Under the pieces are notes generated by a model that was not told where the DNA came from, made no database searches, and saw only the letters and a list, made by a program, of their open reading frames with translations. Shown piece after piece: positions 1-56,051 of a stretch of DNA of 56,051 bases (positions are counted from its first letter, which is position 1; every line of letters starts with the position of its first letter). Origin of the DNA: a virus; IMG/VR virus record IMGVR_UViG_3300031673_016563, positions 1 to 56,051 of that record. One strand, 5' to 3'. The position numbers and the translations under genes were made by a program.

Positions 1-543
1 ATGAATAATAGATTAATAAATATAGCTATCAATGGATACCCAAGATCCGGAAAGGATACATTTGTGGATCTTTGCAAAGAGGTTTCGAAATTTAGAGTAG
101 TGTGTAAATATTCCTCAGTTGATCAAGTAAAAAGTGCTGCTCGTTTATTTGGGTGGGATGGCATCAAGGATAAAGATACCAGGGCCTTTTTATCTCTTCT
201 GAAGGATGAGTCGGACAAAGTTTTCGATACATCCTTCAGATATATGATGAATAAAATTGAATGTCACTCCAGATTCATTGATAAATGGAATATTCAGAAT
301 CAATATTTTCTCTTTTTTGCTATAAGAGAGCCTGAGAATATTAAGAGATTTTGTCAGGAGTTTGATAATACACATACTTTGTTCATTCGTCGGGACGGAC
401 TTGAAGAATTTGATAATCATGCGGATAGAAATGTGAATAATTATGCTTATGAATTTGTCATTGATAATAATGGGGGTATAGATGAATTGAGAGTTAAGGC
501 TGAGAAATTTTTGGATAATTTTAAGATAGGGGATGTCCAATGA
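1..543 (+). CDS. Deoxynucleoside monophosphate kinase-like P-loop protein
   Basis: A 180-residue protein with a P-loop at residues 12-20 (GYPRSGKDT) right after the first beta strand, the layout of phage nucleoside monophosphate kinases that phosphorylate dNMPs to dNDPs in the cytoplasm. The GKDT ending (Asp between Lys and Thr) is typical of phage dNMP/adenylate-kinase-like proteins. A strand followed by IREPEN (about 108-113) could be the second nucleotide-binding region. The ATG is the first base of the window, so the ribosome site and any upstream start cannot be seen. With CTP synthase and the pur genes it fits a nucleotide-supply role. Substrate is not deducible. Confidence 0.6.
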   Translation: MNNRLINIAINGYPRSGKDTFVDLCKEVSKFRVVCKYSSVDQVKSAARLFGWDGIKDKDTRAFLSLLKDESDKVFDTSFRYMMNKIECHSRFIDKWNIQNQYFLFFAIREPENIKRFCQEFDNTHTLFIRRDGLEEFDNHADRNVNNYAYEFVIDNNGGIDELRVKAEKFLDNFKIGDVQ

Positions 544-716
544 TGTGTGAAGAAATGAAAAAGGCAATATTAAAAGTCTCTAAAGAATTATCCGATATGG
601 AGTGTGAGGAATTTAGAGAAGAATTTGAGAGGCATATTTCAGGGGATATCTCTCAAATTCTTTTGGAATCGGGATATATTGATGCTAATTTCAGTGAGAA
701 TAATTCTGATATATAA
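540..716 (+). CDS. Small acidic hypothetical protein (58 aa)
   Basis: The ATG at 540 overlaps the TGA of the kinase gene by four bases (ATGA), a typical coupled start; a second ATG follows directly at 543. The product is acidic and probably helical (MKKAILKVSKELS, then runs of Glu). I do not recognise it. It is supported only by the overlap, the clean stop and the continuous packing of the region. Confidence 0.5.
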   Translation: MMCEEMKKAILKVSKELSDMECEEFREEFERHISGDISQILLESGYIDANFSENNSDI

Positions 717-763
717 TAAATATCTTTTAAAAATTCATAGGAAATAATGTCAGGAGTATAAAT

Positions 764-967
764 TTGGAAACTTATCGGGTTATAGAGATTTTAAATAAGG
801 ATAAAAATGTTTTTTGGTATCTTGATGATATTGGACATAAATTAACCACGGGTGAAAAATACAAATTTGCTTTTGAGTCTTATTTGAAAAATAAAAATTA
901 TAATATTGATTATAATAAAGTTAATTGGAAACAGGTGAAAAAAGAAATGGATATACATTTAGATTGA
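764..967 (+). CDS. Hypothetical protein (67 aa, TTG start)
   Basis: The TTG start at 764 lies a few bases after CAGGAG, a good ribosome site; no ATG in this frame gives a better one. The 67-residue product is rich in Lys, Asn and Tyr, with no Cys, membrane segment or motif I recognise. It is followed 10 bases later by the next small gene. Confidence 0.5.
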   Translation: METYRVIEILNKDKNVFWYLDDIGHKLTTGEKYKFAFESYLKNKNYNIDYNKVNWKQVKKEMDIHLD

Positions 968-977
968 TTGGAGTAGT

Positions 978-1193
978 ATGAAAAAATTAAATATAGCTAA
1001 AAAATCGAGTGTAGCTTTTGTTGATAGATGTCTTAAATCGGATATTGTAGATGGGAAAGAGTATTGTATCTACAAGGAGGGGCGTCCTAAGAGTGATCAA
1101 CCTAAGGGGTTCCCTAAACATTTTGAAACTAAGGGTGAGGCTGAGAAATATTTGCAACAGATGGAAATGTTCAAGGATTTAGCTAAAAAATAA
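978..1193 (+). CDS. Small protein with the MKKLNI N-terminal tag
   Basis: A 71-residue protein preceded by GGAG. It begins MKKLNIAKKS, one of at least eight proteins in this window with an M-R/K-K-L-x-I/L start. The rest (KEYCIYKEG, then FETKGEAEKYLQQMEMFK) resembles a short domain common in phages in which a Tyr-rich strand is followed by a helix of the type F-x-T-K-x-x-A-E-K-x-L-x-Q. Function unknown. It sits just before a tail-completion-like gene, so a virion role is possible by analogy with the other tagged proteins, most of which lie among structural genes. Confidence 0.6.
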   Translation: MKKLNIAKKSSVAFVDRCLKSDIVDGKEYCIYKEGRPKSDQPKGFPKHFETKGEAEKYLQQMEMFKDLAKK

Positions 1194-1207
1194 GGAGTAT
1201 ATAAAAA

Positions 1208-1687
1208 ATGATTAATTTTGAAAATGAGGTTTTTGAAAGTATAGAAAAAAAGAAATCTTTTACGGCGGGCAGCAATGTTGCTAAAATGGAGAAGGTTCTA
1301 GAGATTACTCCAGCTAAGTTGAAAAGTCAAATGTATAATATTATATCTAAATATACAGGATTGTATAGCGATGATAGCTGGCAAGCTATCACTAAAATGA
1401 TGGGGGAGCTTACCAAATTACTTCCGAATTTAACCGTTATTGGTTCGGAGTATAAGCATGATGAGAAGGGTCAGCCCAATCGTAAGATATGGAATTATGC
1501 CGGAGTAGTCAAGGATAAGAAAGGTAAATATCAAATTGTTGTGGTGGATACAACGGCTCATGGTGCAGGGTCAATTAAAGACCCTTTGGATAAGTATGAT
1601 ATTACTTGTTTAGTGAACATATTAAGCCCTAATTCAATTAAAGATTTGGATCTTCGGGATTACATTGATTCTTTAAACCTGAAGTAA
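1208..1687 (+). CDS. Hypothetical protein (159 aa)
   Basis: Starts after AAGGAG at 1191-1196. The protein has a helical N-terminal half and a more strand-rich C-terminal half (WNYAGVVKDKKGKYQIVVVDTTA) and ends nine bases before the next gene. It has no Cys pairs, membrane segment or P-loop. It lies in a run of small genes leading to a tail-completion-like protein, so a virion accessory role is possible, but I do not recognise the family. Confidence 0.55.
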   Translation: MINFENEVFESIEKKKSFTAGSNVAKMEKVLEITPAKLKSQMYNIISKYTGLYSDDSWQAITKMMGELTKLLPNLTVIGSEYKHDEKGQPNRKIWNYAGVVKDKKGKYQIVVVDTTAHGAGSIKDPLDKYDITCLVNILSPNSIKDLDLRDYIDSLNLK

Positions 1688-1696
1688 GGAAGTTTA

Positions 1697-2245
1697 ATGG
1701 AATTATCCCCAAGACCCAAAGCCCATATAGTCATTCTTAACTTTTACAAATGGTCCCTATTACAGCGGTCTCCAAAAATAGATCGGATGCTCAATAATGT
1801 GTTTGATTGGGAATTGGAGGTAATATTCAAAGAGTTTACAATTTATATAATGAATTTGTATAAATCTTTGATTTTACACGCTATAAGAGAGCAGAAGTTT
1901 CCTAAGAAATATAAGCCTTTAAGTCCTAACTATGTCAAATATAAGAAAGATAATAGGATGAAGCAGGGTTTTTGGCAGGCCACGGGGTTTAGCCAGGTCA
2001 ATTTGGATTTTTGGAGGTTGAGAAAGGGGTACTACGCTATAGGATTTAAGAGAAATTTAGTACATCCTGCGAGCGGGGAGAAGGTGTGGAAGATTCATAA
2101 TTACGTAGAAAAAGGTACAAGTAAAATGCCTCCGAGACCATTGTACGGGCCTATAGCAAAGTCAATTCAGAAGAACATATATTCGGTACATTTTAAGAGA
2201 TTTGTGAAAGATCGTCGCCCGGAGTTATTAAAGTTTTTAGATTAG
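1697..2245 (+). CDS. Tail-completion / virion-morphogenesis-like protein
   Basis: A 182-residue basic protein. Its C-terminal part contains YVEKGTSKMPPRPLYGP (about residues 136-152) followed by a helix, which resembles the conserved patch of HK97 gp10-like and phage virion-morphogenesis proteins (Glu-x-Gly-Thr, then Met-Pro-x-Arg-Pro). Those proteins join the tail tube to the head or terminate the tail. The N-terminal half is helical and hydrophobic without a clear membrane span. This is a motif-level resemblance only, and the gene is far from the main head block of this window. Confidence 0.4.
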   Translation: MELSPRPKAHIVILNFYKWSLLQRSPKIDRMLNNVFDWELEVIFKEFTIYIMNLYKSLILHAIREQKFPKKYKPLSPNYVKYKKDNRMKQGFWQATGFSQVNLDFWRLRKGYYAIGFKRNLVHPASGEKVWKIHNYVEKGTSKMPPRPLYGPIAKSIQKNIYSVHFKRFVKDRRPELLKFLD

Positions 2246-2291
2246 ATATAGCCGATAACTCCGTACAAATTTAAGAAAGTGAGTTTAAGAA

Positions 2292-3821
2292 ATGAAAATT
2301 ATATTTGTTGCTTCAGATTTCAGCGGCCTTGGCAAAGGTACCTTTGCAGCCTCTCTGGGGAGAGTGCTATTATCTTTTGGAGTAAGCACTAAAATCATGA
2401 AAAATGATCTATATTTCAATTATGATGCGGGCACAATAAATCCGGGGGAGCATGGGGAGGTTTATGTTCTCAAGGATGGTACGGAAGTTGATCAAGATTT
2501 TGGAATTTACGAGAGGTTCTTAAATCTTGAACATACCAGCACAGATTATATGACCTCAGGTAGATTATTTCATGAGATTTATTTGAGGGAGAGAGCTGGA
2601 GAATATTTAGGTCAAACGGTATCTATTGAGCATATCATTCAGGAATTAAAGCAAAAAATAATTAATTTTGCGGAAACTTGCCAGGTGGGTATTGTTGAGT
2701 TAGGGGCTACCGTGGGGGATATTAAAGGAGTCTATATAATAGAGGCTTGTAGACAGTTGATTAATGAATTAGGCCCTGAGAATACGTCATTTGTTCTTCT
2801 ATCTTATATACCCTATCTGAATAATGTGGGTGAATTGAAGACCATGGGTTGTCAGAGAAGTGTAGGGGTACTGCGGAGTAAAGGTATTAAGCCCGATATC
2901 ATTATCGCTAGGAGTTCAGAGTGCGATGAATTACCGGATTACCAAATGGATAAAATCCAACTTTATTGTGAGATACCTAAGGAAGCTGTATATTGTTTTC
3001 CGGATCTTCCTGATTATTACCAGATTCCGAAAAGGATTCGATCAACCTCATTACACACTTATATTTCTAATAAAATGGGTATTCCTCTGAAGGAGGATAA
3101 ATTAGATGATTGGTATGAAAATAATTTTAGTCCAGCGTTACCTTTTAGAGTGGCTTTATTAGGAAAATATGCTCATCAAGATGCTTATATCTCAATTGTG
3201 AATCAACTCAAAATGTTTGGCGTTACCTCAGTTGATTTTATTTCAGGGCCGGATGAATCATTAAAGGATTATGATGGGAGTATAGTTCCAGGGGGTTGGG
3301 GATATCGAGGTATTGAGGATATTATATCAGGTATAACAATTTGTAGAGAGAATCATATTCCATGTTTAGGTATCTGTTTAGGTCTTCAATTGATGATAAT
3401 TGAATATGCTAGGAACGTTCTTGGTATGAAAAATGCAAATAGTTTAGAATTTGATGAGTTCACGGAGTGGCCGGTGGTTACCTTACAGGAGGATCAAAAG
3501 AAAGAATCAGGTTTAGGGGGCACAGCGAGGTTAGGGGATTGGGTTACGAATTTAGATCTTAAGAGTAGGTTAAGAAAAATATACGGTCATTGGAGTATCA
3601 CACAACGTCATAGGCATAGATACGAGATTTCACCACATTATAGTTATGGAGATTTCAAAATTGTGGGGGCGGACTCTAAAACAAAATTGATAGAGGCCAT
3701 GGAATTGGATACTCATTTATTTTATATAGGAGTGCAGTACCATCCTGAGTTCTTTATCTCAAGAAATCCGATATTCGAAGGTTTTGTAGAAGCGATGAAA
3801 GTTAATTCAATCAAAAATTAA
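2292..3821 (+). CDS. pyrG: CTP synthase
   Basis: Converts UTP to CTP using ATP and glutamine. The 509-residue protein is complete: synthetase domain with the P-loop at residues 12-17 (GLGKGT), the HGEVYVLKDGTEVDQDFG segment with its metal-binding Asp, and VELGATVGDI, then a class I glutamine amidotransferase domain with GICLG (Cys362 nucleophile) and QYHPEF (His484, Glu486). Bacterial enzymes are about 535-545 residues; this one is shortened in loops rather than truncated. The usual GGTVGDIES reads GATVGDIKG. All catalytic residues I can identify are kept, so it is probably active. A phage copy would relieve CTP limitation during replication. Confidence 0.95.
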   Translation: MKIIFVASDFSGLGKGTFAASLGRVLLSFGVSTKIMKNDLYFNYDAGTINPGEHGEVYVLKDGTEVDQDFGIYERFLNLEHTSTDYMTSGRLFHEIYLRERAGEYLGQTVSIEHIIQELKQKIINFAETCQVGIVELGATVGDIKGVYIIEACRQLINELGPENTSFVLLSYIPYLNNVGELKTMGCQRSVGVLRSKGIKPDIIIARSSECDELPDYQMDKIQLYCEIPKEAVYCFPDLPDYYQIPKRIRSTSLHTYISNKMGIPLKEDKLDDWYENNFSPALPFRVALLGKYAHQDAYISIVNQLKMFGVTSVDFISGPDESLKDYDGSIVPGGWGYRGIEDIISGITICRENHIPCLGICLGLQLMIIEYARNVLGMKNANSLEFDEFTEWPVVTLQEDQKKESGLGGTARLGDWVTNLDLKSRLRKIYGHWSITQRHRHRYEISPHYSYGDFKIVGADSKTKLIEAMELDTHLFYIGVQYHPEFFISRNPIFEGFVEAMKVNSIKN

Positions 3822-3840
3822 GTTAAAAGGAGTTCAAATT

Positions 3841-5475
3841 ATGAACAGTCAAGAAATTCTAAGTGCAATTCACAGTGCAACAATTCAAGAAAAGTTTGGT
3901 AAGGGTAATATTCGGGGGGATAGAAAATATGAATTGCATTATACAAAAGGAAGAAAGTTTGATAAGCCTGTATTGATTCGGGGTACAAAAAAACAGTTTC
4001 TACCTAATAAGGAGATTGTGAGTTTTGATGCTGAAAATTATTGTTCAATTAATGAACTGGTAGCGATGTGTTCAAAGGTAGATAATAGTCTTCAATTGGA
4101 TACTATTCCCAATATTGCGGAAATAACTTTAGAATTTATTAACGAGGGTTATTTGGTATTAAAACATGATAGCTCTGAGGGGGTTAAATATTATGCTATA
4201 TCTACTCCTTCGGAAGAAAATGATGGAAATAGTCCTGCATTTCACAAATGGTCCGATTTGTTGAAAGTTCCATATGCTTATTCGAAGAAAAATCCTTCTC
4301 ATTTGAATGAAGCCAACTTTGAGTACTGGAAGACCAATCTTACAACGGTTCAAAATAAGGAAACCCCCATTGATATCATCTATATGAAGGAAGAAATCAA
4401 CATTGATTGCGGGGAAGAGAATTATAATGCTTTTTTGGTAGTAAATATTCTGCCTGCTAAGGTGACAAAGATTAGTGAGGATAGCTTTGAGGTTGAAGAT
4501 AGCTTAATAGATACCAGAGTTCCTTTGTTATCAAATATCTTAAGTAACTTGTCAAATATTATAATGCAGATAGGCCCACAATATTCGGATATGGAAGTTT
4601 CAGTTCAACAATATTCCTTAGGGTACACTGGATTAAATGAGGGAAGACATTATGTTAAATTAATCCTAGAGGGGTCAAGTCTGGAGACTCGTATTCCTGG
4701 ATATGGAGTATTAAAGCCTTGTGTTAATATCGATGCTGATTTTATTGGAAGACATTCTGATTTTGAATTCGTGAATATTTCCTTAGGTTTTATTAGAGAA
4801 GATTGTGGTATTTCCTTCATGATCCCTTTTGATGAGGATCTAAAAGATAAATTCCTTGAGGAATACATAGATCATATTAGCACTCTTAGGGAAATATTTA
4901 AATGTGATTCTCGATATACTACTTTGAAAGAGGAATGTGGATTCACTTTTAATAACGCATTCTATAATAGCAGTGTGAATTTAACCTTTGAGGCGGCTAA
5001 CGCAATGAGTCCTGAGCTAGGTATATTCCAAGATTATCTTAAATTCTTCATAAATTATAAAGATAGTTTTAAACAAGGTATATCCGATTTTTTAGATGAT
5101 TTCGAGGGGATAACTTTGAATTTAGATAGCACAGAATTCAACCCTCTAGTATGGTCGGATGAGTATAGAAAAATATTTGTGGCCTCTATGTATAATATTT
5201 CCAATTATATGAAGTTGCCTAATGATATTATAAAATTCCTTCTTGTGGAGTATATTTCCGGACAGATGTCTAAATCAAAGATCCTTGTAGCTCCTATGGA
5301 TATCCTAGAATTTGTTACGTTATTAGGGCAATCATGCAATACTAAGAAACTTCTATATGTAGAGAGAAATATTATCAAATTCGTTGATAAACTTATGGAG
5401 GTATGCAATAAGAATAAGAGTGATTTCATAATATATGATTCCCATTCAAAATATGTGGATTCAGATTTATTATGA
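3841..5475 (+). CDS. Large hypothetical protein (544 aa)
   Basis: Preceded by AAAAGGAG at 3826-3833 and followed by a strong terminator, so it is the last gene of this transcription unit. The protein is soluble, mildly acidic, mixed alpha/beta, with no signal peptide, membrane segment, P-loop or Cys cluster. The first 45 residues are basic (GNIRGDRKYELHYTKGRK); the middle has regular strands and the C-terminal 150 residues look helical. I do not recognise the family. Size and position would suit a structural or replication accessory role, which is a guess. Confidence 0.6.
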   Translation: MNSQEILSAIHSATIQEKFGKGNIRGDRKYELHYTKGRKFDKPVLIRGTKKQFLPNKEIVSFDAENYCSINELVAMCSKVDNSLQLDTIPNIAEITLEFINEGYLVLKHDSSEGVKYYAISTPSEENDGNSPAFHKWSDLLKVPYAYSKKNPSHLNEANFEYWKTNLTTVQNKETPIDIIYMKEEINIDCGEENYNAFLVVNILPAKVTKISEDSFEVEDSLIDTRVPLLSNILSNLSNIIMQIGPQYSDMEVSVQQYSLGYTGLNEGRHYVKLILEGSSLETRIPGYGVLKPCVNIDADFIGRHSDFEFVNISLGFIREDCGISFMIPFDEDLKDKFLEEYIDHISTLREIFKCDSRYTTLKEECGFTFNNAFYNSSVNLTFEAANAMSPELGIFQDYLKFFINYKDSFKQGISDFLDDFEGITLNLDSTEFNPLVWSDEYRKIFVASMYNISNYMKLPNDIIKFLLVEYISGQMSKSKILVAPMDILEFVTLLGQSCNTKKLLYVERNIIKFVDKLMEVCNKNKSDFIIYDSHSKYVDSDLL

Positions 5476-5520
5476 TTTTATTGTAGCTTAAATTATTCTT
5501 ATTTCATAAATAGATTATAA

Positions 5521-5559
5521 ATCGGATACTATGTTAACATAGTATCCGATTTTTGTTTT
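5521..5559 (+). terminator. Rho-independent terminator after the pyrG operon
   Basis: A perfect 30-bp palindrome at 5521-5550 (arms ATCGGATACTATGTT and its complement) is followed at once by TTTTGTTTT. It lies 45 bases after the stop of the 544-residue gene and before the promoter region of the tail-fibre gene, so it separates two transcription units. Confidence 0.85.
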
Positions 5560-5576
5560 AAGGATACAAATAATCT

Positions 5577-5633
5577 TATCCGGAATAGGCCGGATACCCT
5601 TGGGAATAATTCTCAAGAGAATGGCTCTATAAT
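5577..5633 (+). promoter_or_regulatory. Small hairpin and possible -10 box before the tail-fibre gene
   Basis: The interval between the terminator and the gene at 5674 holds a 7-bp-stem hairpin at 5577-5596 (TATCCGG, six-base loop, CCGGATA) and a TATAAT at 5628-5633, about 40 bases before the start codon. No good -35 hexamer is seen at 16-18 bases, so the promoter call is weak. The ribosome site for the next gene is TAGGAGATAGGAG. Confidence 0.3.
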
Positions 5634-5673
5634 AGGGTCAAACATAAATTATTAATTTATAGGAGATAGGAGA

Positions 5674-7146
5674 ATGGCTAAACACGATAGTGCAACGAAG
5701 TTCAAAGCTACAACTATTACAGCTTCAACGGGTTTTGTAGGAGACCTCACAGGTGATGTGACCGGAGATCTTACAGGGGATGTTGTTGGTAATGTTGTGG
5801 GTAATTTAACAGGGAATATTGTTACAATATCTCAAGTTTTTGATGTTACTCCTGTGGCGGATGTCGCAGGCTCTTTAAATGATACATATTTTGAGTTTAG
5901 TACTCCGGATGTTGATTATTATGTATGGTTTAATGTAAATTCTGCTGGATCAGATCCTACATTAGCAAGTAAAACTGCTGTTCCAGTGGCTATTGCAACA
6001 GCGGCAACAGCGGCTACGATTGCTACTGCTATTCAAGTGGCTGTTGATGCTTTAACTGATGTTACGGCAACTGTAGCTACTACTGTTGTAACAATTACAA
6101 ATGATGTTGGTGGTGCTACTACTGCTCCTGCGGATACCGGATCAACAGGGTTTACGCTTACGGTTACAACGGCTGGTGTTGGTGGAACTTTATATGGGGA
6201 TATAATTGGCGATGTAACGGGTAACGTTACGGGTGATCTTACAGGCGATGTAACGGGTGATCTTACAGGTGCTGTTACCGGGAATGTCACAGGGGATGTC
6301 ACAGGTGCTGTTACCGGGAATGTAACGGGTGATCTCACTGGCGATGTAACGGGTAACGTTACGGGTGATGTTACGGGTAACGTAACGGGTGATCTCACTG
6401 GTGCTGTTACAGGGAATGTAACGGGGGATCTTACGGGTGATGTAACTGGTAACGTAACGGGTGATCTCACTGGTGCTGTTACCGGGAATGTAACGGGTGA
6501 TGTTACGGGTAACGTAACGGGTGATCTCACTGGTGCTGTTACAGGGAATGTAACGGGGAATGTGATTGGAAATTTAACCCCTACAGCGGAGATTTTTACT
6601 GTGACTCCTGTTGCGGATGTTTCGGGTTCTTTGAATGATACGTATTTTACATTTAGTTCAAGACGTATTGCTTACTACGTATGGTATAACGTAAATTCTG
6701 CGGGATCGGACCCCACCATAGCGGGAAAAGTCGCTGTTCCTGTTGCTCTTGCTACCGATGCGACTGCTGCGACTGTTGCGACTGCTACTCAGGCAGCTAT
6801 TGATGCTTTGTCTGATGTAGGAGCTACGGATGATACGGGTTCTCTTACAGTTACCCTGACAGAGGGTGGTGCCACTACTGCTCCTGTTGACACAGGAGCA
6901 ACTGGTTTCGCTTTCTCTGTGACTACTGCGGGAGTTGGCGGGTCTGCTAGTGTTGGTACTGATGTAGCGGGGGTTGTAACCGCTCCTAGTTATACGGTTT
7001 CCGAATTAGCAGGAATTCCAGCTACTACTAACACTCGTAAAATAGTTTGGTGCTCCGATGGTGATGCTGGAAGTGCTTGTCTTGCGATATCCAACGGAAC
7101 GAATTGGCTACGAGTTGCTTTAGGTGCGGCTGTTGCTACTTCATAG
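5674..7146 (+). CDS. Tail-fibre-like protein with x-V/L-T-G tetrapeptide repeats
   Basis: A 490-residue protein. After an N-terminal cap (MAKHDSATKFKA) come tetrapeptide repeats of the GDVTG/GNVTG/GDLTG type (about residues 25-50 and again about 170-300), flanked by two copies of a Val/Ala-rich domain starting TPVADV-A/S-GSLNDTYF. The C-terminal domain has CSDGDAGSACLAISNG-x-NW, a motif typical of phage fibre or appendage ends. Such x-V-T-G repeats form elongated fibrous stretches in phage tail fibres. The repeats are nearly identical at the DNA level and could change length by recombination. Cap and C-terminal domain recur in the next gene. Receptor binding is inferred, not shown. Confidence 0.65.
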   Translation: MAKHDSATKFKATTITASTGFVGDLTGDVTGDLTGDVVGNVVGNLTGNIVTISQVFDVTPVADVAGSLNDTYFEFSTPDVDYYVWFNVNSAGSDPTLASKTAVPVAIATAATAATIATAIQVAVDALTDVTATVATTVVTITNDVGGATTAPADTGSTGFTLTVTTAGVGGTLYGDIIGDVTGNVTGDLTGDVTGDLTGAVTGNVTGDVTGAVTGNVTGDLTGDVTGNVTGDVTGNVTGDLTGAVTGNVTGDLTGDVTGNVTGDLTGAVTGNVTGDVTGNVTGDLTGAVTGNVTGNVIGNLTPTAEIFTVTPVADVSGSLNDTYFTFSSRRIAYYVWYNVNSAGSDPTIAGKVAVPVALATDATAATVATATQAAIDALSDVGATDDTGSLTVTLTEGGATTAPVDTGATGFAFSVTTAGVGGSASVGTDVAGVVTAPSYTVSELAGIPATTNTRKIVWCSDGDAGSACLAISNGTNWLRVALGAAVATS

Positions 7147-7168
7147 TAATTAGTTTAGATTTTGGTTG

Positions 7169-7197
7169 AAGGAGAGTGTATAATATGCACTCTCCTT
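7169..7197 (+). terminator. Hairpin after the tail-fibre gene
   Basis: A 10-bp perfect stem (AAGGAGAGTG / CACTCTCCTT) with a nine-base loop follows the fibre gene by 22 bases. No T-run follows (ATAAATAAAG), so it may be a weak terminator, an RNA 3' end protector or a processing site. The loop itself contains TATAATAT. Confidence 0.4.
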
Positions 7198-7223
7198 ATA
7201 AATAAAGATATGAGGTATGGTAT

Positions 7224-7496
7224 ATGGTTAAGCATACGAGTGCGGGGAATTTGAAATGTAAAGTAATGAGGGTGACTACAGCGTATATAGGTAAGATATT
7301 CGGAAATTTAGTTGGATCTATTGTATTACCGGAATATACGGCACAGGAATTGCATAATATGATATCGGAAGATAATCTAGGTAAGATTGTAATATGCTCA
7401 GATGGGAATCATGGAACTAGTTGTTTAGCTAGGTTTAACGGGGTAAGTTGGAAAATAATTGCTATAGAGGATGATATAATCTCTTCTATAGATTGA
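7224..7496 (+). CDS. Miniature paralogue of the fibre protein (cap and tip only)
   Basis: This 90-residue protein aligns with both ends of the preceding 490-residue protein: MVKHTSAGNLK-C-K against MAKHDSATKFKA at the N-terminus, and LPEYTAQEL then CSDGNHGTSCLARFNG-V-SW against the same C-terminal pattern. The whole repeat shaft and both Val/Ala-rich domains are missing. It could be an internal-deletion duplicate that still assembles with the fibre, or a chaperone or decoy. It starts after GAGG at 7212-7215. Confidence 0.6.
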   Translation: MVKHTSAGNLKCKVMRVTTAYIGKIFGNLVGSIVLPEYTAQELHNMISEDNLGKIVICSDGNHGTSCLARFNGVSWKIIAIEDDIISSID

Positions 7497-7508
7497 GGTA
7501 TAAAAATA

Positions 7509-8090
7509 ATGCCGAATAAGTATGAAATGATTGATAAAACCATAAGTAATTTGTATAAGATCGCGGATAAATCTTATACAAATTACTCAGACTTGTTGGA
7601 GGAGTTTAATATATTGGATTTGAATGATATTCAAAAATTATCTCCTGCAAATATTGAACAATTGTTCAAAAAAACTAACAATATATTAAAAGGTAAAGCG
7701 AGCATGGGTAAGAAAACATATGGCGGTAAGGAATTTGATGTAGAATTAGAGAAATTATTATTTAGACAGGCTGTCAAGTTAGCGGCGGAGGAAGAACCCC
7801 CTAAAGAAGAACCCCCTAAAGAAGAACCCCCTAAAGAAGAAGCTCCTAAGGAAGAAGCTCCTAAGGAAGAGGAAACTGAGCAGGTAGAGGGAAAGAAGAT
7901 TGAGGATATTGTGAAAGATCAACAGATTGCATTAATGGATAAATTTAATGCGGTTAAATCCTTTAAGCCAGGTAGATCTGAAGCTATTAACTTCAGAAAT
8001 GCTATCAGTGAATTGATCAAAGTGTCCGAAGATACCGTTAAGATCATCAATGATTATTATGCTAAAGAACTTGGCGGCACTGAGGAGTAA
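7509..8090 (+). CDS. Hypothetical protein with a Pro-Lys-Glu repeat linker
   Basis: A 193-residue protein with a helical N-terminal domain, a linker at about residues 96-120 made of P-P-K-E-E and A-P-K-E-E units, and a helical C-terminal domain. The linker is encoded by nearly identical 15-bp direct repeats. Such charged Pro/Glu linkers are common in phage structural and scaffold proteins. The ribosome site is weak (TGAGG in the previous stop). Function unknown. Confidence 0.5.
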   Translation: MPNKYEMIDKTISNLYKIADKSYTNYSDLLEEFNILDLNDIQKLSPANIEQLFKKTNNILKGKASMGKKTYGGKEFDVELEKLLFRQAVKLAAEEEPPKEEPPKEEPPKEEAPKEEAPKEEETEQVEGKKIEDIVKDQQIALMDKFNAVKSFKPGRSEAINFRNAISELIKVSEDTVKIINDYYAKELGGTEE

Positions 8091-8119
8091 TTATAAACTT
8101 AATACCTTATGGAGTAGTC

Positions 8120-8752
8120 ATGAATCAATTAAAGTCAATAGAAGAAAAAGCAAGTTATTTGTATGAGGCTAATAGAGCGTATAGGGAGGGTAATCCTATA
8201 ATATCGGATGATGTGTATGATTACCTTGAGCGAGAGGTAAGAGAATTAGATCCTGATAATGAAGTTCTAAGTAAGATTCGAGATCATGATTTTGGGGTAA
8301 CGAAGAAATTAACTATCGCTATGGGTAGCCAGGATAAAGCTCGTAATTTAGAGGAGATGGGTAGATTTTATAATAGGATTGATAGTAATGATCTTATATG
8401 TGCTTCTGAGAAACTGGATGGAATGAGTTTTGAGTTAACCTATAAGCATGGAAATTTTGTTAGTGCTATTTCCAGGGGGGATGGAGAATATGGTGTCGAT
8501 TATACCTCCATCATGATCGGCGCAAAGGATATCCCCCCTAAGATATCTTATGGGGGAACACTTATTGTTCGAGGGGAGGTTTTAATACTTAAAAGTGATT
8601 TACCTTCATTAAATAAGGAGCTTGAAGCTGAGGGTAGAGATACCTATATTAATACTAGAAATGGTGTATCGGGGATTGTTAAGACTTTAAAGAATGTAAA
8701 ATATTCTAAATATATTACATTCAGAGCATTTAACGTAATAAAAATAGATTAG
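8120..8752 (+). CDS. ligA: NAD-dependent DNA ligase, fragment 1 of 3 (NMN site and adenylation core)
   Basis: This 210-residue chain is the N-terminal third of LigA, which joins DNA nicks using NAD+. It has a short domain Ia (ISDDVYDYLEREVRELDP), the adenylation motif EKLDG with the nucleophile Lys98, SRGDGEYG (119-125) and RGEV (151-154), then TRNGVSG in place of the usual P-R-N-A-A-A-G. It stops after FRAFNVI, in the middle of the nucleotidyltransferase domain. The missing motifs IV and V begin the gene at 10515. There is no intein sequence at the break. The fragments carry complementary motifs with no overlap, so the enzyme is probably assembled from separate chains. GGAG precedes the ATG. 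Confidence 0.88.
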   Translation: MNQLKSIEEKASYLYEANRAYREGNPIISDDVYDYLEREVRELDPDNEVLSKIRDHDFGVTKKLTIAMGSQDKARNLEEMGRFYNRIDSNDLICASEKLDGMSFELTYKHGNFVSAISRGDGEYGVDYTSIMIGAKDIPPKISYGGTLIVRGEVLILKSDLPSLNKELEAEGRDTYINTRNGVSGIVKTLKNVKYSKYITFRAFNVIKID

Positions 8753-8762
8753 GAGTGAAATA

Positions 8763-9140
8763 TTGTACAAAAGTAGTCTTCGCAAGTATAGAAGAAAAAA
8801 AGAGGATGATTTAGAACCCTTGAAAAAAGTTCCGGATTATACCAATCAGAAAAAGAGAGGATCTTTTTCTGCGGATAAACATACGGCTTTGAATGTAAAT
8901 CGAATTTATTTTGTGGATGAAAATTATGATCGATTGATAGTATCCTCAGAAGAGGTGCGAACGGGGGGAGATCTTACAAGATTCACAGGTCAATTACCCT
9001 TTATTCCTGAGCGGGGGGATATTTTGTCAAATGATGATTTCTCTCGAAGATTTGAAGTTATCCGAAGACATATGGTTCCTCAACTCTCAACAAATATTCC
9101 TCCGAAAATTTATATAGTGATGAAAGAAATTAAAGTGTAA
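8763..9140 (+). CDS. Hypothetical protein (125 aa, TTG start)
   Basis: Starts at TTG 8763 after AGGAGTGA. The N-terminus is strongly basic (SLRKYRRKKEDD); the remainder looks like a beta-rich small domain (RIYFVDENYDRLIVSS, then FIPERGDIL). There is no Cys cluster and no membrane segment. It is the first of several genes placed between ligase fragments 1 and 2; nothing links it to ligase function except position. I do not recognise it. Confidence 0.5.
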   Translation: MYKSSLRKYRRKKEDDLEPLKKVPDYTNQKKRGSFSADKHTALNVNRIYFVDENYDRLIVSSEEVRTGGDLTRFTGQLPFIPERGDILSNDDFSRRFEVIRRHMVPQLSTNIPPKIYIVMKEIKV

Positions 9141-9173
9141 AATTTTCTAGAGTTAAATCGAATATATAGTATA
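9135..9173 (+). promoter_or_regulatory. Phage promoter-like element, copy 1
   Basis: GTGTAAAATTTT at 9135-9146 and TCGAATATATAGTATA starting at 9158, 23 bases from the first G to the T of TCGAA. The same spacing occurs in six other copies in the window. It overlaps the stop of the preceding gene and lies 30 bases before the gene at 9203. Confidence 0.6.
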
Positions 9174-9202
9174 AGTCAAATAAATTTAAAAGGAGATTCA
9201 AA

Positions 9203-9463
9203 ATGAAAATCGGGGATAGGGTCAAAATAAGAGCTTCAAGGAATACGATATCTGAATTATGGGATGTTGTGGGCACCATAGTAAAAGAAAGATTCATTGA
9301 TAAATCAATTACAAGAGAATATTATGATAGAACCCTTGAGCAATGCCCAGATGAGATGTTGTATACTATGTCCTTTGATTTTCCTTTAGAGTGTGAGAGT
9401 ATCAATTTGAATGGATACAAGGGTCTTTTGATTTACGAGAGTGATGTGGAAGCCTTAAGTTAA
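9203..9463 (+). CDS. Small SH3/KOW-like hypothetical protein
   Basis: An 86-residue protein beginning MKIGDRVKIRAS, followed by DVVGTIVKERF and ending LIYESDVEAL: the pattern of small SH3-like beta barrels (KIGDRV, then G-x-I-V-K). It starts after AAAAGGAG and is the first gene downstream of promoter-like copy 1. The role may be nucleic-acid or protein binding; the fold suggestion is by pattern only. Confidence 0.5.
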   Translation: MKIGDRVKIRASRNTISELWDVVGTIVKERFIDKSITREYYDRTLEQCPDEMLYTMSFDFPLECESINLNGYKGLLIYESDVEALS

Positions 9464-9564
9464 TGGTCGCCGGGGGGACTGAGGGATATAATTCATTATT
9501 TGTAACAGAGATAAATATTATAACCTTCCTCTCCTTGGATTAAAAAGTAAGGGGGATTAAACAA

Positions 9565-9804
9565 ATGGAAGAAAATACAGTACTAAAACAGGCTAAAGCC
9601 AATCTGGAGCAATTTTTGCAAGAGAACCCTGATATGATTAAATATCAAAGAGAAATAGATTTAGCTTTAATGGGGATTGATGACGCTGCTTTGAGAGTAA
9701 GTGTTCTTATGAGTAAGATTTCAAATAATATGTCTGAAATTAGAGGTTTGTCTGTGGAGTTGGCTAATCAGTTATCCAAGGGGTTACCTAAAGAGTTAAA
9801 ATAG
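9565..9804 (+). CDS. Small helical hypothetical protein
   Basis: A 79-residue, probably all-helical protein with heptad-like hydrophobic spacing (AALRVSVLMSKISNNMSEIRGLSVELANQL), suggesting a coiled coil. The ribosome site is GGGGG at about 9551. The 101 bases upstream contain no other supportable gene. Unknown function; located among the inserts between ligase fragments. Confidence 0.5.
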   Translation: MEENTVLKQAKANLEQFLQENPDMIKYQREIDLALMGIDDAALRVSVLMSKISNNMSEIRGLSVELANQLSKGLPKELK

Positions 9805-9856
9805 GTCTCCAATAGTTGCGGATTCTAAGAAATAGATTAAATTAAGGAGCAATAAA

Positions 9857-10513
9857 ATGTTAAATAAAGAAAGAATAAAAGCACAATTAATATCAGATGA
9901 TAAAAAACAAATAAACGTTCACAATGGTATCACAGGATTGCATCATAACGTTTACGGTGATTTCAAAAACGTTAGAGGCAATGTATCAAGATTATATGGT
10001 TCCGTATCACCAAAATTATCCGGAGATATATCAGGATTAATGGGAACCATATCACCAGGATTAGGGGGTGATATATCAAGATTATTCGGAGATATATCAA
10101 GATTATATGGTTCCGTATCACCAAAATTATCCGGAGATATATCAGGATTAATGGGAACCATATCACCAGGATTAGGGGGTGATGTATCAAGATTATTCGG
10201 GGATATATCAGGATTATTCGGTTCCGTATCACCAAAATTATCCGGAGATATATCAGGATTAACGGGAACCATATCACCAGGATTAACGGGAACCATATCA
10301 CCAAAATTATGGGGTGATGTATCAAGATTATTCGGTTCCATATCATCAAGATTAACGGGAACCATATCATCAGATTTATATGGAGATATATCAAGATTAA
10401 CGGGAACCATATCACCAAAATTATCCGGAGATGTATTGGATTTATCCGGGGATATAACAGGTATTGAGGGTGATGTAAAAGAAATAATAAATATTTTAAA
10501 AGGAGAGCAATAG
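9857..10513 (+). CDS. Solenoid-like repeat protein, family member A
   Basis: 218 residues. A leader (MLNKERIKAQL, then QINVHNGITGL and YGDFKNVRG) is followed by about 25 short repeats of the form S-G-D-I-S-G-L-x-G with occasional longer turns (G-T-I-S-P-G-L), and a closing cap SGDITGIEG plus an amphipathic helix DVKEIINILKGE. Alternating Ile/Val and Leu at regular 3-4 spacing with Gly at turns suggests a narrow beta-solenoid. Leader and cap are shared with four other genes. The last 63 bp of the gene are identical to those of member B (10445-10507 and 11527-11589). Function unknown. It ends one base before the GTG start of ligase fragment 2. Confidence 0.7.
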   Translation: MLNKERIKAQLISDDKKQINVHNGITGLHHNVYGDFKNVRGNVSRLYGSVSPKLSGDISGLMGTISPGLGGDISRLFGDISRLYGSVSPKLSGDISGLMGTISPGLGGDVSRLFGDISGLFGSVSPKLSGDISGLTGTISPGLTGTISPKLWGDVSRLFGSISSRLTGTISSDLYGDISRLTGTISPKLSGDVLDLSGDITGIEGDVKEIINILKGEQ

Positions 10514-10514
10514 G

Positions 10515-11318
10515 GTGGATCAAATAAAAAGTCTTGAGGAAAGGTTTAAATACCTAGAGAGTTTGGGCTTCAAGACTCCTGAACATGGGTTAATAAAGGT
10601 TGAGAGTATTGAAGACACTTATCAATACTTTATTGATAAGAGGGGTTCCCTTGATTATGGGATAGATGGTATTGTTTTCTCTATAGATGATATGGAAAAA
10701 ATGGAATCCTTGGGAGTGTTGAATGAGAAACAAAAACCAAAAGGTCAGATAGCGTTAAAATTTCCAACTTCAGTGCACTATACCAAAATTCTAGATGTTG
10801 AGCTCAGCTTTAAAGGTACACAGGATATCAGTCTTGTGGCGCATATTGAGCCTGTTGAAATAGATGATACTACGATTAGGAAGGCGAGTCTAAAAAGCTA
10901 TAGGTGGGCTATTGATAATAAAGTATCAATAGGTTCGGTGGTGGGGGTGATAAAAGGGGGGGATATTATTCCTTGTATTACTGAGGTTATAAATACAAAT
11001 ATAAATTCTTTGTATGTTCCTTTTCCCATCCTTTTAAAATGCCCACATTGTGGAGGAGAAATTAAAACGGATGATACCCAATTATATTGCGAAAATGATA
11101 TGTGCAATGCTAAGGAGGCAGCTAGGATCTCTAAATTTTTGAAAATTATCAAGGTAAAAGGTCTAGCCTACAAAACTTTATTGAAATATGTAAATGTGGG
11201 TGTAGGCTTATGTCATTTTTTAGCTAAGAATTGGGATGAGATTGAGAGAATGATTAAAGTGGATTCTAGAATATCTTTAGTGATATGGGATAGGATTAGA
11301 AAATCTTTAGAGGAGTAA
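10515..11318 (+). CDS. ligA: NAD-dependent DNA ligase, fragment 2 of 3 (motifs IV-V, OB fold, zinc finger)
   Basis: This 267-residue chain continues LigA exactly where fragment 1 stops. It opens with the helix that follows the core strand (LEERFKYLESLGF), then motif IV YGIDGIVF (48-55), motif V ALKFP with Lys82, an OB-fold region ending GSVVGVIKGGDIIP, and a zinc finger with Cys176, 179, 192 and 197. The tail is the first helix-hairpin-helix part. The start is GTG at 10515, after GGAGAG and just behind repeat protein A. The whole set of ligase residues is preserved across the fragments. How the split nucleotidyltransferase domain folds in two chains is unknown. Confidence 0.87.
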   Translation: MDQIKSLEERFKYLESLGFKTPEHGLIKVESIEDTYQYFIDKRGSLDYGIDGIVFSIDDMEKMESLGVLNEKQKPKGQIALKFPTSVHYTKILDVELSFKGTQDISLVAHIEPVEIDDTTIRKASLKSYRWAIDNKVSIGSVVGVIKGGDIIPCITEVINTNINSLYVPFPILLKCPHCGGEIKTDDTQLYCENDMCNAKEAARISKFLKIIKVKGLAYKTLLKYVNVGVGLCHFLAKNWDEIERMIKVDSRISLVIWDRIRKSLEE

Positions 11319-11322
11319 TAAA

Positions 11323-11592
11323 ATGTTAAATAAAGAAAAGATAAAAGAGCAGTTAATATTGAATGTTAAACAACAAGTAAATGTTCATGATAATATCATA
11401 GGATTACATTCCAATATTTATGGTGATTTCAAGAATGTTAAGGGTAACATAACAGGATTATATGGAAACATATCAGGATTATCCGGAAACATGTTACCCT
11501 GTTTGTATGGAGACATATCCGATATATCCGGGGATATAACAGGTATTGAGGGTGATGTAAAAGAAATAATAAATATTTTAAAAGGAGAGTAA
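11323..11592 (+). CDS. Solenoid-like repeat protein, family member B (short)
   Basis: An 89-residue version of the family: leader MLNKEKIKEQL, VHDNIIGL, YGDFKNVKG, only about five repeats (GLYGNISGLSGN), then the same closing cap and helix as member A. The final 63 bp are identical to member A, so a recent duplication or gene conversion is likely. Placed four bases after ligase fragment 2, with AGGAG as ribosome site. Confidence 0.65.
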   Translation: MLNKEKIKEQLILNVKQQVNVHDNIIGLHSNIYGDFKNVKGNITGLYGNISGLSGNMLPCLYGDISDISGDITGIEGDVKEIINILKGE

Positions 11593-11596
11593 TAAA

Positions 11597-11779
11597 ATGT
11601 TAAATAAAGAAAGAATAAAAGCACAATTAGATGGGGGTAAACCAATAGATGTTCCTAAGCAGGTGGGTATCCATATAATATCAGAATGTCAGGGGGGTAT
11701 ATTAGTTGATATACCTTTGGAGGGTCAGGGTTGTGTATTAGATAATGATGCTGATATAGTTATTTTGGAGGAACAATAA
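11597..11779 (+). CDS. Family leader fused to an unrelated body (member C)
   Basis: This 60-residue protein starts with the same leader as members A and B (MLNKERIKAQL), and about 40 bases from AATAAAATG through the leader are identical to member A. Then it changes completely to a short strand-rich segment (IDVPKQVGIHII, GGILVDIPLEGQG) with no S-G-D-I-S repeats and no closing cap. It looks like a leader swap. Alternatively the leader is a translation-start cassette copied in front of another gene. Function unknown. Confidence 0.55.
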   Translation: MLNKERIKAQLDGGKPIDVPKQVGIHIISECQGGILVDIPLEGQGCVLDNDADIVILEEQ

Positions 11780-11781
11780 AA

Positions 11782-11994
11782 ATGCCACTATATGGGTATG
11801 AATGTACATTTTGTGATTTCAAGTTTGAACTGCGGAAGAATATGTTGAAATCGGATGATACAGAGTACTGCCCACAATGCGGGTCGGAATGTAATAAGTT
11901 GATATCCGGAGGTAGCGGATTCATTTTAGAAGGTAGCGGATGGGCTAAAGATGGATATTCAGATTCTCACAGTAAAGGGGGGAGCCACGAATGA
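11782..11994 (+). CDS. FmdB-family zinc-ribbon protein
   Basis: A 70-residue protein beginning MPLYGYECTFCDFKFE, with a second Cys pair (CPQCG) and the diagnostic ending F-I-L-E-G-S-G-W-A-K-D-G-Y. This is the FmdB-type zinc ribbon found in many bacteria and phages; its function is poorly defined (a regulatory role has been suggested). Four Cys (two CxxC pairs) are intact. Its stop overlaps the ATG of ligase fragment 3 by four bases, so the two are probably translated together. Confidence 0.8.
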   Translation: MPLYGYECTFCDFKFELRKNMLKSDDTEYCPQCGSECNKLISGGSGFILEGSGWAKDGYSDSHSKGGSHE

Positions 11995-12515
11995 ATCTAG
12001 CTAAATTTTTAGATAGTATATCCATTACTGCTGCGGGGGAACTTACCTTTCAGCAATTCATTGATGAGGGGTTTGATACTTTGTATAAGATAAATGAAAT
12101 GTCTATCGATCAAATGGCGAGTTCGGGCAAATCTAAGAATAGAATATTGGGAGAGAAGACTGCTGAGAAAATATATAATAGTCTACATTCGGCAAGGGTA
12201 AGATTATTATTAGAGTTCTCGGATTTATGGATAAACAAATTGGACGATTCTCCTCCACAAGAAGAGGAGAATAATGAGCTCTTAATGAATGTGCGGGGTA
12301 AGAAGTTACTTTTCACTGGGGAGGGGCCTTTTTCTAGAGCAACATTAACGGCGATCTTGAAAAGGAATAATGCAATTGTTCAATCCTCTCTTACAAAAGA
12401 AACTGATATTTTGATTTTGAGTAATTTGGATAGTACTTCAAGTAAGGCTAAGAAGGCTAGAAAATATGGTACAAAAATGATTACTTACGAGGATGTTTTT
12501 GGAGGGCAGGTGTAA
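11991..12515 (+). CDS. ligA: DNA ligase, fragment 3 of 3 (helix-hairpin-helix and BRCT)
   Basis: 174 residues. The first 65 look like the continuation of the LigA helix-hairpin-helix region (FLDSISITAAGELTFQQFIDEG). The C-terminal 75 form a BRCT domain: NVRGKKLLFTGEG, then LTAILKRNNAIVQSSLTKETDILI and a closing MITYEDVF, the standard order. BRCT ends LigA in bacteria, so the three chains together reconstitute the domain order of a full ligase. Start ATG at 11991 overlaps the FmdB-like gene by four bases. Alone this chain cannot be catalytic; it would bind DNA and the other fragments. Confidence 0.8.
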   Translation: MNLAKFLDSISITAAGELTFQQFIDEGFDTLYKINEMSIDQMASSGKSKNRILGEKTAEKIYNSLHSARVRLLLEFSDLWINKLDDSPPQEEENNELLMNVRGKKLLFTGEGPFSRATLTAILKRNNAIVQSSLTKETDILILSNLDSTSSKAKKARKYGTKMITYEDVFGGQV

Positions 12516-12548
12516 AATTTTTAAGAGCCAGATCAAATATATAGTATA
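12510..12548 (+). promoter_or_regulatory. Phage promoter-like element, copy 2
   Basis: GTGTAAAATTTTT from 12510 and ATCAAATATATAGTATA ending at 12548. The usual TCGAA reads TCAAA here; the spacing of 23 is unchanged. It drives into repeat family member D. Confidence 0.55.
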
Positions 12549-12579
12549 AACCAATTAAAAACTTAATATGAGCAATAAA

Positions 12580-13236
12580 ATGACAAATAAAGAAAAGATA
12601 AAAGCACAGTTAGAATTGGATGTTAAACAACAAATAAACGTTCACGATGGCATCACAGGATTACACCTCTTTATATATGGGAATTTCAAAAACGTTAGAG
12701 GTGATGTATTTAAATTATCCGGAGACATAACAGGATTATCCGGAACCGTATCATCAGGATTGTTCGGGGATATAACAGAATTATCCGGCCACATATCAGA
12801 ATTATCCGGTAACATATCAGGATTATCCGGTAACATATCAGGATTATCCGGTAACATATCAGGATTATCCGGAATCATATCAGGATTATCCGGTAACATA
12901 ACAGGACTATCCGGAACCGTATCATCAGGATTGTTCGGAGATATAACAGGATTATTCGGTAACATATCAGAATTATGGGGTAACATATCAGGATTGTTCG
13001 GAGATATAACAGGATTATCCGGAGACGTATCAGGATTATCCGGTAACATAACAGGATTATTCGGAACTGTATCATCAGGATTATCAGGAAACATATCAGA
13101 ATTATCCGGAGACATAACAGGATTATCCGGAACCGTATCATCAGGATTGTTCGGGGATGTTACCTACTTATCCGGGGATATAACAGGCATTGAGGGTAAT
13201 ATAGAGGATATAATAGATATTTTAAGAGAGGAGTAA
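12580..13236 (+). CDS. Solenoid-like repeat protein, family member D
   Basis: 218 residues from the ATG at 12580. That start matches the leader of the other members (MTNKEKIKAQL); an ATG at 12568 in frame would add four residues, but the matching position in the relatives is the ribosome site GGAG, here TGAG, so the upstream ATG could be a mutated Shine-Dalgarno. After QINVHDGITGL and YGNFKNVRG come about 26 repeats, the clearest in the window: exact heptapeptide units GLSGNIS and GLSGNIT, encoded by 21-bp direct repeats. It ends with the family cap SGDITGIEG and helix NIEDIIDILREE. From this start it has the same length as member A. Confidence 0.65.
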   Translation: MTNKEKIKAQLELDVKQQINVHDGITGLHLFIYGNFKNVRGDVFKLSGDITGLSGTVSSGLFGDITELSGHISELSGNISGLSGNISGLSGNISGLSGIISGLSGNITGLSGTVSSGLFGDITGLFGNISELWGNISGLFGDITGLSGDVSGLSGNITGLFGTVSSGLSGNISELSGDITGLSGTVSSGLFGDVTYLSGDITGIEGNIEDIIDILREE

Positions 13237-13242
13237 TAAAGG

Positions 13243-13281
13243 GTGTAAAATTTTTTAGATTCAAATCGAATATATAGTATA
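13243..13281 (+). promoter_or_regulatory. Phage promoter-like element, copy 3
   Basis: GTGTAAAATTTTTT from 13243 and TCGAATATATAGTATA from 13266, again 23 bases apart, six bases after the stop of member D and 35 bases before the gene at 13316. Confidence 0.6.
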
Positions 13282-13315
13282 GGCTCTTAAAAACTTAAAA
13301 TTAAGGAGATTAAAA

Positions 13316-13648
13316 ATGAGTAATGTAATAACAAGTACGGCATCAATTATTGATCATGTTCGATCCAAAAAGAATATCAAGGTAGCATTTGTAAAGAAGA
13401 ATGGCGATGATCGAGTAATGAATTGCACTTTGGATTTTGATCGTATCCCAGAATTTCATCATCCTGACGATTCAGAGAAGGAAGTAGACCCTATGGAGGA
13501 GAAGGATAAAACTTATCTGAAGGTTTATGATTTAGAGAGCCATGGTTGGAGGAGTATCCCTTTGAGGGGGCTTAATTGGTTAAGTGTGGATGATGAGAAA
13601 TATGAAATGAGCTTGGATTCTAAACAAAATCCTCAAATTCTAAGATAA
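13316..13648 (+). CDS. SH3-like DUF2693-type phage protein
   Basis: A 110-residue protein with the pattern I-K-V-A-F-V-K-K-N-G-D-D-R-V-M-N-C-T-L, a Pro-rich middle, then KVYDLESHGWRSIPLRGLNWL. This order (K-K-x-G-x-x-R-x-M-x-x-T-L and V-x-D-L-x-x-x-x-W-R-S) is that of the SH3-fold DUF2693-like proteins frequent in large phages; no biochemical role is established. It has a good ribosome site (AAGGAG) and promoter-like copy 3 upstream. Confidence 0.6.
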   Translation: MSNVITSTASIIDHVRSKKNIKVAFVKKNGDDRVMNCTLDFDRIPEFHHPDDSEKEVDPMEEKDKTYLKVYDLESHGWRSIPLRGLNWLSVDDEKYEMSLDSKQNPQILR

Positions 13649-13659
13649 AGGAGAATAGA

Positions 13660-14199
13660 ATGACCGGAAAGGAAAAATTGATTCAAGAAGCTGAAATAAG
13701 ATATATTAAATACCTAACCTCTAAGGAGATTAGACAGTTAACATGTACGGAGGTAGAGCATCTCTCCGTACATGAAATTAAAGCTCTATCCCCATTCCAA
13801 ATAGGTTTTTTCAATTCGGAACAAGTGAAATATATGAGTTGTGAGTTTTTCAGATTTGTGGGAAGGGATCAACTGAAGGTGTTTGTTGATAGGCATATAT
13901 CGGATTTAACTCCCATTCAATTAGAGGCATTGATTGATTTACAATCAGACATCCTCACGAAAAAGAATGTGCGGATGTTAACTATACCACAGATATCTGA
14001 GTTGGATGAGGCTCGATGTGAAGTACTATGTCGAATAATGGAGATCCCAGAGGGGGGAATAAAAATGGCTGAATCAAATATAACAATTAATGGCCATACA
14101 CTTAATGATCTTGAAGTTCGAAAAGGGTTGGGAGATATGTGTAAGGTGTACATTGAGAATACTAAAAGTATAAAGGAGTTAATTGATGGGGGGAAATAA
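13660..14199 (+). CDS. Protein with about ten-residue Leu/Ile repeats
   Basis: 179 residues. From about residue 18 to 115 there is a repeated unit of ten or so residues of the type L-T-x-x-E-I-x-x-L (YLTSKEIRQLTCTEVEHLS, ALSPFQIGFFNSEQV, DLTPIQLEAL). Similar Leu/Ile repeat runs occur in bacterial effector-like proteins and form stacked short helices. The last 50 residues are a separate small domain. Function unknown. Confidence 0.55.
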   Translation: MTGKEKLIQEAEIRYIKYLTSKEIRQLTCTEVEHLSVHEIKALSPFQIGFFNSEQVKYMSCEFFRFVGRDQLKVFVDRHISDLTPIQLEALIDLQSDILTKKNVRMLTIPQISELDEARCEVLCRIMEIPEGGIKMAESNITINGHTLNDLEVRKGLGDMCKVYIENTKSIKELIDGGK

Positions 14200-14524
14200 T
14201 GAGGATCTCAAGCGAAAGACATTAATGGAGGATATTCAGAGTAAATTATATAAATTCGCAAAGGAGATATATGAATTAATGGAGCAGGGTATTGGGGTAA
14301 AAGAAGAATTTGAGGAGGATATCATAAATTATCTTGAGGAGTTAGTAGAGGATAATATCATCCAGGATTTCCGATTAATGGAATTGATTGTGTATCCAAG
14401 CCCTATTACCTCTATAAGTGTCATGTTGTCACTAGGAGATCCGGAAGGAATATTTTCTGAATTTCATGTGGGAGCAGGTTACACTAAAAATAACCCTATT
14501 TCATGTGGATGTAGTATACTCTAA
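14186..14524 (+). CDS. Hypothetical acidic protein (112 aa)
   Basis: The ATG at 14186 overlaps the end of the previous gene and has GGAG about eight bases upstream; a TTG three bases earlier is possible but less well spaced. The product has an acidic helical N-terminal half and ends NPISCGCSIL, with two Cys near the terminus. I do not recognise it. Confidence 0.5.
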   Translation: MGGNNEDLKRKTLMEDIQSKLYKFAKEIYELMEQGIGVKEEFEEDIINYLEELVEDNIIQDFRLMELIVYPSPITSISVMLSLGDPEGIFSEFHVGAGYTKNNPISCGCSIL

Positions 14525-14542
14525 AAATAATTTTTAAATAGG

Positions 14543-14581
14543 GTGTAAAATTTTTCTTCTTAGAATCGAATATATAGTATA
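14543..14581 (+). promoter_or_regulatory. Phage promoter-like element, copy 4
   Basis: GTGTAAAATTTTT from 14543 and TCGAATATATAGTATA from 14566 with the invariant spacing of 23. It precedes the relic at 14618 and the gene at 14770, and probably starts the purM operon. Confidence 0.6.
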
Positions 14582-14617
14582 GAATAATTAAATATTTTAA
14601 AGGGGGAGTAATAATAA

Positions 14618-14653
14618 ATGCTAAATAAGGAAAAGATAGGAATACATCCTTGA
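14618..14653 (+). pseudogene. Relic of the repeat-protein family: leader only
   Basis: After GGGGGAGTAATAATAA comes ATG and an 11-codon reading frame MLNKEKIGIHP, then TGA. The ribosome site and first seven codons match family members A-C. No repeats or closing cap follow. It lies directly downstream of promoter-like copy 4. It may be a decayed family member, or a leader peptide kept for translation of the downstream genes. Confidence 0.45.
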
Positions 14654-14721
14654 ATCGAGCTTTATGAAATATTACTGAGAAAACGGCTGAATTAAAGCAA
14701 AATTAAAGTTAACCTTGAGGA

Positions 14722-14755
14722 AGATACGAGGAAATGGGATATTTTCCTCGTATCT
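14722..14755 (+). promoter_or_regulatory. 13-bp hairpin abutting a ribosome site
   Basis: A perfect 13-bp stem (AGATACGAGGAAA / TTTCCTCGTATCT) with an eight-base loop ends immediately before CGGAGG, the ribosome site of the gene at 14770. There is no T-run, so it is not a standard terminator. The position suggests a translation or RNA-stability element in the leader that starts at promoter-like copy 4. Confidence 0.45.
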
Positions 14756-14769
14756 CGGAGGCATGAAAA

Positions 14770-15183
14770 ATGCAAGTTAAAGATTATGTAATAACAAAAG
14801 TTGTAAATGGGGTCAATCATGGGACAGTAGAAATATGTAATTCCTCAAATTTGCTTGACTCCATAAGAGAGTATTTCAAGGATACATCAAAATTGAGATT
14901 TTCTCAGGAGGAGAGTAATAAGATTTATGTCACGGATGAGAAATATGTTTTAGCGTATGTTTGTACTTGGGGAGAGCCTAAGACGGCTACGGTGTTGACT
15001 TTGGAGGATATAGAAAAGATATCTGATTTCATTATGTCCGAAGATCCGGCCTTATTAACTGTGACAGACTCCGATTGGATAAGGTATTTAATTTCTGAGG
15101 CTATACGAAAGATAAAAGGCGTCAATTTTCTAGAGGGAGAAGAAGAAATAAAAGGAATTAATTTTTTCAAGGAGGGGATATAG
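14770..15183 (+). CDS. Hypothetical protein (137 aa) upstream of purM
   Basis: Starts after CGGAGG directly behind the 13-bp hairpin and ends immediately before the purM ATG, so it is surely co-transcribed with purM. Strand-rich start (MQVKDYVITKVVNGVNHGTVEI), then helices. The end repeats itself: KGVNFLEGEEE and KGINFFKEGI. No catalytic motif is recognised. Confidence 0.55.
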   Translation: MQVKDYVITKVVNGVNHGTVEICNSSNLLDSIREYFKDTSKLRFSQEESNKIYVTDEKYVLAYVCTWGEPKTATVLTLEDIEKISDFIMSEDPALLTVTDSDWIRYLISEAIRKIKGVNFLEGEEEIKGINFFKEGI

Positions 15184-16284
15184 ATGACAACATATAAAGA
15201 ATCAGGTGTGAATATTGAGGCGGGGGATGATTTTTCAAAGTATATTTACAAAGCTATACAATCCACTTGGGTAGATTCGGGGTGGAGAAAAATGATCACA
15301 CCTCTTGATGATTTTTCGGGATTGAGATATGTGGATATTTCAAATCTGGATAATGTTGTAATGGGTATGAATTTTGATGGGATTGGCACGAAGGTTAATA
15401 TTGCGGAAGCTTTGGGAGATTTTTCAACCATAGGTTATGATCTTGTTGCCATGGTGTGTGACGATGCTATAATTCGGGGGGCAGAGCCAGTGCTAATGGG
15501 GTCAATCATAGATCTGAATCATATCCCTTTGAATTATCATTCTCAGTTAAAGGATTTGATCAAAGGTTATGTGGAAGCTGCAAAAGTAGCAAATGTCCAA
15601 ATCATAAATGGGGAAGTAGCGGAACTTGGAAATAGAGTCCAAGGGTCTGGACCTTTAAATTTGAATTGGGGTGCTGGGGTGGTATGGTTTGCTAATAAAG
15701 ATCGAATAATATCGGGGAAAAATATTGAGGTTGACGATAGTGTAGTTTTATTTAAAGAAGATGGTTTTCGATCGAATGGTATATCCTTGGTAAGAAGAAT
15801 ATTTGTAGTAGAGTATGGAGCTTTTGTCACGGATAGAGAAGGATATCTTGAAAAAATGTTGACTCCTTCTCGAATATATACTCCAGCTATAATAGAAATG
15901 ACCGGGGGTGTTTACGGAGAGATTAAGGTTGATATTCAAGGTATGGCGAATATTACAGGGGGTGGATTACCTGGAAAATTAGGAAGGATGATGAAACCTT
16001 CAGGATTAGGTATTGATTTGAATGATCCCTTTGAGCCTCCTGATATTATGTTAGAATTTCAGGAGAAAGGGGATGTTAAAAGTAAAGAAGCCTACCGAAC
16101 TTGGAATATGGGTAATGGGTTTGCGGTGGTTACAAAAGATCCTGATAAGGTTATTGAGCTTGCCAAGAAGCATGGTATCGAGGCCAAAATCGGAGGAAAT
16201 GTCATTGATAGCAAAATAATAAAGATAAAAGATAAGGGGGCGTTTAGTAAGAATAAAACGTTACTCTTTCCTTTGGAGGAATAG
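15184..16284 (+). CDS. purM: Phosphoribosylformylglycinamidine cyclo-ligase (AIR synthetase)
   Basis: Closes the imidazole ring in step 5 of purine synthesis (FGAM + ATP to AIR). The 366-residue protein has the family order: Y-K-x-S-G-V-N-I-E-A-G-D at the start, FDGIGTK, then IGYDLVAMVCDDAI and GAEPVLMGSIID, TGGGLPGKLGR, and WNMGNGFAVV near the end. The usual second-part Asn-Asp (N-D) reads D-D (CDDAI) and the usual FNMGIG reads WNMGNG, so it is divergent, but the length and glycine motifs are intact. It abuts the previous stop codon and is followed by two small genes, then purB and purD. Confidence 0.92.
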   Translation: MTTYKESGVNIEAGDDFSKYIYKAIQSTWVDSGWRKMITPLDDFSGLRYVDISNLDNVVMGMNFDGIGTKVNIAEALGDFSTIGYDLVAMVCDDAIIRGAEPVLMGSIIDLNHIPLNYHSQLKDLIKGYVEAAKVANVQIINGEVAELGNRVQGSGPLNLNWGAGVVWFANKDRIISGKNIEVDDSVVLFKEDGFRSNGISLVRRIFVVEYGAFVTDREGYLEKMLTPSRIYTPAIIEMTGGVYGEIKVDIQGMANITGGGLPGKLGRMMKPSGLGIDLNDPFEPPDIMLEFQEKGDVKSKEAYRTWNMGNGFAVVTKDPDKVIELAKKHGIEAKIGGNVIDSKIIKIKDKGAFSKNKTLLFPLEE

Positions 16285-16286
16285 AG

Positions 16287-16562
16287 ATGTATAATTATTT
16301 AATCAAATGCCTTAGAATTTATATTTGGAATATCCTGCAATACATTAATCGAAAGTTCCTAAAAACTTATTCTCTAATTGAGGAGTGCGCTAGATGTAGA
16401 GATTGTGGCAGAAATGTCCATGATTACGATATCCCAAATGAGGTATGGTTAAAAGTTATAGGTAGATCTGACGGAGTTTGGTGCTATGATTGTTTTTGTG
16501 ATAGGGCGGATAAAAGCCTTGGATTTGAATGGCGATTAAAAACTAGTAAGATTAATCTTTAA
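16287..16562 (+). CDS. Small zinc-ribbon protein
   Basis: A 91-residue protein with an N-terminal basic/aromatic helix and a Cys-rich C-terminal half: C-A-R-C-R-D-C-G at about residues 35-42 and C-Y-D-C-F-C near 71-76. The pattern of two Cys pairs with Trp and Gly between them (EVWLKVIGRSDGVWCYDC) is that of short zinc ribbons common in phages. It lies three bases after purM. Nucleic-acid or protein contact is likely; no target can be inferred. Confidence 0.55.
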   Translation: MYNYLIKCLRIYIWNILQYINRKFLKTYSLIEECARCRDCGRNVHDYDIPNEVWLKVIGRSDGVWCYDCFCDRADKSLGFEWRLKTSKINL

Positions 16563-16573
16563 GGCGGATAAGA

Positions 16574-16876
16574 ATGGAAATTATAAATGAAGTAATTAGA
16601 AATAAATCTAATTGGGATTTTGAGAAGAAGAATAATATTGTTGAGGGTATAAGGAATGATATTAAGAACATCTTAGATAATTCCTCATCTATCACGGATT
16701 TAAGATCATCAATATGGGATTATTTAGATCAATACATCAAGAATGGGAGCCTATTGGAGTTTAATATCCCTTTGACCCTTTATTCAAGAGGATGGGTCAA
16801 AATCATTGTGGTATTTAAATTGCAATCTAATCCTAAGAAAGAAATAACCTTGACTATTAAAAAAGGAGATAAATAA
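16574..16876 (+). CDS. Hypothetical protein (100 aa) before purB
   Basis: Starts after AAGGCGGATAAG; helical first part, then strands (IPLTLYSRGWVKIIVVFKL). Ends with a ribosome site for purB inside its last codons (AAAGGAGATAAATAAA). Not recognised. Confidence 0.5.
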   Translation: MEIINEVIRNKSNWDFEKKNNIVEGIRNDIKNILDNSSSITDLRSSIWDYLDQYIKNGSLLEFNIPLTLYSRGWVKIIVVFKLQSNPKKEITLTIKKGDK

Positions 16877-16877
16877 A

Positions 16878-18173
16878 ATGATTAATAGGTATACACATAA
16901 AGAAATGGGGGATATCTGGACTGAGGAGAACATGTATAAGACCTGGTTAGAGGTTGAATTGGCGGTATGTAAAGCTTGGGTTGAATTGGGGGAGCTACCA
17001 CAGAAAACATACAATGAAATTTATGATAAAGCTAATTTTGATGCGAATAGAATTGAAGAAATTGAAAAAGACGTGAAACATGACGTTATTGCATTTCTCA
17101 CTAATGTATCTGAGTATGTAGGCCCTGAGAACTCAAGATTTATACATAAAGGGCTGACATCCTCAGATATTTTAGATACTTCTTTAGCTATGAGGATGAA
17201 TCAATCTATAAGTATCATAGTGAGTAAGATCCGAGCTTTAATGGAGGCGGTCAAAAAGAGAGCATATCAATATAAGGATACTATAATTATGGGTCGATCT
17301 CACGGTATGCACGCGGAGCCCACAACTTTTGGATTAAAACTTGCAAGTTGGTATGCCGAGATTGAAAGAAGTTTACAAAGAATATATTCCGTTTGGGAGA
17401 GTATATGTTGTGGTAAGATATCCGGTGCAGTGGGTACATATGCACATATACCAATGGAATTAGAAGTGTTTACATTAGATATTCTAGGTTTAGAGTGTCC
17501 CAAAATATCTAATCAGATCTTACAAAGAGATCGTCATGCTGAATGTATCACCGCATTGGCTATTGTGGGGGCTTCTCTTGAAAAATTTGCAACGGAAATT
17601 AGACATTTGGCACGAACAGAGATTCATGAAGTGGAGGAACCTTTTACAAAAAACCAAAAAGGCTCCTCGGCTATGCCACAAAAGAGGAACCCCATAAGAT
17701 CCGAGAATGTATGTGGATGTGCGAGAGTTCTTCGGGGCTATGCCTTAACCGCGATGGAGAATGTAGCTTTATAGCATGAGAGGGATATCAGCCATTCATC
17801 GGCTGAGAGGATAATAATTCCGGACGCTTTCATTTTGTTGGATCATATGCTTTCCAAGATGATCAATATTGTGGGGAATATGGTGGTATATGAGGATAGG
17901 ATGAAAAAGAATATGGAGTTATCTTCCTCAACCATATTAGCACAAAAAGTTCTATTATTTTTAGTGAATAAGGGGATGGCAAGAGATGTGGCATATAAAA
18001 TAATTCAGAGTACGGCTATGGAGGCTATGCAATCAAATAAAAATTTCATAACTCTACTAAAGGAGAATAAATTAATAAATTCTTGGATAACTGAGGAGGA
18101 TCTGAAACAATTTGATTATTCCAGTTATCTTATTAACGTGGATGAGATATTTAATCGTGTTTTTGGGGAATAA
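16878..18173 (+). pseudogene. purB: Adenylosuccinate lyase interrupted by an in-frame amber codon
   Basis: PurB performs two fumarate eliminations in purine synthesis (SAICAR to AICAR; adenylosuccinate to AMP). The reading frame matches a full-length enzyme (432 codons including the stop; bacterial PurB is about 430) from MINRYTHKEM to VDEIFNRVFGE, including QRDRH, the catalytic-loop segment GSSAMPQKRNP (262-272, with Gln where bacteria usually have His) and AERIIIPDAF. Codon 299, in E-N-V-A-L-[stop]-H-E-R-D-I-S-H-S-S, is TAG (17772-17774); relatives have Trp (TGG) there. The frame continues without other damage, so this is a single G-to-A change. TAG ends many other genes here, so it is not recoded genome-wide. 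It could be a true nonsense mutation, suppressed readthrough, or a sequencing error. Confidence 0.85.
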
Positions 18174-18196
18174 GATCAATTGAATAAGATCAATTG
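18169..18196 (+). repeat. 14-bp tandem duplication between purB and the HAD gene
   Basis: AATAAGATCAATTG occurs twice in a row (18169-18182, 18183-18196). The first copy contains the purB stop. The TTG of the second copy is the apparent start of the next gene. The duplication moves the GGGGA ribosome site (18165-18169) 14 bases further from that start. Confidence 0.7.
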
Positions 18197-18772
18197 AATA
18201 AGATTACAATTTTTATAGAAAGAGATGGGGTTATTAATATAAATAGTGAAGCAGTCAATAAGAAAGAGGATATTGAGTTTAATCCTCATATTTTTGAATT
18301 GCTTAGATCATTTAAGGATCATGATTATAGAGTTATTGTGATATCGGATCAAAATGATGTGGGGGTATATGATTACCCTTTAAATACCGATTTAGATATT
18401 ACAAACATACATGTGATGTATGTTTGTAATATCTTGGATCAGAAAGGGCAAATAGACCATATATATCAATGCAATCATGTTTTCATAGAGGATTGTGCAT
18501 GTCTTATGCCAAATAGTACCCTGATTCAAAGGGCTTTGGATAGTTATCCGGATATTGATATAGATAATTCTTTGATGATCGGGGAGAGTTGGAGAGCTAT
18601 GAATGCAGCTTCTAGTCTTGGTATAAAGACTTGCTTTCTTATAAGTGAATTACAAAATCTGCATATGTGCAATAAAGAGCCTGATTTTTGTATATCGGAT
18701 GTGTTGCAGGCTTCTAAATTAATTCCCTCATATTTTAAGAATAAAAGGAAGTTAGATGATAAAAATTCTTAA
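18194..18772 (+). CDS. HAD-superfamily phosphatase-like protein with an altered active site
   Basis: 192 residues resembling the GmhB/HisB-type HAD phosphatases: FIERDGVIN (7-15), VIVISDQNDVGV in the motif II position, and MIGESWRAMNAASSLGIKTCFL in the motif IV position. The family nucleophile is the first Asp of D-x-D; here it is Glu9 (E-R-D), and the motif IV GD is GE. Activity as a phosphatase is therefore doubtful. Start TTG at 18194 is the only start that includes the first strand; its ribosome site is poor because of the 14-bp duplication. It sits between purB and purD and could act on nucleotides, but this is inference. Confidence 0.55.
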   Translation: MNKITIFIERDGVININSEAVNKKEDIEFNPHIFELLRSFKDHDYRVIVISDQNDVGVYDYPLNTDLDITNIHVMYVCNILDQKGQIDHIYQCNHVFIEDCACLMPNSTLIQRALDSYPDIDIDNSLMIGESWRAMNAASSLGIKTCFLISELQNLHMCNKEPDFCISDVLQASKLIPSYFKNKRKLDDKNS

Positions 18773-18854
18773 GAGATATTTTTGGTATATTATATTATCT
18801 ATGATATATGGGTCAGCATTATATTTAATCTTAAACGGAGTCAATTGGAGATAG
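18756..18854 (+). CDS. 32-residue membrane mini-protein
   Basis: An ATG at 18756 with AAAGGAAG eight bases upstream, out of frame inside the end of the HAD-like gene, opens a 32-residue frame: MIKILKRYFWYIILSMIYG, then SALYLILNGVNWR. It is basic at the N-terminus and then one hydrophobic span of about 20 residues, the form of a small single-pass membrane protein. It ends four bases before the next ATG and would be missed by length cut-offs. Possible roles include holin- or host-membrane-related functions; none is shown. Confidence 0.45.
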   Translation: MIKILKRYFWYIILSMIYGSALYLILNGVNWR

Positions 18855-18858
18855 GAGT

Positions 18859-19233
18859 ATGAAGGAATATAAACCTTTCATTTATCCGGATAGTTCAAGA
18901 TGGGGTTCTAGCAGGCATAAGTCTTGTTGGGATTGTGATCATATTTTACTAAGAGGTCAGTTCAATAGGAGATGTGTGGTACACCTTAAAGTCTTTGTGT
19001 GGAGTGGTGATTCTGAAAGTGAGTTATTGGATTATCCCTTTGGTATAGGTAATACATTAGCGGATAAGTGTCCGGATTATGTGCTCAATTCTGAATATAA
19101 AACTTTACCTGAGGATAGGCCATATGAAGTTAATCTGGAGAAGGAGGAATTTATGAGGAGTTTATATAAAGAGCGTGATTTTGAATGCCTACTAGAATTG
19201 ATAGAAATTAGAAAGAAGGAATTAACAATTTAA
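18859..19233 (+). CDS. Cys-containing hypothetical protein (124 aa)
   Basis: Starts after ATAGGAGT. Cys residues at about 23, 26, 39 and 71 in the frame CWDCDH, RRCVVH and DKCPDY, with WSGDSES and FGIGNTLADKCPDY in between; this looks like a small metal-binding domain. C-terminal half is a charged helix. It is found just before purD. The family is not recognised, though similar Cys/Trp-rich small proteins occur in other phages. Confidence 0.5.
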   Translation: MKEYKPFIYPDSSRWGSSRHKSCWDCDHILLRGQFNRRCVVHLKVFVWSGDSESELLDYPFGIGNTLADKCPDYVLNSEYKTLPEDRPYEVNLEKEEFMRSLYKERDFECLLELIEIRKKELTI

Positions 19234-19251
19234 GTTGGAGGTATATTTATA

Positions 19252-20526
19252 ATGAATATAATGGTGATAGGATCAGGGGCTAGAGAACATGCTATGGTTT
19301 GGGCTTTGAAGAAAGATTCTGAAGTAAGTAAAATAATTTGTGTTCCAGGGAATGCAGGTATATCTAAGGTTGCAAAATGTATAAAAGGAGATATTAATAA
19401 TATTTCTGAGTTGTATAATATAGCAAAATATGAGGAAATAGATTTAACTATAATTGGTCCGGAATTACCTTTATCGTTGGGAGTGGTGAACTTCTTTAAT
19501 GAAAGAGGGATGCAAATATTTGGGCCTTGCAAAGAAGTTGCTCAACTAGAGTCCAGCAAATGTTTTTCAAAATCTTTCATGCAGAGGCATAACATACCCA
19601 CTTCGGATTTTAAGCAATTTGAAGATCCGATAGAAGCAAAGAAATATATTAAATTTATTAAAAACACATACGTTGTGAAAGCGGACGGATTAGCCTCTGG
19701 CAAAGGTGTTTTTATATGCCATAATGAATCCGAAGGTATTGATGCTATAAATAAAATAATGATGTATAAAAATTTTGGAGGTGATGCGGGTAAAAAAATC
19801 GTTATAGAAGATTTTTTAAAGGGAAAAGAAGTATCTTTAATGGTAGTTACGGATGGGGTTAATATTAAATTATTGGAGACTTCCGTGGACTATAAAGCAT
19901 TGAGAGTAAATAATATTACGTTGAATACGGGTGGAATGGGTGCGTATAGCCCCTCTGAAATAATGGGTGGGAAGTTATCCGATAATATACTTAGAGATAT
20001 AGTAATACCAACATTAGACAATATATATTTGGAGACGGGGAATAAATATAAAGGTGTATTATATTTGGGGTTAATGATTGATGAGGAAGGTATGCCTTTT
20101 GTTTTAGAATATAATGTTAGATTAGGAGATCCTGAGACGCAAGCATTATTAGTAAGGCTTGAAAGTAGTTTTTTAAAATTATGTTTAGCTACAATAAATG
20201 AAAATTTAAATGAGGTGGATATATTGTGGAAAAATACTCCATCGGTTTGTATAGTTGCTGCATCTAAGGGGTATCCTAATTGCTATGACATAAATAAAGA
20301 GATATTTGGATTGGAGACATTTAATGAATCTTTTAAATCTGTTGAGATATTTCATGGAGGTACGATTTTTGGAGAAGAGGGTAAAATATTAACCGGAGGT
20401 GGAAGAGTACTTTCAATTGTCTCAATAGGAGATTCTATAAATTCTGCCAAACAATTAGCATATGAAGCTATAAGAAGCATATATTTCGATGGTATGTTTT
20501 ATATTGAGAATATAGGAACAATTTAA
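19252..20526 (+). CDS. purD: Phosphoribosylamine-glycine ligase (GAR synthetase)
   Basis: Catalyses step 2 of purine synthesis (phosphoribosylamine + glycine + ATP to GAR). The 424-residue protein is full length and close to bacterial PurD: GSGAREHAM at the N-terminus, VPGNAGI, IIGPELPL, VVKADGLASGKGV in the ATP-grasp domain, NTGGMGAYSP and the metal-binding EYNVRLGDPETQ, with a C-terminal AIRSIYFDGMFY end. It is better conserved than PurM and PurB here and its codons are notably A/T-ending, which could mean later acquisition. It starts 18 bases after the previous stop, with GGAGG in the leader. Confidence 0.95.
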   Translation: MNIMVIGSGAREHAMVWALKKDSEVSKIICVPGNAGISKVAKCIKGDINNISELYNIAKYEEIDLTIIGPELPLSLGVVNFFNERGMQIFGPCKEVAQLESSKCFSKSFMQRHNIPTSDFKQFEDPIEAKKYIKFIKNTYVVKADGLASGKGVFICHNESEGIDAINKIMMYKNFGGDAGKKIVIEDFLKGKEVSLMVVTDGVNIKLLETSVDYKALRVNNITLNTGGMGAYSPSEIMGGKLSDNILRDIVIPTLDNIYLETGNKYKGVLYLGLMIDEEGMPFVLEYNVRLGDPETQALLVRLESSFLKLCLATINENLNEVDILWKNTPSVCIVAASKGYPNCYDINKEIFGLETFNESFKSVEIFHGGTIFGEEGKILTGGGRVLSIVSIGDSINSAKQLAYEAIRSIYFDGMFYIENIGTI

Positions 20527-20541
20527 ATTGGAGGTAAAATT

Positions 20542-20865
20542 ATGTTTGATGATATTTTGAACAGAGAGCCGGAGTTAACCCCGGAACAAAAAAGAAGTCA
20601 GGAAATTTCCAGGATGAATGAGATGCGTAAACAATTCATATCATCTCTAATGAGTTTTGTTGAAAATGCAGTGGTATCCAAAAGGAAGGTGGTTGAAATC
20701 CCTATATATGCGGGATCAGAGGTTTCTAAATTGAGGCATATCATAAAGAGAATAGCCACGGGGTTTGGATATCAAATAAAAAATATGAAGAAGAGACATA
20801 TCATCATTGAAAATACAAAATTTGTGATCAAAGTTATCCCTAAACCAAAGGATGTAAAATTATGA
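20542..20865 (+). CDS. Small basic hypothetical protein (107 aa)
   Basis: GGAGG precedes the ATG, 15 bases after purD. After an acidic start (FDDILNREPELTPEQ) the protein is basic, with a helix followed by short strands (GYQIKNMKKRHIIIENTKFVIKVIP). It could bind nucleic acid. Family not recognised. Promoter-like copy 5 overlaps its end. Confidence 0.5.
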   Translation: MFDDILNREPELTPEQKRSQEISRMNEMRKQFISSLMSFVENAVVSKRKVVEIPIYAGSEVSKLRHIIKRIATGFGYQIKNMKKRHIIIENTKFVIKVIPKPKDVKL

Positions 20866-20889
20866 GAAGTTAAATCGAATATAATGTAA
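20852..20889 (+). promoter_or_regulatory. Phage promoter-like element, copy 5
   Basis: ATGTAAAATTAT from 20852 and TCGAATATAATGTA from 20875, spacing 23. It overlaps the stop of the 107-residue gene and lies just before the GGAGG of the CCA-adding enzyme. The downstream half (ATATAATG) differs from the ATATATAG of copies 1-4. Confidence 0.5.
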
Positions 20890-20902
20890 AGGAGGTAGTA
20901 TA

Positions 20903-22294
20903 ATGATCCCAGAAAAAGTCAAATATGACTTAAACAAATTAGTGTTCTCTAATCCTGATTTGATATATATCTTAGATGAGTTTATGAAGGGTTGCCATAA
21001 TATATATCTTGTTGGAGGGTGTGTGAGAGATACCTTGATAGGTATGGGATGTAAAGATATTGATTTAGTAACGGATGCTTCTCCGGAGGAAATTAAGGAG
21101 ATGTTCCCTGAGGCCAAATGTCACGGTCAATTTTTGATCACTGTGGTAAGAGGTGTTGAGATTGCTACATATAGGGAGGATGTATTTAACACGGGTAAGG
21201 CTACGGAATGTAAAGTTCGGAGAGTTCAAACGATTGAGGAGGATTTAGCAAGAAGAGATTTTACTTGCAATGCTATGGCATTTGATCCTATAGGTCAAAA
21301 CATAGTTGATTTGTACGGTGGATATACATCTTGTCTTTTTAGAGAGTTATCCTTTGTGGGGAAACCTGATAGGAGAATTCAGGAATCTAATGCGAGGATT
21401 TTGAGAGCTTGTAGATTTGTTGCCGTATTAAATGGGAGCTTTGATATAGACACTTTAGAGGCCTTAAAGAGGAATGCTCATTTAGTGAACAATATTTCCA
21501 AAGAAAAGATCATGTTGGAAATAAAAAAGGCTATGAGTATCAAAAGAGCTTCAATGTTCTTCAAGGCTCTACATGCTATTGGAGCTTTACAATATATCTT
21601 TCCTTCCTTAGAGGATTGTGTGAATCAAGATGGCGGCCCGCATCATGCCGAAACGGTATTTGATCATTGTATGGAGGTGGGAGATGCTATTACCACAAAA
21701 AATTGGAGATTGAAGTTGGCCGGGTATTTGCATGATATTGGTAAGCCTCCTTGTGCTGAGATTGCAGCGGAAACAAATGCTTTGAGATTTAGGAATCATC
21801 CCGTAACGGGGGCAAAACTAGCAACCAAGGAGTTAAAGGATCTGAAGTTCAGCAATGAGGATGAGGCTTATATCTCTAATCTGGTGTTACTGCATATGAC
21901 CTCCTTGAAAGAGGATTTCACCAAAAAAGCAGTAAAGAAATTTATAAGGAAATTGAAAGAGAAGAATATTAATTATAAAGATTGGTTCAAATTGCGGATA
22001 GCGGATAGAAAGGGGAATCGAAAGAGCTTCAATTATACCTTCAGAGAGATTTACGATAGAGTGGGATTGATCCATGATATACTCAAGGAGAAAAATGTAT
22101 TCTCATTAAAGGATTTGGCGGTTAACGGTCAAGATGTTATGAATATTCTTCATATTTTACCAGGGCCTTTGGTGGGGGCGGTATTGAAAGCATTATTTGA
22201 GGATTGCTTCAATAATCCTGAGCGTAATAACAAAGAATTTTTGTTGTATCGAATGAGTAACCTATCTGAGTTGATGTGCGATGATTTAAATTAA
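20903..22294 (+). CDS. cca: CCA-adding tRNA nucleotidyltransferase
   Basis: Adds or repairs the 3' CCA end of tRNAs. The 463-residue protein has the class II layout: LVGGCVRD (about 36-43), the catalytic DIDLVTD, RRDFTCNAMAFD, the RILRACRFV region, and a HD domain (YLHDIGK) near residue 275. All catalytic residues are present. It starts after AAAGGAGG, behind promoter-like copy 5. No tRNA gene was found in this window, so it may act on host tRNAs or on phage tRNAs elsewhere in the genome; some large phages carry CCA enzymes to offset host tRNA attack. Confidence 0.93.
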   Translation: MIPEKVKYDLNKLVFSNPDLIYILDEFMKGCHNIYLVGGCVRDTLIGMGCKDIDLVTDASPEEIKEMFPEAKCHGQFLITVVRGVEIATYREDVFNTGKATECKVRRVQTIEEDLARRDFTCNAMAFDPIGQNIVDLYGGYTSCLFRELSFVGKPDRRIQESNARILRACRFVAVLNGSFDIDTLEALKRNAHLVNNISKEKIMLEIKKAMSIKRASMFFKALHAIGALQYIFPSLEDCVNQDGGPHHAETVFDHCMEVGDAITTKNWRLKLAGYLHDIGKPPCAEIAAETNALRFRNHPVTGAKLATKELKDLKFSNEDEAYISNLVLLHMTSLKEDFTKKAVKKFIRKLKEKNINYKDWFKLRIADRKGNRKSFNYTFREIYDRVGLIHDILKEKNVFSLKDLAVNGQDVMNILHILPGPLVGAVLKALFEDCFNNPERNNKEFLLYRMSNLSELMCDDLN

Positions 22295-22308
22295 CGGAGT
22301 AAATAATA

Positions 22309-22614
22309 ATGGAAAATAAAAATATAGAAAAGATGAAGGAAGAAATCAAGAGTGTTATATTTGATATGTATTCTGAAGTTGAGGCCTCAGAGATATATGA
22401 AAGATTTTGTGAGGACTTGGAAGATCTGGGTTTTTTAGTAGAATCCTCCATTTTAAGTTCATATATGCCAGAGTCTGTGAAAAATAATTGGGGTACTTTG
22501 TCCCAGGAGTCTAAGGTGTCCGTCTATTTAACTATTTGCCATATAGTGGGTGCTATATTGTTGCAGGCACAAAGTAAAGACGCCCCAAATATACCTAAGA
22601 ATCAGATAAATTAA
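22309..22614 (+). CDS. Hypothetical protein (101 aa)
   Basis: Helical, acidic protein after an ACGGAG ribosome site, 15 bases behind cca. There is a weakly hydrophobic stretch (VYLTICHIVGAILLQA) near residues 75-90 that could be buried or a short membrane contact. No motif recognised. It is followed within 14 bases by another unknown. Confidence 0.5.
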   Translation: MENKNIEKMKEEIKSVIFDMYSEVEASEIYERFCEDLEDLGFLVESSILSSYMPESVKNNWGTLSQESKVSVYLTICHIVGAILLQAQSKDAPNIPKNQIN

Positions 22615-22627
22615 GGAGTTAATAATT

Positions 22628-23173
22628 ATGAGTCAAGAAAAAGGTAGAGAGCAAGTATTTCAATTGGGGGTTAATTATATCAATGGATATATAGATAGAG
22701 AATTTCAAGGCAAATTTGAGGGTATGGAGTGGAATCATGATACCAAACTTAAGATGTTGGGAATTGTTCTAGATGGATATAGAAAAATGCGTTCTTCAGC
22801 GCCATTTTTGCATATAGTAGAGTATCCAAGAATATCAATCTACATGGATGTAGATAAATTAAAGATAAATGTTCAAGGTTGGGGGAATACTTGTAGGCAT
22901 TGTCAATTATTAGGGTCTATGCAATATAATAAAGGTACATATTATGATATATATTATTGTAATCCTAATCATTTAGTAGGGGGGGAGATTGATTTAAAGA
23001 TAAGATATGGAGATAATCCGGAAGAAGTATATCTTAGAGAAGTTAAGTATGCTCAAGATTGCGGCCTTAAATGGAGGGCTGCTGTTCAGTTATTCAACAA
23101 TAGGGCTGATATCTTGATTATCAATCCTTATGATCTTAGTTCAGAGATTGAATATAAGAAGGAAAGGAAATAA
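22628..23173 (+). CDS. Hypothetical protein with a CxxC pair (181 aa)
   Basis: Mixed alpha/beta protein; NTCRHCQLLG at about 89-98 followed by YYDIYYCNPNHL, which gives a C-x2-C plus C arrangement that could bind metal. The C-terminal part has KWRAAVQLFNNRADILIINPYDL. Not recognised. Good ribosome site (AGGAG) and a short gap to the next gene. Confidence 0.5.
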   Translation: MSQEKGREQVFQLGVNYINGYIDREFQGKFEGMEWNHDTKLKMLGIVLDGYRKMRSSAPFLHIVEYPRISIYMDVDKLKINVQGWGNTCRHCQLLGSMQYNKGTYYDIYYCNPNHLVGGEIDLKIRYGDNPEEVYLREVKYAQDCGLKWRAAVQLFNNRADILIINPYDLSSEIEYKKERK

Positions 23174-23176
23174 ATT

Positions 23177-24082
23177 ATGGGAGATCCTAAAAGATCTATT
23201 TCTCGGTTCGATAGCAAAGGAGCTGTCACAAGTAATGCAGTAACTATTAAATCTATTCCTAAGATGGGGAAGAAAGATGAATCTTTTGATGCTTTACTTG
23301 CGGAACAATCTAAAGCAGCCTCATTAAAGACTGATAAATTATTAAAGAAAGTTAAATCAAAACCTACTCCAAAACCTACTCCAAAACCTACTCCAAAACC
23401 TACTCCAAAACCTACTCCAAAACCTGAGGGGGAAATCATTGAATCAATGGATGATATAGATCTATCTTTCTTAGGTTTGGATTCCTCATCGGAAAAAGAA
23501 TATGATATGGAATCCGCTATTCTCAAGGAGGAGGTGGATAATATAGTAAAAAATCCATCTAAACTTGAGTCTTCTGATGAGAACGTAATTTCAGAGGCCA
23601 TTAAACCTTCGGAGCCATATGTGAAACAATATTATTATAATGAACCTAATCAAGAGAATTTCGAGTTAAAGGTTGCACCACTCAAAGATATTTGTATAAC
23701 TCTACCTTCAGGGGGTAGGCGAAATGCAAATGTTCAGATCTTTCATTTATTTAAGGAATCATCATTATGGAGGGAGGTTCTAAATCAAATTAAGAAATCC
23801 GGAGGCGAAGTACGTTGGATATATAAAGATTCTTTGTTAAGTAAGATTTTTATTCATGCCTTAGAGGATATATATGCTTGTGATAATTCGGCTTATATGG
23901 AATGTCTTCCATATTTACATGTTATAAAGAAAAATAAAAAATATGTGATAGTCTTGGCCTCAATTATTTTTCTTTATTTAGGTATACCTTGTTATGTAGT
24001 ATGTGAGGTATCTGATTTCAATCGGGGAAACATAGAGGATATATTTTTGGTAGGGGTGGATATAATAGAGGCCATAGAATAA
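23177..24082 (+). CDS. Hypothetical protein with a Thr-Pro-Lys-Pro repeat linker
   Basis: 301 residues in three parts: a basic N-terminus, a linker of five or six T-P-K-P units (about residues 63-84, coded by 12-bp direct repeats), and a C-terminal domain starting about 165 with PSGGRRNANVQIFHLF. A hydrophobic stretch (KYVIVLASIIFLYLGIPCYVV, about 254-274) could be a buried strand pair or membrane span. The repeat number may be variable. Function unknown. Confidence 0.5.
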   Translation: MGDPKRSISRFDSKGAVTSNAVTIKSIPKMGKKDESFDALLAEQSKAASLKTDKLLKKVKSKPTPKPTPKPTPKPTPKPTPKPEGEIIESMDDIDLSFLGLDSSSEKEYDMESAILKEEVDNIVKNPSKLESSDENVISEAIKPSEPYVKQYYYNEPNQENFELKVAPLKDICITLPSGGRRNANVQIFHLFKESSLWREVLNQIKKSGGEVRWIYKDSLLSKIFIHALEDIYACDNSAYMECLPYLHVIKKNKKYVIVLASIIFLYLGIPCYVVCEVSDFNRGNIEDIFLVGVDIIEAIE

Positions 24083-24100
24083 TTAAGGATACGAGGAGTT

Positions 24101-24334
24101 ATGAAGATTATATTTGGTAAAAAGGCGAATTATCCAACTTTTCATTTATTGAAATTGGATTTGGAGCCTAAAGGTTTAAGGAAAAACTTTGATTATTTGT
24201 ATTATGATTTGCAGACAAAAGAAGGATATGAAGAATTTAAATCTAGGGGTTTTACTGATTTAGAGTACCAAGATTTTTTAGTTAATATAAAAGATTTTGA
24301 ATCAAAATTACCAATAATTTTAGAGGAGTATTAA
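24101..24334 (+). CDS. Small hypothetical protein (77 aa)
   Basis: Starts after CGAGGAG, ends two bases before repeat-family member E. Tyr/Phe-rich, soluble. Not recognised. Confidence 0.5.
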   Translation: MKIIFGKKANYPTFHLLKLDLEPKGLRKNFDYLYYDLQTKEGYEEFKSRGFTDLEYQDFLVNIKDFESKLPIILEEY

Positions 24335-24336
24335 TC

Positions 24337-24696
24337 ATGACAAATAGAGAAAAAATATTTACGCAATTGAGATTCAGTTTAAGATTACAAAAAAATGTCC
24401 ACGATAGTATTATAGGATTACACCCTAATATTTACGGTGATTTCCAAGACATTAGGGGGACCATATCATCAGAATTATCGGGAGATATAACAGAATTATC
24501 AGGAGATATAACAGGTATTAAGGGGATTATATGTCCAGAATTATCTGGAACCATATCATCGGAATTATCAGGAGATATAACAGAATTATATGGTGATGTA
24601 TCAGGATTATATGGAAACATATCAGGATTATCAGGAGATATAACAGGTATTGAGGGTAACATAGAAGACATAATAAAAATTTTAAAGGAGGATTAA
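24337..24696 (+). CDS. Solenoid-like repeat protein, family member E
   Basis: A 119-residue, more divergent member of the family: leader MTNREKIFTQL, VHDSIIGL, YGDFQDIRG, about ten repeats (S-G-D-I-T-E-L, S-G-T-I-S-S-E-L) and the cap SGDITGIEG with helix NIEDIIKILKED. It lies 11 kb from the others, before the polymerase fragments. One copy of the cap-like SGDITGIKG also occurs inside the repeat, so the cap can act as a repeat unit. Ribosome site GAGGAG. Confidence 0.6.
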   Translation: MTNREKIFTQLRFSLRLQKNVHDSIIGLHPNIYGDFQDIRGTISSELSGDITELSGDITGIKGIICPELSGTISSELSGDITELYGDVSGLYGNISGLSGDITGIEGNIEDIIKILKED

Positions 24697-24698
24697 TC

Positions 24699-25124
24699 AT
24701 GATGGATAATTTTAAAAAAAGTGTAATGTTAACACCGGATGCTATATTTGATAATCTTATGGGGAATATGAGTTTAGATGATATGCAGAGGGTATTTAGA
24801 GATTATGATAAATTATCAAATATCTCAACAAAAGAAATATTTGATAACGGAGGCAAGTATTCTGTTGTAGACATCCCGAATTCATTATTTGAATTTATGA
24901 TGAACAAGCTTTTAATTTCAGAGGGGCAGATAAAGTTGGCCTCTCATATGCATGTATTCAATAAAACTATGGAGGTGGTATTGTGTCTTCCTATTAGCCA
25001 ATATAACAAGAATATCTATGAGTATCGGATTATATTGTCAAATAATAAAGCAAGGTTGCTAAATCAAATAAATCAAATAGCGGATGAGCTGAAATTATTG
25101 TCGGATATAGAGTTGGGAGAATAA
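24699..25124 (+). CDS. Hypothetical protein (141 aa)
   Basis: Starts two bases after member E with AAAGGAGG upstream. Helical with a conserved-looking middle (LFEFMMNKLLISEGQIKLASHMH). It ends four bases before the polymerase exonuclease fragment. Not recognised. Confidence 0.5.
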   Translation: MMDNFKKSVMLTPDAIFDNLMGNMSLDDMQRVFRDYDKLSNISTKEIFDNGGKYSVVDIPNSLFEFMMNKLLISEGQIKLASHMHVFNKTMEVVLCLPISQYNKNIYEYRIILSNNKARLLNQINQIADELKLLSDIELGE

Positions 25125-25128
25125 TTAA

Positions 25129-25995
25129 ATGATAAATTTGAGTAGTATAAATAAAAGTTTGATAACCTCAAAGAATGATTTTAATTCATGGGCCGAGGAA
25201 ATCTTGGAATTAAGTAAAGTTCAAGGAGGATCTACTCTAGGGTTTGATCTTGAGACTAATGGTAAGATTTTTCCGGATACTGAGTTGGTGGGATTTTCCT
25301 TATATAATAGAACTCTATCTAAAGCTTGTTATGTGCCCATACATCATATAGAGACAACTATATCATATAATGTTTTTTTAAGTGATATAAAATCCAGCCT
25401 CCAATTATTATTTGATACTTCCTTAATTACGGTGCATAATGGGGTATATGATTTCTTGTTAATGAATAAATTAGGGTACAAGTTCAATAAGGTATTCTGT
25501 ACCTATACATTAGCGAATATGCTCCAGTTCATTAATCTGGGTTTGAAGGAGCTTTCTTTGGAGTTTGGGTTGATCAAGTATAATGAGGTTATGACATATC
25601 TAAAATTAATGGGTCTATTGGGATTTCCGGAAGATCATTATGATTTCTCGGATATTGATATCACTTCAAGTAAAGAAGCATTTGATTACGCGGTCAATGA
25701 TTCAATATTTGTGGTTCATTTGGCGGAGATTTTGTTCAACAAATATTATGAGTTGATTGGCAATGGAAATTTAGTACGATTCAATCTAGACTCCCAGTTC
25801 AATACCATGCTGCTATTAGCTGAAACATCTACTTCAAAAGGATATTATGTAGATAAGAATTATCTGGATGTTTTCATAAAGCAATTTGGCACGGAACTTG
25901 AATCAAAAGAGAAAGAGCTCATGGACAAAGTTAGAACTTTTATGGGGTGGGCAGTTTCGGAGGATAACATGAAATCAATCTCAGCGGGGGTATGA
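25129..25995 (+). CDS. polA: Family A DNA polymerase, fragment 1 of 3 (3'-5' exonuclease)
   Basis: 288 residues carrying a complete DnaQ-type proofreading domain: Exo I FDLE (Asp40, Glu42), Exo II H-N-G-V-Y-D (Asp108) and Exo III Y-A-V-N-D (Tyr187, Asp191). After it comes the start of the polymerase thumb (NLDSQFNTMLLLAETSTSKGYYVD, matching the Pol I M-x-x-x-G segment). The chain stops just before the conserved F-N-x-x-S region, which begins the next gene. Proofreading residues are intact, so this chain may be an active exonuclease. Its TGA overlaps the next ATG by four bases. Confidence 0.85.
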   Translation: MINLSSINKSLITSKNDFNSWAEEILELSKVQGGSTLGFDLETNGKIFPDTELVGFSLYNRTLSKACYVPIHHIETTISYNVFLSDIKSSLQLLFDTSLITVHNGVYDFLLMNKLGYKFNKVFCTYTLANMLQFINLGLKELSLEFGLIKYNEVMTYLKLMGLLGFPEDHYDFSDIDITSSKEAFDYAVNDSIFVVHLAEILFNKYYELIGNGNLVRFNLDSQFNTMLLLAETSTSKGYYVDKNYLDVFIKQFGTELESKEKELMDKVRTFMGWAVSEDNMKSISAGV

Positions 25996-26525
25996 TTATG
26001 GCCAAGAAAACTTTAGCTGATTTGAAGGATGCATTTAAGGAGGAGCCTCTAAAGAATGTTAAGATAGATGAGGTTAAGAAGAAAGTACCTAAATGGAACA
26101 TGGATTCAAGGAATTTAATGATCAACTTATTCTTCAATGTTCTGAAGGAGAAACATAGAACGGCTGCGGATAAGTTGCCGAGTATAAATGCTGATGCTTT
26201 GGATAAAATGAGAAATCCAATAGCTCAAGAGGTCATTAAATTTCGTTCGGATACAAACTTATTAAATAGCTTTAAGAATGTGGGTTCCTATGTCCATTCT
26301 AATAGAAAATATGGGTATTCGGATGAATGGGATAGAGCTAATATAAAATATAATATGGTGGGGTTTGACAATGTTGAGCGAATTTATCCAGTGGCTAAAG
26401 AGAGTATTCCTCTAAGTGCTAATAAGAAGGTTAGGAAGGCTTTTGTAATTCCAAGAAGCCATTTGATTTTTGAGGATCATCTAAAGGATGATATACGAAA
26501 AATTTTAGACAATTTGAAGGAGTAG
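25992..26525 (+). CDS. polA: Family A DNA polymerase, fragment 2 of 3 (thumb and fingers start)
   Basis: 177 residues filling the gap between the exonuclease and palm fragments: the thumb-type WNMDSRNLMINLFFNVL (Pol I: F-N-x-x-S-x-x-Q-L), LPSINADALDKM, then SNRKYGYSDEWDRANIKYNM, which sits where Pol I has its template contacts and T-G-R-L. No catalytic residue is in this piece. A charged N-terminal extension of about 30 residues has no counterpart in normal Pol I. It overlaps fragment 1 by four bases. Identity is inferred from order, size and weak motif matches, so less sure than its neighbours. Confidence 0.7.
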   Translation: MIMAKKTLADLKDAFKEEPLKNVKIDEVKKKVPKWNMDSRNLMINLFFNVLKEKHRTAADKLPSINADALDKMRNPIAQEVIKFRSDTNLLNSFKNVGSYVHSNRKYGYSDEWDRANIKYNMVGFDNVERIYPVAKESIPLSANKKVRKAFVIPRSHLIFEDHLKDDIRKILDNLKE

Positions 26526-26529
26526 TATT

Positions 26530-26721
26530 ATGGATAAGAAATGTAGATTTTGTGGGGAAAAGGCTAATGTTTCAGGGTTATGTGATGATTGTCATGATTG
26601 CATTAGACATTTAGAAGAGATTATAAATGTTAACCCTAGAGAGGCTATCAAATATTTAGAGGTGAAACTAGCCTATGCTAAGAGAATGCGAGCTAATAGA
26701 TATATGTCAAAGGAGGTGTAA
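26530..26721 (+). CDS. Zinc-ribbon mini-protein between polymerase fragments
   Basis: 63 residues: C-R-F-C-G at 5-9 and C-D-D-C-H at about 18-22, followed by a long helix. Two C-x2-C pairs suggest one zinc site. It lies four bases after fragment 2 and three before fragment 3, in the middle of the split polymerase; it could tether the chains, but this is inference. Confidence 0.6.
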   Translation: MDKKCRFCGEKANVSGLCDDCHDCIRHLEEIINVNPREAIKYLEVKLAYAKRMRANRYMSKEV

Positions 26722-26724
26722 ATT

Positions 26725-27549
26725 ATGGGGGAGGATAGAAAAACATATCCTACTAAGATTTGGCTTTCTTTTGATTGGAAGCAAGCTGAAATGTATTTCT
26801 TATGTTTATTTAGTAAGGATAGTGTATTGAAACAGGCCTTATATTCTCAGGATTTTCATAGCTATGTTGCAAGTTTGCTGGATAACATTTCTATTGAGGA
26901 TGTAAATCCAACTAATCGGGAGATAGCTAAGGCGATAAGTTTTAATTTGATATATTCGGGATTTAATGCCAAGATCACTATGGCAAATATCCTGAAGAAG
27001 AGACCTGATTTGAATGAGGATCAGGTCTCAGATATGCTAGATAAATATCAGAGCACCTTCTTCTGTTTGTTTAATTGGGTTAAGAAATCGGTTCTGGATT
27101 GGAGGGATAATGCGGGGTATATGACATATTTCATGGGGGCTAAAAAATTTATACCTATCCCAAAATATGTCACTGCGGATTGTGATCCTGATAAATTATT
27201 ATACACTAAGCAAGGCCGTTTGTGTATAAATACTTTTGGTCAAAATTCTGTGGGGCTTCTATTAAAGTCGGTATGCTCAAAAATTTTTAGTAATGCTTTA
27301 TTAAGGGAAAAGACAACTCAATATATTCCTTTGTTTGACTCCCTTAGTTTTTTGGCTGATACTGAAAACTTAGATTATATTCTGAGAGCTGTGGATGAGT
27401 ATGCTACTCCAATTATAACACATGATGGTTTTGAGATTAGTATGAAGGTGGATTGGTCCATATCGGATAAATCCTGGGGGGATCTAAAGAAATTTGAGTA
27501 TGTCAACGAGTGTAAAAATAAATTATATTATCAATGGGATATCGTATGA
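26725..27549 (+). CDS. polA: Family A DNA polymerase, fragment 3 of 3 (palm and fingers)
   Basis: 274 residues with the three polymerase motifs: A (LSFDWKQAEM, Asp17), B (REIAKAISFNLIYSG, Arg65, Lys69, Phe73, Tyr77) and C (PLFDSLSF, Asp205). Both metal-binding Asp are kept. Motif C normally reads H-D-E; here it is F-D-S, a divergent form. This chain has the catalytic centre but lacks thumb and proofreading, which are in the two preceding genes. Phe73 corresponds to the sugar-discriminating Phe of Pol I. Ribosome site AGGAGG at 26711-26716. There is no intein-like end on any fragment. Confidence 0.87.
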   Translation: MGEDRKTYPTKIWLSFDWKQAEMYFLCLFSKDSVLKQALYSQDFHSYVASLLDNISIEDVNPTNREIAKAISFNLIYSGFNAKITMANILKKRPDLNEDQVSDMLDKYQSTFFCLFNWVKKSVLDWRDNAGYMTYFMGAKKFIPIPKYVTADCDPDKLLYTKQGRLCINTFGQNSVGLLLKSVCSKIFSNALLREKTTQYIPLFDSLSFLADTENLDYILRAVDEYATPIITHDGFEISMKVDWSISDKSWGDLKKFEYVNECKNKLYYQWDIV

Positions 27550-27812
27550 ATAGATTATTGAATTTTAAGCAAAAAGAGGATAAGAGGTACACTCCTTCTG
27601 AGAATAGTCAGGGGGATAAGATTGTTAAAGTAAAGAATTTGCTTAAAGGGTTAGGGGTTGAGTATAGAATATGCAATCCTAATCATATTAAAGTTGGAAG
27701 AGTAAATTATTATGTATCTACAGGTACCTGCTATATCGATGGGGAATTGAAATCATTGTCAGGTAGGGGATTGGATGTTTTTAAACGAGCTTTAAATCAG
27801 TATAAAGATTAA
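27546..27812 (+). CDS. Small hypothetical protein (88 aa) after the polymerase
   Basis: The ATG at 27546 overlaps the palm-fragment stop by four bases; an in-frame ATG at 27534 lies inside the previous gene and is less likely. The second half (KVKNLLKGLGVEYRICNPNHIKVGRVNYYVSTGTCYIDG) resembles a small strand-rich fold. No motif recognised. Confidence 0.5.
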   Translation: MNRLLNFKQKEDKRYTPSENSQGDKIVKVKNLLKGLGVEYRICNPNHIKVGRVNYYVSTGTCYIDGELKSLSGRGLDVFKRALNQYKD

Positions 27813-27825
27813 AAAAGGAGAATTG

Positions 27826-28164
27826 ATGTTCGAAAATATCAATGTTATGGACGCTAAAGAATTTCGGGAGAAAGGGTATCTCCAAGAATTGAATAGGAGA
27901 TTTCTACACCCCTTAGGTTTAGCTCTAGAGATAAGTATTGAGGAGGATGGCACGGAGTCATTAGGAAGAATTTGGGATTATCGAGGAGATCCTGAAGGAA
28001 TTTCCTATGATATAGCCAATCCCCAATATTCTAACGAGGAGCAGGTTGAAAAATTTCAGAAGAGTTTTGATTTTATTGAGGGGGAGATTAAATTTCGTAA
28101 GATGAAAAGAATAGATGGGGTAGGATTTTGGGTGGAACCTATTCCGGGGAGGATCAAATCATGA
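27826..28164 (+). CDS. Phage small protein, tandem paralogue 1
   Basis: 112 residues. Contains F-R-E-K-G-Y-L-Q-E-L-N-R-R-F-L-H-P-L-G-L-A-L followed by EEDG and WDYRGDPEGI, a pattern seen in a family of small phage proteins of unknown role. The next gene has the same order. Start ATG at 27826 fits AAGGAG with five-base spacing; a TTG three bases earlier is possible. Confidence 0.6.
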   Translation: MFENINVMDAKEFREKGYLQELNRRFLHPLGLALEISIEEDGTESLGRIWDYRGDPEGISYDIANPQYSNEEQVEKFQKSFDFIEGEIKFRKMKRIDGVGFWVEPIPGRIKS

Positions 28165-28505
28165 GTAATAGTGTGTATAGTACTTTAGATTTTAACCGCA
28201 TAAAACCTTTAGATTTTTGTAAACGAGGGTATTTACAAGAAGCCAATAGAAGATTCTTTCATCCTTTAGGGTTATCTCTAGTTGTCATTACAAATGAGGA
28301 TGGGTCAGAGGGGGTATTTGATATAGTTGATAGAAGAGAAGATCCTAATGGTTGCGTCTTTGATTTTAAAGATGAGTCTCATTTTGATTCGGATAGGATA
28401 GAAGAGATTAAACATAAGGCTAAAATTTTTGAGGATGAGTGGGACGCTCGTTTAAAGAGTAGATTAGAGAATTTAGGCTTCACCAACGAACCTTTACCCG
28501 AATAA
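28161..28505 (+). CDS. Phage small protein, tandem paralogue 2
   Basis: 114 residues, clearly homologous to the preceding gene (F-C-K-R-G-Y-L-Q-E-A-N-R-R-F-F-H-P-L-G-L, NEDG, D-R-R-E-D-P-N-G). ATG at 28161 overlaps the previous stop by four bases and has GGGAGGA upstream; a longer frame from 28128 is unlikely. Tandem duplicates often diverge in partner specificity. Confidence 0.6.
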   Translation: MSNSVYSTLDFNRIKPLDFCKRGYLQEANRRFFHPLGLSLVVITNEDGSEGVFDIVDRREDPNGCVFDFKDESHFDSDRIEEIKHKAKIFEDEWDARLKSRLENLGFTNEPLPE

Positions 28506-28524
28506 TTAAGGATAGGACAATATT

Positions 28525-29220
28525 ATGATATTAAATTTTAATTGTTATATTGTGTTAGGGGTGGAGAATAATGCAAGTAAGAAGGATATCAAAAAGGCCT
28601 ATCGAGCTATGAGTAAAAAATATCATCCTGATAATTCCGATACGGGGGATATAGATAAATTCAAAAATATCAGTGTGGCTTACTCGATACTCAGTGACGA
28701 TAAGAAAAGAACTCTATATGATCTGGGTAAATGGTCCGAATTGGATGCTGAGAGTGAGATCGAATTGACGGAGGCGGAGCAGAATATAGTGGCCCTATTT
28801 TCAGAGGGTTTAGAGAAGATATATTATGATTTTGAGTATGATGAGGAGGATAATCCAGAACAGAATGCTTATGCATTCAAGTTGATCCAAAGAATTAAGG
28901 AGCAGGTGAATAAGGAAGTTATAGATTACGAGAGATCCATATATGATTTAGAGGAGTCCGTCAAATTAATCAAGAGCCTAAAACCATACATAAAGTATAA
29001 GAAGGATAATAGTAAATATAATTTGGTGGGTATGGCTATGGATCAGACAGTATCTAATAAGGAGCATGAAATAGAGGATATAAAAGATCAAATCAATTTG
29101 GCGGAGAATATGCTAAAGCTATTAGAAGATTTTGAAGTTTGTGATCCGAAATCCGACCTGTTAGGGCTTATAGATTGGGTACATGATAAAATGAAATCAA
29201 ATACCCCTTCGGAGAAATAA
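28525..29220 (+). CDS. J-domain protein (DnaJ-like co-chaperone)
   Basis: 231 residues. The first 70 are a J domain: CYIVLGV-x-x-x-A-S-x-x-D-I-K-K-A-Y-R, the essential HPD at 34-36, and [14 protein letters not shown] domains stimulate the ATPase of Hsp70 (DnaK). No Gly/Phe or zinc-binding domain follows; the rest is a long charged helix or coiled coil (120-230) likely to bind a phage-specific client, such as a replication or capsid protein. A phage J-domain protein would recruit host DnaK. Start ATG at 28525 follows AGGATAGGA. Confidence 0.8.
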
Positions 29221-29223
29221 ATT

Positions 29224-29454
29224 ATGAATGGTAAAAATTATTTGTACCTAACTAATACGTTTTTTGAGGGGGATACACGAAGTCAAATTGATAATGTTTA
29301 TAGAGATCGAGAGGAGAAGCCTGAGAAAGTAGTAGAGTATAAGAGAGCTTTAAGATGCGGGGATTGTAGAATTGTATTTAAAGCTCTAACGAAGTATCAA
29401 ATCAATAAGATTGTTGAATTAGGGGTTATTGAATTAATAAATTATTTAGATTAG
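29224..29454 (+). CDS. Small hypothetical protein (76 aa)
   Basis: Starts three bases after the J-domain gene. One Cys pair (LRCGDCR) near residue 46. Weak ribosome site. Not recognised. Confidence 0.45.
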   Translation: MNGKNYLYLTNTFFEGDTRSQIDNVYRDREEKPEKVVEYKRALRCGDCRIVFKALTKYQINKIVELGVIELINYLD

Positions 29455-29467
29455 AGAGGATAGAATT

Positions 29468-30343
29468 ATGATAATTATCCATCATTATGACCTTGACGGG
29501 CAATGTGCTGCGGCAATAGTAAAATATAAGTACCCGGATGCCAAAACATATGAGATGACTTATGGGGATGAGATTCCCTGGGGAATTATAAAGAATAATG
29601 ACGTTTGTATAGTGGATTTCTCATTTGAATTGGAAGATATGAAAAGAGCGTTAGCGGAATCTCAATCCCTATATTGGATTGACCACCATATTGGGGCTAT
29701 AGACAAACTCAAAAGTATTGAGAATGATATATTAGGCATTAGAGACAAGGAAGAAAAATTTGCGGGGTGCGAATTAGCTTGGAAATATATCTTCCCTCAT
29801 GATCCGATGCCAAGGGTAGTCAGTTTATTAGGGAGATATGACACTCACGATTATATAGATGATACAATTTTACCTTTTCAATATGCAATGAGGACAAAGG
29901 ATACAGATCCCAGTGGTAATTTTGAATTTTGGGTGGATCTATTTACAGATATTGATGGAGATAGTGAGTTTGATTTTTTAAATGAGGAATCCTTAATTGA
30001 TTCAATCATCGAGGAGGGCGGGCCAATTGAGAAGTTTGTAGAGGGTAGAAATGCTAACTTTGTGCGAGATAATGCTGTATGTGTTAATTTGGAGGGATAT
30101 AAATTTTTAGCAGTCAACACATATTTAGACAATTCTAATGCGTTGGAGAAATTCTTTGATCCGAATAAATGGGATGCTATGATGGTATTTTATAGGAAAT
30201 CAGGTGGGTGGAGTGTGTCTTTGTATAACGGAGATGAGGATGCTGGAAAAGTTGATTGTGCTAAAATAGCTCAGAAATTTGGTGGGGGAGGCCATTTTTC
30301 AGCAAGCAATTTCTTCTGTGAGCGATTACCCTTTGAGGTATAG
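29468..30343 (+). CDS. DHH-family phosphoesterase
   Basis: 291 residues with the DHH arrangement: HHYDLDG (5-11), D-F-S near 56, WIDHH (about 73-77) and a C-terminal GGGGH (272-276) of the DHHA1 domain. The family includes nano-RNases, cyclic-dinucleotide hydrolases and RecJ-like nucleases. This size and GGGGH fit NrnA-like enzymes that degrade short RNAs or cyclic-dinucleotide products, but the substrate is not visible. In a phage, it could clear nucleotide scraps or host signals. Good ribosome site (AGAGGAT). Confidence 0.8.
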   Translation: MIIIHHYDLDGQCAAAIVKYKYPDAKTYEMTYGDEIPWGIIKNNDVCIVDFSFELEDMKRALAESQSLYWIDHHIGAIDKLKSIENDILGIRDKEEKFAGCELAWKYIFPHDPMPRVVSLLGRYDTHDYIDDTILPFQYAMRTKDTDPSGNFEFWVDLFTDIDGDSEFDFLNEESLIDSIIEEGGPIEKFVEGRNANFVRDNAVCVNLEGYKFLAVNTYLDNSNALEKFFDPNKWDAMMVFYRKSGGWSVSLYNGDEDAGKVDCAKIAQKFGGGGHFSASNFFCERLPFEV

Positions 30344-30348
30344 ATGAT

Positions 30349-30481
30349 ATGGAAGATTTAATATTACAAATAGGAGAGGAAATAGAATCCATTGAAGGAT
30401 ATGAGGGGTTATACTCTATTACATCTTTTGGTAGAGTATAATCTGAATAGACCTTTGAATGATTTGCCGGAGGGGATATAA
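30349..30481 (+). pseudogene. Relic of a NUMOD4-type HNH endonuclease gene
   Basis: A short frame reads MEDLILQIGEE, then IESIEGYEGLYSITSFGRV and TAA. I-E-G-Y-E-G-L-Y-x-I-x-x-F-G-R-V is the start of NUMOD4, the DNA-binding module of HNH homing-type nucleases. After a one-base frame change the next frame reads L-N-R-P-L-N-D-L-P-E-G-I, the expected S-L-N-R-x-L continuation, then TAA. The HNH domain is absent. The remaining stretch also holds the ribosome site of the next gene (GGAGGGG). Confidence 0.6.
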
Positions 30482-30484
30482 AAT

Positions 30485-31480
30485 ATGTTAATACACACTC
30501 ATAGTATGCTATCAAGTATTTTTCATAAATTATTACATAAGGATCATTTTGAGGGCACGTTGAAAAAACTGAACCCAACGTGCCTGGAGGGTATAGCCGG
30601 TATAGGTAAGATATACTATATTAAAGAATTCATACGAGATTGTTTGTGCTCTGAGTATAATCCTTTTCTAAACACGAGAGAGGATTATACTCAAGATTGT
30701 TCCTGTAAGGTGTGTAATTCCATATCTAATAATACTTTGGTGGATATGTTTGTTTTAGACAATAAGGAGGATATTGAAGCCATTAGAGGATATTTAGAGG
30801 TATTTGTTTATTCTTACCCGAAGGAATACAATTATAAATTTTTGATTGTGCCAGATTTGCATTTAATTTCTAATAGAAAAACGGATATTTTGTTAAAGAT
30901 ATTTGAGGAGTCCCCTAAATATTTGAAAATATTTGCAACGTGTTTGAATGCAAATAAGGCCCCTCAAACTTTAATGTCGAGGCTGAATATTATACATTGT
31001 AATCCCTTATCTAAGGATAATTTGAGATTCATCCTATCACTATCATCTACTACAGAAAATCAATTATCTAATCTGGATAAATATAATTTCAAAAGTCTAG
31101 ATCAAGTTATGGTATATAGTAAATATAGATTTGAGGATAAATTCAAATCTATATTTGTAGAGAGGGCTAATGCCTATACGATAACAAAAGAGGTAAAATA
31201 TTTGTTGGATATTTTAGATTCCGAGGATCAACTGGGAGAGGCATTGTTATTCTTCATGGAATATTATTTAGATAAGATATATGAATTCTGCGATCTTAAC
31301 AAGGATACTATCAAGGTACAATACTTTAAGCAGCATATTCAAGAAAAGGTGATACCTAAATTTGCTAAATGCTTCTTTGGGTATCTTGATTCTCCGAAGC
31401 AATATCGTATATCTAAGTCCAATCAATTATTCTTATTTCTAAATCTGATAAATATTGCACGATTAACTATTGAGGGGTAA
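30485..31480 (+). CDS. holB: Clamp-loader delta-prime-like subunit
   Basis: 331 residues with AAA+ layout but a degraded Walker A (LEGIAGIGKIYYIKEF: GxGK followed by Ile, not Thr/Ser), a Cys-rich segment (DCSCKVCNS, about 78-86) like the zinc module of clamp-loader subunits, FLIVPDLHLIS in the Walker B place and a LLKIFEESP helix. This is the signature of delta' (HolB), which does not hydrolyse ATP. The helical C-terminal domain is present. Location two genes before dnaX supports it. It would load the sliding clamp for the phage polymerase. Confidence 0.75.
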   Translation: MLIHTHSMLSSIFHKLLHKDHFEGTLKKLNPTCLEGIAGIGKIYYIKEFIRDCLCSEYNPFLNTREDYTQDCSCKVCNSISNNTLVDMFVLDNKEDIEAIRGYLEVFVYSYPKEYNYKFLIVPDLHLISNRKTDILLKIFEESPKYLKIFATCLNANKAPQTLMSRLNIIHCNPLSKDNLRFILSLSSTTENQLSNLDKYNFKSLDQVMVYSKYRFEDKFKSIFVERANAYTITKEVKYLLDILDSEDQLGEALLFFMEYYLDKIYEFCDLNKDTIKVQYFKQHIQEKVIPKFAKCFFGYLDSPKQYRISKSNQLFLFLNLINIARLTIEG

Positions 31481-31483
31481 AGG

Positions 31484-32494
31484 ATGATAGATTTGGAATT
31501 CATAATGTCTAATCGCAATTCATTCAAGAGATGTATAATTTACTCTTACATCTCTTCAGCGTTCAAATTTGAGGTTACGGAGAAAATAAAATCTGTTTTT
31601 GATTTCCGAGGAATTCTACTCAATGAGGCGGATTACTCTTCCTTTCTGGATTCTTGTAATGGATTATCATTATTTGGGGAGTCGCTAATCTTGATAGATT
31701 TAGAGAAATTTAAGGGAGTATCTAAATCCTGGGTGGCGGAGTTTGATAAATTTTGTCTGGATTTTGTGGCGGAGAGATTAGAGAACAGATTTGTGGTATT
31801 TGGGTTGCAGGATTCATTCGATGGGTTGAATAATTCTAAGAATTTTATTGAGTTTAAAGATAAATCCTCTCTGATTGAGGAGGCTCCTCCTGAAAAATTA
31901 TCTGCTTCTATATTTTTAGATTATATTAGTTTTAGAAATAAAAATGCATTTGATTTGACAAAGGTAAAAAATTCTGATACAATGTATAAGTCTATCGGTC
32001 AAATATTAAAGTCTAAGGAGTTGGATATATTTGAGATCATATCCTTATGTGAGGAGTGCCTATTTGTGGCTTTGAATAATGATAAATTTGATGCTGTTTT
32101 GTCTAATCTTTTGATAAATAATGTATCTAAGCAAGATAATTTCATTCTATATGATCTAGTATTTAATGTTCTAGCTACGGGGTCCAAGATATCAAAGGAT
32201 AGATTATATAAGTATCTCTTAGAACTTAATACGATTGAGGAATTTAGTGTCGAATTAATATCGTATCGGTTTATGAAGGTATACAAGGATTTTCTATATA
32301 TTAATGTTGAATATGGCCCTTCGGAGGATTACTTAAATACTCTGAACGTTTATTATAGGAAGTATTTAGGGAAATTCAAGGATATAAAGTTACATAAATT
32401 ATTTCGAGTAGGCATGTTACTTGCAATATATGAATCATTGTTAAATTCAAATAATTTCACAACATTATTATATGAGTTCGTAGCAATGCTGTGA
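31484..32494 (+). CDS. holA: Probable clamp-loader delta-like subunit
   Basis: 336 residues, start ATG 31484 three bases after the previous stop. No Walker A. The segment GLSLFGESLILIDLEKF (about 60-76) resembles the delta subunit pattern (S-L-F-x-x-x-x-L-V-x-L). The size and three-domain helical build match HolA. Called from this and its position between holB and dnaX; sequence similarity itself is weak. If right, the phage encodes the full minimal clamp loader. Confidence 0.55.
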   Translation: MIDLEFIMSNRNSFKRCIIYSYISSAFKFEVTEKIKSVFDFRGILLNEADYSSFLDSCNGLSLFGESLILIDLEKFKGVSKSWVAEFDKFCLDFVAERLENRFVVFGLQDSFDGLNNSKNFIEFKDKSSLIEEAPPEKLSASIFLDYISFRNKNAFDLTKVKNSDTMYKSIGQILKSKELDIFEIISLCEECLFVALNNDKFDAVLSNLLINNVSKQDNFILYDLVFNVLATGSKISKDRLYKYLLELNTIEEFSVELISYRFMKVYKDFLYINVEYGPSEDYLNTLNVYYRKYLGKFKDIKLHKLFRVGMLLAIYESLLNSNNFTTLLYEFVAML

Positions 32495-32510
32495 TCAGAT
32501 AGGGGTTATT

Positions 32511-33833
32511 ATGAGTGAGTCTTTAGTTCAAAAATACCGTCCTATCCGTTTTGAAGATATTTTGGGGCAAGATATAAATAACCGATTGTTATCCAATTTC
32601 ATTAAGTTGGGATATATAGGAAAGAATATTATATTACATGGCCCTTTTGGAGCATCTAAGACCTCCTCAGCCAGGATATATGCTAGGGCTTTAAATTGCT
32701 TAAAGGCCACGAATTCAGGGTCTCCTTGTAACGAATGTGAACATTGTGTTCAATTTTTCAACAACTCTTATTCGGATTTCATTGAAGTGGATGGAGCTAC
32801 GCAAGGTAAAAAAGATAAAATACAAGATTTGATTGAGATTATAAGTTCGCCTCCTATCTTGGGGAGATATAGAGTCATTATTATTGATGAGTGTCAAAAT
32901 CTATCTCGATCAGCATGGGATACTCTACTAAAGATAACGGAGGAGCCACCCTCTTATTTAGTATTCATTTTTACCACTACGGAATATAACAAAGTACCTA
33001 AAACTATACAATCACGATGTCATTCCAGACAGGTTTCTTTACTACAGGATGAGTTAGCTAAGAATCATCTAGTAGATATTTGCACCAAAGAAAATATACC
33101 TTATGAGAATGCGGCTTTGGAGATTATAATTTCAATCTCCAAAGGGCACGCTAGAGATCTATTAAAGAATTTAGAGCAATGTTTTTTGTTTGGAGGTGTG
33201 ACTGAGGAAAATGCTTTACAATTATTTAATCTTGGGTATATACAGCATATTGAGGGTATTGTATTCCAATTATTAAGTGGTGGAGATATATCCCCTATAT
33301 TTTTAATTCTGGATAATTGGGGGGAAGATGCTACTAGGGTTTTGGGTATTTTGAATTCCTTTGTAATTTACATTTATATGCTAAAATGTAGGAATATCAA
33401 ATTGAATATAGATCCTATATTTCATTCTATACCTTCTAAGGATATCGAGATAATTTTTGGGGTGGCCAAAGAATTATCTAACTCTTTGAGGGTAGATGTG
33501 GATACTTTGTTTGATAAGATACTTGAACTTTTTAAGGGGGTCAATGTAAGATCAAATTTAGAACTATATTCTTTCATTATAGGGTTTTTTAATAGTATTC
33601 ATAGAATATCATTAAAAGTATTCGAGGATAGTTCTTCCATTGGGGCAGGTAGTATGGTTGGTAGCAAGATTGGCGCATCAAATGTTAAGGGTAGGAAATT
33701 CATTGAGGGGTTTGAGGATAAAAATAAAACAACTTCAAGTACTCAAACCAGTTCTAAGTTATATACCCATTCACTTACTGCACATAATTTCAAATTTAAA
33801 GATAAAGAACATATGAAGATAGGGAGGGTTTAA
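32511..33833 (+). CDS. dnaX: DNA polymerase III gamma/tau-like clamp-loader ATPase
   Basis: 440 residues. AAA+ domain with the box QKYRPIRFEDILGQ (7-20), Walker A GPFGASKT (44-51), a zinc module with Cys63, 73, 76 and 79, Walker B IIIDECQNLS, the sensor I region TTTEYNKVPKTIQSRC and a sensor II-like ARDLLKNLEQ. These are DnaX hallmarks. The C-terminal 100 residues are low-complexity and end in a basic tail; the tau-specific part is absent or unrecognisable. Loads the sliding clamp; would work with the delta-like and delta'-like products upstream. No frameshift signal needed for a gamma form was seen. Confidence 0.9.
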   Translation: MSESLVQKYRPIRFEDILGQDINNRLLSNFIKLGYIGKNIILHGPFGASKTSSARIYARALNCLKATNSGSPCNECEHCVQFFNNSYSDFIEVDGATQGKKDKIQDLIEIISSPPILGRYRVIIIDECQNLSRSAWDTLLKITEEPPSYLVFIFTTTEYNKVPKTIQSRCHSRQVSLLQDELAKNHLVDICTKENIPYENAALEIIISISKGHARDLLKNLEQCFLFGGVTEENALQLFNLGYIQHIEGIVFQLLSGGDISPIFLILDNWGEDATRVLGILNSFVIYIYMLKCRNIKLNIDPIFHSIPSKDIEIIFGVAKELSNSLRVDVDTLFDKILELFKGVNVRSNLELYSFIIGFFNSIHRISLKVFEDSSSIGAGSMVGSKIGASNVKGRKFIEGFEDKNKTTSSTQTSSKLYTHSLTAHNFKFKDKEHMKIGRV

Positions 33834-33834
33834 T

Positions 33835-35310
33835 ATGGCTATTGAGAGAGATAAGACATATATTTTGATTTACGTATCTATATCTTTTAGGAACAATGTC
33901 TCATTTCTAAAGAAGATTAAGAAGGTTTTTAATTTTGATATCCCTTATCTGGAGGTCTCCAATTTGTCTGAAGAGCTCAAAAATGTACTTGATTCCTACA
34001 TATATCTAGAGAAGTCTAAATATGATTCTAAGATATTTGCTCAGCTATATGAGAAATATAAGCAAATGAGTTTTACGGAGTTGGGGGAGATATCCGGGAA
34101 TGAAATTCAAAATCTCATTGATAGCTGTATAAAAGATATTCAAGACTCTATAGTTATCGGGGAGTATTATAAGATATGTAAACTCCATCCTCTCAAAAAT
34201 TTAGTTGTTCAAGCAGTCAGTCGAGATGAGGAAAATATGATTGGTGAGTATGAGGTTATGGGGGGGAATAAGAGAATTAAGTTGCCTATATCCAAGGTGA
34301 CCCCATTTGAAAACAAGTTTTTATTAGAGAAAGAAGCTCAATTTACGAGTTATATTGATATATATAGGGAGAGAGATATGAAAAATGCTATCGTGATAGA
34401 TGGAGATAATACATTGTGGAGAAATATGTTTGGGTTTGGTAATCTATATACTGCTAAAGATCATACTTTTGTGGGTGGTGCTTATGGGATGTATTTTTCT
34501 TTATTGAAATTGAAGGAGTTATATCCTGAGTACGAAATTCATCTAGTGTTTGACGGATACGATAAAGTTAAATTTGAAGCTAATCCAGACTATAAGAAAA
34601 ATAGAGTTCAGAAAACGGATCAAGTCAAACAAGATTTCAAAAATAATAGAAGATGGACTAAAGCTATGGCAAGCTCCTTAGGGTTTAATGCGTATCATAT
34701 CCTGGATTCCGAAGGGGATGATGTCGTGGGCTCCGTGGCCCACTTTTTAGAGCATGATTTAGAGTACAATCATATCTTTATTCAATCAGTGGATACGGAT
34801 TTTTATTCCTTAGTGTCGGATGTAGTCAACTTGTACGTACCTCGTGTAGAATTTCGAGGCATATCCAATAAGATAACAATGAGGGAAGCCTTGGATAAGT
34901 TTGAAATAAATGAGATACGTAAGATTAATTGGGTGCGATCTCTTAAGGGTGATAAAAGCGATAATATATATTCTGTGAATCTGTATAATTTAGATAATGG
35001 GATAAAGTGTTCTCGCGTAAAGAAGCAACATTATTTGGATATCATAAATGATTTGGATAATTTCAATGATGTCAAAATAAGATTGATGCAAAATAAAAGA
35101 TTCAAGAGCTTTGTGGAGAGTGGTCAGATGGATAAGAATTATAACCTACTCACTATAAATACCAATATATTCAAAGGCAAGACTAATCTAGATGATTATT
35201 CCAATATCTGTAATCAAGAGAGAGCTATTGAATTATTGGAGGAGTTCTCATTTTATAAGGAGTTAGAATTATTTGATAGAAGCTATAGGATATTTAGAGG
35301 GGGGTGGTGA
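33835..35310 (+). CDS. 5'-3' exonuclease / flap endonuclease with an N-terminal extension
   Basis: The C-terminal 310 residues are a PIN-type 5' nuclease: AIVIDGDNTLWR (about 185-196), HLVFDG, EGDDVVGS, VDTDFYSLV and LKGDKSDN, the acidic positions that bind two metals. It would remove RNA primers and flaps, the job of the 5' nuclease of Pol I. The first 180 residues have no counterpart in known 5' nucleases and look like a separate alpha/beta domain. An internal ATG at 34378 (MKNAIVID) has GGGAGAG upstream and could give a short 5' nuclease alone. Starts one base after dnaX. Confidence 0.8.
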   Translation: MAIERDKTYILIYVSISFRNNVSFLKKIKKVFNFDIPYLEVSNLSEELKNVLDSYIYLEKSKYDSKIFAQLYEKYKQMSFTELGEISGNEIQNLIDSCIKDIQDSIVIGEYYKICKLHPLKNLVVQAVSRDEENMIGEYEVMGGNKRIKLPISKVTPFENKFLLEKEAQFTSYIDIYRERDMKNAIVIDGDNTLWRNMFGFGNLYTAKDHTFVGGAYGMYFSLLKLKELYPEYEIHLVFDGYDKVKFEANPDYKKNRVQKTDQVKQDFKNNRRWTKAMASSLGFNAYHILDSEGDDVVGSVAHFLEHDLEYNHIFIQSVDTDFYSLVSDVVNLYVPRVEFRGISNKITMREALDKFEINEIRKINWVRSLKGDKSDNIYSVNLYNLDNGIKCSRVKKQHYLDIINDLDNFNDVKIRLMQNKRFKSFVESGQMDKNYNLLTINTNIFKGKTNLDDYSNICNQERAIELLEEFSFYKELELFDRSYRIFRGGW

Positions 35311-35311
35311 T

Positions 35312-35578
35312 ATGTCGAAAGTAATATGTCATGATTTTAAACCAGAACCTATATTGATATGGGAAGACTGCCTAGATAATGGATACTCTAAAACATGGTG
35401 GGTTGATACACCCTCGAATATGACTGAAGAGGAGTGCATAGAACTTGAGGAGGAGCGTATAGAGTTTTATAGGTGGATGAGAAAAGCTTTAGATGAATAT
35501 AAAGCTAAGGAGGAACGAAAAGATTTTATTAGGAAGTCTAATATCAAGGTAATTCGAGGAGGAGAGTATGGAAAGTAA
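35312..35578 (+). CDS. Small hypothetical protein (88 aa)
   Basis: ATG at 35312 after GAGGGGGGTGG; an upstream in-frame ATG at 35273 is inside the nuclease gene and unlikely. Trp/Glu-rich first half, charged helix second half. Stop overlaps the next gene by 11 bases. Not recognised. Confidence 0.5.
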   Translation: MSKVICHDFKPEPILIWEDCLDNGYSKTWWVDTPSNMTEEECIELEEERIEFYRWMRKALDEYKAKEERKDFIRKSNIKVIRGGEYGK

Positions 35579-36245
35579 TGCGCAATTTTCGTATGAGGAT
35601 AATCCCGATTTTTTTAGTAGTGTATCCTCTAAGGTGGTGGCTCCAAATAGCAGAAGTATTTTTAAGAATTTGTTTAAAAATTCTTATTCTTTCATATCTA
35701 AGTATTTAACTTTATTATCCCCGATAGACTATAACATAGCCAAATTTTATTATATTGATGGATTGTCTCAGGAACAAATAAAGAGAGTATTTAATATCTC
35801 TCAATCTGCGGTGTCTCGTAGGATACGATATATCACTAATAGGATAAATTTCTTGTTACGTGCTCCTTCTTTAAATCCTATTCAAGTTAGAAGAGATTTA
35901 GAATTTTTGTTTCCTGAGGATATGTTTGAATTCGCATATTTCTACTATTTTGAGTTGGCTCAGAATAGGGTTAAGTATTTTGTTCAAGCTTCTCAGTCCG
36001 GGGTGGCTAATAAATTTAAGGATATTTTGGAATATTTAGAGAGAGTGATTGAGAATCATCTTGTGTTGAAAAATGATAGATTTAATAAAGACCTTATGAA
36101 CATCGAAAAGAAAAGGTGCTTGGCTTTGACCTACTTGGATTATTTTAGATTCATCAATAACAAGGCCAATATTATTAATTTCTTATGTAAGAAGAATGAT
36201 GAGGTTAGGAGTAAATCTTTGATCCTTGATGAATTCATTTTATGA
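35568..36245 (+). CDS. Sigma-region-4-like helix-turn-helix protein
   Basis: 225 residues. Residues 50-97 match the region 4 HTH of sigma factors: LSPIDYNIAKFYYIDGLSQEQI, then FNISQSAVSRRIRYITNRI, with the recognition helix S-Q-S-A-V-S-R-R-I. No sigma region 2 is seen, so it is not a complete sigma-70. The rest is helical. It could be a phage sigma-like activator or promoter-recognition subunit, and the seven fixed-spacing promoter-like elements are natural candidates for its targets, which is inference. Strong ribosome site AGGAGGAGAG. Confidence 0.6.
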   Translation: MESNAQFSYEDNPDFFSSVSSKVVAPNSRSIFKNLFKNSYSFISKYLTLLSPIDYNIAKFYYIDGLSQEQIKRVFNISQSAVSRRIRYITNRINFLLRAPSLNPIQVRRDLEFLFPEDMFEFAYFYYFELAQNRVKYFVQASQSGVANKFKDILEYLERVIENHLVLKNDRFNKDLMNIEKKRCLALTYLDYFRFINNKANIINFLCKKNDEVRSKSLILDEFIL

Positions 36246-36649
36246 GGTATGCTATGAGTTATGATTCTATTTTTGAAAAATGTTTTTTTAATTCCACGGA
36301 TAAATGTTTTAGATCTAAGAAGCACGAAGCATTCAGTTTTGGTTCTGATAAATTTGAGGATGAGGTTAGAAGTAATCTGTTAAATTTTGATAATCTAAAA
36401 TCTAAAGATTGCAATGCAAGAATAACTCAAGTCGGTGGAGGATACCAGGTTAAGTTGTCGCGGCCTCATTTGGCATTTAGTATGAAAGATTTATTATCGG
36501 AGAGTAATCCTGGGATAGATTTAAAATTTTCTGAGGATTTGCTAGACTATGAGCCCGATGAGGATTTAATAATAAAAACGAAGATTCCTTTGTGGGTTAT
36601 TAAGCCTATGGCGGGTGGAAATACAGTTTCAATTCAGAGAGTATGGTAG
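36242..36649 (+). CDS. Hypothetical protein (135 aa)
   Basis: The frame opens at ATG 36242, overlapping the previous stop by four bases; the ATG at 36254 (MSYDSIF) has GAGG eight bases upstream and is equally likely. The C-terminus is strand-rich (IKTKIPLWVIKPMAGGNTVSIQRVW). In the morphogenesis direction of the head block. Not recognised. Confidence 0.5.
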   Translation: MRYAMSYDSIFEKCFFNSTDKCFRSKKHEAFSFGSDKFEDEVRSNLLNFDNLKSKDCNARITQVGGGYQVKLSRPHLAFSMKDLLSESNPGIDLKFSEDLLDYEPDEDLIIKTKIPLWVIKPMAGGNTVSIQRVW

Positions 36650-36663
36650 AGGAGAGATAGGTT

Positions 36664-37620
36664 ATGGGTGAATTTATTTTAGATGAGATATCTTTAGATC
36701 CATTTGAGGTTGAGGATAATTTACTATCTCTTGATTCAGATGAGCCTAATATGGATAGTGACTTTATGGAGCTAGAGTATGGGGATGAGATTAATATTGA
36801 TTCCCCAATCAGAGAGAAGAGTCCCGAACAGTTATCAGAAGAGATTGAGGATTTATTTATATCTCTATTGGCTCAAGATGATATAAATACTATTCTGGCT
36901 TTAACGGGAGAATCTCCTTATGCTACTGATGTAGTATCCGAGGATTTTTTTAAGGGGTTTACAGGGTCTTATATGCAAGCAGTGTTATTTAATCCGGCTA
37001 TTAAATGGTATTCAAAATTATTGAAGATGTTACCTGAGGGTAAGTTTGCAATAGAGGGTGGAAATCTTAAATTAAAGATATCTCCTCAATTTTTTAAGAA
37101 AACCTTATATCCTTTCCTTGGAGATTTTAAAATTGGATTACGTGAGGATTCTCCTATCGTAAATTTGATATACAATTTAGCAGAATCAGTAAAAGATAAG
37201 AGTGTTCAGGATAATTTAGATATTCTGAATCAAACTCAGAAATCTCGATCCTTAGAAGAAGATGGATTAAATCCGGGGAGTATGGATTTTCAGGATAGTA
37301 TGTTAGATACTCAATCGGTGGAGGCCGATTTGACCTTAGATGATTCCGATTCTTTAGGAGGAACTAGTTTTGATTTTACGGATAATAATTCAATCAATAT
37401 AAAGCTTCAGGATCTTGCGAATAAGACTATATCTCAATACTTGATTGAGCATAACGTTGTTGACCAAGAGATGATTGTCAATAAATTATCGGAAGAGGGT
37501 TTTCCAAGACGGAGAATTCACGAGATTTTAGGTATTATGAATTATATGCTTTTAGAGGATTCCTTACCAAGACAGATGGGAAATAAGGGTGGCGGCAATA
37601 TTGAGTTCAGCTACAGGTAA
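36664..37620 (+). CDS. Acidic hypothetical protein (318 aa)
   Basis: Very acidic N-terminal 60 residues, a helical middle domain, and a Ser/Asp-rich linker (190-240) before a small C-terminal helical domain (LIEHNVVDQEMIVNKLSEEGFPRRRIHEIL). Placed ahead of the terminase operon. Acidic, partly disordered build is like scaffold or packaging accessory proteins. Not recognised. Confidence 0.5.
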   Translation: MGEFILDEISLDPFEVEDNLLSLDSDEPNMDSDFMELEYGDEINIDSPIREKSPEQLSEEIEDLFISLLAQDDINTILALTGESPYATDVVSEDFFKGFTGSYMQAVLFNPAIKWYSKLLKMLPEGKFAIEGGNLKLKISPQFFKKTLYPFLGDFKIGLREDSPIVNLIYNLAESVKDKSVQDNLDILNQTQKSRSLEEDGLNPGSMDFQDSMLDTQSVEADLTLDDSDSLGGTSFDFTDNNSINIKLQDLANKTISQYLIEHNVVDQEMIVNKLSEEGFPRRRIHEILGIMNYMLLEDSLPRQMGNKGGGNIEFSYR

Positions 37621-37626
37621 CACGTT

Positions 37627-38190
37627 ATGAAAGAAAATAGAGATAATATAAAAGTCCTTAAAGGGAACAAGCCTAATAAATTTCCGGAGTCTCCAAATAT
37701 GTCTTTGGAGGAAATTGAAAAAGATAGACAAATATTTAAAGATTTCTTGTTGAATATTCAAGAAAAAGATACCTCATTTCAGGACAAAATGGATGAGGTT
37801 CTTAAGATGAATGCTACAATAGTACCCTATATCTTTCAAGAGCTCACTAGTGATTTTCCGGATTTAGATAGGGCTGCGGTAGCCTCAAAGGCTATGAGTT
37901 CAATAAAAGAAATTTGTAATGTGATCATTAAGAAAAGAGATATGGAGATATCCGATGATATTAATCCGAATTCTGCTAAATTTCAAGCTGTATTCGGATG
38001 GTTTATGGAATTGATTCATGATGTTATTTCCAGGCAAGGCTTGGATACAATACAAATTAATAATATTTTCAGTGAGATTTCAATTGAATTATCAGGATGG
38101 GAAGAGATCATCTTGAAAAAATTGAAAGGATTATCGGCCAAAGCCTTGGCCGAGGTTAAAAACCCATTATTAAAAACAGAAGGGAAGTAA
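37627..38190 (+). CDS. Hypothetical protein; small terminase candidate
   Basis: 187 residues, all-helical, with a basic/Pro N-terminus and repeated amphipathic helices (MDEVLKMNATIVPYIFQEL; KAMSSIKEICNVIIKK). Small terminase subunits lie just upstream of terL and have this size and helical build, but I cannot find a convincing HTH, so this is position-based. The repeat/palindrome element lies 314 bases further downstream. Confidence 0.35.
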   Translation: MKENRDNIKVLKGNKPNKFPESPNMSLEEIEKDRQIFKDFLLNIQEKDTSFQDKMDEVLKMNATIVPYIFQELTSDFPDLDRAAVASKAMSSIKEICNVIIKKRDMEISDDINPNSAKFQAVFGWFMELIHDVISRQGLDTIQINNIFSEISIELSGWEEIILKKLKGLSAKALAEVKNPLLKTEGK

Positions 38191-38194
38191 AAAA

Positions 38195-38467
38195 ATGAAT
38201 TATGATGTGGACAAGTTTGTATCAGATTTAAAAGAAGTAAGCAATATGGGGAAAGTTTCGCAAGCATCTAAAAGTAAGGTTGCAGATTTAAGTATGATTA
38301 ATGAGCAGATTAAGAATATTGAAGGACAAATGAAGAATGTTGTATCTTTCGTGTCTAAATCAAACTTAAAGAGAGCCTTAGTATATGCTGAAATAGTTCA
38401 GACTTCTGCGGACTTATTAGTCGATAGTATATATGAAGAAAGAGAAAAGGAAAAGGAGAATAAATAG
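38195..38467 (+). CDS. Small helical hypothetical protein (90 aa)
   Basis: Starts five bases after the previous gene, GGGAAG upstream. Helical with a coiled-coil look (MINEQIKNIEGQMKNVVSFV), charged end. Next to terL; function unknown. Confidence 0.45.
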   Translation: MNYDVDKFVSDLKEVSNMGKVSQASKSKVADLSMINEQIKNIEGQMKNVVSFVSKSNLKRALVYAEIVQTSADLLVDSIYEEREKEKENK

Positions 38468-38503
38468 GTCATAACTCAATGTTGAGGATGGTGCGGATGT
38501 TAC

Positions 38504-38640
38504 AGGTTAAGAAGGTAGGTTAAGAAGGTAGGTTAAAGGGGATGAGCATAATATATTATGCTCATCCCAAAAATAAATATACTGAGAGTAATATACAAAG
38601 TAGGTTAATGAGGTAGGTTAATGAGGTAGGTTAAAGGGAA
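38504..38640 (+). repeat. Two 13-bp repeat arrays flanking a perfect 30-bp palindrome before terL
   Basis: Array 1: AGGTTAAGAAGGT at 38504 and 38517, and a shorter third copy at 38530. A perfect 30-bp palindrome follows at 38539-38568 (arms GGGATGAGCATAATA). Array 2: AGGTTAATGAGGT at 38602 and 38615, and AGGTTAAAGGGAA at 38628. The palindrome has no T-run, so is not a plain terminator. Iterated sites around a dyad immediately before the large terminase gene suggest a protein-binding control region, a packaging start site or an origin; the sequence alone cannot decide. Confidence 0.7.
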
Positions 38641-38654
38641 ATTAATTTTAAGCA

Positions 38655-40574
38655 ATGTCATTATCATCAAGAGCAAAAAAATATTCTTCCAATGTATCCG
38701 ATCTAGATGTAATTGAATTCGCTACAAGTGCTCAAGGTTTAAATATAAATCTATTTCCGACACAAATATTTTTCTTAAAGTTGTTCGATAAAATACCCTT
38801 AGATAATAAAATAAAATCCATCAGTATTCGGGATCGATTCAATAAAAAAACACTCCAAACTCTAACCGAGGTTGAGTATTATAATTATCTTTTGGATGAT
38901 GGGCGTATATCTCTACCCTATGAGGAATATATGGCTCATGACGTTATTCAGATAATGCTTGCTATAGGGCGAAGGGGTACTAAATCAACCACCATATGCA
39001 CCTGGGTTGCGCATAAGGTGTATAAGATTCTCAATATTTACAGACCTCAGGAATATTTCGGTATCATCTTGACAGATAGTATGAATATTACTATGACCGC
39101 TTTAGGTCAAGATAATGCGAATAAGCTCTTCAAGAAATTTTATGGTATAATGAGGGGGGCTCCATTTTTTAGACCTCATATGCTTGAAAAACCTTCTTCA
39201 AATAGGTTGAGATTATGGACTAAGTATGATCTTGATCAATTAAATTCCAAAACAAGTCCGGGGACTTATTCCAATAGTATAGACATTTATTCTTTACCAA
39301 ATACACCGGGTGTTCGTGGAGACAATAATATCTATGTTATTATGGATGAGTTTGCACACTTTATGAATTCGGCGGGATCATCTAGAGAAAAGCCTATGGA
39401 TGATCTAATATATGAGGCGTTGACTCCCTCGGTATCAGGTTTCAAAAATCCAGACGGATCTCCTTTTGGTAAGACTCTTATATTATCCTCTCCAAATGGT
39501 AAAAAGGGTAAATTCTTTGAGGAGTATGATAGTGCTTTTGAATTGGGTGCGGATTCAGGCACTTTAGCATTGCGGGCTCCAACATGGGAAACTAACCCAG
39601 ATGTATCCCCAATATATTTAGAGAAAAAATATTTAAAGAATGCTACTTTGTATTTCCAGGAATTCGGGGCGGAGTTTGTTGAGGGAGGGGATAGATGGAT
39701 AAAGGAGTTAGGAAAATTTTACGCCTGTTTCAATAAAACGGCAGATCCTCAAAGATATGCGGGGGAGTACTCTAAGAAGTATTTCATGGGAGCGGATTTT
39801 GCTCTATCCCATGATGGTACTGCGGTGGCTATCTCTCATTATGAGCCCAATTATATTATGACTAAGGCGGATTATCCTTCCGAAGTATTTTCATATGATG
39901 AAGAATTAGCCGAATATTTTGAGAAAAATGAAACCTTAGTGCAACCGAGAATCGTAGTGGATTATGCTGAGGTGAGATATGCGGGATGTCCTCCTTGGGA
40001 AGATCATAGTGTTTTATTGATAGATGAGTTGCTTGATTGGGTAGAGGATTTATTTAAGAGATGGCCGATTCAATGTGGGATATATGATCAATGGTCAGGT
40101 GAGATTATAAATCAGATGCTTCAGAATAGAGGTCTCAAAAGATTGGATATGCTGAATCATACTGCGCTAATAAATGACAGCATGTATAAATTGTTTTCTA
40201 TGGTGATGCATCAAACTCAATTAATAATGCCCTGGTTTAAAGATTTGGAGAAAGAGTTATTAGCCTTACAATGTTATATTAGGAATCAAGGGGTAATCAA
40301 GGTGGAAGCTCCGGCGGGGAAAACGAATCATGATGATATGTTTTCGGCTTTAATACGATCAGTATATCTTTGCTATTCTTACATAAAAAAGAATAAGGTT
40401 CTGGCAGGATCATTACCTATGCTATTCAAAGATGGTAAATTGGTTGAGGCTTTGAATAAGTTTAAAAATGTTCAGAATTACGGCCAGTATAGAACCTTAC
40501 AGAAGATGTATCATAAGACCAATACAGGGCGGGAAGTTAAAAATAGGGGTACAGGAAGATCTATAACTAGATAA
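38655..40574 (+). CDS. terL: Large terminase subunit (packaging ATPase-nuclease)
   Basis: 639 residues. ATPase domain: Walker-A-like GRRGTKST (105-112), Walker B IMDEF (Asp231, Glu232) and SSPNGKKGK coupling segment. RNase-H-like nuclease domain: GADFALSHDGT (Asp381), VVDYAE and a C-terminal NHDDMFSAL. This pair of domains pumps DNA into the prohead and cuts it. The start ATG at 38655 has only a modest ribosome site (AAAGGG, 38635), beside the second repeat array. It opens the head operon. Confidence 0.93.
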   Translation: MSLSSRAKKYSSNVSDLDVIEFATSAQGLNINLFPTQIFFLKLFDKIPLDNKIKSISIRDRFNKKTLQTLTEVEYYNYLLDDGRISLPYEEYMAHDVIQIMLAIGRRGTKSTTICTWVAHKVYKILNIYRPQEYFGIILTDSMNITMTALGQDNANKLFKKFYGIMRGAPFFRPHMLEKPSSNRLRLWTKYDLDQLNSKTSPGTYSNSIDIYSLPNTPGVRGDNNIYVIMDEFAHFMNSAGSSREKPMDDLIYEALTPSVSGFKNPDGSPFGKTLILSSPNGKKGKFFEEYDSAFELGADSGTLALRAPTWETNPDVSPIYLEKKYLKNATLYFQEFGAEFVEGGDRWIKELGKFYACFNKTADPQRYAGEYSKKYFMGADFALSHDGTAVAISHYEPNYIMTKADYPSEVFSYDEELAEYFEKNETLVQPRIVVDYAEVRYAGCPPWEDHSVLLIDELLDWVEDLFKRWPIQCGIYDQWSGEIINQMLQNRGLKRLDMLNHTALINDSMYKLFSMVMHQTQLIMPWFKDLEKELLALQCYIRNQGVIKVEAPAGKTNHDDMFSALIRSVYLCYSYIKKNKVLAGSLPMLFKDGKLVEALNKFKNVQNYGQYRTLQKMYHKTNTGREVKNRGTGRSITR

Positions 40575-40625
40575 ATTTGATAGAGATAATAAACACATTA
40601 TAAAAGATTTGTAGTAAACTACAAT

Positions 40626-40649
40626 AGGTGAGGTGAGGTGAGGTGAGGT
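40626..40649 (+). repeat. AGGTG tandem repeat acting as a repeated ribosome site
   Basis: AGGTG occurs four times and then AGGT, abutting the portal ATG at 40650. Each unit contains the Shine-Dalgarno core AGGTG, so the portal mRNA has several overlapping ribosome sites. A five-base tandem repeat can gain or lose copies by slippage, which would change the spacing to the start codon. Confidence 0.7.
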
Positions 40650-42572
40650 ATGGAGAATAAAAATTCTAATTTGAGAAATAAAGTAAAAATAAGTCCGATA
40701 GAGCGTAAGTTAAAGGGTTTAGATTTGAAAGATAGGAGTCTCGTGAATAGGAGGAAAGCAAAGGCTTCTAAGGAGACATCTATAGAAAAGAATATTACAC
40801 AGAAACCTGGGGATAAGTTTGAACCACATATAGCTACAGGAATACACAGCTTAAAAAGTAAGAATGCTTTTGATATATCCTCATTATCCTCTCATTTGTC
40901 AAATATTGGATTAGATACTCAAGAGGATGATTTTGACTTATTAGACTTGTACGCTTCACATATCATTGAATTACTCAATGAGGGGGTATATATCTTTGCA
41001 AATTTGACCAAACATGAAAGATTTATATTATTTAGATATTTTTACAAGACTAATCCAGTATTAGGTAGAATTATGGATATTCATACTGAGATTCCAATAT
41101 CCAAGTTAAGATTACAGGCCCCTAAAAATTGTCCCGAAATAGTTAAGGATTATATAGTTCAATATTATGAGAAAATATTTGAGGGATTAAATCTTACTGA
41201 AGTGTTAAGGGATTTAGCCTTACATTATTGGGTCTATGGGGAGGCTTATTGTTTAGTTGATGATTATTACAAGAAGTTTGATCGTAAATTGCAAGACCTG
41301 AGAACTATTGATGAGAAGATATATGTTCAATCGGAAGAGGATATGGCCTTTATGGAGAAAGTGGAGGATGCATATAAAGAAGATCCGGATAGCATTGGAC
41401 TAAGTGATAGGTTCAAATATTTGGATAAGAAATTTGGGGGTTTCTTCGTTAAAGGATATACAGGTCCGGATAGAATTAGAGTGCTTAAATTCTATAATAT
41501 TATGGAATATTATCATAATGAAGATATTGACTTCGAGGCAATAAGAGTCCAGATAAGTAATGGCCTTAAAGAACTGGTGGATGAGGGTACAACGGAAGAA
41601 GACCTTTTGGAGATGGGGTATACTCCTGGATATCTGGATTTGATTTCAAACCCAGAGAATACTTCAAGTAATTCGGTCTTGATAGAAAATAATACAAATT
41701 CGGGGGAACCTTTTATATTTATATTTAAAAGATATGAATCTACTTCCGTAATGCAAAGGGTATTTGAGGCTTGTCTTGGGTGGGAAAATTCCAAACGAGC
41801 TTTGAAGGCTAAAATAAATCAAGTGGGAAAGCTTGGCAGGATTGTAACATCAGAAGGTTTGGGGGAGGAGCAGACTGAGTTACTTAAGATAGAAGTTGAG
41901 CAAATGTTGAGTGACCCTAATCATGCTATTGTTGCTAACTACCCAATCGATTGGGCGGAGGTTAATAATTTTATTAAAGAGGAACTTAATGAGCTTATTC
42001 AATCCACTAATGATTTGAAAGAAGAGATTGCTATGGGTATGGGCGTACCCGATTCTTTGATCTCAGGGGATTCCCAATATAGTGGGGATAATATCAAGCT
42101 TGATATTCTCAATAATCAATATTTTTCTTTCAAGGTTATGATGCAGAATCTCTTAGAGGATAATATTCTTAAACCAATAGCCTTAAGAAAAGGATTCATA
42201 AGTGTTGATGTTTGGGGGAGTCCTGCATTATTATATCCAAAACTTACATTTTCAAGAGTATCCTTGAGATCCGAGGATTATTTTGATCTTTTGTTTGATT
42301 TATACCAGAAGAATAGTTTACCAATTTCTGTTATTTATGAGATGTTGAACCTTGATGTGGATGATGTCACGAGAGCTATTCAAGAGGATCTATTTACTTT
42401 AAAGGACGCTACTTTTAATGATTTGGTTAGGGATATATACGGTCAGATATCGGATTCTATTGTATCCAAGACTGATTTGGTTGAAAAGATCATTGAGGGT
42501 CTAGGATTACCAAGGAAAAAAGAAGAAGGTATAGAGCAGAATATGGAGGATAAGGATTGGGGTAATGCGTAA
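40650..42572 (+). CDS. Portal protein
   Basis: 640 residues, right after terL and before the protease and capsid genes, the usual order. Portal character: an N-terminal extension of about 110 residues, then a clip/stem build with KHERFILFRYFYKTNPVLGRIMDIHTEI (about 130-157), WVYGEAYCL, a long helical region (LNELIQSTNDLKEEIAMGMGVPDSLISG, typical of portals) and a helical C-terminus. It forms the dodecameric DNA gate at one capsid vertex. Identification is from position plus the portal-like GMGVPDSLISG segment. Confidence 0.85.
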   Translation: MENKNSNLRNKVKISPIERKLKGLDLKDRSLVNRRKAKASKETSIEKNITQKPGDKFEPHIATGIHSLKSKNAFDISSLSSHLSNIGLDTQEDDFDLLDLYASHIIELLNEGVYIFANLTKHERFILFRYFYKTNPVLGRIMDIHTEIPISKLRLQAPKNCPEIVKDYIVQYYEKIFEGLNLTEVLRDLALHYWVYGEAYCLVDDYYKKFDRKLQDLRTIDEKIYVQSEEDMAFMEKVEDAYKEDPDSIGLSDRFKYLDKKFGGFFVKGYTGPDRIRVLKFYNIMEYYHNEDIDFEAIRVQISNGLKELVDEGTTEEDLLEMGYTPGYLDLISNPENTSSNSVLIENNTNSGEPFIFIFKRYESTSVMQRVFEACLGWENSKRALKAKINQVGKLGRIVTSEGLGEEQTELLKIEVEQMLSDPNHAIVANYPIDWAEVNNFIKEELNELIQSTNDLKEEIAMGMGVPDSLISGDSQYSGDNIKLDILNNQYFSFKVMMQNLLEDNILKPIALRKGFISVDVWGSPALLYPKLTFSRVSLRSEDYFDLLFDLYQKNSLPISVIYEMLNLDVDDVTRAIQEDLFTLKDATFNDLVRDIYGQISDSIVSKTDLVEKIIEGLGLPRKKEEGIEQNMEDKDWGNA

Positions 42573-42723
42573 ATTAAATATAATATCCGAGAACTTATTC
42601 CATAAAGCCCCTAGAAAAAATCCTCCTAGATACGATTTAAGGAAACATAAAAATTTGGATGATCCTGATTTTGAGGAATTAGAGGAAGAAAAAGATCCAG
42701 ATCTGGAAACAAAAAGCTCTTAA
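42565..42723 (+). CDS. 52-residue protein with the MRKL tag
   Basis: ATG at 42565 overlaps the portal stop by eight bases. The product begins MRKLNIISENLF and is short, basic then acidic (KAPRKNPPRYDLRKH, FEELEEEKDPDLE). It has the same N-terminal tag as at least seven other proteins. I-S-E at 7-9 fits the I/L-x-E pattern at which T4-type prohead proteases cut, and the protease gene follows. It could be an internal head component. Short, so easy to miss. Confidence 0.55.
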   Translation: MRKLNIISENLFHKAPRKNPPRYDLRKHKNLDDPDFEELEEEKDPDLETKSS

Positions 42724-42776
42724 TTTGTTAATTATACTATATTTAGGTATATTTGATTTGGAGGTAATTTTAAAAT

Positions 42777-43538
42777 ATGGGATTCAAGGTTATAGCAAGT
42801 GGTAGGAAAACGGGTACACAAAGTATTGCTAAAGATGTGGCCACGATTGAGTTATCCTCAAATGATTTTATATTCTCCCAAGCTTCTATAGTAACCTCGG
42901 CTATGGTTGAACCTAATTCTTATAAGATTCATCCCAGTACAGCAAGATTTATTAATAATAACGGGGATGGGTGGACGAATGAGGCGTTGAAGAATAACTA
43001 TGATTCTTTCATTGGAGCATATAACTTTGTAAATCATGTTCAAGAACATGATAAAGCGGTGGGGTTTGTTGGTGATGCTATCTCAAGAAGGATTATTATA
43101 GATCCTGAAGATAATATTTATGTCCGTTACATAGAGATTCTTATTGCGACAAGTAGAGATTTTCAAACTTTGGTTAATAAGATACTAAAGGATGATATTA
43201 AATATCTGTCTATGGGTTGTGAGGCTGAGACTTCACAATGTTCCTATTGTGGGGAAGTTTTTGAGGATGAGGAACTATGCGATCATTTAGCTTATTCTAA
43301 GGGTAAGTATTATATTGATCCTAATTCAGGTAAAAAAAGAATTATAGCTGAATTATTAGGAAATGAAAAGAAGGGTTCGATTGAATTTATAGAGGCTTCT
43401 TATTTGACACAAGTTCCGGCTTCGGGTATGGCTGTTAAACGTCATGTTCTTCCTATACCTCCCGGATGTAATGTTCAGATTTTTATGTCTAAAAGTGCAA
43501 TTGAAAAAAAAGCGGTTCAGAAATTTGTGAAAAGTTAA
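42777..43538 (+). CDS. Prohead maturation protease
   Basis: 253 residues lying between portal and scaffold/capsid genes. N-terminal domain has NHVQEHDKAVGFVGDA (His87, His91) and YLSMGCEAE with Ser145, the His/Ser arrangement of HK97-type/herpes-type serine proteases of phage heads. A Cys-rich insert follows (C-S-Y-C-G, then C-D-H), possibly zinc-binding. The protease trims scaffold, capsid and internal proteins during maturation. A large intergenic (42724-42776) with a weak TATACT -10 precedes it. Confidence 0.8.
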   Translation: MGFKVIASGRKTGTQSIAKDVATIELSSNDFIFSQASIVTSAMVEPNSYKIHPSTARFINNNGDGWTNEALKNNYDSFIGAYNFVNHVQEHDKAVGFVGDAISRRIIIDPEDNIYVRYIEILIATSRDFQTLVNKILKDDIKYLSMGCEAETSQCSYCGEVFEDEELCDHLAYSKGKYYIDPNSGKKRIIAELLGNEKKGSIEFIEASYLTQVPASGMAVKRHVLPIPPGCNVQIFMSKSAIEKKAVQKFVKS

Positions 43539-43553
43539 AGTTATTTCGTTAAG

Positions 43554-43562
43554 TGGTATAAT
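43554..43562 (+). promoter_or_regulatory. Extended -10 promoter before the scaffold gene
   Basis: TGGTATAAT, an extended -10 box, in the 52-base gap between protease and scaffold. The -35 region is poor. It lies 29 bases before the scaffold ATG and 10-15 before its AAAGGAG ribosome site, so it may be an extra host-type promoter for the highly expressed scaffold and capsid genes. Confidence 0.4.
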
Positions 43563-43590
43563 AATTAATTTGTGTAAAGGAGATTATTAA

Positions 43591-44475
43591 ATGATCAAAA
43601 GATTTAGTGATTCAGTAACTAGTAACAAAAAGAAAGAGTCCGCTCAAGTTCGTAGAGCTAAACTCTTGGTAGCATCTGTGAAGAATACAGATTCAGAAAT
43701 TAGTAAAACGGATAAGGTTGTGAATAGTGTATTCGCTTCTTTTAATGATCCTAATAGGAAATTTCAAGAGTCTCAGATTAAAAAGGCTATTGTGGCATTT
43801 TCAAAAATGGAGTGTTCTTTAGCTAAGTTATATAAGGGTTCGTATACTAACCTAAAGGTTGCACTTAACGATGCATTACCAATCGAGCGTATTGCTTCCC
43901 ACATTGAGGATTTGGCTGGATTACGAGCAAAATTAGCTATTCTTAAAGCGAATGCCGCCGCCTCCTTAGGTTTTGTTGGTGAAGAGATTGATGATGAGTT
44001 TGTTGAGATGGATGAGGCTGGATTTGATGTAAGTGGTGTAGATGAGATGGATGATGGTGTTATAGAGGATGAGGAGGAAGAGATTCCTGAGGCTCCTGTA
44101 GCCGCTGAAGCTCCTGTAGCCGCTGAAGCTCCTGTAGCCGCTGAAGCTCCTGTAGCCGCTGAAGCTCCTGTAGCTGCTGAGGAAATCATTGAGGATAACT
44201 TAGAGGGTTTAGAGGACTTAGAGGAGGATGAGTTTGTAGAGGATGATGAGTTATCCGATTCTATTGAATTAGAAGATTCTGGTATTGATGATATGTTGGG
44301 GCAGGATATCTTAGGCGATGAGTTTGTAGAGGATGAAGAGGATGATATGGAATTATCAGCCTCAGCTTCTTTAAAGAATAAGAAAATGGCGTCCGCTAAA
44401 GTTCAGTCCGGGGGAGTAGCTAATCTCAGTGAGGATAAAATTTTGGCCGGATTAATGGATGAATTGATGATTTAA
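43591..44475 (+). CDS. Scaffold / prohead-core candidate
   Basis: 294 residues between protease and decoration/capsid genes. Basic helical N-terminal 140 residues; then a long acidic region with an Ala-Pro-Val-Ala-Ala-Glu linker (about 168-197, encoded by 18-bp repeats) and Asp/Glu-rich runs; ends in a short helix (LSEDKILAGLMDELMI). Acidic, disordered, gene order and repeat linker are typical for phage scaffolds and core proteins, which the protease then destroys. No catalytic motif. Confidence 0.65.
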   Translation: MIKRFSDSVTSNKKKESAQVRRAKLLVASVKNTDSEISKTDKVVNSVFASFNDPNRKFQESQIKKAIVAFSKMECSLAKLYKGSYTNLKVALNDALPIERIASHIEDLAGLRAKLAILKANAAASLGFVGEEIDDEFVEMDEAGFDVSGVDEMDDGVIEDEEEEIPEAPVAAEAPVAAEAPVAAEAPVAAEAPVAAEEIIEDNLEGLEDLEEDEFVEDDELSDSIELEDSGIDDMLGQDILGDEFVEDEEDDMELSASASLKNKKMASAKVQSGGVANLSEDKILAGLMDELMI

Positions 44476-44551
44476 CAATGGTTTAATAAAGATTTAATTA
44501 GGAATCATATAGTTAGATTCTAAATAATCAAAATTATAAGGAGGAATAAAT

Positions 44552-45019
44552 ATGTTACAAGTTTTGCACAAGGGATTACAAATTAGTTTGGATCTTGATA
44601 CTTCAAGTTTCACGGGCGATGCTGAGACTGATGCAGCTTTGGCTTATATCCAAGGTCTTGATGCTGGCCGTGTTGCGGGGTATAATGTAAGTGGCTATGC
44701 TGCTTTGGCCGATGGCGCAATAGCTAATGCTATTTTACCTATTGGATTTATCATAAATGATGCAGCGGGAAATTTCTTTGAGAATAAACCTGCTTTAGCT
44801 TCTAAAAAGATCGCTGTCACATTTGGAAATTGTGTCGTGATTACGGATCAGATTGATACAACTCTTACATTTACCCCTGGTGAAAAGGTGTATGTTGGTA
44901 CCTCCACAAAAGTTGGTTTGATTACTAATATCCAACCTACCAACGCAAGATGTATTGGTATCACGATGAGCTCCGCAACCTCTGCGGCTCCAAATTTAAC
45001 AATTGCTGTATTAGGTTAA
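44552..45019 (+). CDS. Capsid decoration protein candidate
   Basis: 155 residues, Ala/Gly/Thr-rich, few charged groups. Ends with FTPGEKVYVGTSTKVGLITNIQ then GITMSS, the beta-barrel pattern of head decoration or head-fibre proteins that sit between scaffold and capsid genes. The good ribosome site (AAGGAGG) suggests high expression. Called from composition and place, no catalytic residue to check. Confidence 0.6.
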   Translation: MLQVLHKGLQISLDLDTSSFTGDAETDAALAYIQGLDAGRVAGYNVSGYAALADGAIANAILPIGFIINDAAGNFFENKPALASKKIAVTFGNCVVITDQIDTTLTFTPGEKVYVGTSTKVGLITNIQPTNARCIGITMSSATSAAPNLTIAVLG

Positions 45020-45056
45020 TAAGTTTAATTTATAGAATATAAGGAGATAAAGTAAT

Positions 45057-45923
45057 ATGAAACAAGTAAATGCTGCACAAAGACATAAATTAATGACTAA
45101 GCTTTTGGCTACAACTAAGGGGCGGAGTCGAATTGCTTCTTCTATGCAAGAACCTTTACGTCGATTAAGAGATTTTGTCTCTAACGGTCGTAAAATGTTG
45201 TTTGTGGATGAGCTTCCTGATGGGACTCTACCAATTTATGATAAGGATATTGATACTCCGGCATATGTGGTCGGTGAAGAGGCTGACTCTGTGGCTACTG
45301 TTGTAAAGGGTGAGAGAGTTCTTGCCCCTTTGTTTGAGTTGGCAAGTTGGCCTAAAGTTCCTTTTGTCCAGGTAAAAGAAAGAAGGTTCGATATCGTTCG
45401 CAGGATCAAACAAAAAGCCAAAGATGAGTTATTTCGTAAAGAGGATAACCTTATTATGACTGCTGCTACTACGGCGGCTGATGCTAATACTACTAATACT
45501 GTAATTGCTGAAACTGGTGCTGATTTTGATATGACCACTATCGTAGAAGCATTCGCAAAGATTGAGCGACACGGCCTTCGTGTTGATAAAATTTATTGTA
45601 ATCCTAATGAGTTTAGAGTATTTAGGAATGCAGGTCGAGATTACATGGATTTCGAAACACAACGTGAATTGTTACGTACAGGATTCATGGGGAGTGTGTA
45701 CGGTGCTCAAATATTTACCAATGTTGAGTTAACCGCTGGTAGAATGATTCTTGTGACTGAACCTGAATATCTCGGCGTGATACCCGTTCGTATTGATCTC
45801 ACGGTAATCCCCGCTGATGATCCTGGAAATAGATCATTCGGTTGGTCAATATTCGAGAACATAGGTATTTTGTACCATAACGCTGACTATGGATTGCAAG
45901 GTATAACAATTACATATAGTTAA
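45057..45923 (+). CDS. Major capsid protein
   Basis: 288 residues in the expected place: terL, portal, protease, scaffold, decoration, capsid, terminator. The N-arm has basic helix (QRHKLMTKLLATTKGRSRIA), then EELADG-like E-loop region (PIYDKDIDTPAYVVGEEADS), a helical spine (FDIVRRIKQKAKDELFRKEDNLIMTA) and P-loop/A-domain (IYCNPNEFRVFRNAGR, GSVYGAQIFTNVEL). This is the HK97 fold layout of small capsid proteins. Probably processed by the protease at the N-terminus. Strong AAGGAG. Confidence 0.85.
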   Translation: MKQVNAAQRHKLMTKLLATTKGRSRIASSMQEPLRRLRDFVSNGRKMLFVDELPDGTLPIYDKDIDTPAYVVGEEADSVATVVKGERVLAPLFELASWPKVPFVQVKERRFDIVRRIKQKAKDELFRKEDNLIMTAATTAADANTTNTVIAETGADFDMTTIVEAFAKIERHGLRVDKIYCNPNEFRVFRNAGRDYMDFETQRELLRTGFMGSVYGAQIFTNVELTAGRMILVTEPEYLGVIPVRIDLTVIPADDPGNRSFGWSIFENIGILYHNADYGLQGITITYS

Positions 45924-45947
45924 GAATATTAACTATATCTTAATAAG

Positions 45948-45983
45948 AAAACCCCTATGAGATCAATTCTCATAGGGGTTTTT
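45948..45983 (+). terminator. Rho-independent terminator after the capsid gene
   Basis: A 15-bp perfect stem (AAAACCCCTATGAGA and complement) with a five-base loop (45963-45967) and a T-run. Ends the head operon and separates it from the HNH gene. Confidence 0.9.
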
Positions 45984-46000
45984 AATTTTTATGGGGGTAA

Positions 46001-46039
46001 CTATAAAAATTTGTAAAGATAAATCGAATATATAATAAA
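46001..46039 (+). promoter_or_regulatory. Phage promoter-like element, copy 6
   Basis: CTATAAAAATTT from 46001 and TCGAATATATAATAAA from 46024, spacing 23. The upstream half is diverged (TATAAAA instead of TGTAAAA). It starts transcription of the HNH gene at 46055 just after the capsid terminator. Confidence 0.5.
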
Positions 46040-46054
46040 GGGGGTGAAATATAA

Positions 46055-48349
46055 GTGGGTCAGAAAAGATCTCTTGAGGAGGCTAAAAAATTATTCCTAG
46101 ATTCAGGGGTTACACCATTATTTAGTGAGTATACTTCTGCTAACAAGCCTTTAGGATATAGATGCTCCTGTGGGCGAGAGGATAGTATGTCAATAAGTTC
46201 TTTATTTAGATCATTGAAGAACTTTCCTACACTCAAATGCAAGAGATGTAGATTAAATGATCTAGAGAAATTTAGAGCTCAAGATAATGAAAGTAGAATA
46301 AGGAATCAATTCCCGGAAGTAGAAATACTAGATATAATTCCTGGAAAATACGGAGTACATCCTATTAAGATAATATATATCTGCCCAATATGTGGGGATA
46401 AATCAAGCATATACTATAAAAAACATTTGTCTAGTCTTATATGTAAGAAATGCTCCAGAAAATCTATAATTGAGAAACAGAGATTAGATCAATTAGAGGT
46501 GAAAAGTTTATTTGAAGTACATAATGCTATTTTGTATTCTGAGTATAAACACACTAATCAAAAATTGATATTTAGATGTGAATGTGGAAATATAGGAGGT
46601 ATAATGCTTACAAATTTAAAGTATAAAGGGGTAAAGCCTCTTTGTAAGCAATGTCAATTGAAATATTCTTATCTTAGGGGGGAGAATAGTCCTAGTTGGA
46701 ATCCAAATCTTACTGAGGAGAGTAGATCAAATTGGGGAAGATCCTCTGAGGATAAGCAATGGTATAATCAAATCTTTGAGCAGTTCAATTATACTTGTTT
46801 TGTATCAGGACGGAGGAATATCCCCTTGTCAGCGCATCATCTTAATCCTTACTCAAGATATCCTGAATTAAGATTAGACTTGGATAATGGTATTTGTATT
46901 AGTAGAGAGCTACATCTGAAATTTCATAGGGAGTATTCATATATTAATATGACGATAGAAGATTTTTGTGAGTTTTTTCGGAAGGAGACAGGAGAAGATT
47001 TCAAATTTTATTATGATACGAACAATAAATTATGGAGAGAGAAAAAGATGAGTTCATTACAAGAAAAAGGTAAAAGGGTTAGACATTCCACGGAATCTAT
47101 AAAAAGAGATTTTTTGAAATATGGGGCAGAGCCATTATTTGAGGAATATAAGAATATTAGAGAAGAATTGGGATATAGATGCTTCTGTGGTAATATATCT
47201 TTTACCACTTGCGAACAATTTTACATGCATATACGAAAATATCCTAGATATAAGTTGATGTGTCAAAGTTGCACTTGTAAAGAAGCTTTGAACAATAAGA
47301 GAGATAATTTCTTTGAGCATACAATAAAGCCATATTTCCTAGAAAGAGGGGTGAGGCTATTATCCGAGACATATGAGAATAATCATACCCCTTTAAGATT
47401 TATATGTTCATGTGGAAAGGAAAGTTTAGTAACTTGGATATCCTTAAAAAATAACAATTGCTTAAAGTGTAAGGATTGCCAAGCCTCGGATAAATCTAAG
47501 AGAGTGGAGCAAGATAGTATAAGACATATTGCCTCAAAGGTAGAGGATAATGCTATAACTCAATTTAAGGATTTTTGCGAGGAGTATAAAAATATTTCCT
47601 CACTAGAGAAGGGTACGATAATAGAATTTATTGAGGGGACACCTCACCCCAGTTACTTGCTTAATAAGAAGAAGGAGTATAGTGATCAGGGTAGAAATTA
47701 TATTCCATTTTTTGCGCCTGAAATTCGAATGAAACACGATATTGTTTTGAGTATGTCTCGATATAAGTGGAGGGATATACAAAATAAAATCTTTGCAAGG
47801 AAATTGAGAATTGTTGAGGTGAAGGATTTTCAAAAGGTGAGTAGATTTCTAGATGAAAATCATATACAAGGCTCTACTGTATCCAGCATCAATCTTGCAT
47901 TAATGAATGGGGATGATATGGTATCCCTTATGACGTTCAATAAGGAATCTAAGAAAGGGGATAAAGAATTTTCATTGCAGCGGTTCTGTAGCAAGATAAA
48001 TACCATTGTTGTGGGGGGAGCTTCAAAATTATTTAAATATTTTGTTAAAGAATATGATCCTCTCAAGATAACAACCTATGGGGATGTTAGATTCTCGGAA
48101 TTAGTACCTCAGAATTCGATATATTTCCGGTTAGGGTTTAAGTATTCTCATACATCAAAACCTAATTATTGGTATACTAGTGATGGTCTGAATATGATTT
48201 TCAGAAGGAAATTTCAAAGGAAATATTTACCCAAGATATTTAAAAAGGAGTATGATTCAACTTTATCCGAGAGAGATATCATGTTAGCTGAGGGATATCA
48301 AAGATTATACGATTGTGGAAACCACGTATTCATCTATGAGAAGAATTAA
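46055..48349 (+). CDS. Multi-module HNH endonuclease with zinc-ribbon repeats
   Basis: 764 residues, GTG start after AAGGGGGTGA. Order: two or three zinc-ribbon modules (L-F-S-E-Y, R-C-S-C-G, C-K-R-C), then an HNH domain (about 245-305: C-F-V-S-G-R, SAHHLNPYSRYPELRLDLDNGI, LHLKFHREY), two more zinc-ribbon modules and a 220-residue C-terminal domain with N-H-I-Q-G-S, Q-R-F-C-S-K and FRLGFKYSHTSKPNYWY. That end matches the module following Vsr-type homing nucleases of phages. Likely a homing nuclease that cuts DNA at a related site. It has its own promoter and sits between the capsid gene and later structural genes. Confidence 0.75.
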   Translation: MGQKRSLEEAKKLFLDSGVTPLFSEYTSANKPLGYRCSCGREDSMSISSLFRSLKNFPTLKCKRCRLNDLEKFRAQDNESRIRNQFPEVEILDIIPGKYGVHPIKIIYICPICGDKSSIYYKKHLSSLICKKCSRKSIIEKQRLDQLEVKSLFEVHNAILYSEYKHTNQKLIFRCECGNIGGIMLTNLKYKGVKPLCKQCQLKYSYLRGENSPSWNPNLTEESRSNWGRSSEDKQWYNQIFEQFNYTCFVSGRRNIPLSAHHLNPYSRYPELRLDLDNGICISRELHLKFHREYSYINMTIEDFCEFFRKETGEDFKFYYDTNNKLWREKKMSSLQEKGKRVRHSTESIKRDFLKYGAEPLFEEYKNIREELGYRCFCGNISFTTCEQFYMHIRKYPRYKLMCQSCTCKEALNNKRDNFFEHTIKPYFLERGVRLLSETYENNHTPLRFICSCGKESLVTWISLKNNNCLKCKDCQASDKSKRVEQDSIRHIASKVEDNAITQFKDFCEEYKNISSLEKGTIIEFIEGTPHPSYLLNKKKEYSDQGRNYIPFFAPEIRMKHDIVLSMSRYKWRDIQNKIFARKLRIVEVKDFQKVSRFLDENHIQGSTVSSINLALMNGDDMVSLMTFNKESKKGDKEFSLQRFCSKINTIVVGGASKLFKYFVKEYDPLKITTYGDVRFSELVPQNSIYFRLGFKYSHTSKPNYWYTSDGLNMIFRRKFQRKYLPKIFKKEYDSTLSERDIMLAEGYQRLYDCGNHVFIYEKN

Positions 48350-48360
48350 GATCTCATTTT

Positions 48361-48435
48361 TCCTCCAATTTTGTAATGATATGTTAAAATATAACTAAGA
48401 ATACAATTATAAATTATAAAATTGGAGGATTTTTT
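48361..48435 (+). promoter_or_regulatory. Inverted repeat that includes the ribosome site of the next gene
   Basis: TCCTCCAATTTT (48361-48372) is the exact complement of AAAATTGGAGGA (48418-48429); the second arm contains GGAGG, the ribosome site for the ATG at 48439. If paired in the RNA it would hide the site. The loop of 45 bases contains an extended -10-like TGTTAAAAT (48382-48390), so RNA starting inside it would lack the first arm and be freely translated. The T-run TTTTTTG after the second arm also allows a long-loop terminator. Confidence 0.5.
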
Positions 48436-48438
48436 GTC

Positions 48439-48855
48439 ATGGAGTATGAGGTATTAGTGTCATTTTCACATAAGTTAAATGAAAGGCGTATTGAATTATC
48501 TAAGAAGAATGTTATAACTGAAGAGGATATACAGGCTCCTATATTAAGATGGGCCTTGGCTAATAAATTTTTGAAGGCTAAGGGTATTGTGGAAAAAGCC
48601 GTTGTAGAAGGTGCTTCTAAAGAGGTTAAAGATCCTAAAGAGAAAATGAAAATTAATCGTGGATCTACTAAGGAGGCTTCAATGATCAATGAAGTGGAAA
48701 CTGTGATACCTATCAAAAGAAGTTTTGATTTAAGTAAAGAAGGATTAAAAGATTTGTCTAAGGATGAATTAAAATCAATTGCAAATCAATTGGGAATATC
48801 AAAAAGGGGATCGGAGAAGACTTTAATTAATAACATCTTAAATTCAGGGGTATAA
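48439..48855 (+). CDS. Hypothetical protein with a SAP-like end
   Basis: 138 residues. The C-terminal 35 residues (LSKEGLKDLSKDELKSIANQLGISKRG, then EKTLINNIL) match the SAP/LEM-like helix-turn-helix often used for DNA binding or in phage terminal proteins. The rest is helical and charged. The ribosome site is inside an inverted repeat. Role unknown. Confidence 0.55.
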   Translation: MEYEVLVSFSHKLNERRIELSKKNVITEEDIQAPILRWALANKFLKAKGIVEKAVVEGASKEVKDPKEKMKINRGSTKEASMINEVETVIPIKRSFDLSKEGLKDLSKDELKSIANQLGISKRGSEKTLINNILNSGV

Positions 48856-48860
48856 AAAAA

Positions 48861-49202
48861 ATGAAAAAATTAAATTTAGAAAAGGAAAGAGAATTTTTGG
48901 CGGGAATAAGTAGACAGGCTTCAGACCATTCCATAATGAATTATATTATTCCGGAGAAGGATTTCTTGAATATTGCTATTGGGAAGAAAGGCATTATGGA
49001 TGAGGAATCACAAAAATTATTGATCCAGGTATATACTACTTTAAAAAACAAATTGAAATTATCCGATAGTGAGAATGAGGCTTTAAATAAAATTAGGAGC
49101 AGCATTGGACGCGGAAAAGATCTGAGTCCCGCTGAGCATAGAAATCAAATTTTTCATGCCGCAAGCGAGCTGGGTATCAGACTACCCAGTAGTAGCTTTT
49201 AA
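48861..49202 (+). CDS. Small protein with the MKKL tag
   Basis: 113 residues beginning MKKLNLEKEREFLAG. Helical, ending GIRLPSSSF. It starts five bases after the previous gene. Shares the MxKL tag with the other small proteins downstream; probably in the virion. The weak ribosome site is an A-rich tract. Confidence 0.5.
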   Translation: MKKLNLEKEREFLAGISRQASDHSIMNYIIPEKDFLNIAIGKKGIMDEESQKLLIQVYTTLKNKLKLSDSENEALNKIRSSIGRGKDLSPAEHRNQIFHAASELGIRLPSSSF

Positions 49203-49230
49203 GAAATAAATTAAGTTTGGATTATGTATG

Positions 49231-49264
49231 AAGAGCTGAGAAATCAAAATATTCTTCAGCTCTT
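49231..49264 (+). terminator. Hairpin after the tagged gene
   Basis: AAGAGCTGA (49231-49239) pairs with TCAGCTCTT (49256-49264) around a 16-base loop. Only a short T-run follows (CTCTTTGATG), so a weak terminator. It begins the longest gene-free interval of the window, 49203-49529, which otherwise holds only the broken gene described next. Confidence 0.4.
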
Positions 49265-49300
49265 TGATGAATAGATTTTTAAATTGGTTGAATTAGAGAA

Positions 49301-49508
49301 GTGTGGGGTTGTATTAAGAGTGTAGGAATTAAAGAACTTTATGCAATTTTATGGGAGACTTGGTTTCAGAATAAATTAAAGAATCCTGCTAAGACTTGGT
49401 TTGAAAATTGTACAAGATCATTTGGCTGAATTTGATAATTATTATATTCCATATTTAAAAGAGATGGAAGAGAAGGCAGCTAAAGAATCAGGCCAGGTAT
49501 TAGATTAA
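49301..49508 (+). pseudogene. Frameshifted remnant of a small gene
   Basis: One frame (GTG 49301 to TGA 49429) reads GIKELYAILWETWFQNKLKNP then AKTWFENCTRSFG; another frame continues to the TAA at 49506-49508 with HLAEFDNYYIPYLKEMEEKAAKESG. Both stretches look protein-like (Trp, Tyr and Glu/Lys patterns) and meet near 49425, so a single-base indel in one ancestral gene explains them. No clear ribosome site remains. It lies in an otherwise gene-free 327-base interval. Confidence 0.4.
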
Positions 49509-49529
49509 ATATACTTACATAGGAGGCAT

Positions 49530-50126
49530 ATGAGAAAACTTAGAATTATATCAAAGAAAATGGGGGTCGAGGGGCCTAATGGAAATATCCTGATAGAATA
49601 TGAGTGGAGAACGGTTGAGGGTGAGAAGTGGAGTGACTATGAGGGAGGCATGGTTGCTACAAGGGTAAGTGATTGGGATCGGTCTGAGAAATGCATTACC
49701 TGTAATAGAAGAATTGTTCATATATTCTGGGTTCAAGATAAAGATAATGGAAGAGTTTCCTCTTATGGTAAGGAGCATTTGCATTTAGCTTTAGGATTCA
49801 AGAATGAATTATCCAAATCTCAGATAGATAATTATAAGTCTAAATTTGAGGATATCACTAGGATGCGGGGGATAAGAAAGGATGAGCTTCTAAATAGATC
49901 CGAACCTTATTTTTTTGATTCGGTTAGGAGTATGCGGAAATTAACAGGATTTTCGGATGTTGCAGATAAAATAGGGTGGACTACTTTGTTTAGAATTAAG
50001 GATGGCAGATTTATTACCATTCTTAATGATAGCGAGGAGGATCTAGATATTCTTAAAAAGGAGAGGTTTAAAAAGATTGACCCTCAAGAAGCTAGAAAAC
50101 TTAATAAGTTCAGTTTGAATAATTAG
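49530..50126 (+). CDS. MRKL-tagged protein with a Cys/His cluster
   Basis: 198 residues, start ATG 49530 after TAGGAGG. Begins MRKLRIISKK. C-I-T-C-N at about 56-60, then HIFWVQDKDNGRVSSYGKEHLHLALG gives a C-x2-C plus two His that could hold zinc. The rest has strands and a C-terminal helix. One of the tagged group. Function unknown. Confidence 0.6.
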   Translation: MRKLRIISKKMGVEGPNGNILIEYEWRTVEGEKWSDYEGGMVATRVSDWDRSEKCITCNRRIVHIFWVQDKDNGRVSSYGKEHLHLALGFKNELSKSQIDNYKSKFEDITRMRGIRKDELLNRSEPYFFDSVRSMRKLTGFSDVADKIGWTTLFRIKDGRFITILNDSEEDLDILKKERFKKIDPQEARKLNKFSLNN

Positions 50127-50141
50127 AAGGAGGGATTAACA

Positions 50142-50507
50142 ATGGGTATATCGGAATCAGATTTGAAATATCTTGCCAGCATATCAGATGCGTCAGGGGA
50201 AGTAGGTAAAAAGATTTACAACCAAATAAAATCTATTGATACTATGGCTCTTCCGGCGTGGGGAGCTAAGAATATGATAATATTGGATAAGGGTAAGACT
50301 CAAGATGTGGGGGATTACCTTGGGGGATTTCAATTTGATGCTAAAGGGGTTGATTTCAAAGGAAGGGTTATAATTTATCTTAAACCTGATGATACCTATA
50401 CTATATTATTTGGTAAGTTGAGAGGTACGAATTGGAATCCTTTAAAAAAAATTGATGGTGTAGTGGTGTATAATTTAGTATCCGCGATAAATGAGTATGT
50501 AAAATAA
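50142..50507 (+). CDS. Hypothetical protein (121 aa)
   Basis: Preceded by AAGGAGG. An alpha-beta protein; second half strand-rich (KGVDFKGRVIIYLKPDDTYTILFGKLRGTNW). Does not have the MRKL tag. It ends in promoter-like copy 7. Not recognised; lies among tagged proteins of the likely head/neck region. Confidence 0.55.
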   Translation: MGISESDLKYLASISDASGEVGKKIYNQIKSIDTMALPAWGAKNMIILDKGKTQDVGDYLGGFQFDAKGVDFKGRVIIYLKPDDTYTILFGKLRGTNWNPLKKIDGVVVYNLVSAINEYVK

Positions 50508-50535
50508 TTTTGATCAAAATCGAATATATAATAAA
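50497..50535 (+). promoter_or_regulatory. Phage promoter-like element, copy 7
   Basis: ATGTAAAATAATTT from 50497 and TCGAATATATAATAAA from 50520, spacing 23, ending next to the ribosome site AAAGGAGG of the gene at 50550. The end of the motif is ATATATAATAAA, as in copy 6. Confidence 0.6.
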
Positions 50536-50549
50536 GGAGGAATTAAAAA

Positions 50550-50912
50550 ATGAGGAAATTAAATATAGTAGCTGCTAATCAAAATAAACTTGTGGGAATT
50601 ACATTATACGACTCTCTTACAAAATCGGATAAATTATACACTTTCACGGACGGCAAAGGTAATTATGCGTTAACTCATGGGGATGCCATTTGGTGGGCGG
50701 ATAATAGTAATAAGTCCTTATTGGTGAAGGAGGATAAAGTGGATGGTAAGCCAAAGAAATCATCCTCTCCCGAATATAGTGTGGCCGAGGTTAGTGGTAA
50801 ATTAGGGATTTATGATCTGGACATCTTGGATATGGTTGTAGGGCCTTATAAGAATATGGATCTCATTGAGGGGGATGTTTTCGGTAGGGGTCATTTACCC
50901 CCTAAGGTTTGA
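50550..50912 (+). CDS. MRKL-tagged small protein
   Basis: 120 residues beginning MRKLNIVAANQNK, then a compact alpha/beta domain (KLYTFTDGKGNYALTHGDAIWWADN). It has promoter-like copy 7 directly upstream. Not recognised. The tag and location suggest a virion component. Confidence 0.55.
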   Translation: MRKLNIVAANQNKLVGITLYDSLTKSDKLYTFTDGKGNYALTHGDAIWWADNSNKSLLVKEDKVDGKPKKSSSPEYSVAEVSGKLGIYDLDILDMVVGPYKNMDLIEGDVFGRGHLPPKV

Positions 50913-50956
50913 GACAATTTGACTTTTGAAAAATAATAACTTTAAATTGTTATTTA

Positions 50957-50965
50957 TGTTATAAT
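50957..50965 (+). promoter_or_regulatory. Extended -10 promoter
   Basis: TGTTATAAT is an extended -10 sequence (TGn then TATAAT) in the 93-base gap before the gene at 51006, within an AT-rich stretch. There is no good -35. It is 40 bases before the start codon. Confidence 0.4.
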
Positions 50966-51005
50966 ATGTTTAGGTGTATATTAAAAATAGGAAAGGATAA
51001 AAAAA

Positions 51006-51314
51006 ATGAGAAAATTATCTATTATTGAGGCTAAGACTGCTGAAAATGACAAGGATAAATTGTTAAGGATAGAACTACAAAAGAAGAAATTGAGACAAGA
51101 TATTGCTAGGCCTAAATTGAAACGAGAAATTGCTAAGATTAACAGTAATTTAAAGGATTTAGCTAAAGAGGTGGATAAAACTGATCTAAATAAAGATGCT
51201 ATAGATCAAATAATAGAGAGCACTATAGAATCTTTGAAAAGTGCAAAATCTTATATTAGCTTTGGAATCAAACTAGATAGAATCAAACCTGAGGATTGGA
51301 TTAAATATGATTAA
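51006..51314 (+). CDS. MRKL-tagged small helical protein
   Basis: 102 residues beginning MRKLSIIEAKTAE. I-I-E at 6-8 fits the I/L-x-E cleavage pattern of T4-type prohead proteases. The rest is a long charged coiled coil (LRIELQKKKLRQDIARPKLKREI). Similar in build to internal head proteins. Ribosome site AGGAAAGG. Confidence 0.55.
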   Translation: MRKLSIIEAKTAENDKDKLLRIELQKKKLRQDIARPKLKREIAKINSNLKDLAKEVDKTDLNKDAIDQIIESTIESLKSAKSYISFGIKLDRIKPEDWIKYD

Positions 51315-51353
51315 ATTCGATAGAATTTGAATAAATATAGAAGGAAGATAAAA

Positions 51354-51422
51354 ATAAGAAATCTATCAATGAGCTTAAATAATACTTTAATGAGCATTTT
51401 GAACAGAATGATTAAGATATGA
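51354..51422 (+). other. Possible 22-codon frame with an ATA start, MRKL-like
   Basis: AGGAAG, six bases later ATA AGA AAT CTA TCA ATG AGC: if ATA acts as a start, the peptide is M-R-N-L-S-M-S, close to the tag M-R-K-L-S-I. It runs to a TGA that overlaps the next gene's ATG by four bases, so coupling is possible. The first in-frame ATG is at 51369. ATA starts are rare, and a mutated ATG of a decayed tagged gene is the more cautious reading. Confidence 0.3.
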
Positions 51423-52099
51423 CATTACGAGATTTGGTGAGTCTTACCACATATGAATTAAATCATGAACGAGCGAGCAATTCCAAGGTCTTGAAGATAA
51501 GACCACGAAAGAATTTTAAAAGATTTTCTTTCGTGGTCAAAGGTAACGAGGATTGGTCTAGTAAAACTGGATGGGTGTCCACACTCTTATACCCATCCCT
51601 AAAGGAGGAGGATTTTGAGAGAGGCAGCGGAGTAACTCCTATGGACTCCGATGTCCTTGTGTATTGTACTTGTGATGCTTATTTATACTGGGGGAGTAAA
51701 TATTGGGGAACTCAAGATGATTATAATATCAAGGTTTATAAAGAGAATAGACCTCCCTACGTAAGAGATCCACATAAAGAGCGTTATGTGTGCAAACATA
51801 TAATTCGAGCTTCAAGATATATGAGGAAAAAAGGTTTTAATTATTTCAGCCCTAAAATTTTAAATAATTCCTCTTCAAAAGAGTTTGCTAGTATGGATCA
51901 TATGAGATCTATTATATCCCAATTCATGAGGAAGAGATATAATGCTTCTAATGAGGATGTTGATAATATTATTCTTTCTTTAAATGAAGATAATCTTGAG
52001 AGCAGACTTGAAGAGTGTGGGATATATCCCACACTAAGATCCGAGGAGGGTAGGAGTAGTTTGTTAGATAGTATTATCAATAAGGATGTATTATGGTAA
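51419..52099 (+). CDS. SWIM-type zinc-finger protein
   Basis: 226 residues with the SWIM pattern: C-T-C-D-A-Y (about 82-87), a 35-40-residue spacer with Trp/Tyr, then V-C-K-H-I-I (about 126-131), giving C-x-C-x(n)-C-x-H. SWIM domains bind DNA or protein; similar short SWIM proteins occur in large phages. The N-terminal domain is strand-rich; C-terminal 80 residues are helical. Overlaps the next HNH gene by seven bases. Confidence 0.65.
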   Translation: MTLRDLVSLTTYELNHERASNSKVLKIRPRKNFKRFSFVVKGNEDWSSKTGWVSTLLYPSLKEEDFERGSGVTPMDSDVLVYCTCDAYLYWGSKYWGTQDDYNIKVYKENRPPYVRDPHKERYVCKHIIRASRYMRKKGFNYFSPKILNNSSSKEFASMDHMRSIISQFMRKRYNASNEDVDNIILSLNEDNLESRLEECGIYPTLRSEEGRSSLLDSIINKDVLW

Positions 52100-52932
52100 C
52101 AAAGGTGACTTGTTTAGGGAAGATACAAAGATTTCCTGGGCATAGAACGGTAGATTTTGAGGCGTATATGAAGGAAAATAATGTCATGCCGTTAAAGGAT
52201 TACGAAGGATATAACTCCCATATAACTTATGCATGTAAGAGATGCTCTAAACCAACTATCACTAAATTTTCTTCTTTAAGAATGAGTAAGAATAAATTAT
52301 TTTTGTGTGAGGAGTGTAGAAAGATATGGTTACGGGAGTTGACAATCAAGAAGGGTCAAGCTCTTACTCAAGATAAAATGGATAAATATTTTAAAAAATA
52401 CAATTGTAAATTAGTTGGTCAATATGTGAATAATGGTTCAAAAATGCGATTTATATGCTCCTGTGGAGAAGAGGGTATAACTAGTTGGGTTTGTTTGAGA
52501 TATGGTAGGTCAGTCCCTAGATGCAAGATTTGTAGGTCTAAAAATGCTCACTTTAGACCTGGAAAGGATCACCCTAATTATAATCATGAATTAACGGATG
52601 CGGATAGAAAATGTGGGAGGAGAAAAGAGGGGGATGTAGCTTGGAAACGTAAAATATTATCTCGTGGTAAATGTTGTATTACAGGGGATACTAAAGGCCC
52701 ATTTTCAGCACATCATTTGTTAAGTTATAGGAGATTTCCGGATAAGAGAACGGACCTTAATAATGGAGTATGCATATTAAGACGATTACATATTAAATTT
52801 CATACTATATATGGATATACCAAGTTTACTCCTCAAGATTTCCATGTTTTTGCTACGCAGGAACATGGAAATCTTACACTCTATTGTAATGAGGAGAAGG
52901 AAGTATCTTTATTGAAAGGGAGTGGGATATAG
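52093..52932 (+). CDS. HNH endonuclease with zinc-ribbon modules
   Basis: 279 residues. Zinc-ribbon module 1: TYACKRCSKP and LFLCEECRK; module 2: MRFICSCGEEG, RCKICRS. Then an HNH domain: C-C-I-T-G, FSAHHLLSYRRFPDKRTDLNNGV and LHIKFHTIYGY. The same build as the genes at 46055 and 53623. It overlaps the SWIM gene and lies four bases before a neck-protein-like gene, a typical homing-endonuclease placement. Active-site His are kept, so likely functional. Confidence 0.8.
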   Translation: MVTKVTCLGKIQRFPGHRTVDFEAYMKENNVMPLKDYEGYNSHITYACKRCSKPTITKFSSLRMSKNKLFLCEECRKIWLRELTIKKGQALTQDKMDKYFKKYNCKLVGQYVNNGSKMRFICSCGEEGITSWVCLRYGRSVPRCKICRSKNAHFRPGKDHPNYNHELTDADRKCGRRKEGDVAWKRKILSRGKCCITGDTKGPFSAHHLLSYRRFPDKRTDLNNGVCILRRLHIKFHTIYGYTKFTPQDFHVFATQEHGNLTLYCNEEKEVSLLKGSGI

Positions 52933-52935
52933 AGA

Positions 52936-53619
52936 ATGACGGATCAAGAGATTTTGAATGCTATATGTGGTTTTTTTGGAGCAGCTACAGCCACAGTGGC
53001 TAATAAATTGGTGAATTCTTCCGCTACATTTGTGACTGATGGTATAGTAGCCGGAGATTTATTAATTAATAGAACGGATGCTACGAGTACGATTGTATTA
53101 GCTATTGATAGTGAAACAACTCTCTCGGTTCGGGATGATATTTTTGTATCCGGGGAGGAGTATTTGATTGCAGGTCATTTGGAGAAACGGTGGCGATTCA
53201 GTAAGCAAGATAATTTATTAGATCAGCCTCCTCTTAAAGAAGAATTAGAGGAAACAGTGGGTAGTGCTCTTGGGGAAATAAATGCTTATCCCCCTGTGAC
53301 CTCTTGGACTTTGAGTGAATGTTATGAGGATATCGTGGGAGGCCGGAGAAGTTTACTATTGTATGGTTCTGCTAAAAATGTAGTACAACTCCTTTTAAAT
53401 CACTGGCAACAAGAGGGGTTTGATGCCATACTAGGATCGTTGCAAGCTAACTCAAAATTCGGTGATTATTCTTCCATGTACTCACAGATAGAATCAACTT
53501 TCAATGAGAGATTAGAAAAATTAAAAACTGCTAAGGGCAAATATATTAAAAGAGCTACAGTATCTGATAATACTGCGAATATATTAAGTACAACTCATTT
53601 CTGGGGGTTTAGGTGGTAG
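52936..53619 (+). CDS. Probable neck / head-completion protein
   Basis: 227 residues. The N-terminal half is beta-rich (SSATFVTDGIVAGDLLINRTDATSTIVLAI), the C-terminal half helical with a typical ELEETVGSALGEINAYPP and WTLSECYEDIVGGRRSLLL, then AKGKYIKRATVSDNTAN. The pattern is like head-completion or neck proteins that follow capsid genes. It is enclosed by two HNH genes. Specific role not certain. Confidence 0.45.
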   Translation: MTDQEILNAICGFFGAATATVANKLVNSSATFVTDGIVAGDLLINRTDATSTIVLAIDSETTLSVRDDIFVSGEEYLIAGHLEKRWRFSKQDNLLDQPPLKEELEETVGSALGEINAYPPVTSWTLSECYEDIVGGRRSLLLYGSAKNVVQLLLNHWQQEGFDAILGSLQANSKFGDYSSMYSQIESTFNERLEKLKTAKGKYIKRATVSDNTANILSTTHFWGFRW

Positions 53620-53622
53620 AAT

Positions 53623-54984
53623 ATGGGGGCTAGTAAATGGAATTCGGAAACAGTTTCGCAGTGGTTTAGGGATAAGAATAGTGAATTGCTATCTGAATAT
53701 AAAAATTTGAAGGATAAAATAAGATTCAAATGCTCTAGATGTGGGGAAAATGCTGAGTATCATAGTTTTGATGCATTAAAGGGATATAATTCAAAATGTT
53801 TGTGTAAGAATTGTAATAAAGAAAATAGAGGTAAACATAATGCTTTAGATCCTGAGAGAGTTAAAAAATGGTTTATAGATAGGGGCAGTGAGTTATTATC
53901 CGAGTATGTATCCTCTAGTAGGAGGATTATATTTAAGTGTTCAAAATGTGGAAGTATAGCTGAGCATTCAAATTTAACCAATTTCAGAATTAGGAGATCA
54001 GATTGTCTCTGTAAGAAATGCGCTAGGGAAAAACAAGATCAAGGAAATAGATTATCTCAAAAAGAAGTAGAGAAATGGTTTATAGATAGGGGCAGTGAGT
54101 TATTATCCGAGTATAAGAATAATTCTACTAAGATAATTTTTAAATGCTCAAGATGTGGGAGTATTGGAGAAAACTATAGTTTCAATAATATGAAGGGAAA
54201 AGACTCTCAATGTCTCTGCACAAAATGTGCGAGGGATAATACGGTAGCTTCAAGAAAAGTTACAAAAGATCGAGTTGAGATATGGATGAGAGAACATAAC
54301 TCAAAATTATTAAAATTTACAGGCAATAGAGATGAAATTCATTATATATGCTCGAAATGCGGTATGAATGCGATATATAGTAATTTTATTCACTTAAGGG
54401 AAAGAAATTCCGATTGTTTATGTAGGGAGTGTATAAAAAAAGGATTCACTGAAAAGAGAAGGCTTCCTGAATCCGATGTGAGACAATGGTTTTTGGATCG
54501 TAATTCAGAATTATTATCACCATATGAGGGAATAGATTCAGAAATTACTTATAAATGCTCTAATTGTGGGGTATCCGCTAAGGGTTATTCATTCTATAAC
54601 TTCAGAAGTCGAAATTCGAAATGTTTATGTGGAGTATGCAGAAAGATTTTTGTATCCGGGGAGAATAATAATTTTTGGAGTCTCACTTTAGATGATAGCA
54701 AGAGACGGAGTTTCAGAAAATATAACAACCCGTGGTATTTACCTTGGAAGAAGGCTGTATTGCGAGAACATAACTATACTTGCACTATTACGGGGGAGAA
54801 TAAAGGAGATATAGTTATCCATCATTTATATAATTGGGCCGATTTCCCGGAACAGAGAGTATTTTTAAGTAATGGGGTAGTAATTAGACGGGATCTTCAT
54901 AAGGAGTTTCACGAGATATATGGTAGGAGGAATAACACTCCGGAACAGTTTATGGAGTTTGTGGAGAGGTATTATGTCAATTAA
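53623..54984 (+). CDS. HNH endonuclease with five tandem zinc-ribbon repeats
   Basis: 453 residues. Five repeats of about 60-70 residues run from residue 1 to 345: W-F-x-D-R-x-S-E-L-L-S-E-Y, then F-K-C-S-x-C-G and C-L-C-x-x-C at the end. Each has four Cys. A C-terminal HNH domain follows (C-T-I-T-G-E, IHHLYNWADFPEQRV, LHKEFHEIYG; canonical His are retained). A repeat array linked to a nuclease could bind a long DNA site with each unit touching a few bases, but that is inference. Its stop overlaps the next gene by 11 bases. Confidence 0.78.
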   Translation: MGASKWNSETVSQWFRDKNSELLSEYKNLKDKIRFKCSRCGENAEYHSFDALKGYNSKCLCKNCNKENRGKHNALDPERVKKWFIDRGSELLSEYVSSSRRIIFKCSKCGSIAEHSNLTNFRIRRSDCLCKKCAREKQDQGNRLSQKEVEKWFIDRGSELLSEYKNNSTKIIFKCSRCGSIGENYSFNNMKGKDSQCLCTKCARDNTVASRKVTKDRVEIWMREHNSKLLKFTGNRDEIHYICSKCGMNAIYSNFIHLRERNSDCLCRECIKKGFTEKRRLPESDVRQWFLDRNSELLSPYEGIDSEITYKCSNCGVSAKGYSFYNFRSRNSKCLCGVCRKIFVSGENNNFWSLTLDDSKRRSFRKYNNPWYLPWKKAVLREHNYTCTITGENKGDIVIHHLYNWADFPEQRVFLSNGVVIRRDLHKEFHEIYGRRNNTPEQFMEFVERYYVN

Positions 54985-55468
54985 GAGCCTGACTGATTAT
55001 GAACTCCTACTAAAAGAGAAGGTTGCATATAAAACTATAGTATTTTTTCTGAAGAAATTTGGATTGAATGTTACAATAATAAGAGAGAAGAACAACGCTG
55101 AGAGACAAGAGGAGAATGCAGAACCCGTAAGTTCCTTAACGGATGCGGCTATTTCAGTTTATGGGGAGTTTAGCGGAGTATCCCCAGCGAAAGCCAATGC
55201 GGGGGATACCGATGTTGATCTTGTAAATGTGGCTTTTCCCGCCAGAGTTCTATTTACGAATATACTATCTAATCCCTATGATGCCGCTGCTTCGGGGGAT
55301 TTTGAGGAGCAGGTCATATATACTTTTGATGATATAACTACTAATGATAGGATTGAATTGACCAGTACGGACGGGTCTAAAAAATATTATCTAGTGATGG
55401 AGCCACAAGTAATGGGCAAAACTGTGGACATTTATAAGAGTTTCAAGGTCGTAAATATAGGGGAGTAA
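54974..55468 (+). CDS. Structural protein candidate (164 aa)
   Basis: ATG at 54974 with GAGAGGT upstream, overlapping the HNH gene by 11 bases; a longer frame from 54920 is inside the HNH domain and unlikely. Helical start, then a beta-rich domain (VDLVNVAFPARVLFTNILSNP, DDITTNDRIELTSTDGSKKYYLV) like small head-completion proteins. Function inferred from position. Confidence 0.5.
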   Translation: MSIKSLTDYELLLKEKVAYKTIVFFLKKFGLNVTIIREKNNAERQEENAEPVSSLTDAAISVYGEFSGVSPAKANAGDTDVDLVNVAFPARVLFTNILSNPYDAAASGDFEEQVIYTFDDITTNDRIELTSTDGSKKYYLVMEPQVMGKTVDIYKSFKVVNIGE

Positions 55469-55470
55469 GA

Positions 55471-55680
55471 ATGAGAAAGCTTATCATTATTGGAAATCAA
55501 GCAGGAGATATGTTGAGAGTGAGAAAGCTTTTGAAGCACTTTTATGATAAAGATCGTGGGGATATGAAAAAAGTGAGGAATGATCTTGTTAATCATGTTG
55601 TGAATAATGCATACGTTAGAGAATCAAATGAATTTATAGATTTATTGTGGGAGGAATTTAATAAAATATTCGTAAGTTGA
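55471..55680 (+). CDS. MRKL-tagged small protein
   Basis: 69 residues beginning MRKLIIIGNQAGDML. A second MRVRKL-like stretch follows at 16-22 (RVRKLLKH), so the tag may overlap a helical domain. Ends FNKIFVS. It starts two bases after the previous stop and is followed by another tagged gene. Confidence 0.5.
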   Translation: MRKLIIIGNQAGDMLRVRKLLKHFYDKDRGDMKKVRNDLVNHVVNNAYVRESNEFIDLLWEEFNKIFVS

Positions 55681-55700
55681 GAGAAGGAATGGAGATAAAG

Positions 55701-56051
55701 ATGAGAAAATTAAGTATTGTAGCGAAGAGTATTGTCCCAAATAGTTGGATATCGGGTCAAGGTAAAGAAAAACGTTTAAATATTGATTTACCAAATTTTA
55801 GTAAGGATGTAATTAAAAAATTCCTTACTAAGTTTGGTATTCCTCCTGTGGAAAGCCATTTCTGGGTAAAAAATAAAAATGATAAAGGCTATCTTGAGGT
55901 TACTAAGATAAATCCCTCTAGACAATGGGACGATGAAAAAAATCATTTTGAATATATTCCCGGTAAATATGATGTGCATATAATGTACTCTAAGGATGGG
56001 AGAGTTTACACTTGGTATAAATTGGATAAAGTATTGAGTAAAAAAGAGGTT
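55701..56051 (+). CDS. MRKL-tagged protein, 3' end outside the window
   Basis: ATG at 55701 after AATGGAGATAAAG. 117 codons are visible and the frame is still open at the last base. Starts MRKLSIVAKSIVPNS; then a segment (FLTKFGIPPVESHFWV) and strands (VHIMYSKDGRVYTWYKLDKVL). The seventh or eighth tagged protein. Not recognised. Confidence 0.55.
   Translation, partial: MRKLSIVAKSIVPNSWISGQGKEKRLNIDLPNFSKDVIKKFLTKFGIPPVESHFWVKNKNDKGYLEVTKINPSRQWDDEKNHFEYIPGKYDVHIMYSKDGRVYTWYKLDKVLSKKEV

Follow-up and report, generated by a model that had tools for sequence, protein, structure and literature searches.

LigA in the window, the whole 56,051-nt stretch of viral DNA that was analysed (IMG/VR record IMGVR_UViG_3300031673_016563), is present as three open reading frames (ORFs) of 210, 267 and 174 aa, which together make up one complete NAD+-dependent DNA ligase. 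Nothing is lost and nothing duplicated relative to a whole LigA, and the summed length is 651 aa, compared with 620–705 aa in intact phage LigAs. We think it probable that the three chains of this ligase of a large phage are translated separately and come together, non-covalently, as one active enzyme.

The three ligase pieces and the positions of the cuts

All three pieces are encoded on the plus strand. Piece A (8120–8752, 210 aa) comprises domain Ia and the N-terminal half of the nucleotidyltransferase (NTase) domain with motifs I, III and IIIa. Piece B (10515–11318, 267 aa, GTG start) contains motifs IV and V, the OB fold, the C4 zinc finger and HhH1-2, and piece C (11991–12515, 174 aa) contains HhH3-4 and BRCT. 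The order of the OB fold, C4 zinc finger, HhH and BRCT across the pieces is that of LigA. The initial annotation had placed three ligase chains at 8120, 10515 and 11991, and these coordinates proved correct by Pfam and phrog_3869; it had also assigned HhH-BRCT to the gene at 11991, which holds for BRCT and HhH3-4, while HhH1-2 form the end of piece B.

Pfam DNA_ligase_aden was matched by piece A over positions 10–146 (E 8.8e-24) and by piece B over positions 170–252 (E 9.6e-10). The OB fold of piece B (E 6.6e-14) and BRCT of piece C (E 3.7e-6) were also found with Pfam, and the C4 zinc finger of piece B gave a weak match under the cut-off, yet all four of its cysteines align. On phrog_3869 (656 positions), A covers 7–221, B 227–450 and C 491–649, each fragment matching a successive part of LigA; the pieces thus abut in LigA order, as had been claimed. 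A LigA profile of our own, constructed from the E. coli enzyme together with five phage LigAs and run on the 82 ORFs of the record, matched A, B and C only. A second intact ligase, named initially as counter-evidence, was absent: neither a second NAD ligase nor any ATP ligase was found in this 56-kb linear fragment of the phage genome.

The cuts were located by alignment with 18 other ligases. Piece A stops directly past motif IIIa (ITFRAFNVIKID) and piece B opens with the next LigA helix (DQIKSLEERFKYLESLGF); on the LigA profile this first cut corresponds to 222|230 and falls, as originally proposed, inside the NTase domain. The second cut lies between HhH2 and HhH3, with B terminating in DRIRKSLEE at the end of HhH2 and C starting with NLAKFLDSISI, the LigA 'ARFLYALGI' segment that opens HhH3. 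Local profile alignment of the HhH part of C is ambiguous because HhH motifs repeat.

Structures of A and B, each taken singly, were predicted using AlphaFold2 with aligned ligases of viruses and bacteria as input, and the models reached a mean pLDDT of 87 and 85, respectively. Both were matched by Foldseek to solved LigA structures, A to adenylation domains, and the model of B compared with E. coli LigA on DNA (2OWO) at a TM of 0.73. Since the final element of A is a strand and B begins (residues 7–16) and ends (residues 255–266) with a helix, the cuts sit between secondary-structure elements.

Sequence conservation and the state of the enzyme

Piece A retains the motif I lysine, Lys98 (K-L-D-G), as well as E153 of motif III and R180, and piece B retains D51-G52 of motif IV, K82 of motif V and the zinc ligands C176, C179, C192 and C197. 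Taken together, A and B have complete NTase motifs I, III, IV and V, and the residues equivalent to E. coli K115, D117, G118, R136, E173, R200, D285, G286 and K314 are all kept across the pieces in the alignment. The earlier statements that the catalytic residues are intact, with the motif I lysine in the gene at 8120 and motifs IV-V, OB fold and zinc finger in the gene at 10515, were therefore confirmed. Of the five residues with which domain Ia serves the NMN half of NAD+ (Y22, H23, D32, Y35 and D36 in E. coli), four are kept; H23 is replaced by Arg, and most of the other phage ligases aligned have no His at this position either. Two HhH glycines, 455 and 489, are replaced in the three-piece ligase.

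The main rival explanation, which we consider unlikely but more serious than the others, is that the pieces are dead ligA remnants in slow decay, the phage using the host ligase or another one encoded outside the fragment. The genome is incomplete in the record, and when 30 columns were selected that are each conserved in at least 90% of the 18 other ligases, the three-piece ligase kept 24, the lowest score among the 19 rows. Piece B accounts for five of the six lost columns, including four OB-fold positions (G335, P339, G350 and N360). Against decay stand 651 codons that are open over three frames with translation signals, and the intact catalytic and zinc residues. In a wider ligase set, A keeps 22 of 31 columns and B 18 of 25, which is the range of the divergent intact phage ligases L104–L106, L035 and L036. 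The terminal branch of the three-piece ligase (1.29, FastTree) is shorter than the branches of eight other viral ligases, and in codon usage A, B and C do not stand out from the genome of this phage. Conservation range, branch length and codon usage together speak against long-standing decay, although they are no proof of function.

A working core formed by A and B, with C as an accessory, or chains that cooperate with host LigA, would explain why all adenylation motifs and the OB fold are in A and B and only HhH3-4 and BRCT in C; we regard this as improbable, as C has kept a recognisable BRCT domain and HhH glycines.

Intervening genes, cassettes and translation signals

The ligase is not encoded as a single polypeptide: its ORFs are separated by gap 1 (A|B, 1762 nt) and gap 2 (B|C, 672 nt), which contain seven other ORFs in total, and the 1.8 kb and 0.7 kb of other genes reported initially were thus found and are ordinary genes. 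Gap 1 contains three plus-strand ORFs with no significant family (8763–9140, 9203–9463 and 9565–9804) and a repeat-protein cassette gene (9857–10513, plus strand), the 3' end of which (AAAGGAGAG) has Shine-Dalgarno spacing relative to the start codon of B. Gap 2, also on the plus strand, contains two cassette-start genes of families D12 and D13 (11323–11592, a repeat protein, and 11597–11779) and an FmdB-type zinc-ribbon gene (11782–11994; Pfam Zn_ribbon_8, E 1.1e-10), the stop codon of which overlaps the start codon of C. A, B and C each have their own start codon and a Shine-Dalgarno-like sequence. No homing endonuclease family was found among the seven gap ORFs. Elsewhere in the record, two large ORFs (46055–48349 and 53623–54984) have PHROG HNH/homing endonuclease matches and no such Pfam family.

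The cassette genes have near-identical DNA at their start (GAGTAATAAAATGTTAAATAAAG), and those for repeat proteins also share a near-identical 3' end (AAATATTTTAAAAGGAGAG). The family (9857–10513, 11323–11592, 11597–11779, 12568–13236 and 24337–24696) is constant at both ends and variable or repetitive in between, with GDISGLSG-type repeats, resembling those of cyanophage structural proteins. At the junction with B, the stop codon of B falls within the shared cassette start. With a stop codon in the shared start and a cassette end at Shine-Dalgarno distance, insertion of a cassette could split a gene yet leave both halves translatable.

A promoter-like 50-nt element (TGTAAAAT...ATCGAATATATA) is situated inside gap 1 (9135–9184, plus strand) and directly after C (12510–12559). 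It occurs in seven copies, at 9135, 12510, 13243, 14543, 20852, 46001 and 50497, which sit just past gene ends, and this dispersed element is probably a phage-specific promoter. The core pattern was also detected in six other viral contigs, with no protein relatives of the 56-kb record in the stretches examined. Small ORFs starting with MRKL.I were observed at 42565, 49530, 50550, 51006 and 55471, and this start is possibly a shared N-terminal signal.

It is very improbable that one chain is made after all, through RNA splicing, protein splicing or DNA excision. An 8-nt repeat at the edges of gap 1 (AATAAAAA) would permit an in-frame join; against this, an equivalent repeat was found in 32% of random window pairs, no repeat of at least 7 nt is present at the edges of gap 2, and the gap ORFs have their own starts. 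No Rfam family reached the gathering score anywhere in the 56-kb record, and around the ligase Rfam gave two sub-threshold microRNA-model matches and nothing else. No intein domain was found, in line with the earlier remark that intein-like ends are missing, and no intron either. Intron, intein and excision were rejected on these results. Reassignment of TAG was also rejected, as TAG terminates 16 of the 82 ORFs, several with a start codon right behind, and so was TAG readthrough in piece A, which would gain one Glu and then meet TGA.

The family-A DNA polymerase of the same phage also appears to be in pieces, with ORFs for the 3'-5' exonuclease (25129–25995), the start of the polymerase domain (25992–26525; weak, sub-threshold match) and the palm part (26725–27549). 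The last gap contains a zinc-ribbon-like ORF, and upstream lies a cassette gene. The gene for adenylosuccinate lyase (PurB, 16878–18173) has an in-frame TAG at 17772–17774 with both parts in the same frame, which reads as a nonsense change or a sequence error rather than an insertion. The nucleotide biosynthesis genes of the record also include those for CTP synthase (2292–3821), a PurM-like protein (15184–16284) and PurD (19252–20526).

An assembly artefact interleaving unrelated DNA is scarcely credible: this is one metagenomic record and no second assembly was found, but there are two separate breaks with the pieces ordered on one strand, GC and codon usage are uniform, the cassette family is common to gaps and flanks, and the DNA polymerase appears to be broken similarly.

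Comparison with other split ligases and proposed assembly

Split phage LigA is already known in a two-chain form. T5-like phages have annotated ligase subunits A and B, and PDB entries 9hu3 and 9i5i, titled 'PR1 phage heterodimeric DNA ligase', provide the structure on nicked DNA. These resemble the present case in that a phage LigA is made as separate chains from neighbouring genes, in their case with the heterodimer solved on nicked DNA; they differ in having two chains, parted between OB fold and zinc finger (profile 385|395 in the T5-like phage FFH1), as opposed to three chains cut at other sites. Tunturi_5, which is also large and has a portal distantly related to that of this phage, has two ligase genes (ORF116 and ORF108) with seven ordinary genes between them, but again two chains and a break between OB fold and zinc finger, here at profile 386|397.

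LigA loci were surveyed in 72 viral and 80 bacterial cases, using search peptides that bias the survey towards one clade. Truly split LigA was found in 9 of the 72 viral loci (L072, L078, L088, L092 and L094–L098), several of which are near-duplicates of one another, and all nine break at the OB fold|zinc finger junction. In eight of them the gap is occupied by an ORF of HNH or GIY-YIG type or by a remnant of one; Pfam supports this in five, and in the other three a sister locus has the same ORF or one that is nearly identical. Our phage likewise has a split LigA with DNA inserted, but its gaps are without an endonuclease. No other three-piece LigA was present among the 72 viral and 80 bacterial loci, and none of the split viral loci has a break inside the NTase domain; the breaks described here therefore differ from the known ones, and they are probably independent of them. 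Three candidates for breaks at other sites were rejected, L070 because a TGA stands in frame where Trp is likely, and L055 and L091 for apparent frameshifts. PHROG 2561 was rejected as a stand-alone C piece, since it matches only within ligase ORFs in ten phages, one match being a T5-type subunit B and one the second piece of Tunturi_5.

The same arrangement, suggested as something to look for in related phages, was not recovered. Single-protein scans with B, CTP synthase, the portal and A identified no close relatives, the scan with A returning three distant intact ligases, and neither did searches with the promoter-like element or the cassette. No LigA match was found in LR745208, the member of the phage collection with the nearest portal.

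Genes in pieces have been described for other essential phage enzymes split by insertion, namely NrdA of Aeh1, gp43A/B of phage 25 and the T4 topoisomerase (PMC2988022). These are different enzymes in two pieces, with a homing endonuclease-linked or untranslated insert. For NrdA of Aeh1 and gp43 of phage 25, activity of the split form was reported (PMC2988022), which makes activity of a ligase in pieces plausible.

A three-chain enzyme is favoured because the pieces partition LigA, have their own translation signals and keep the catalytic and zinc residues, because A and B give confident models matching solved LigA, and because there is a precedent in the heterodimeric structure, solved on nicked DNA, of a phage LigA with two chains. 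Counting against it are the lowest number of conserved columns, gaps with no endonuclease and the failure to find a close relative. In such an enzyme, the NTase active site would be restored by docking of chain A, with motifs I-IIIa, to the ~85 N-terminal residues of chain B, with motifs IV-V; chain C would join the complex via the HhH region. The cuts may have arisen through gene insertion into an ancestral single ligA, with homing endonucleases since lost, or the repeat-gene cassettes now in the gaps, as the inserting agent. A more far-reaching version is tentative and rather doubtful as a whole: a functional three-subunit ligase with its NTase domain from two polypeptides, in a lineage that has several replication enzymes as separately encoded fragments, the splits being harmless because each inserted cassette would supply a stop codon with its start and a ribosome-binding site with its end.

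Three-piece LigA with these cut sites would be a variant distinct from the known split phage ligases and seen in none of the relatives examined. If active, it would represent a natural split of a covalent nucleotidyltransferase within its catalytic domain, and studies of fragment reassembly would gain a ready-made ligase of three parts. The pieces of ligase and polymerase together make it testable whether some large phages have a general tolerance of gene fragmentation, and by which mechanism the insertions occur.
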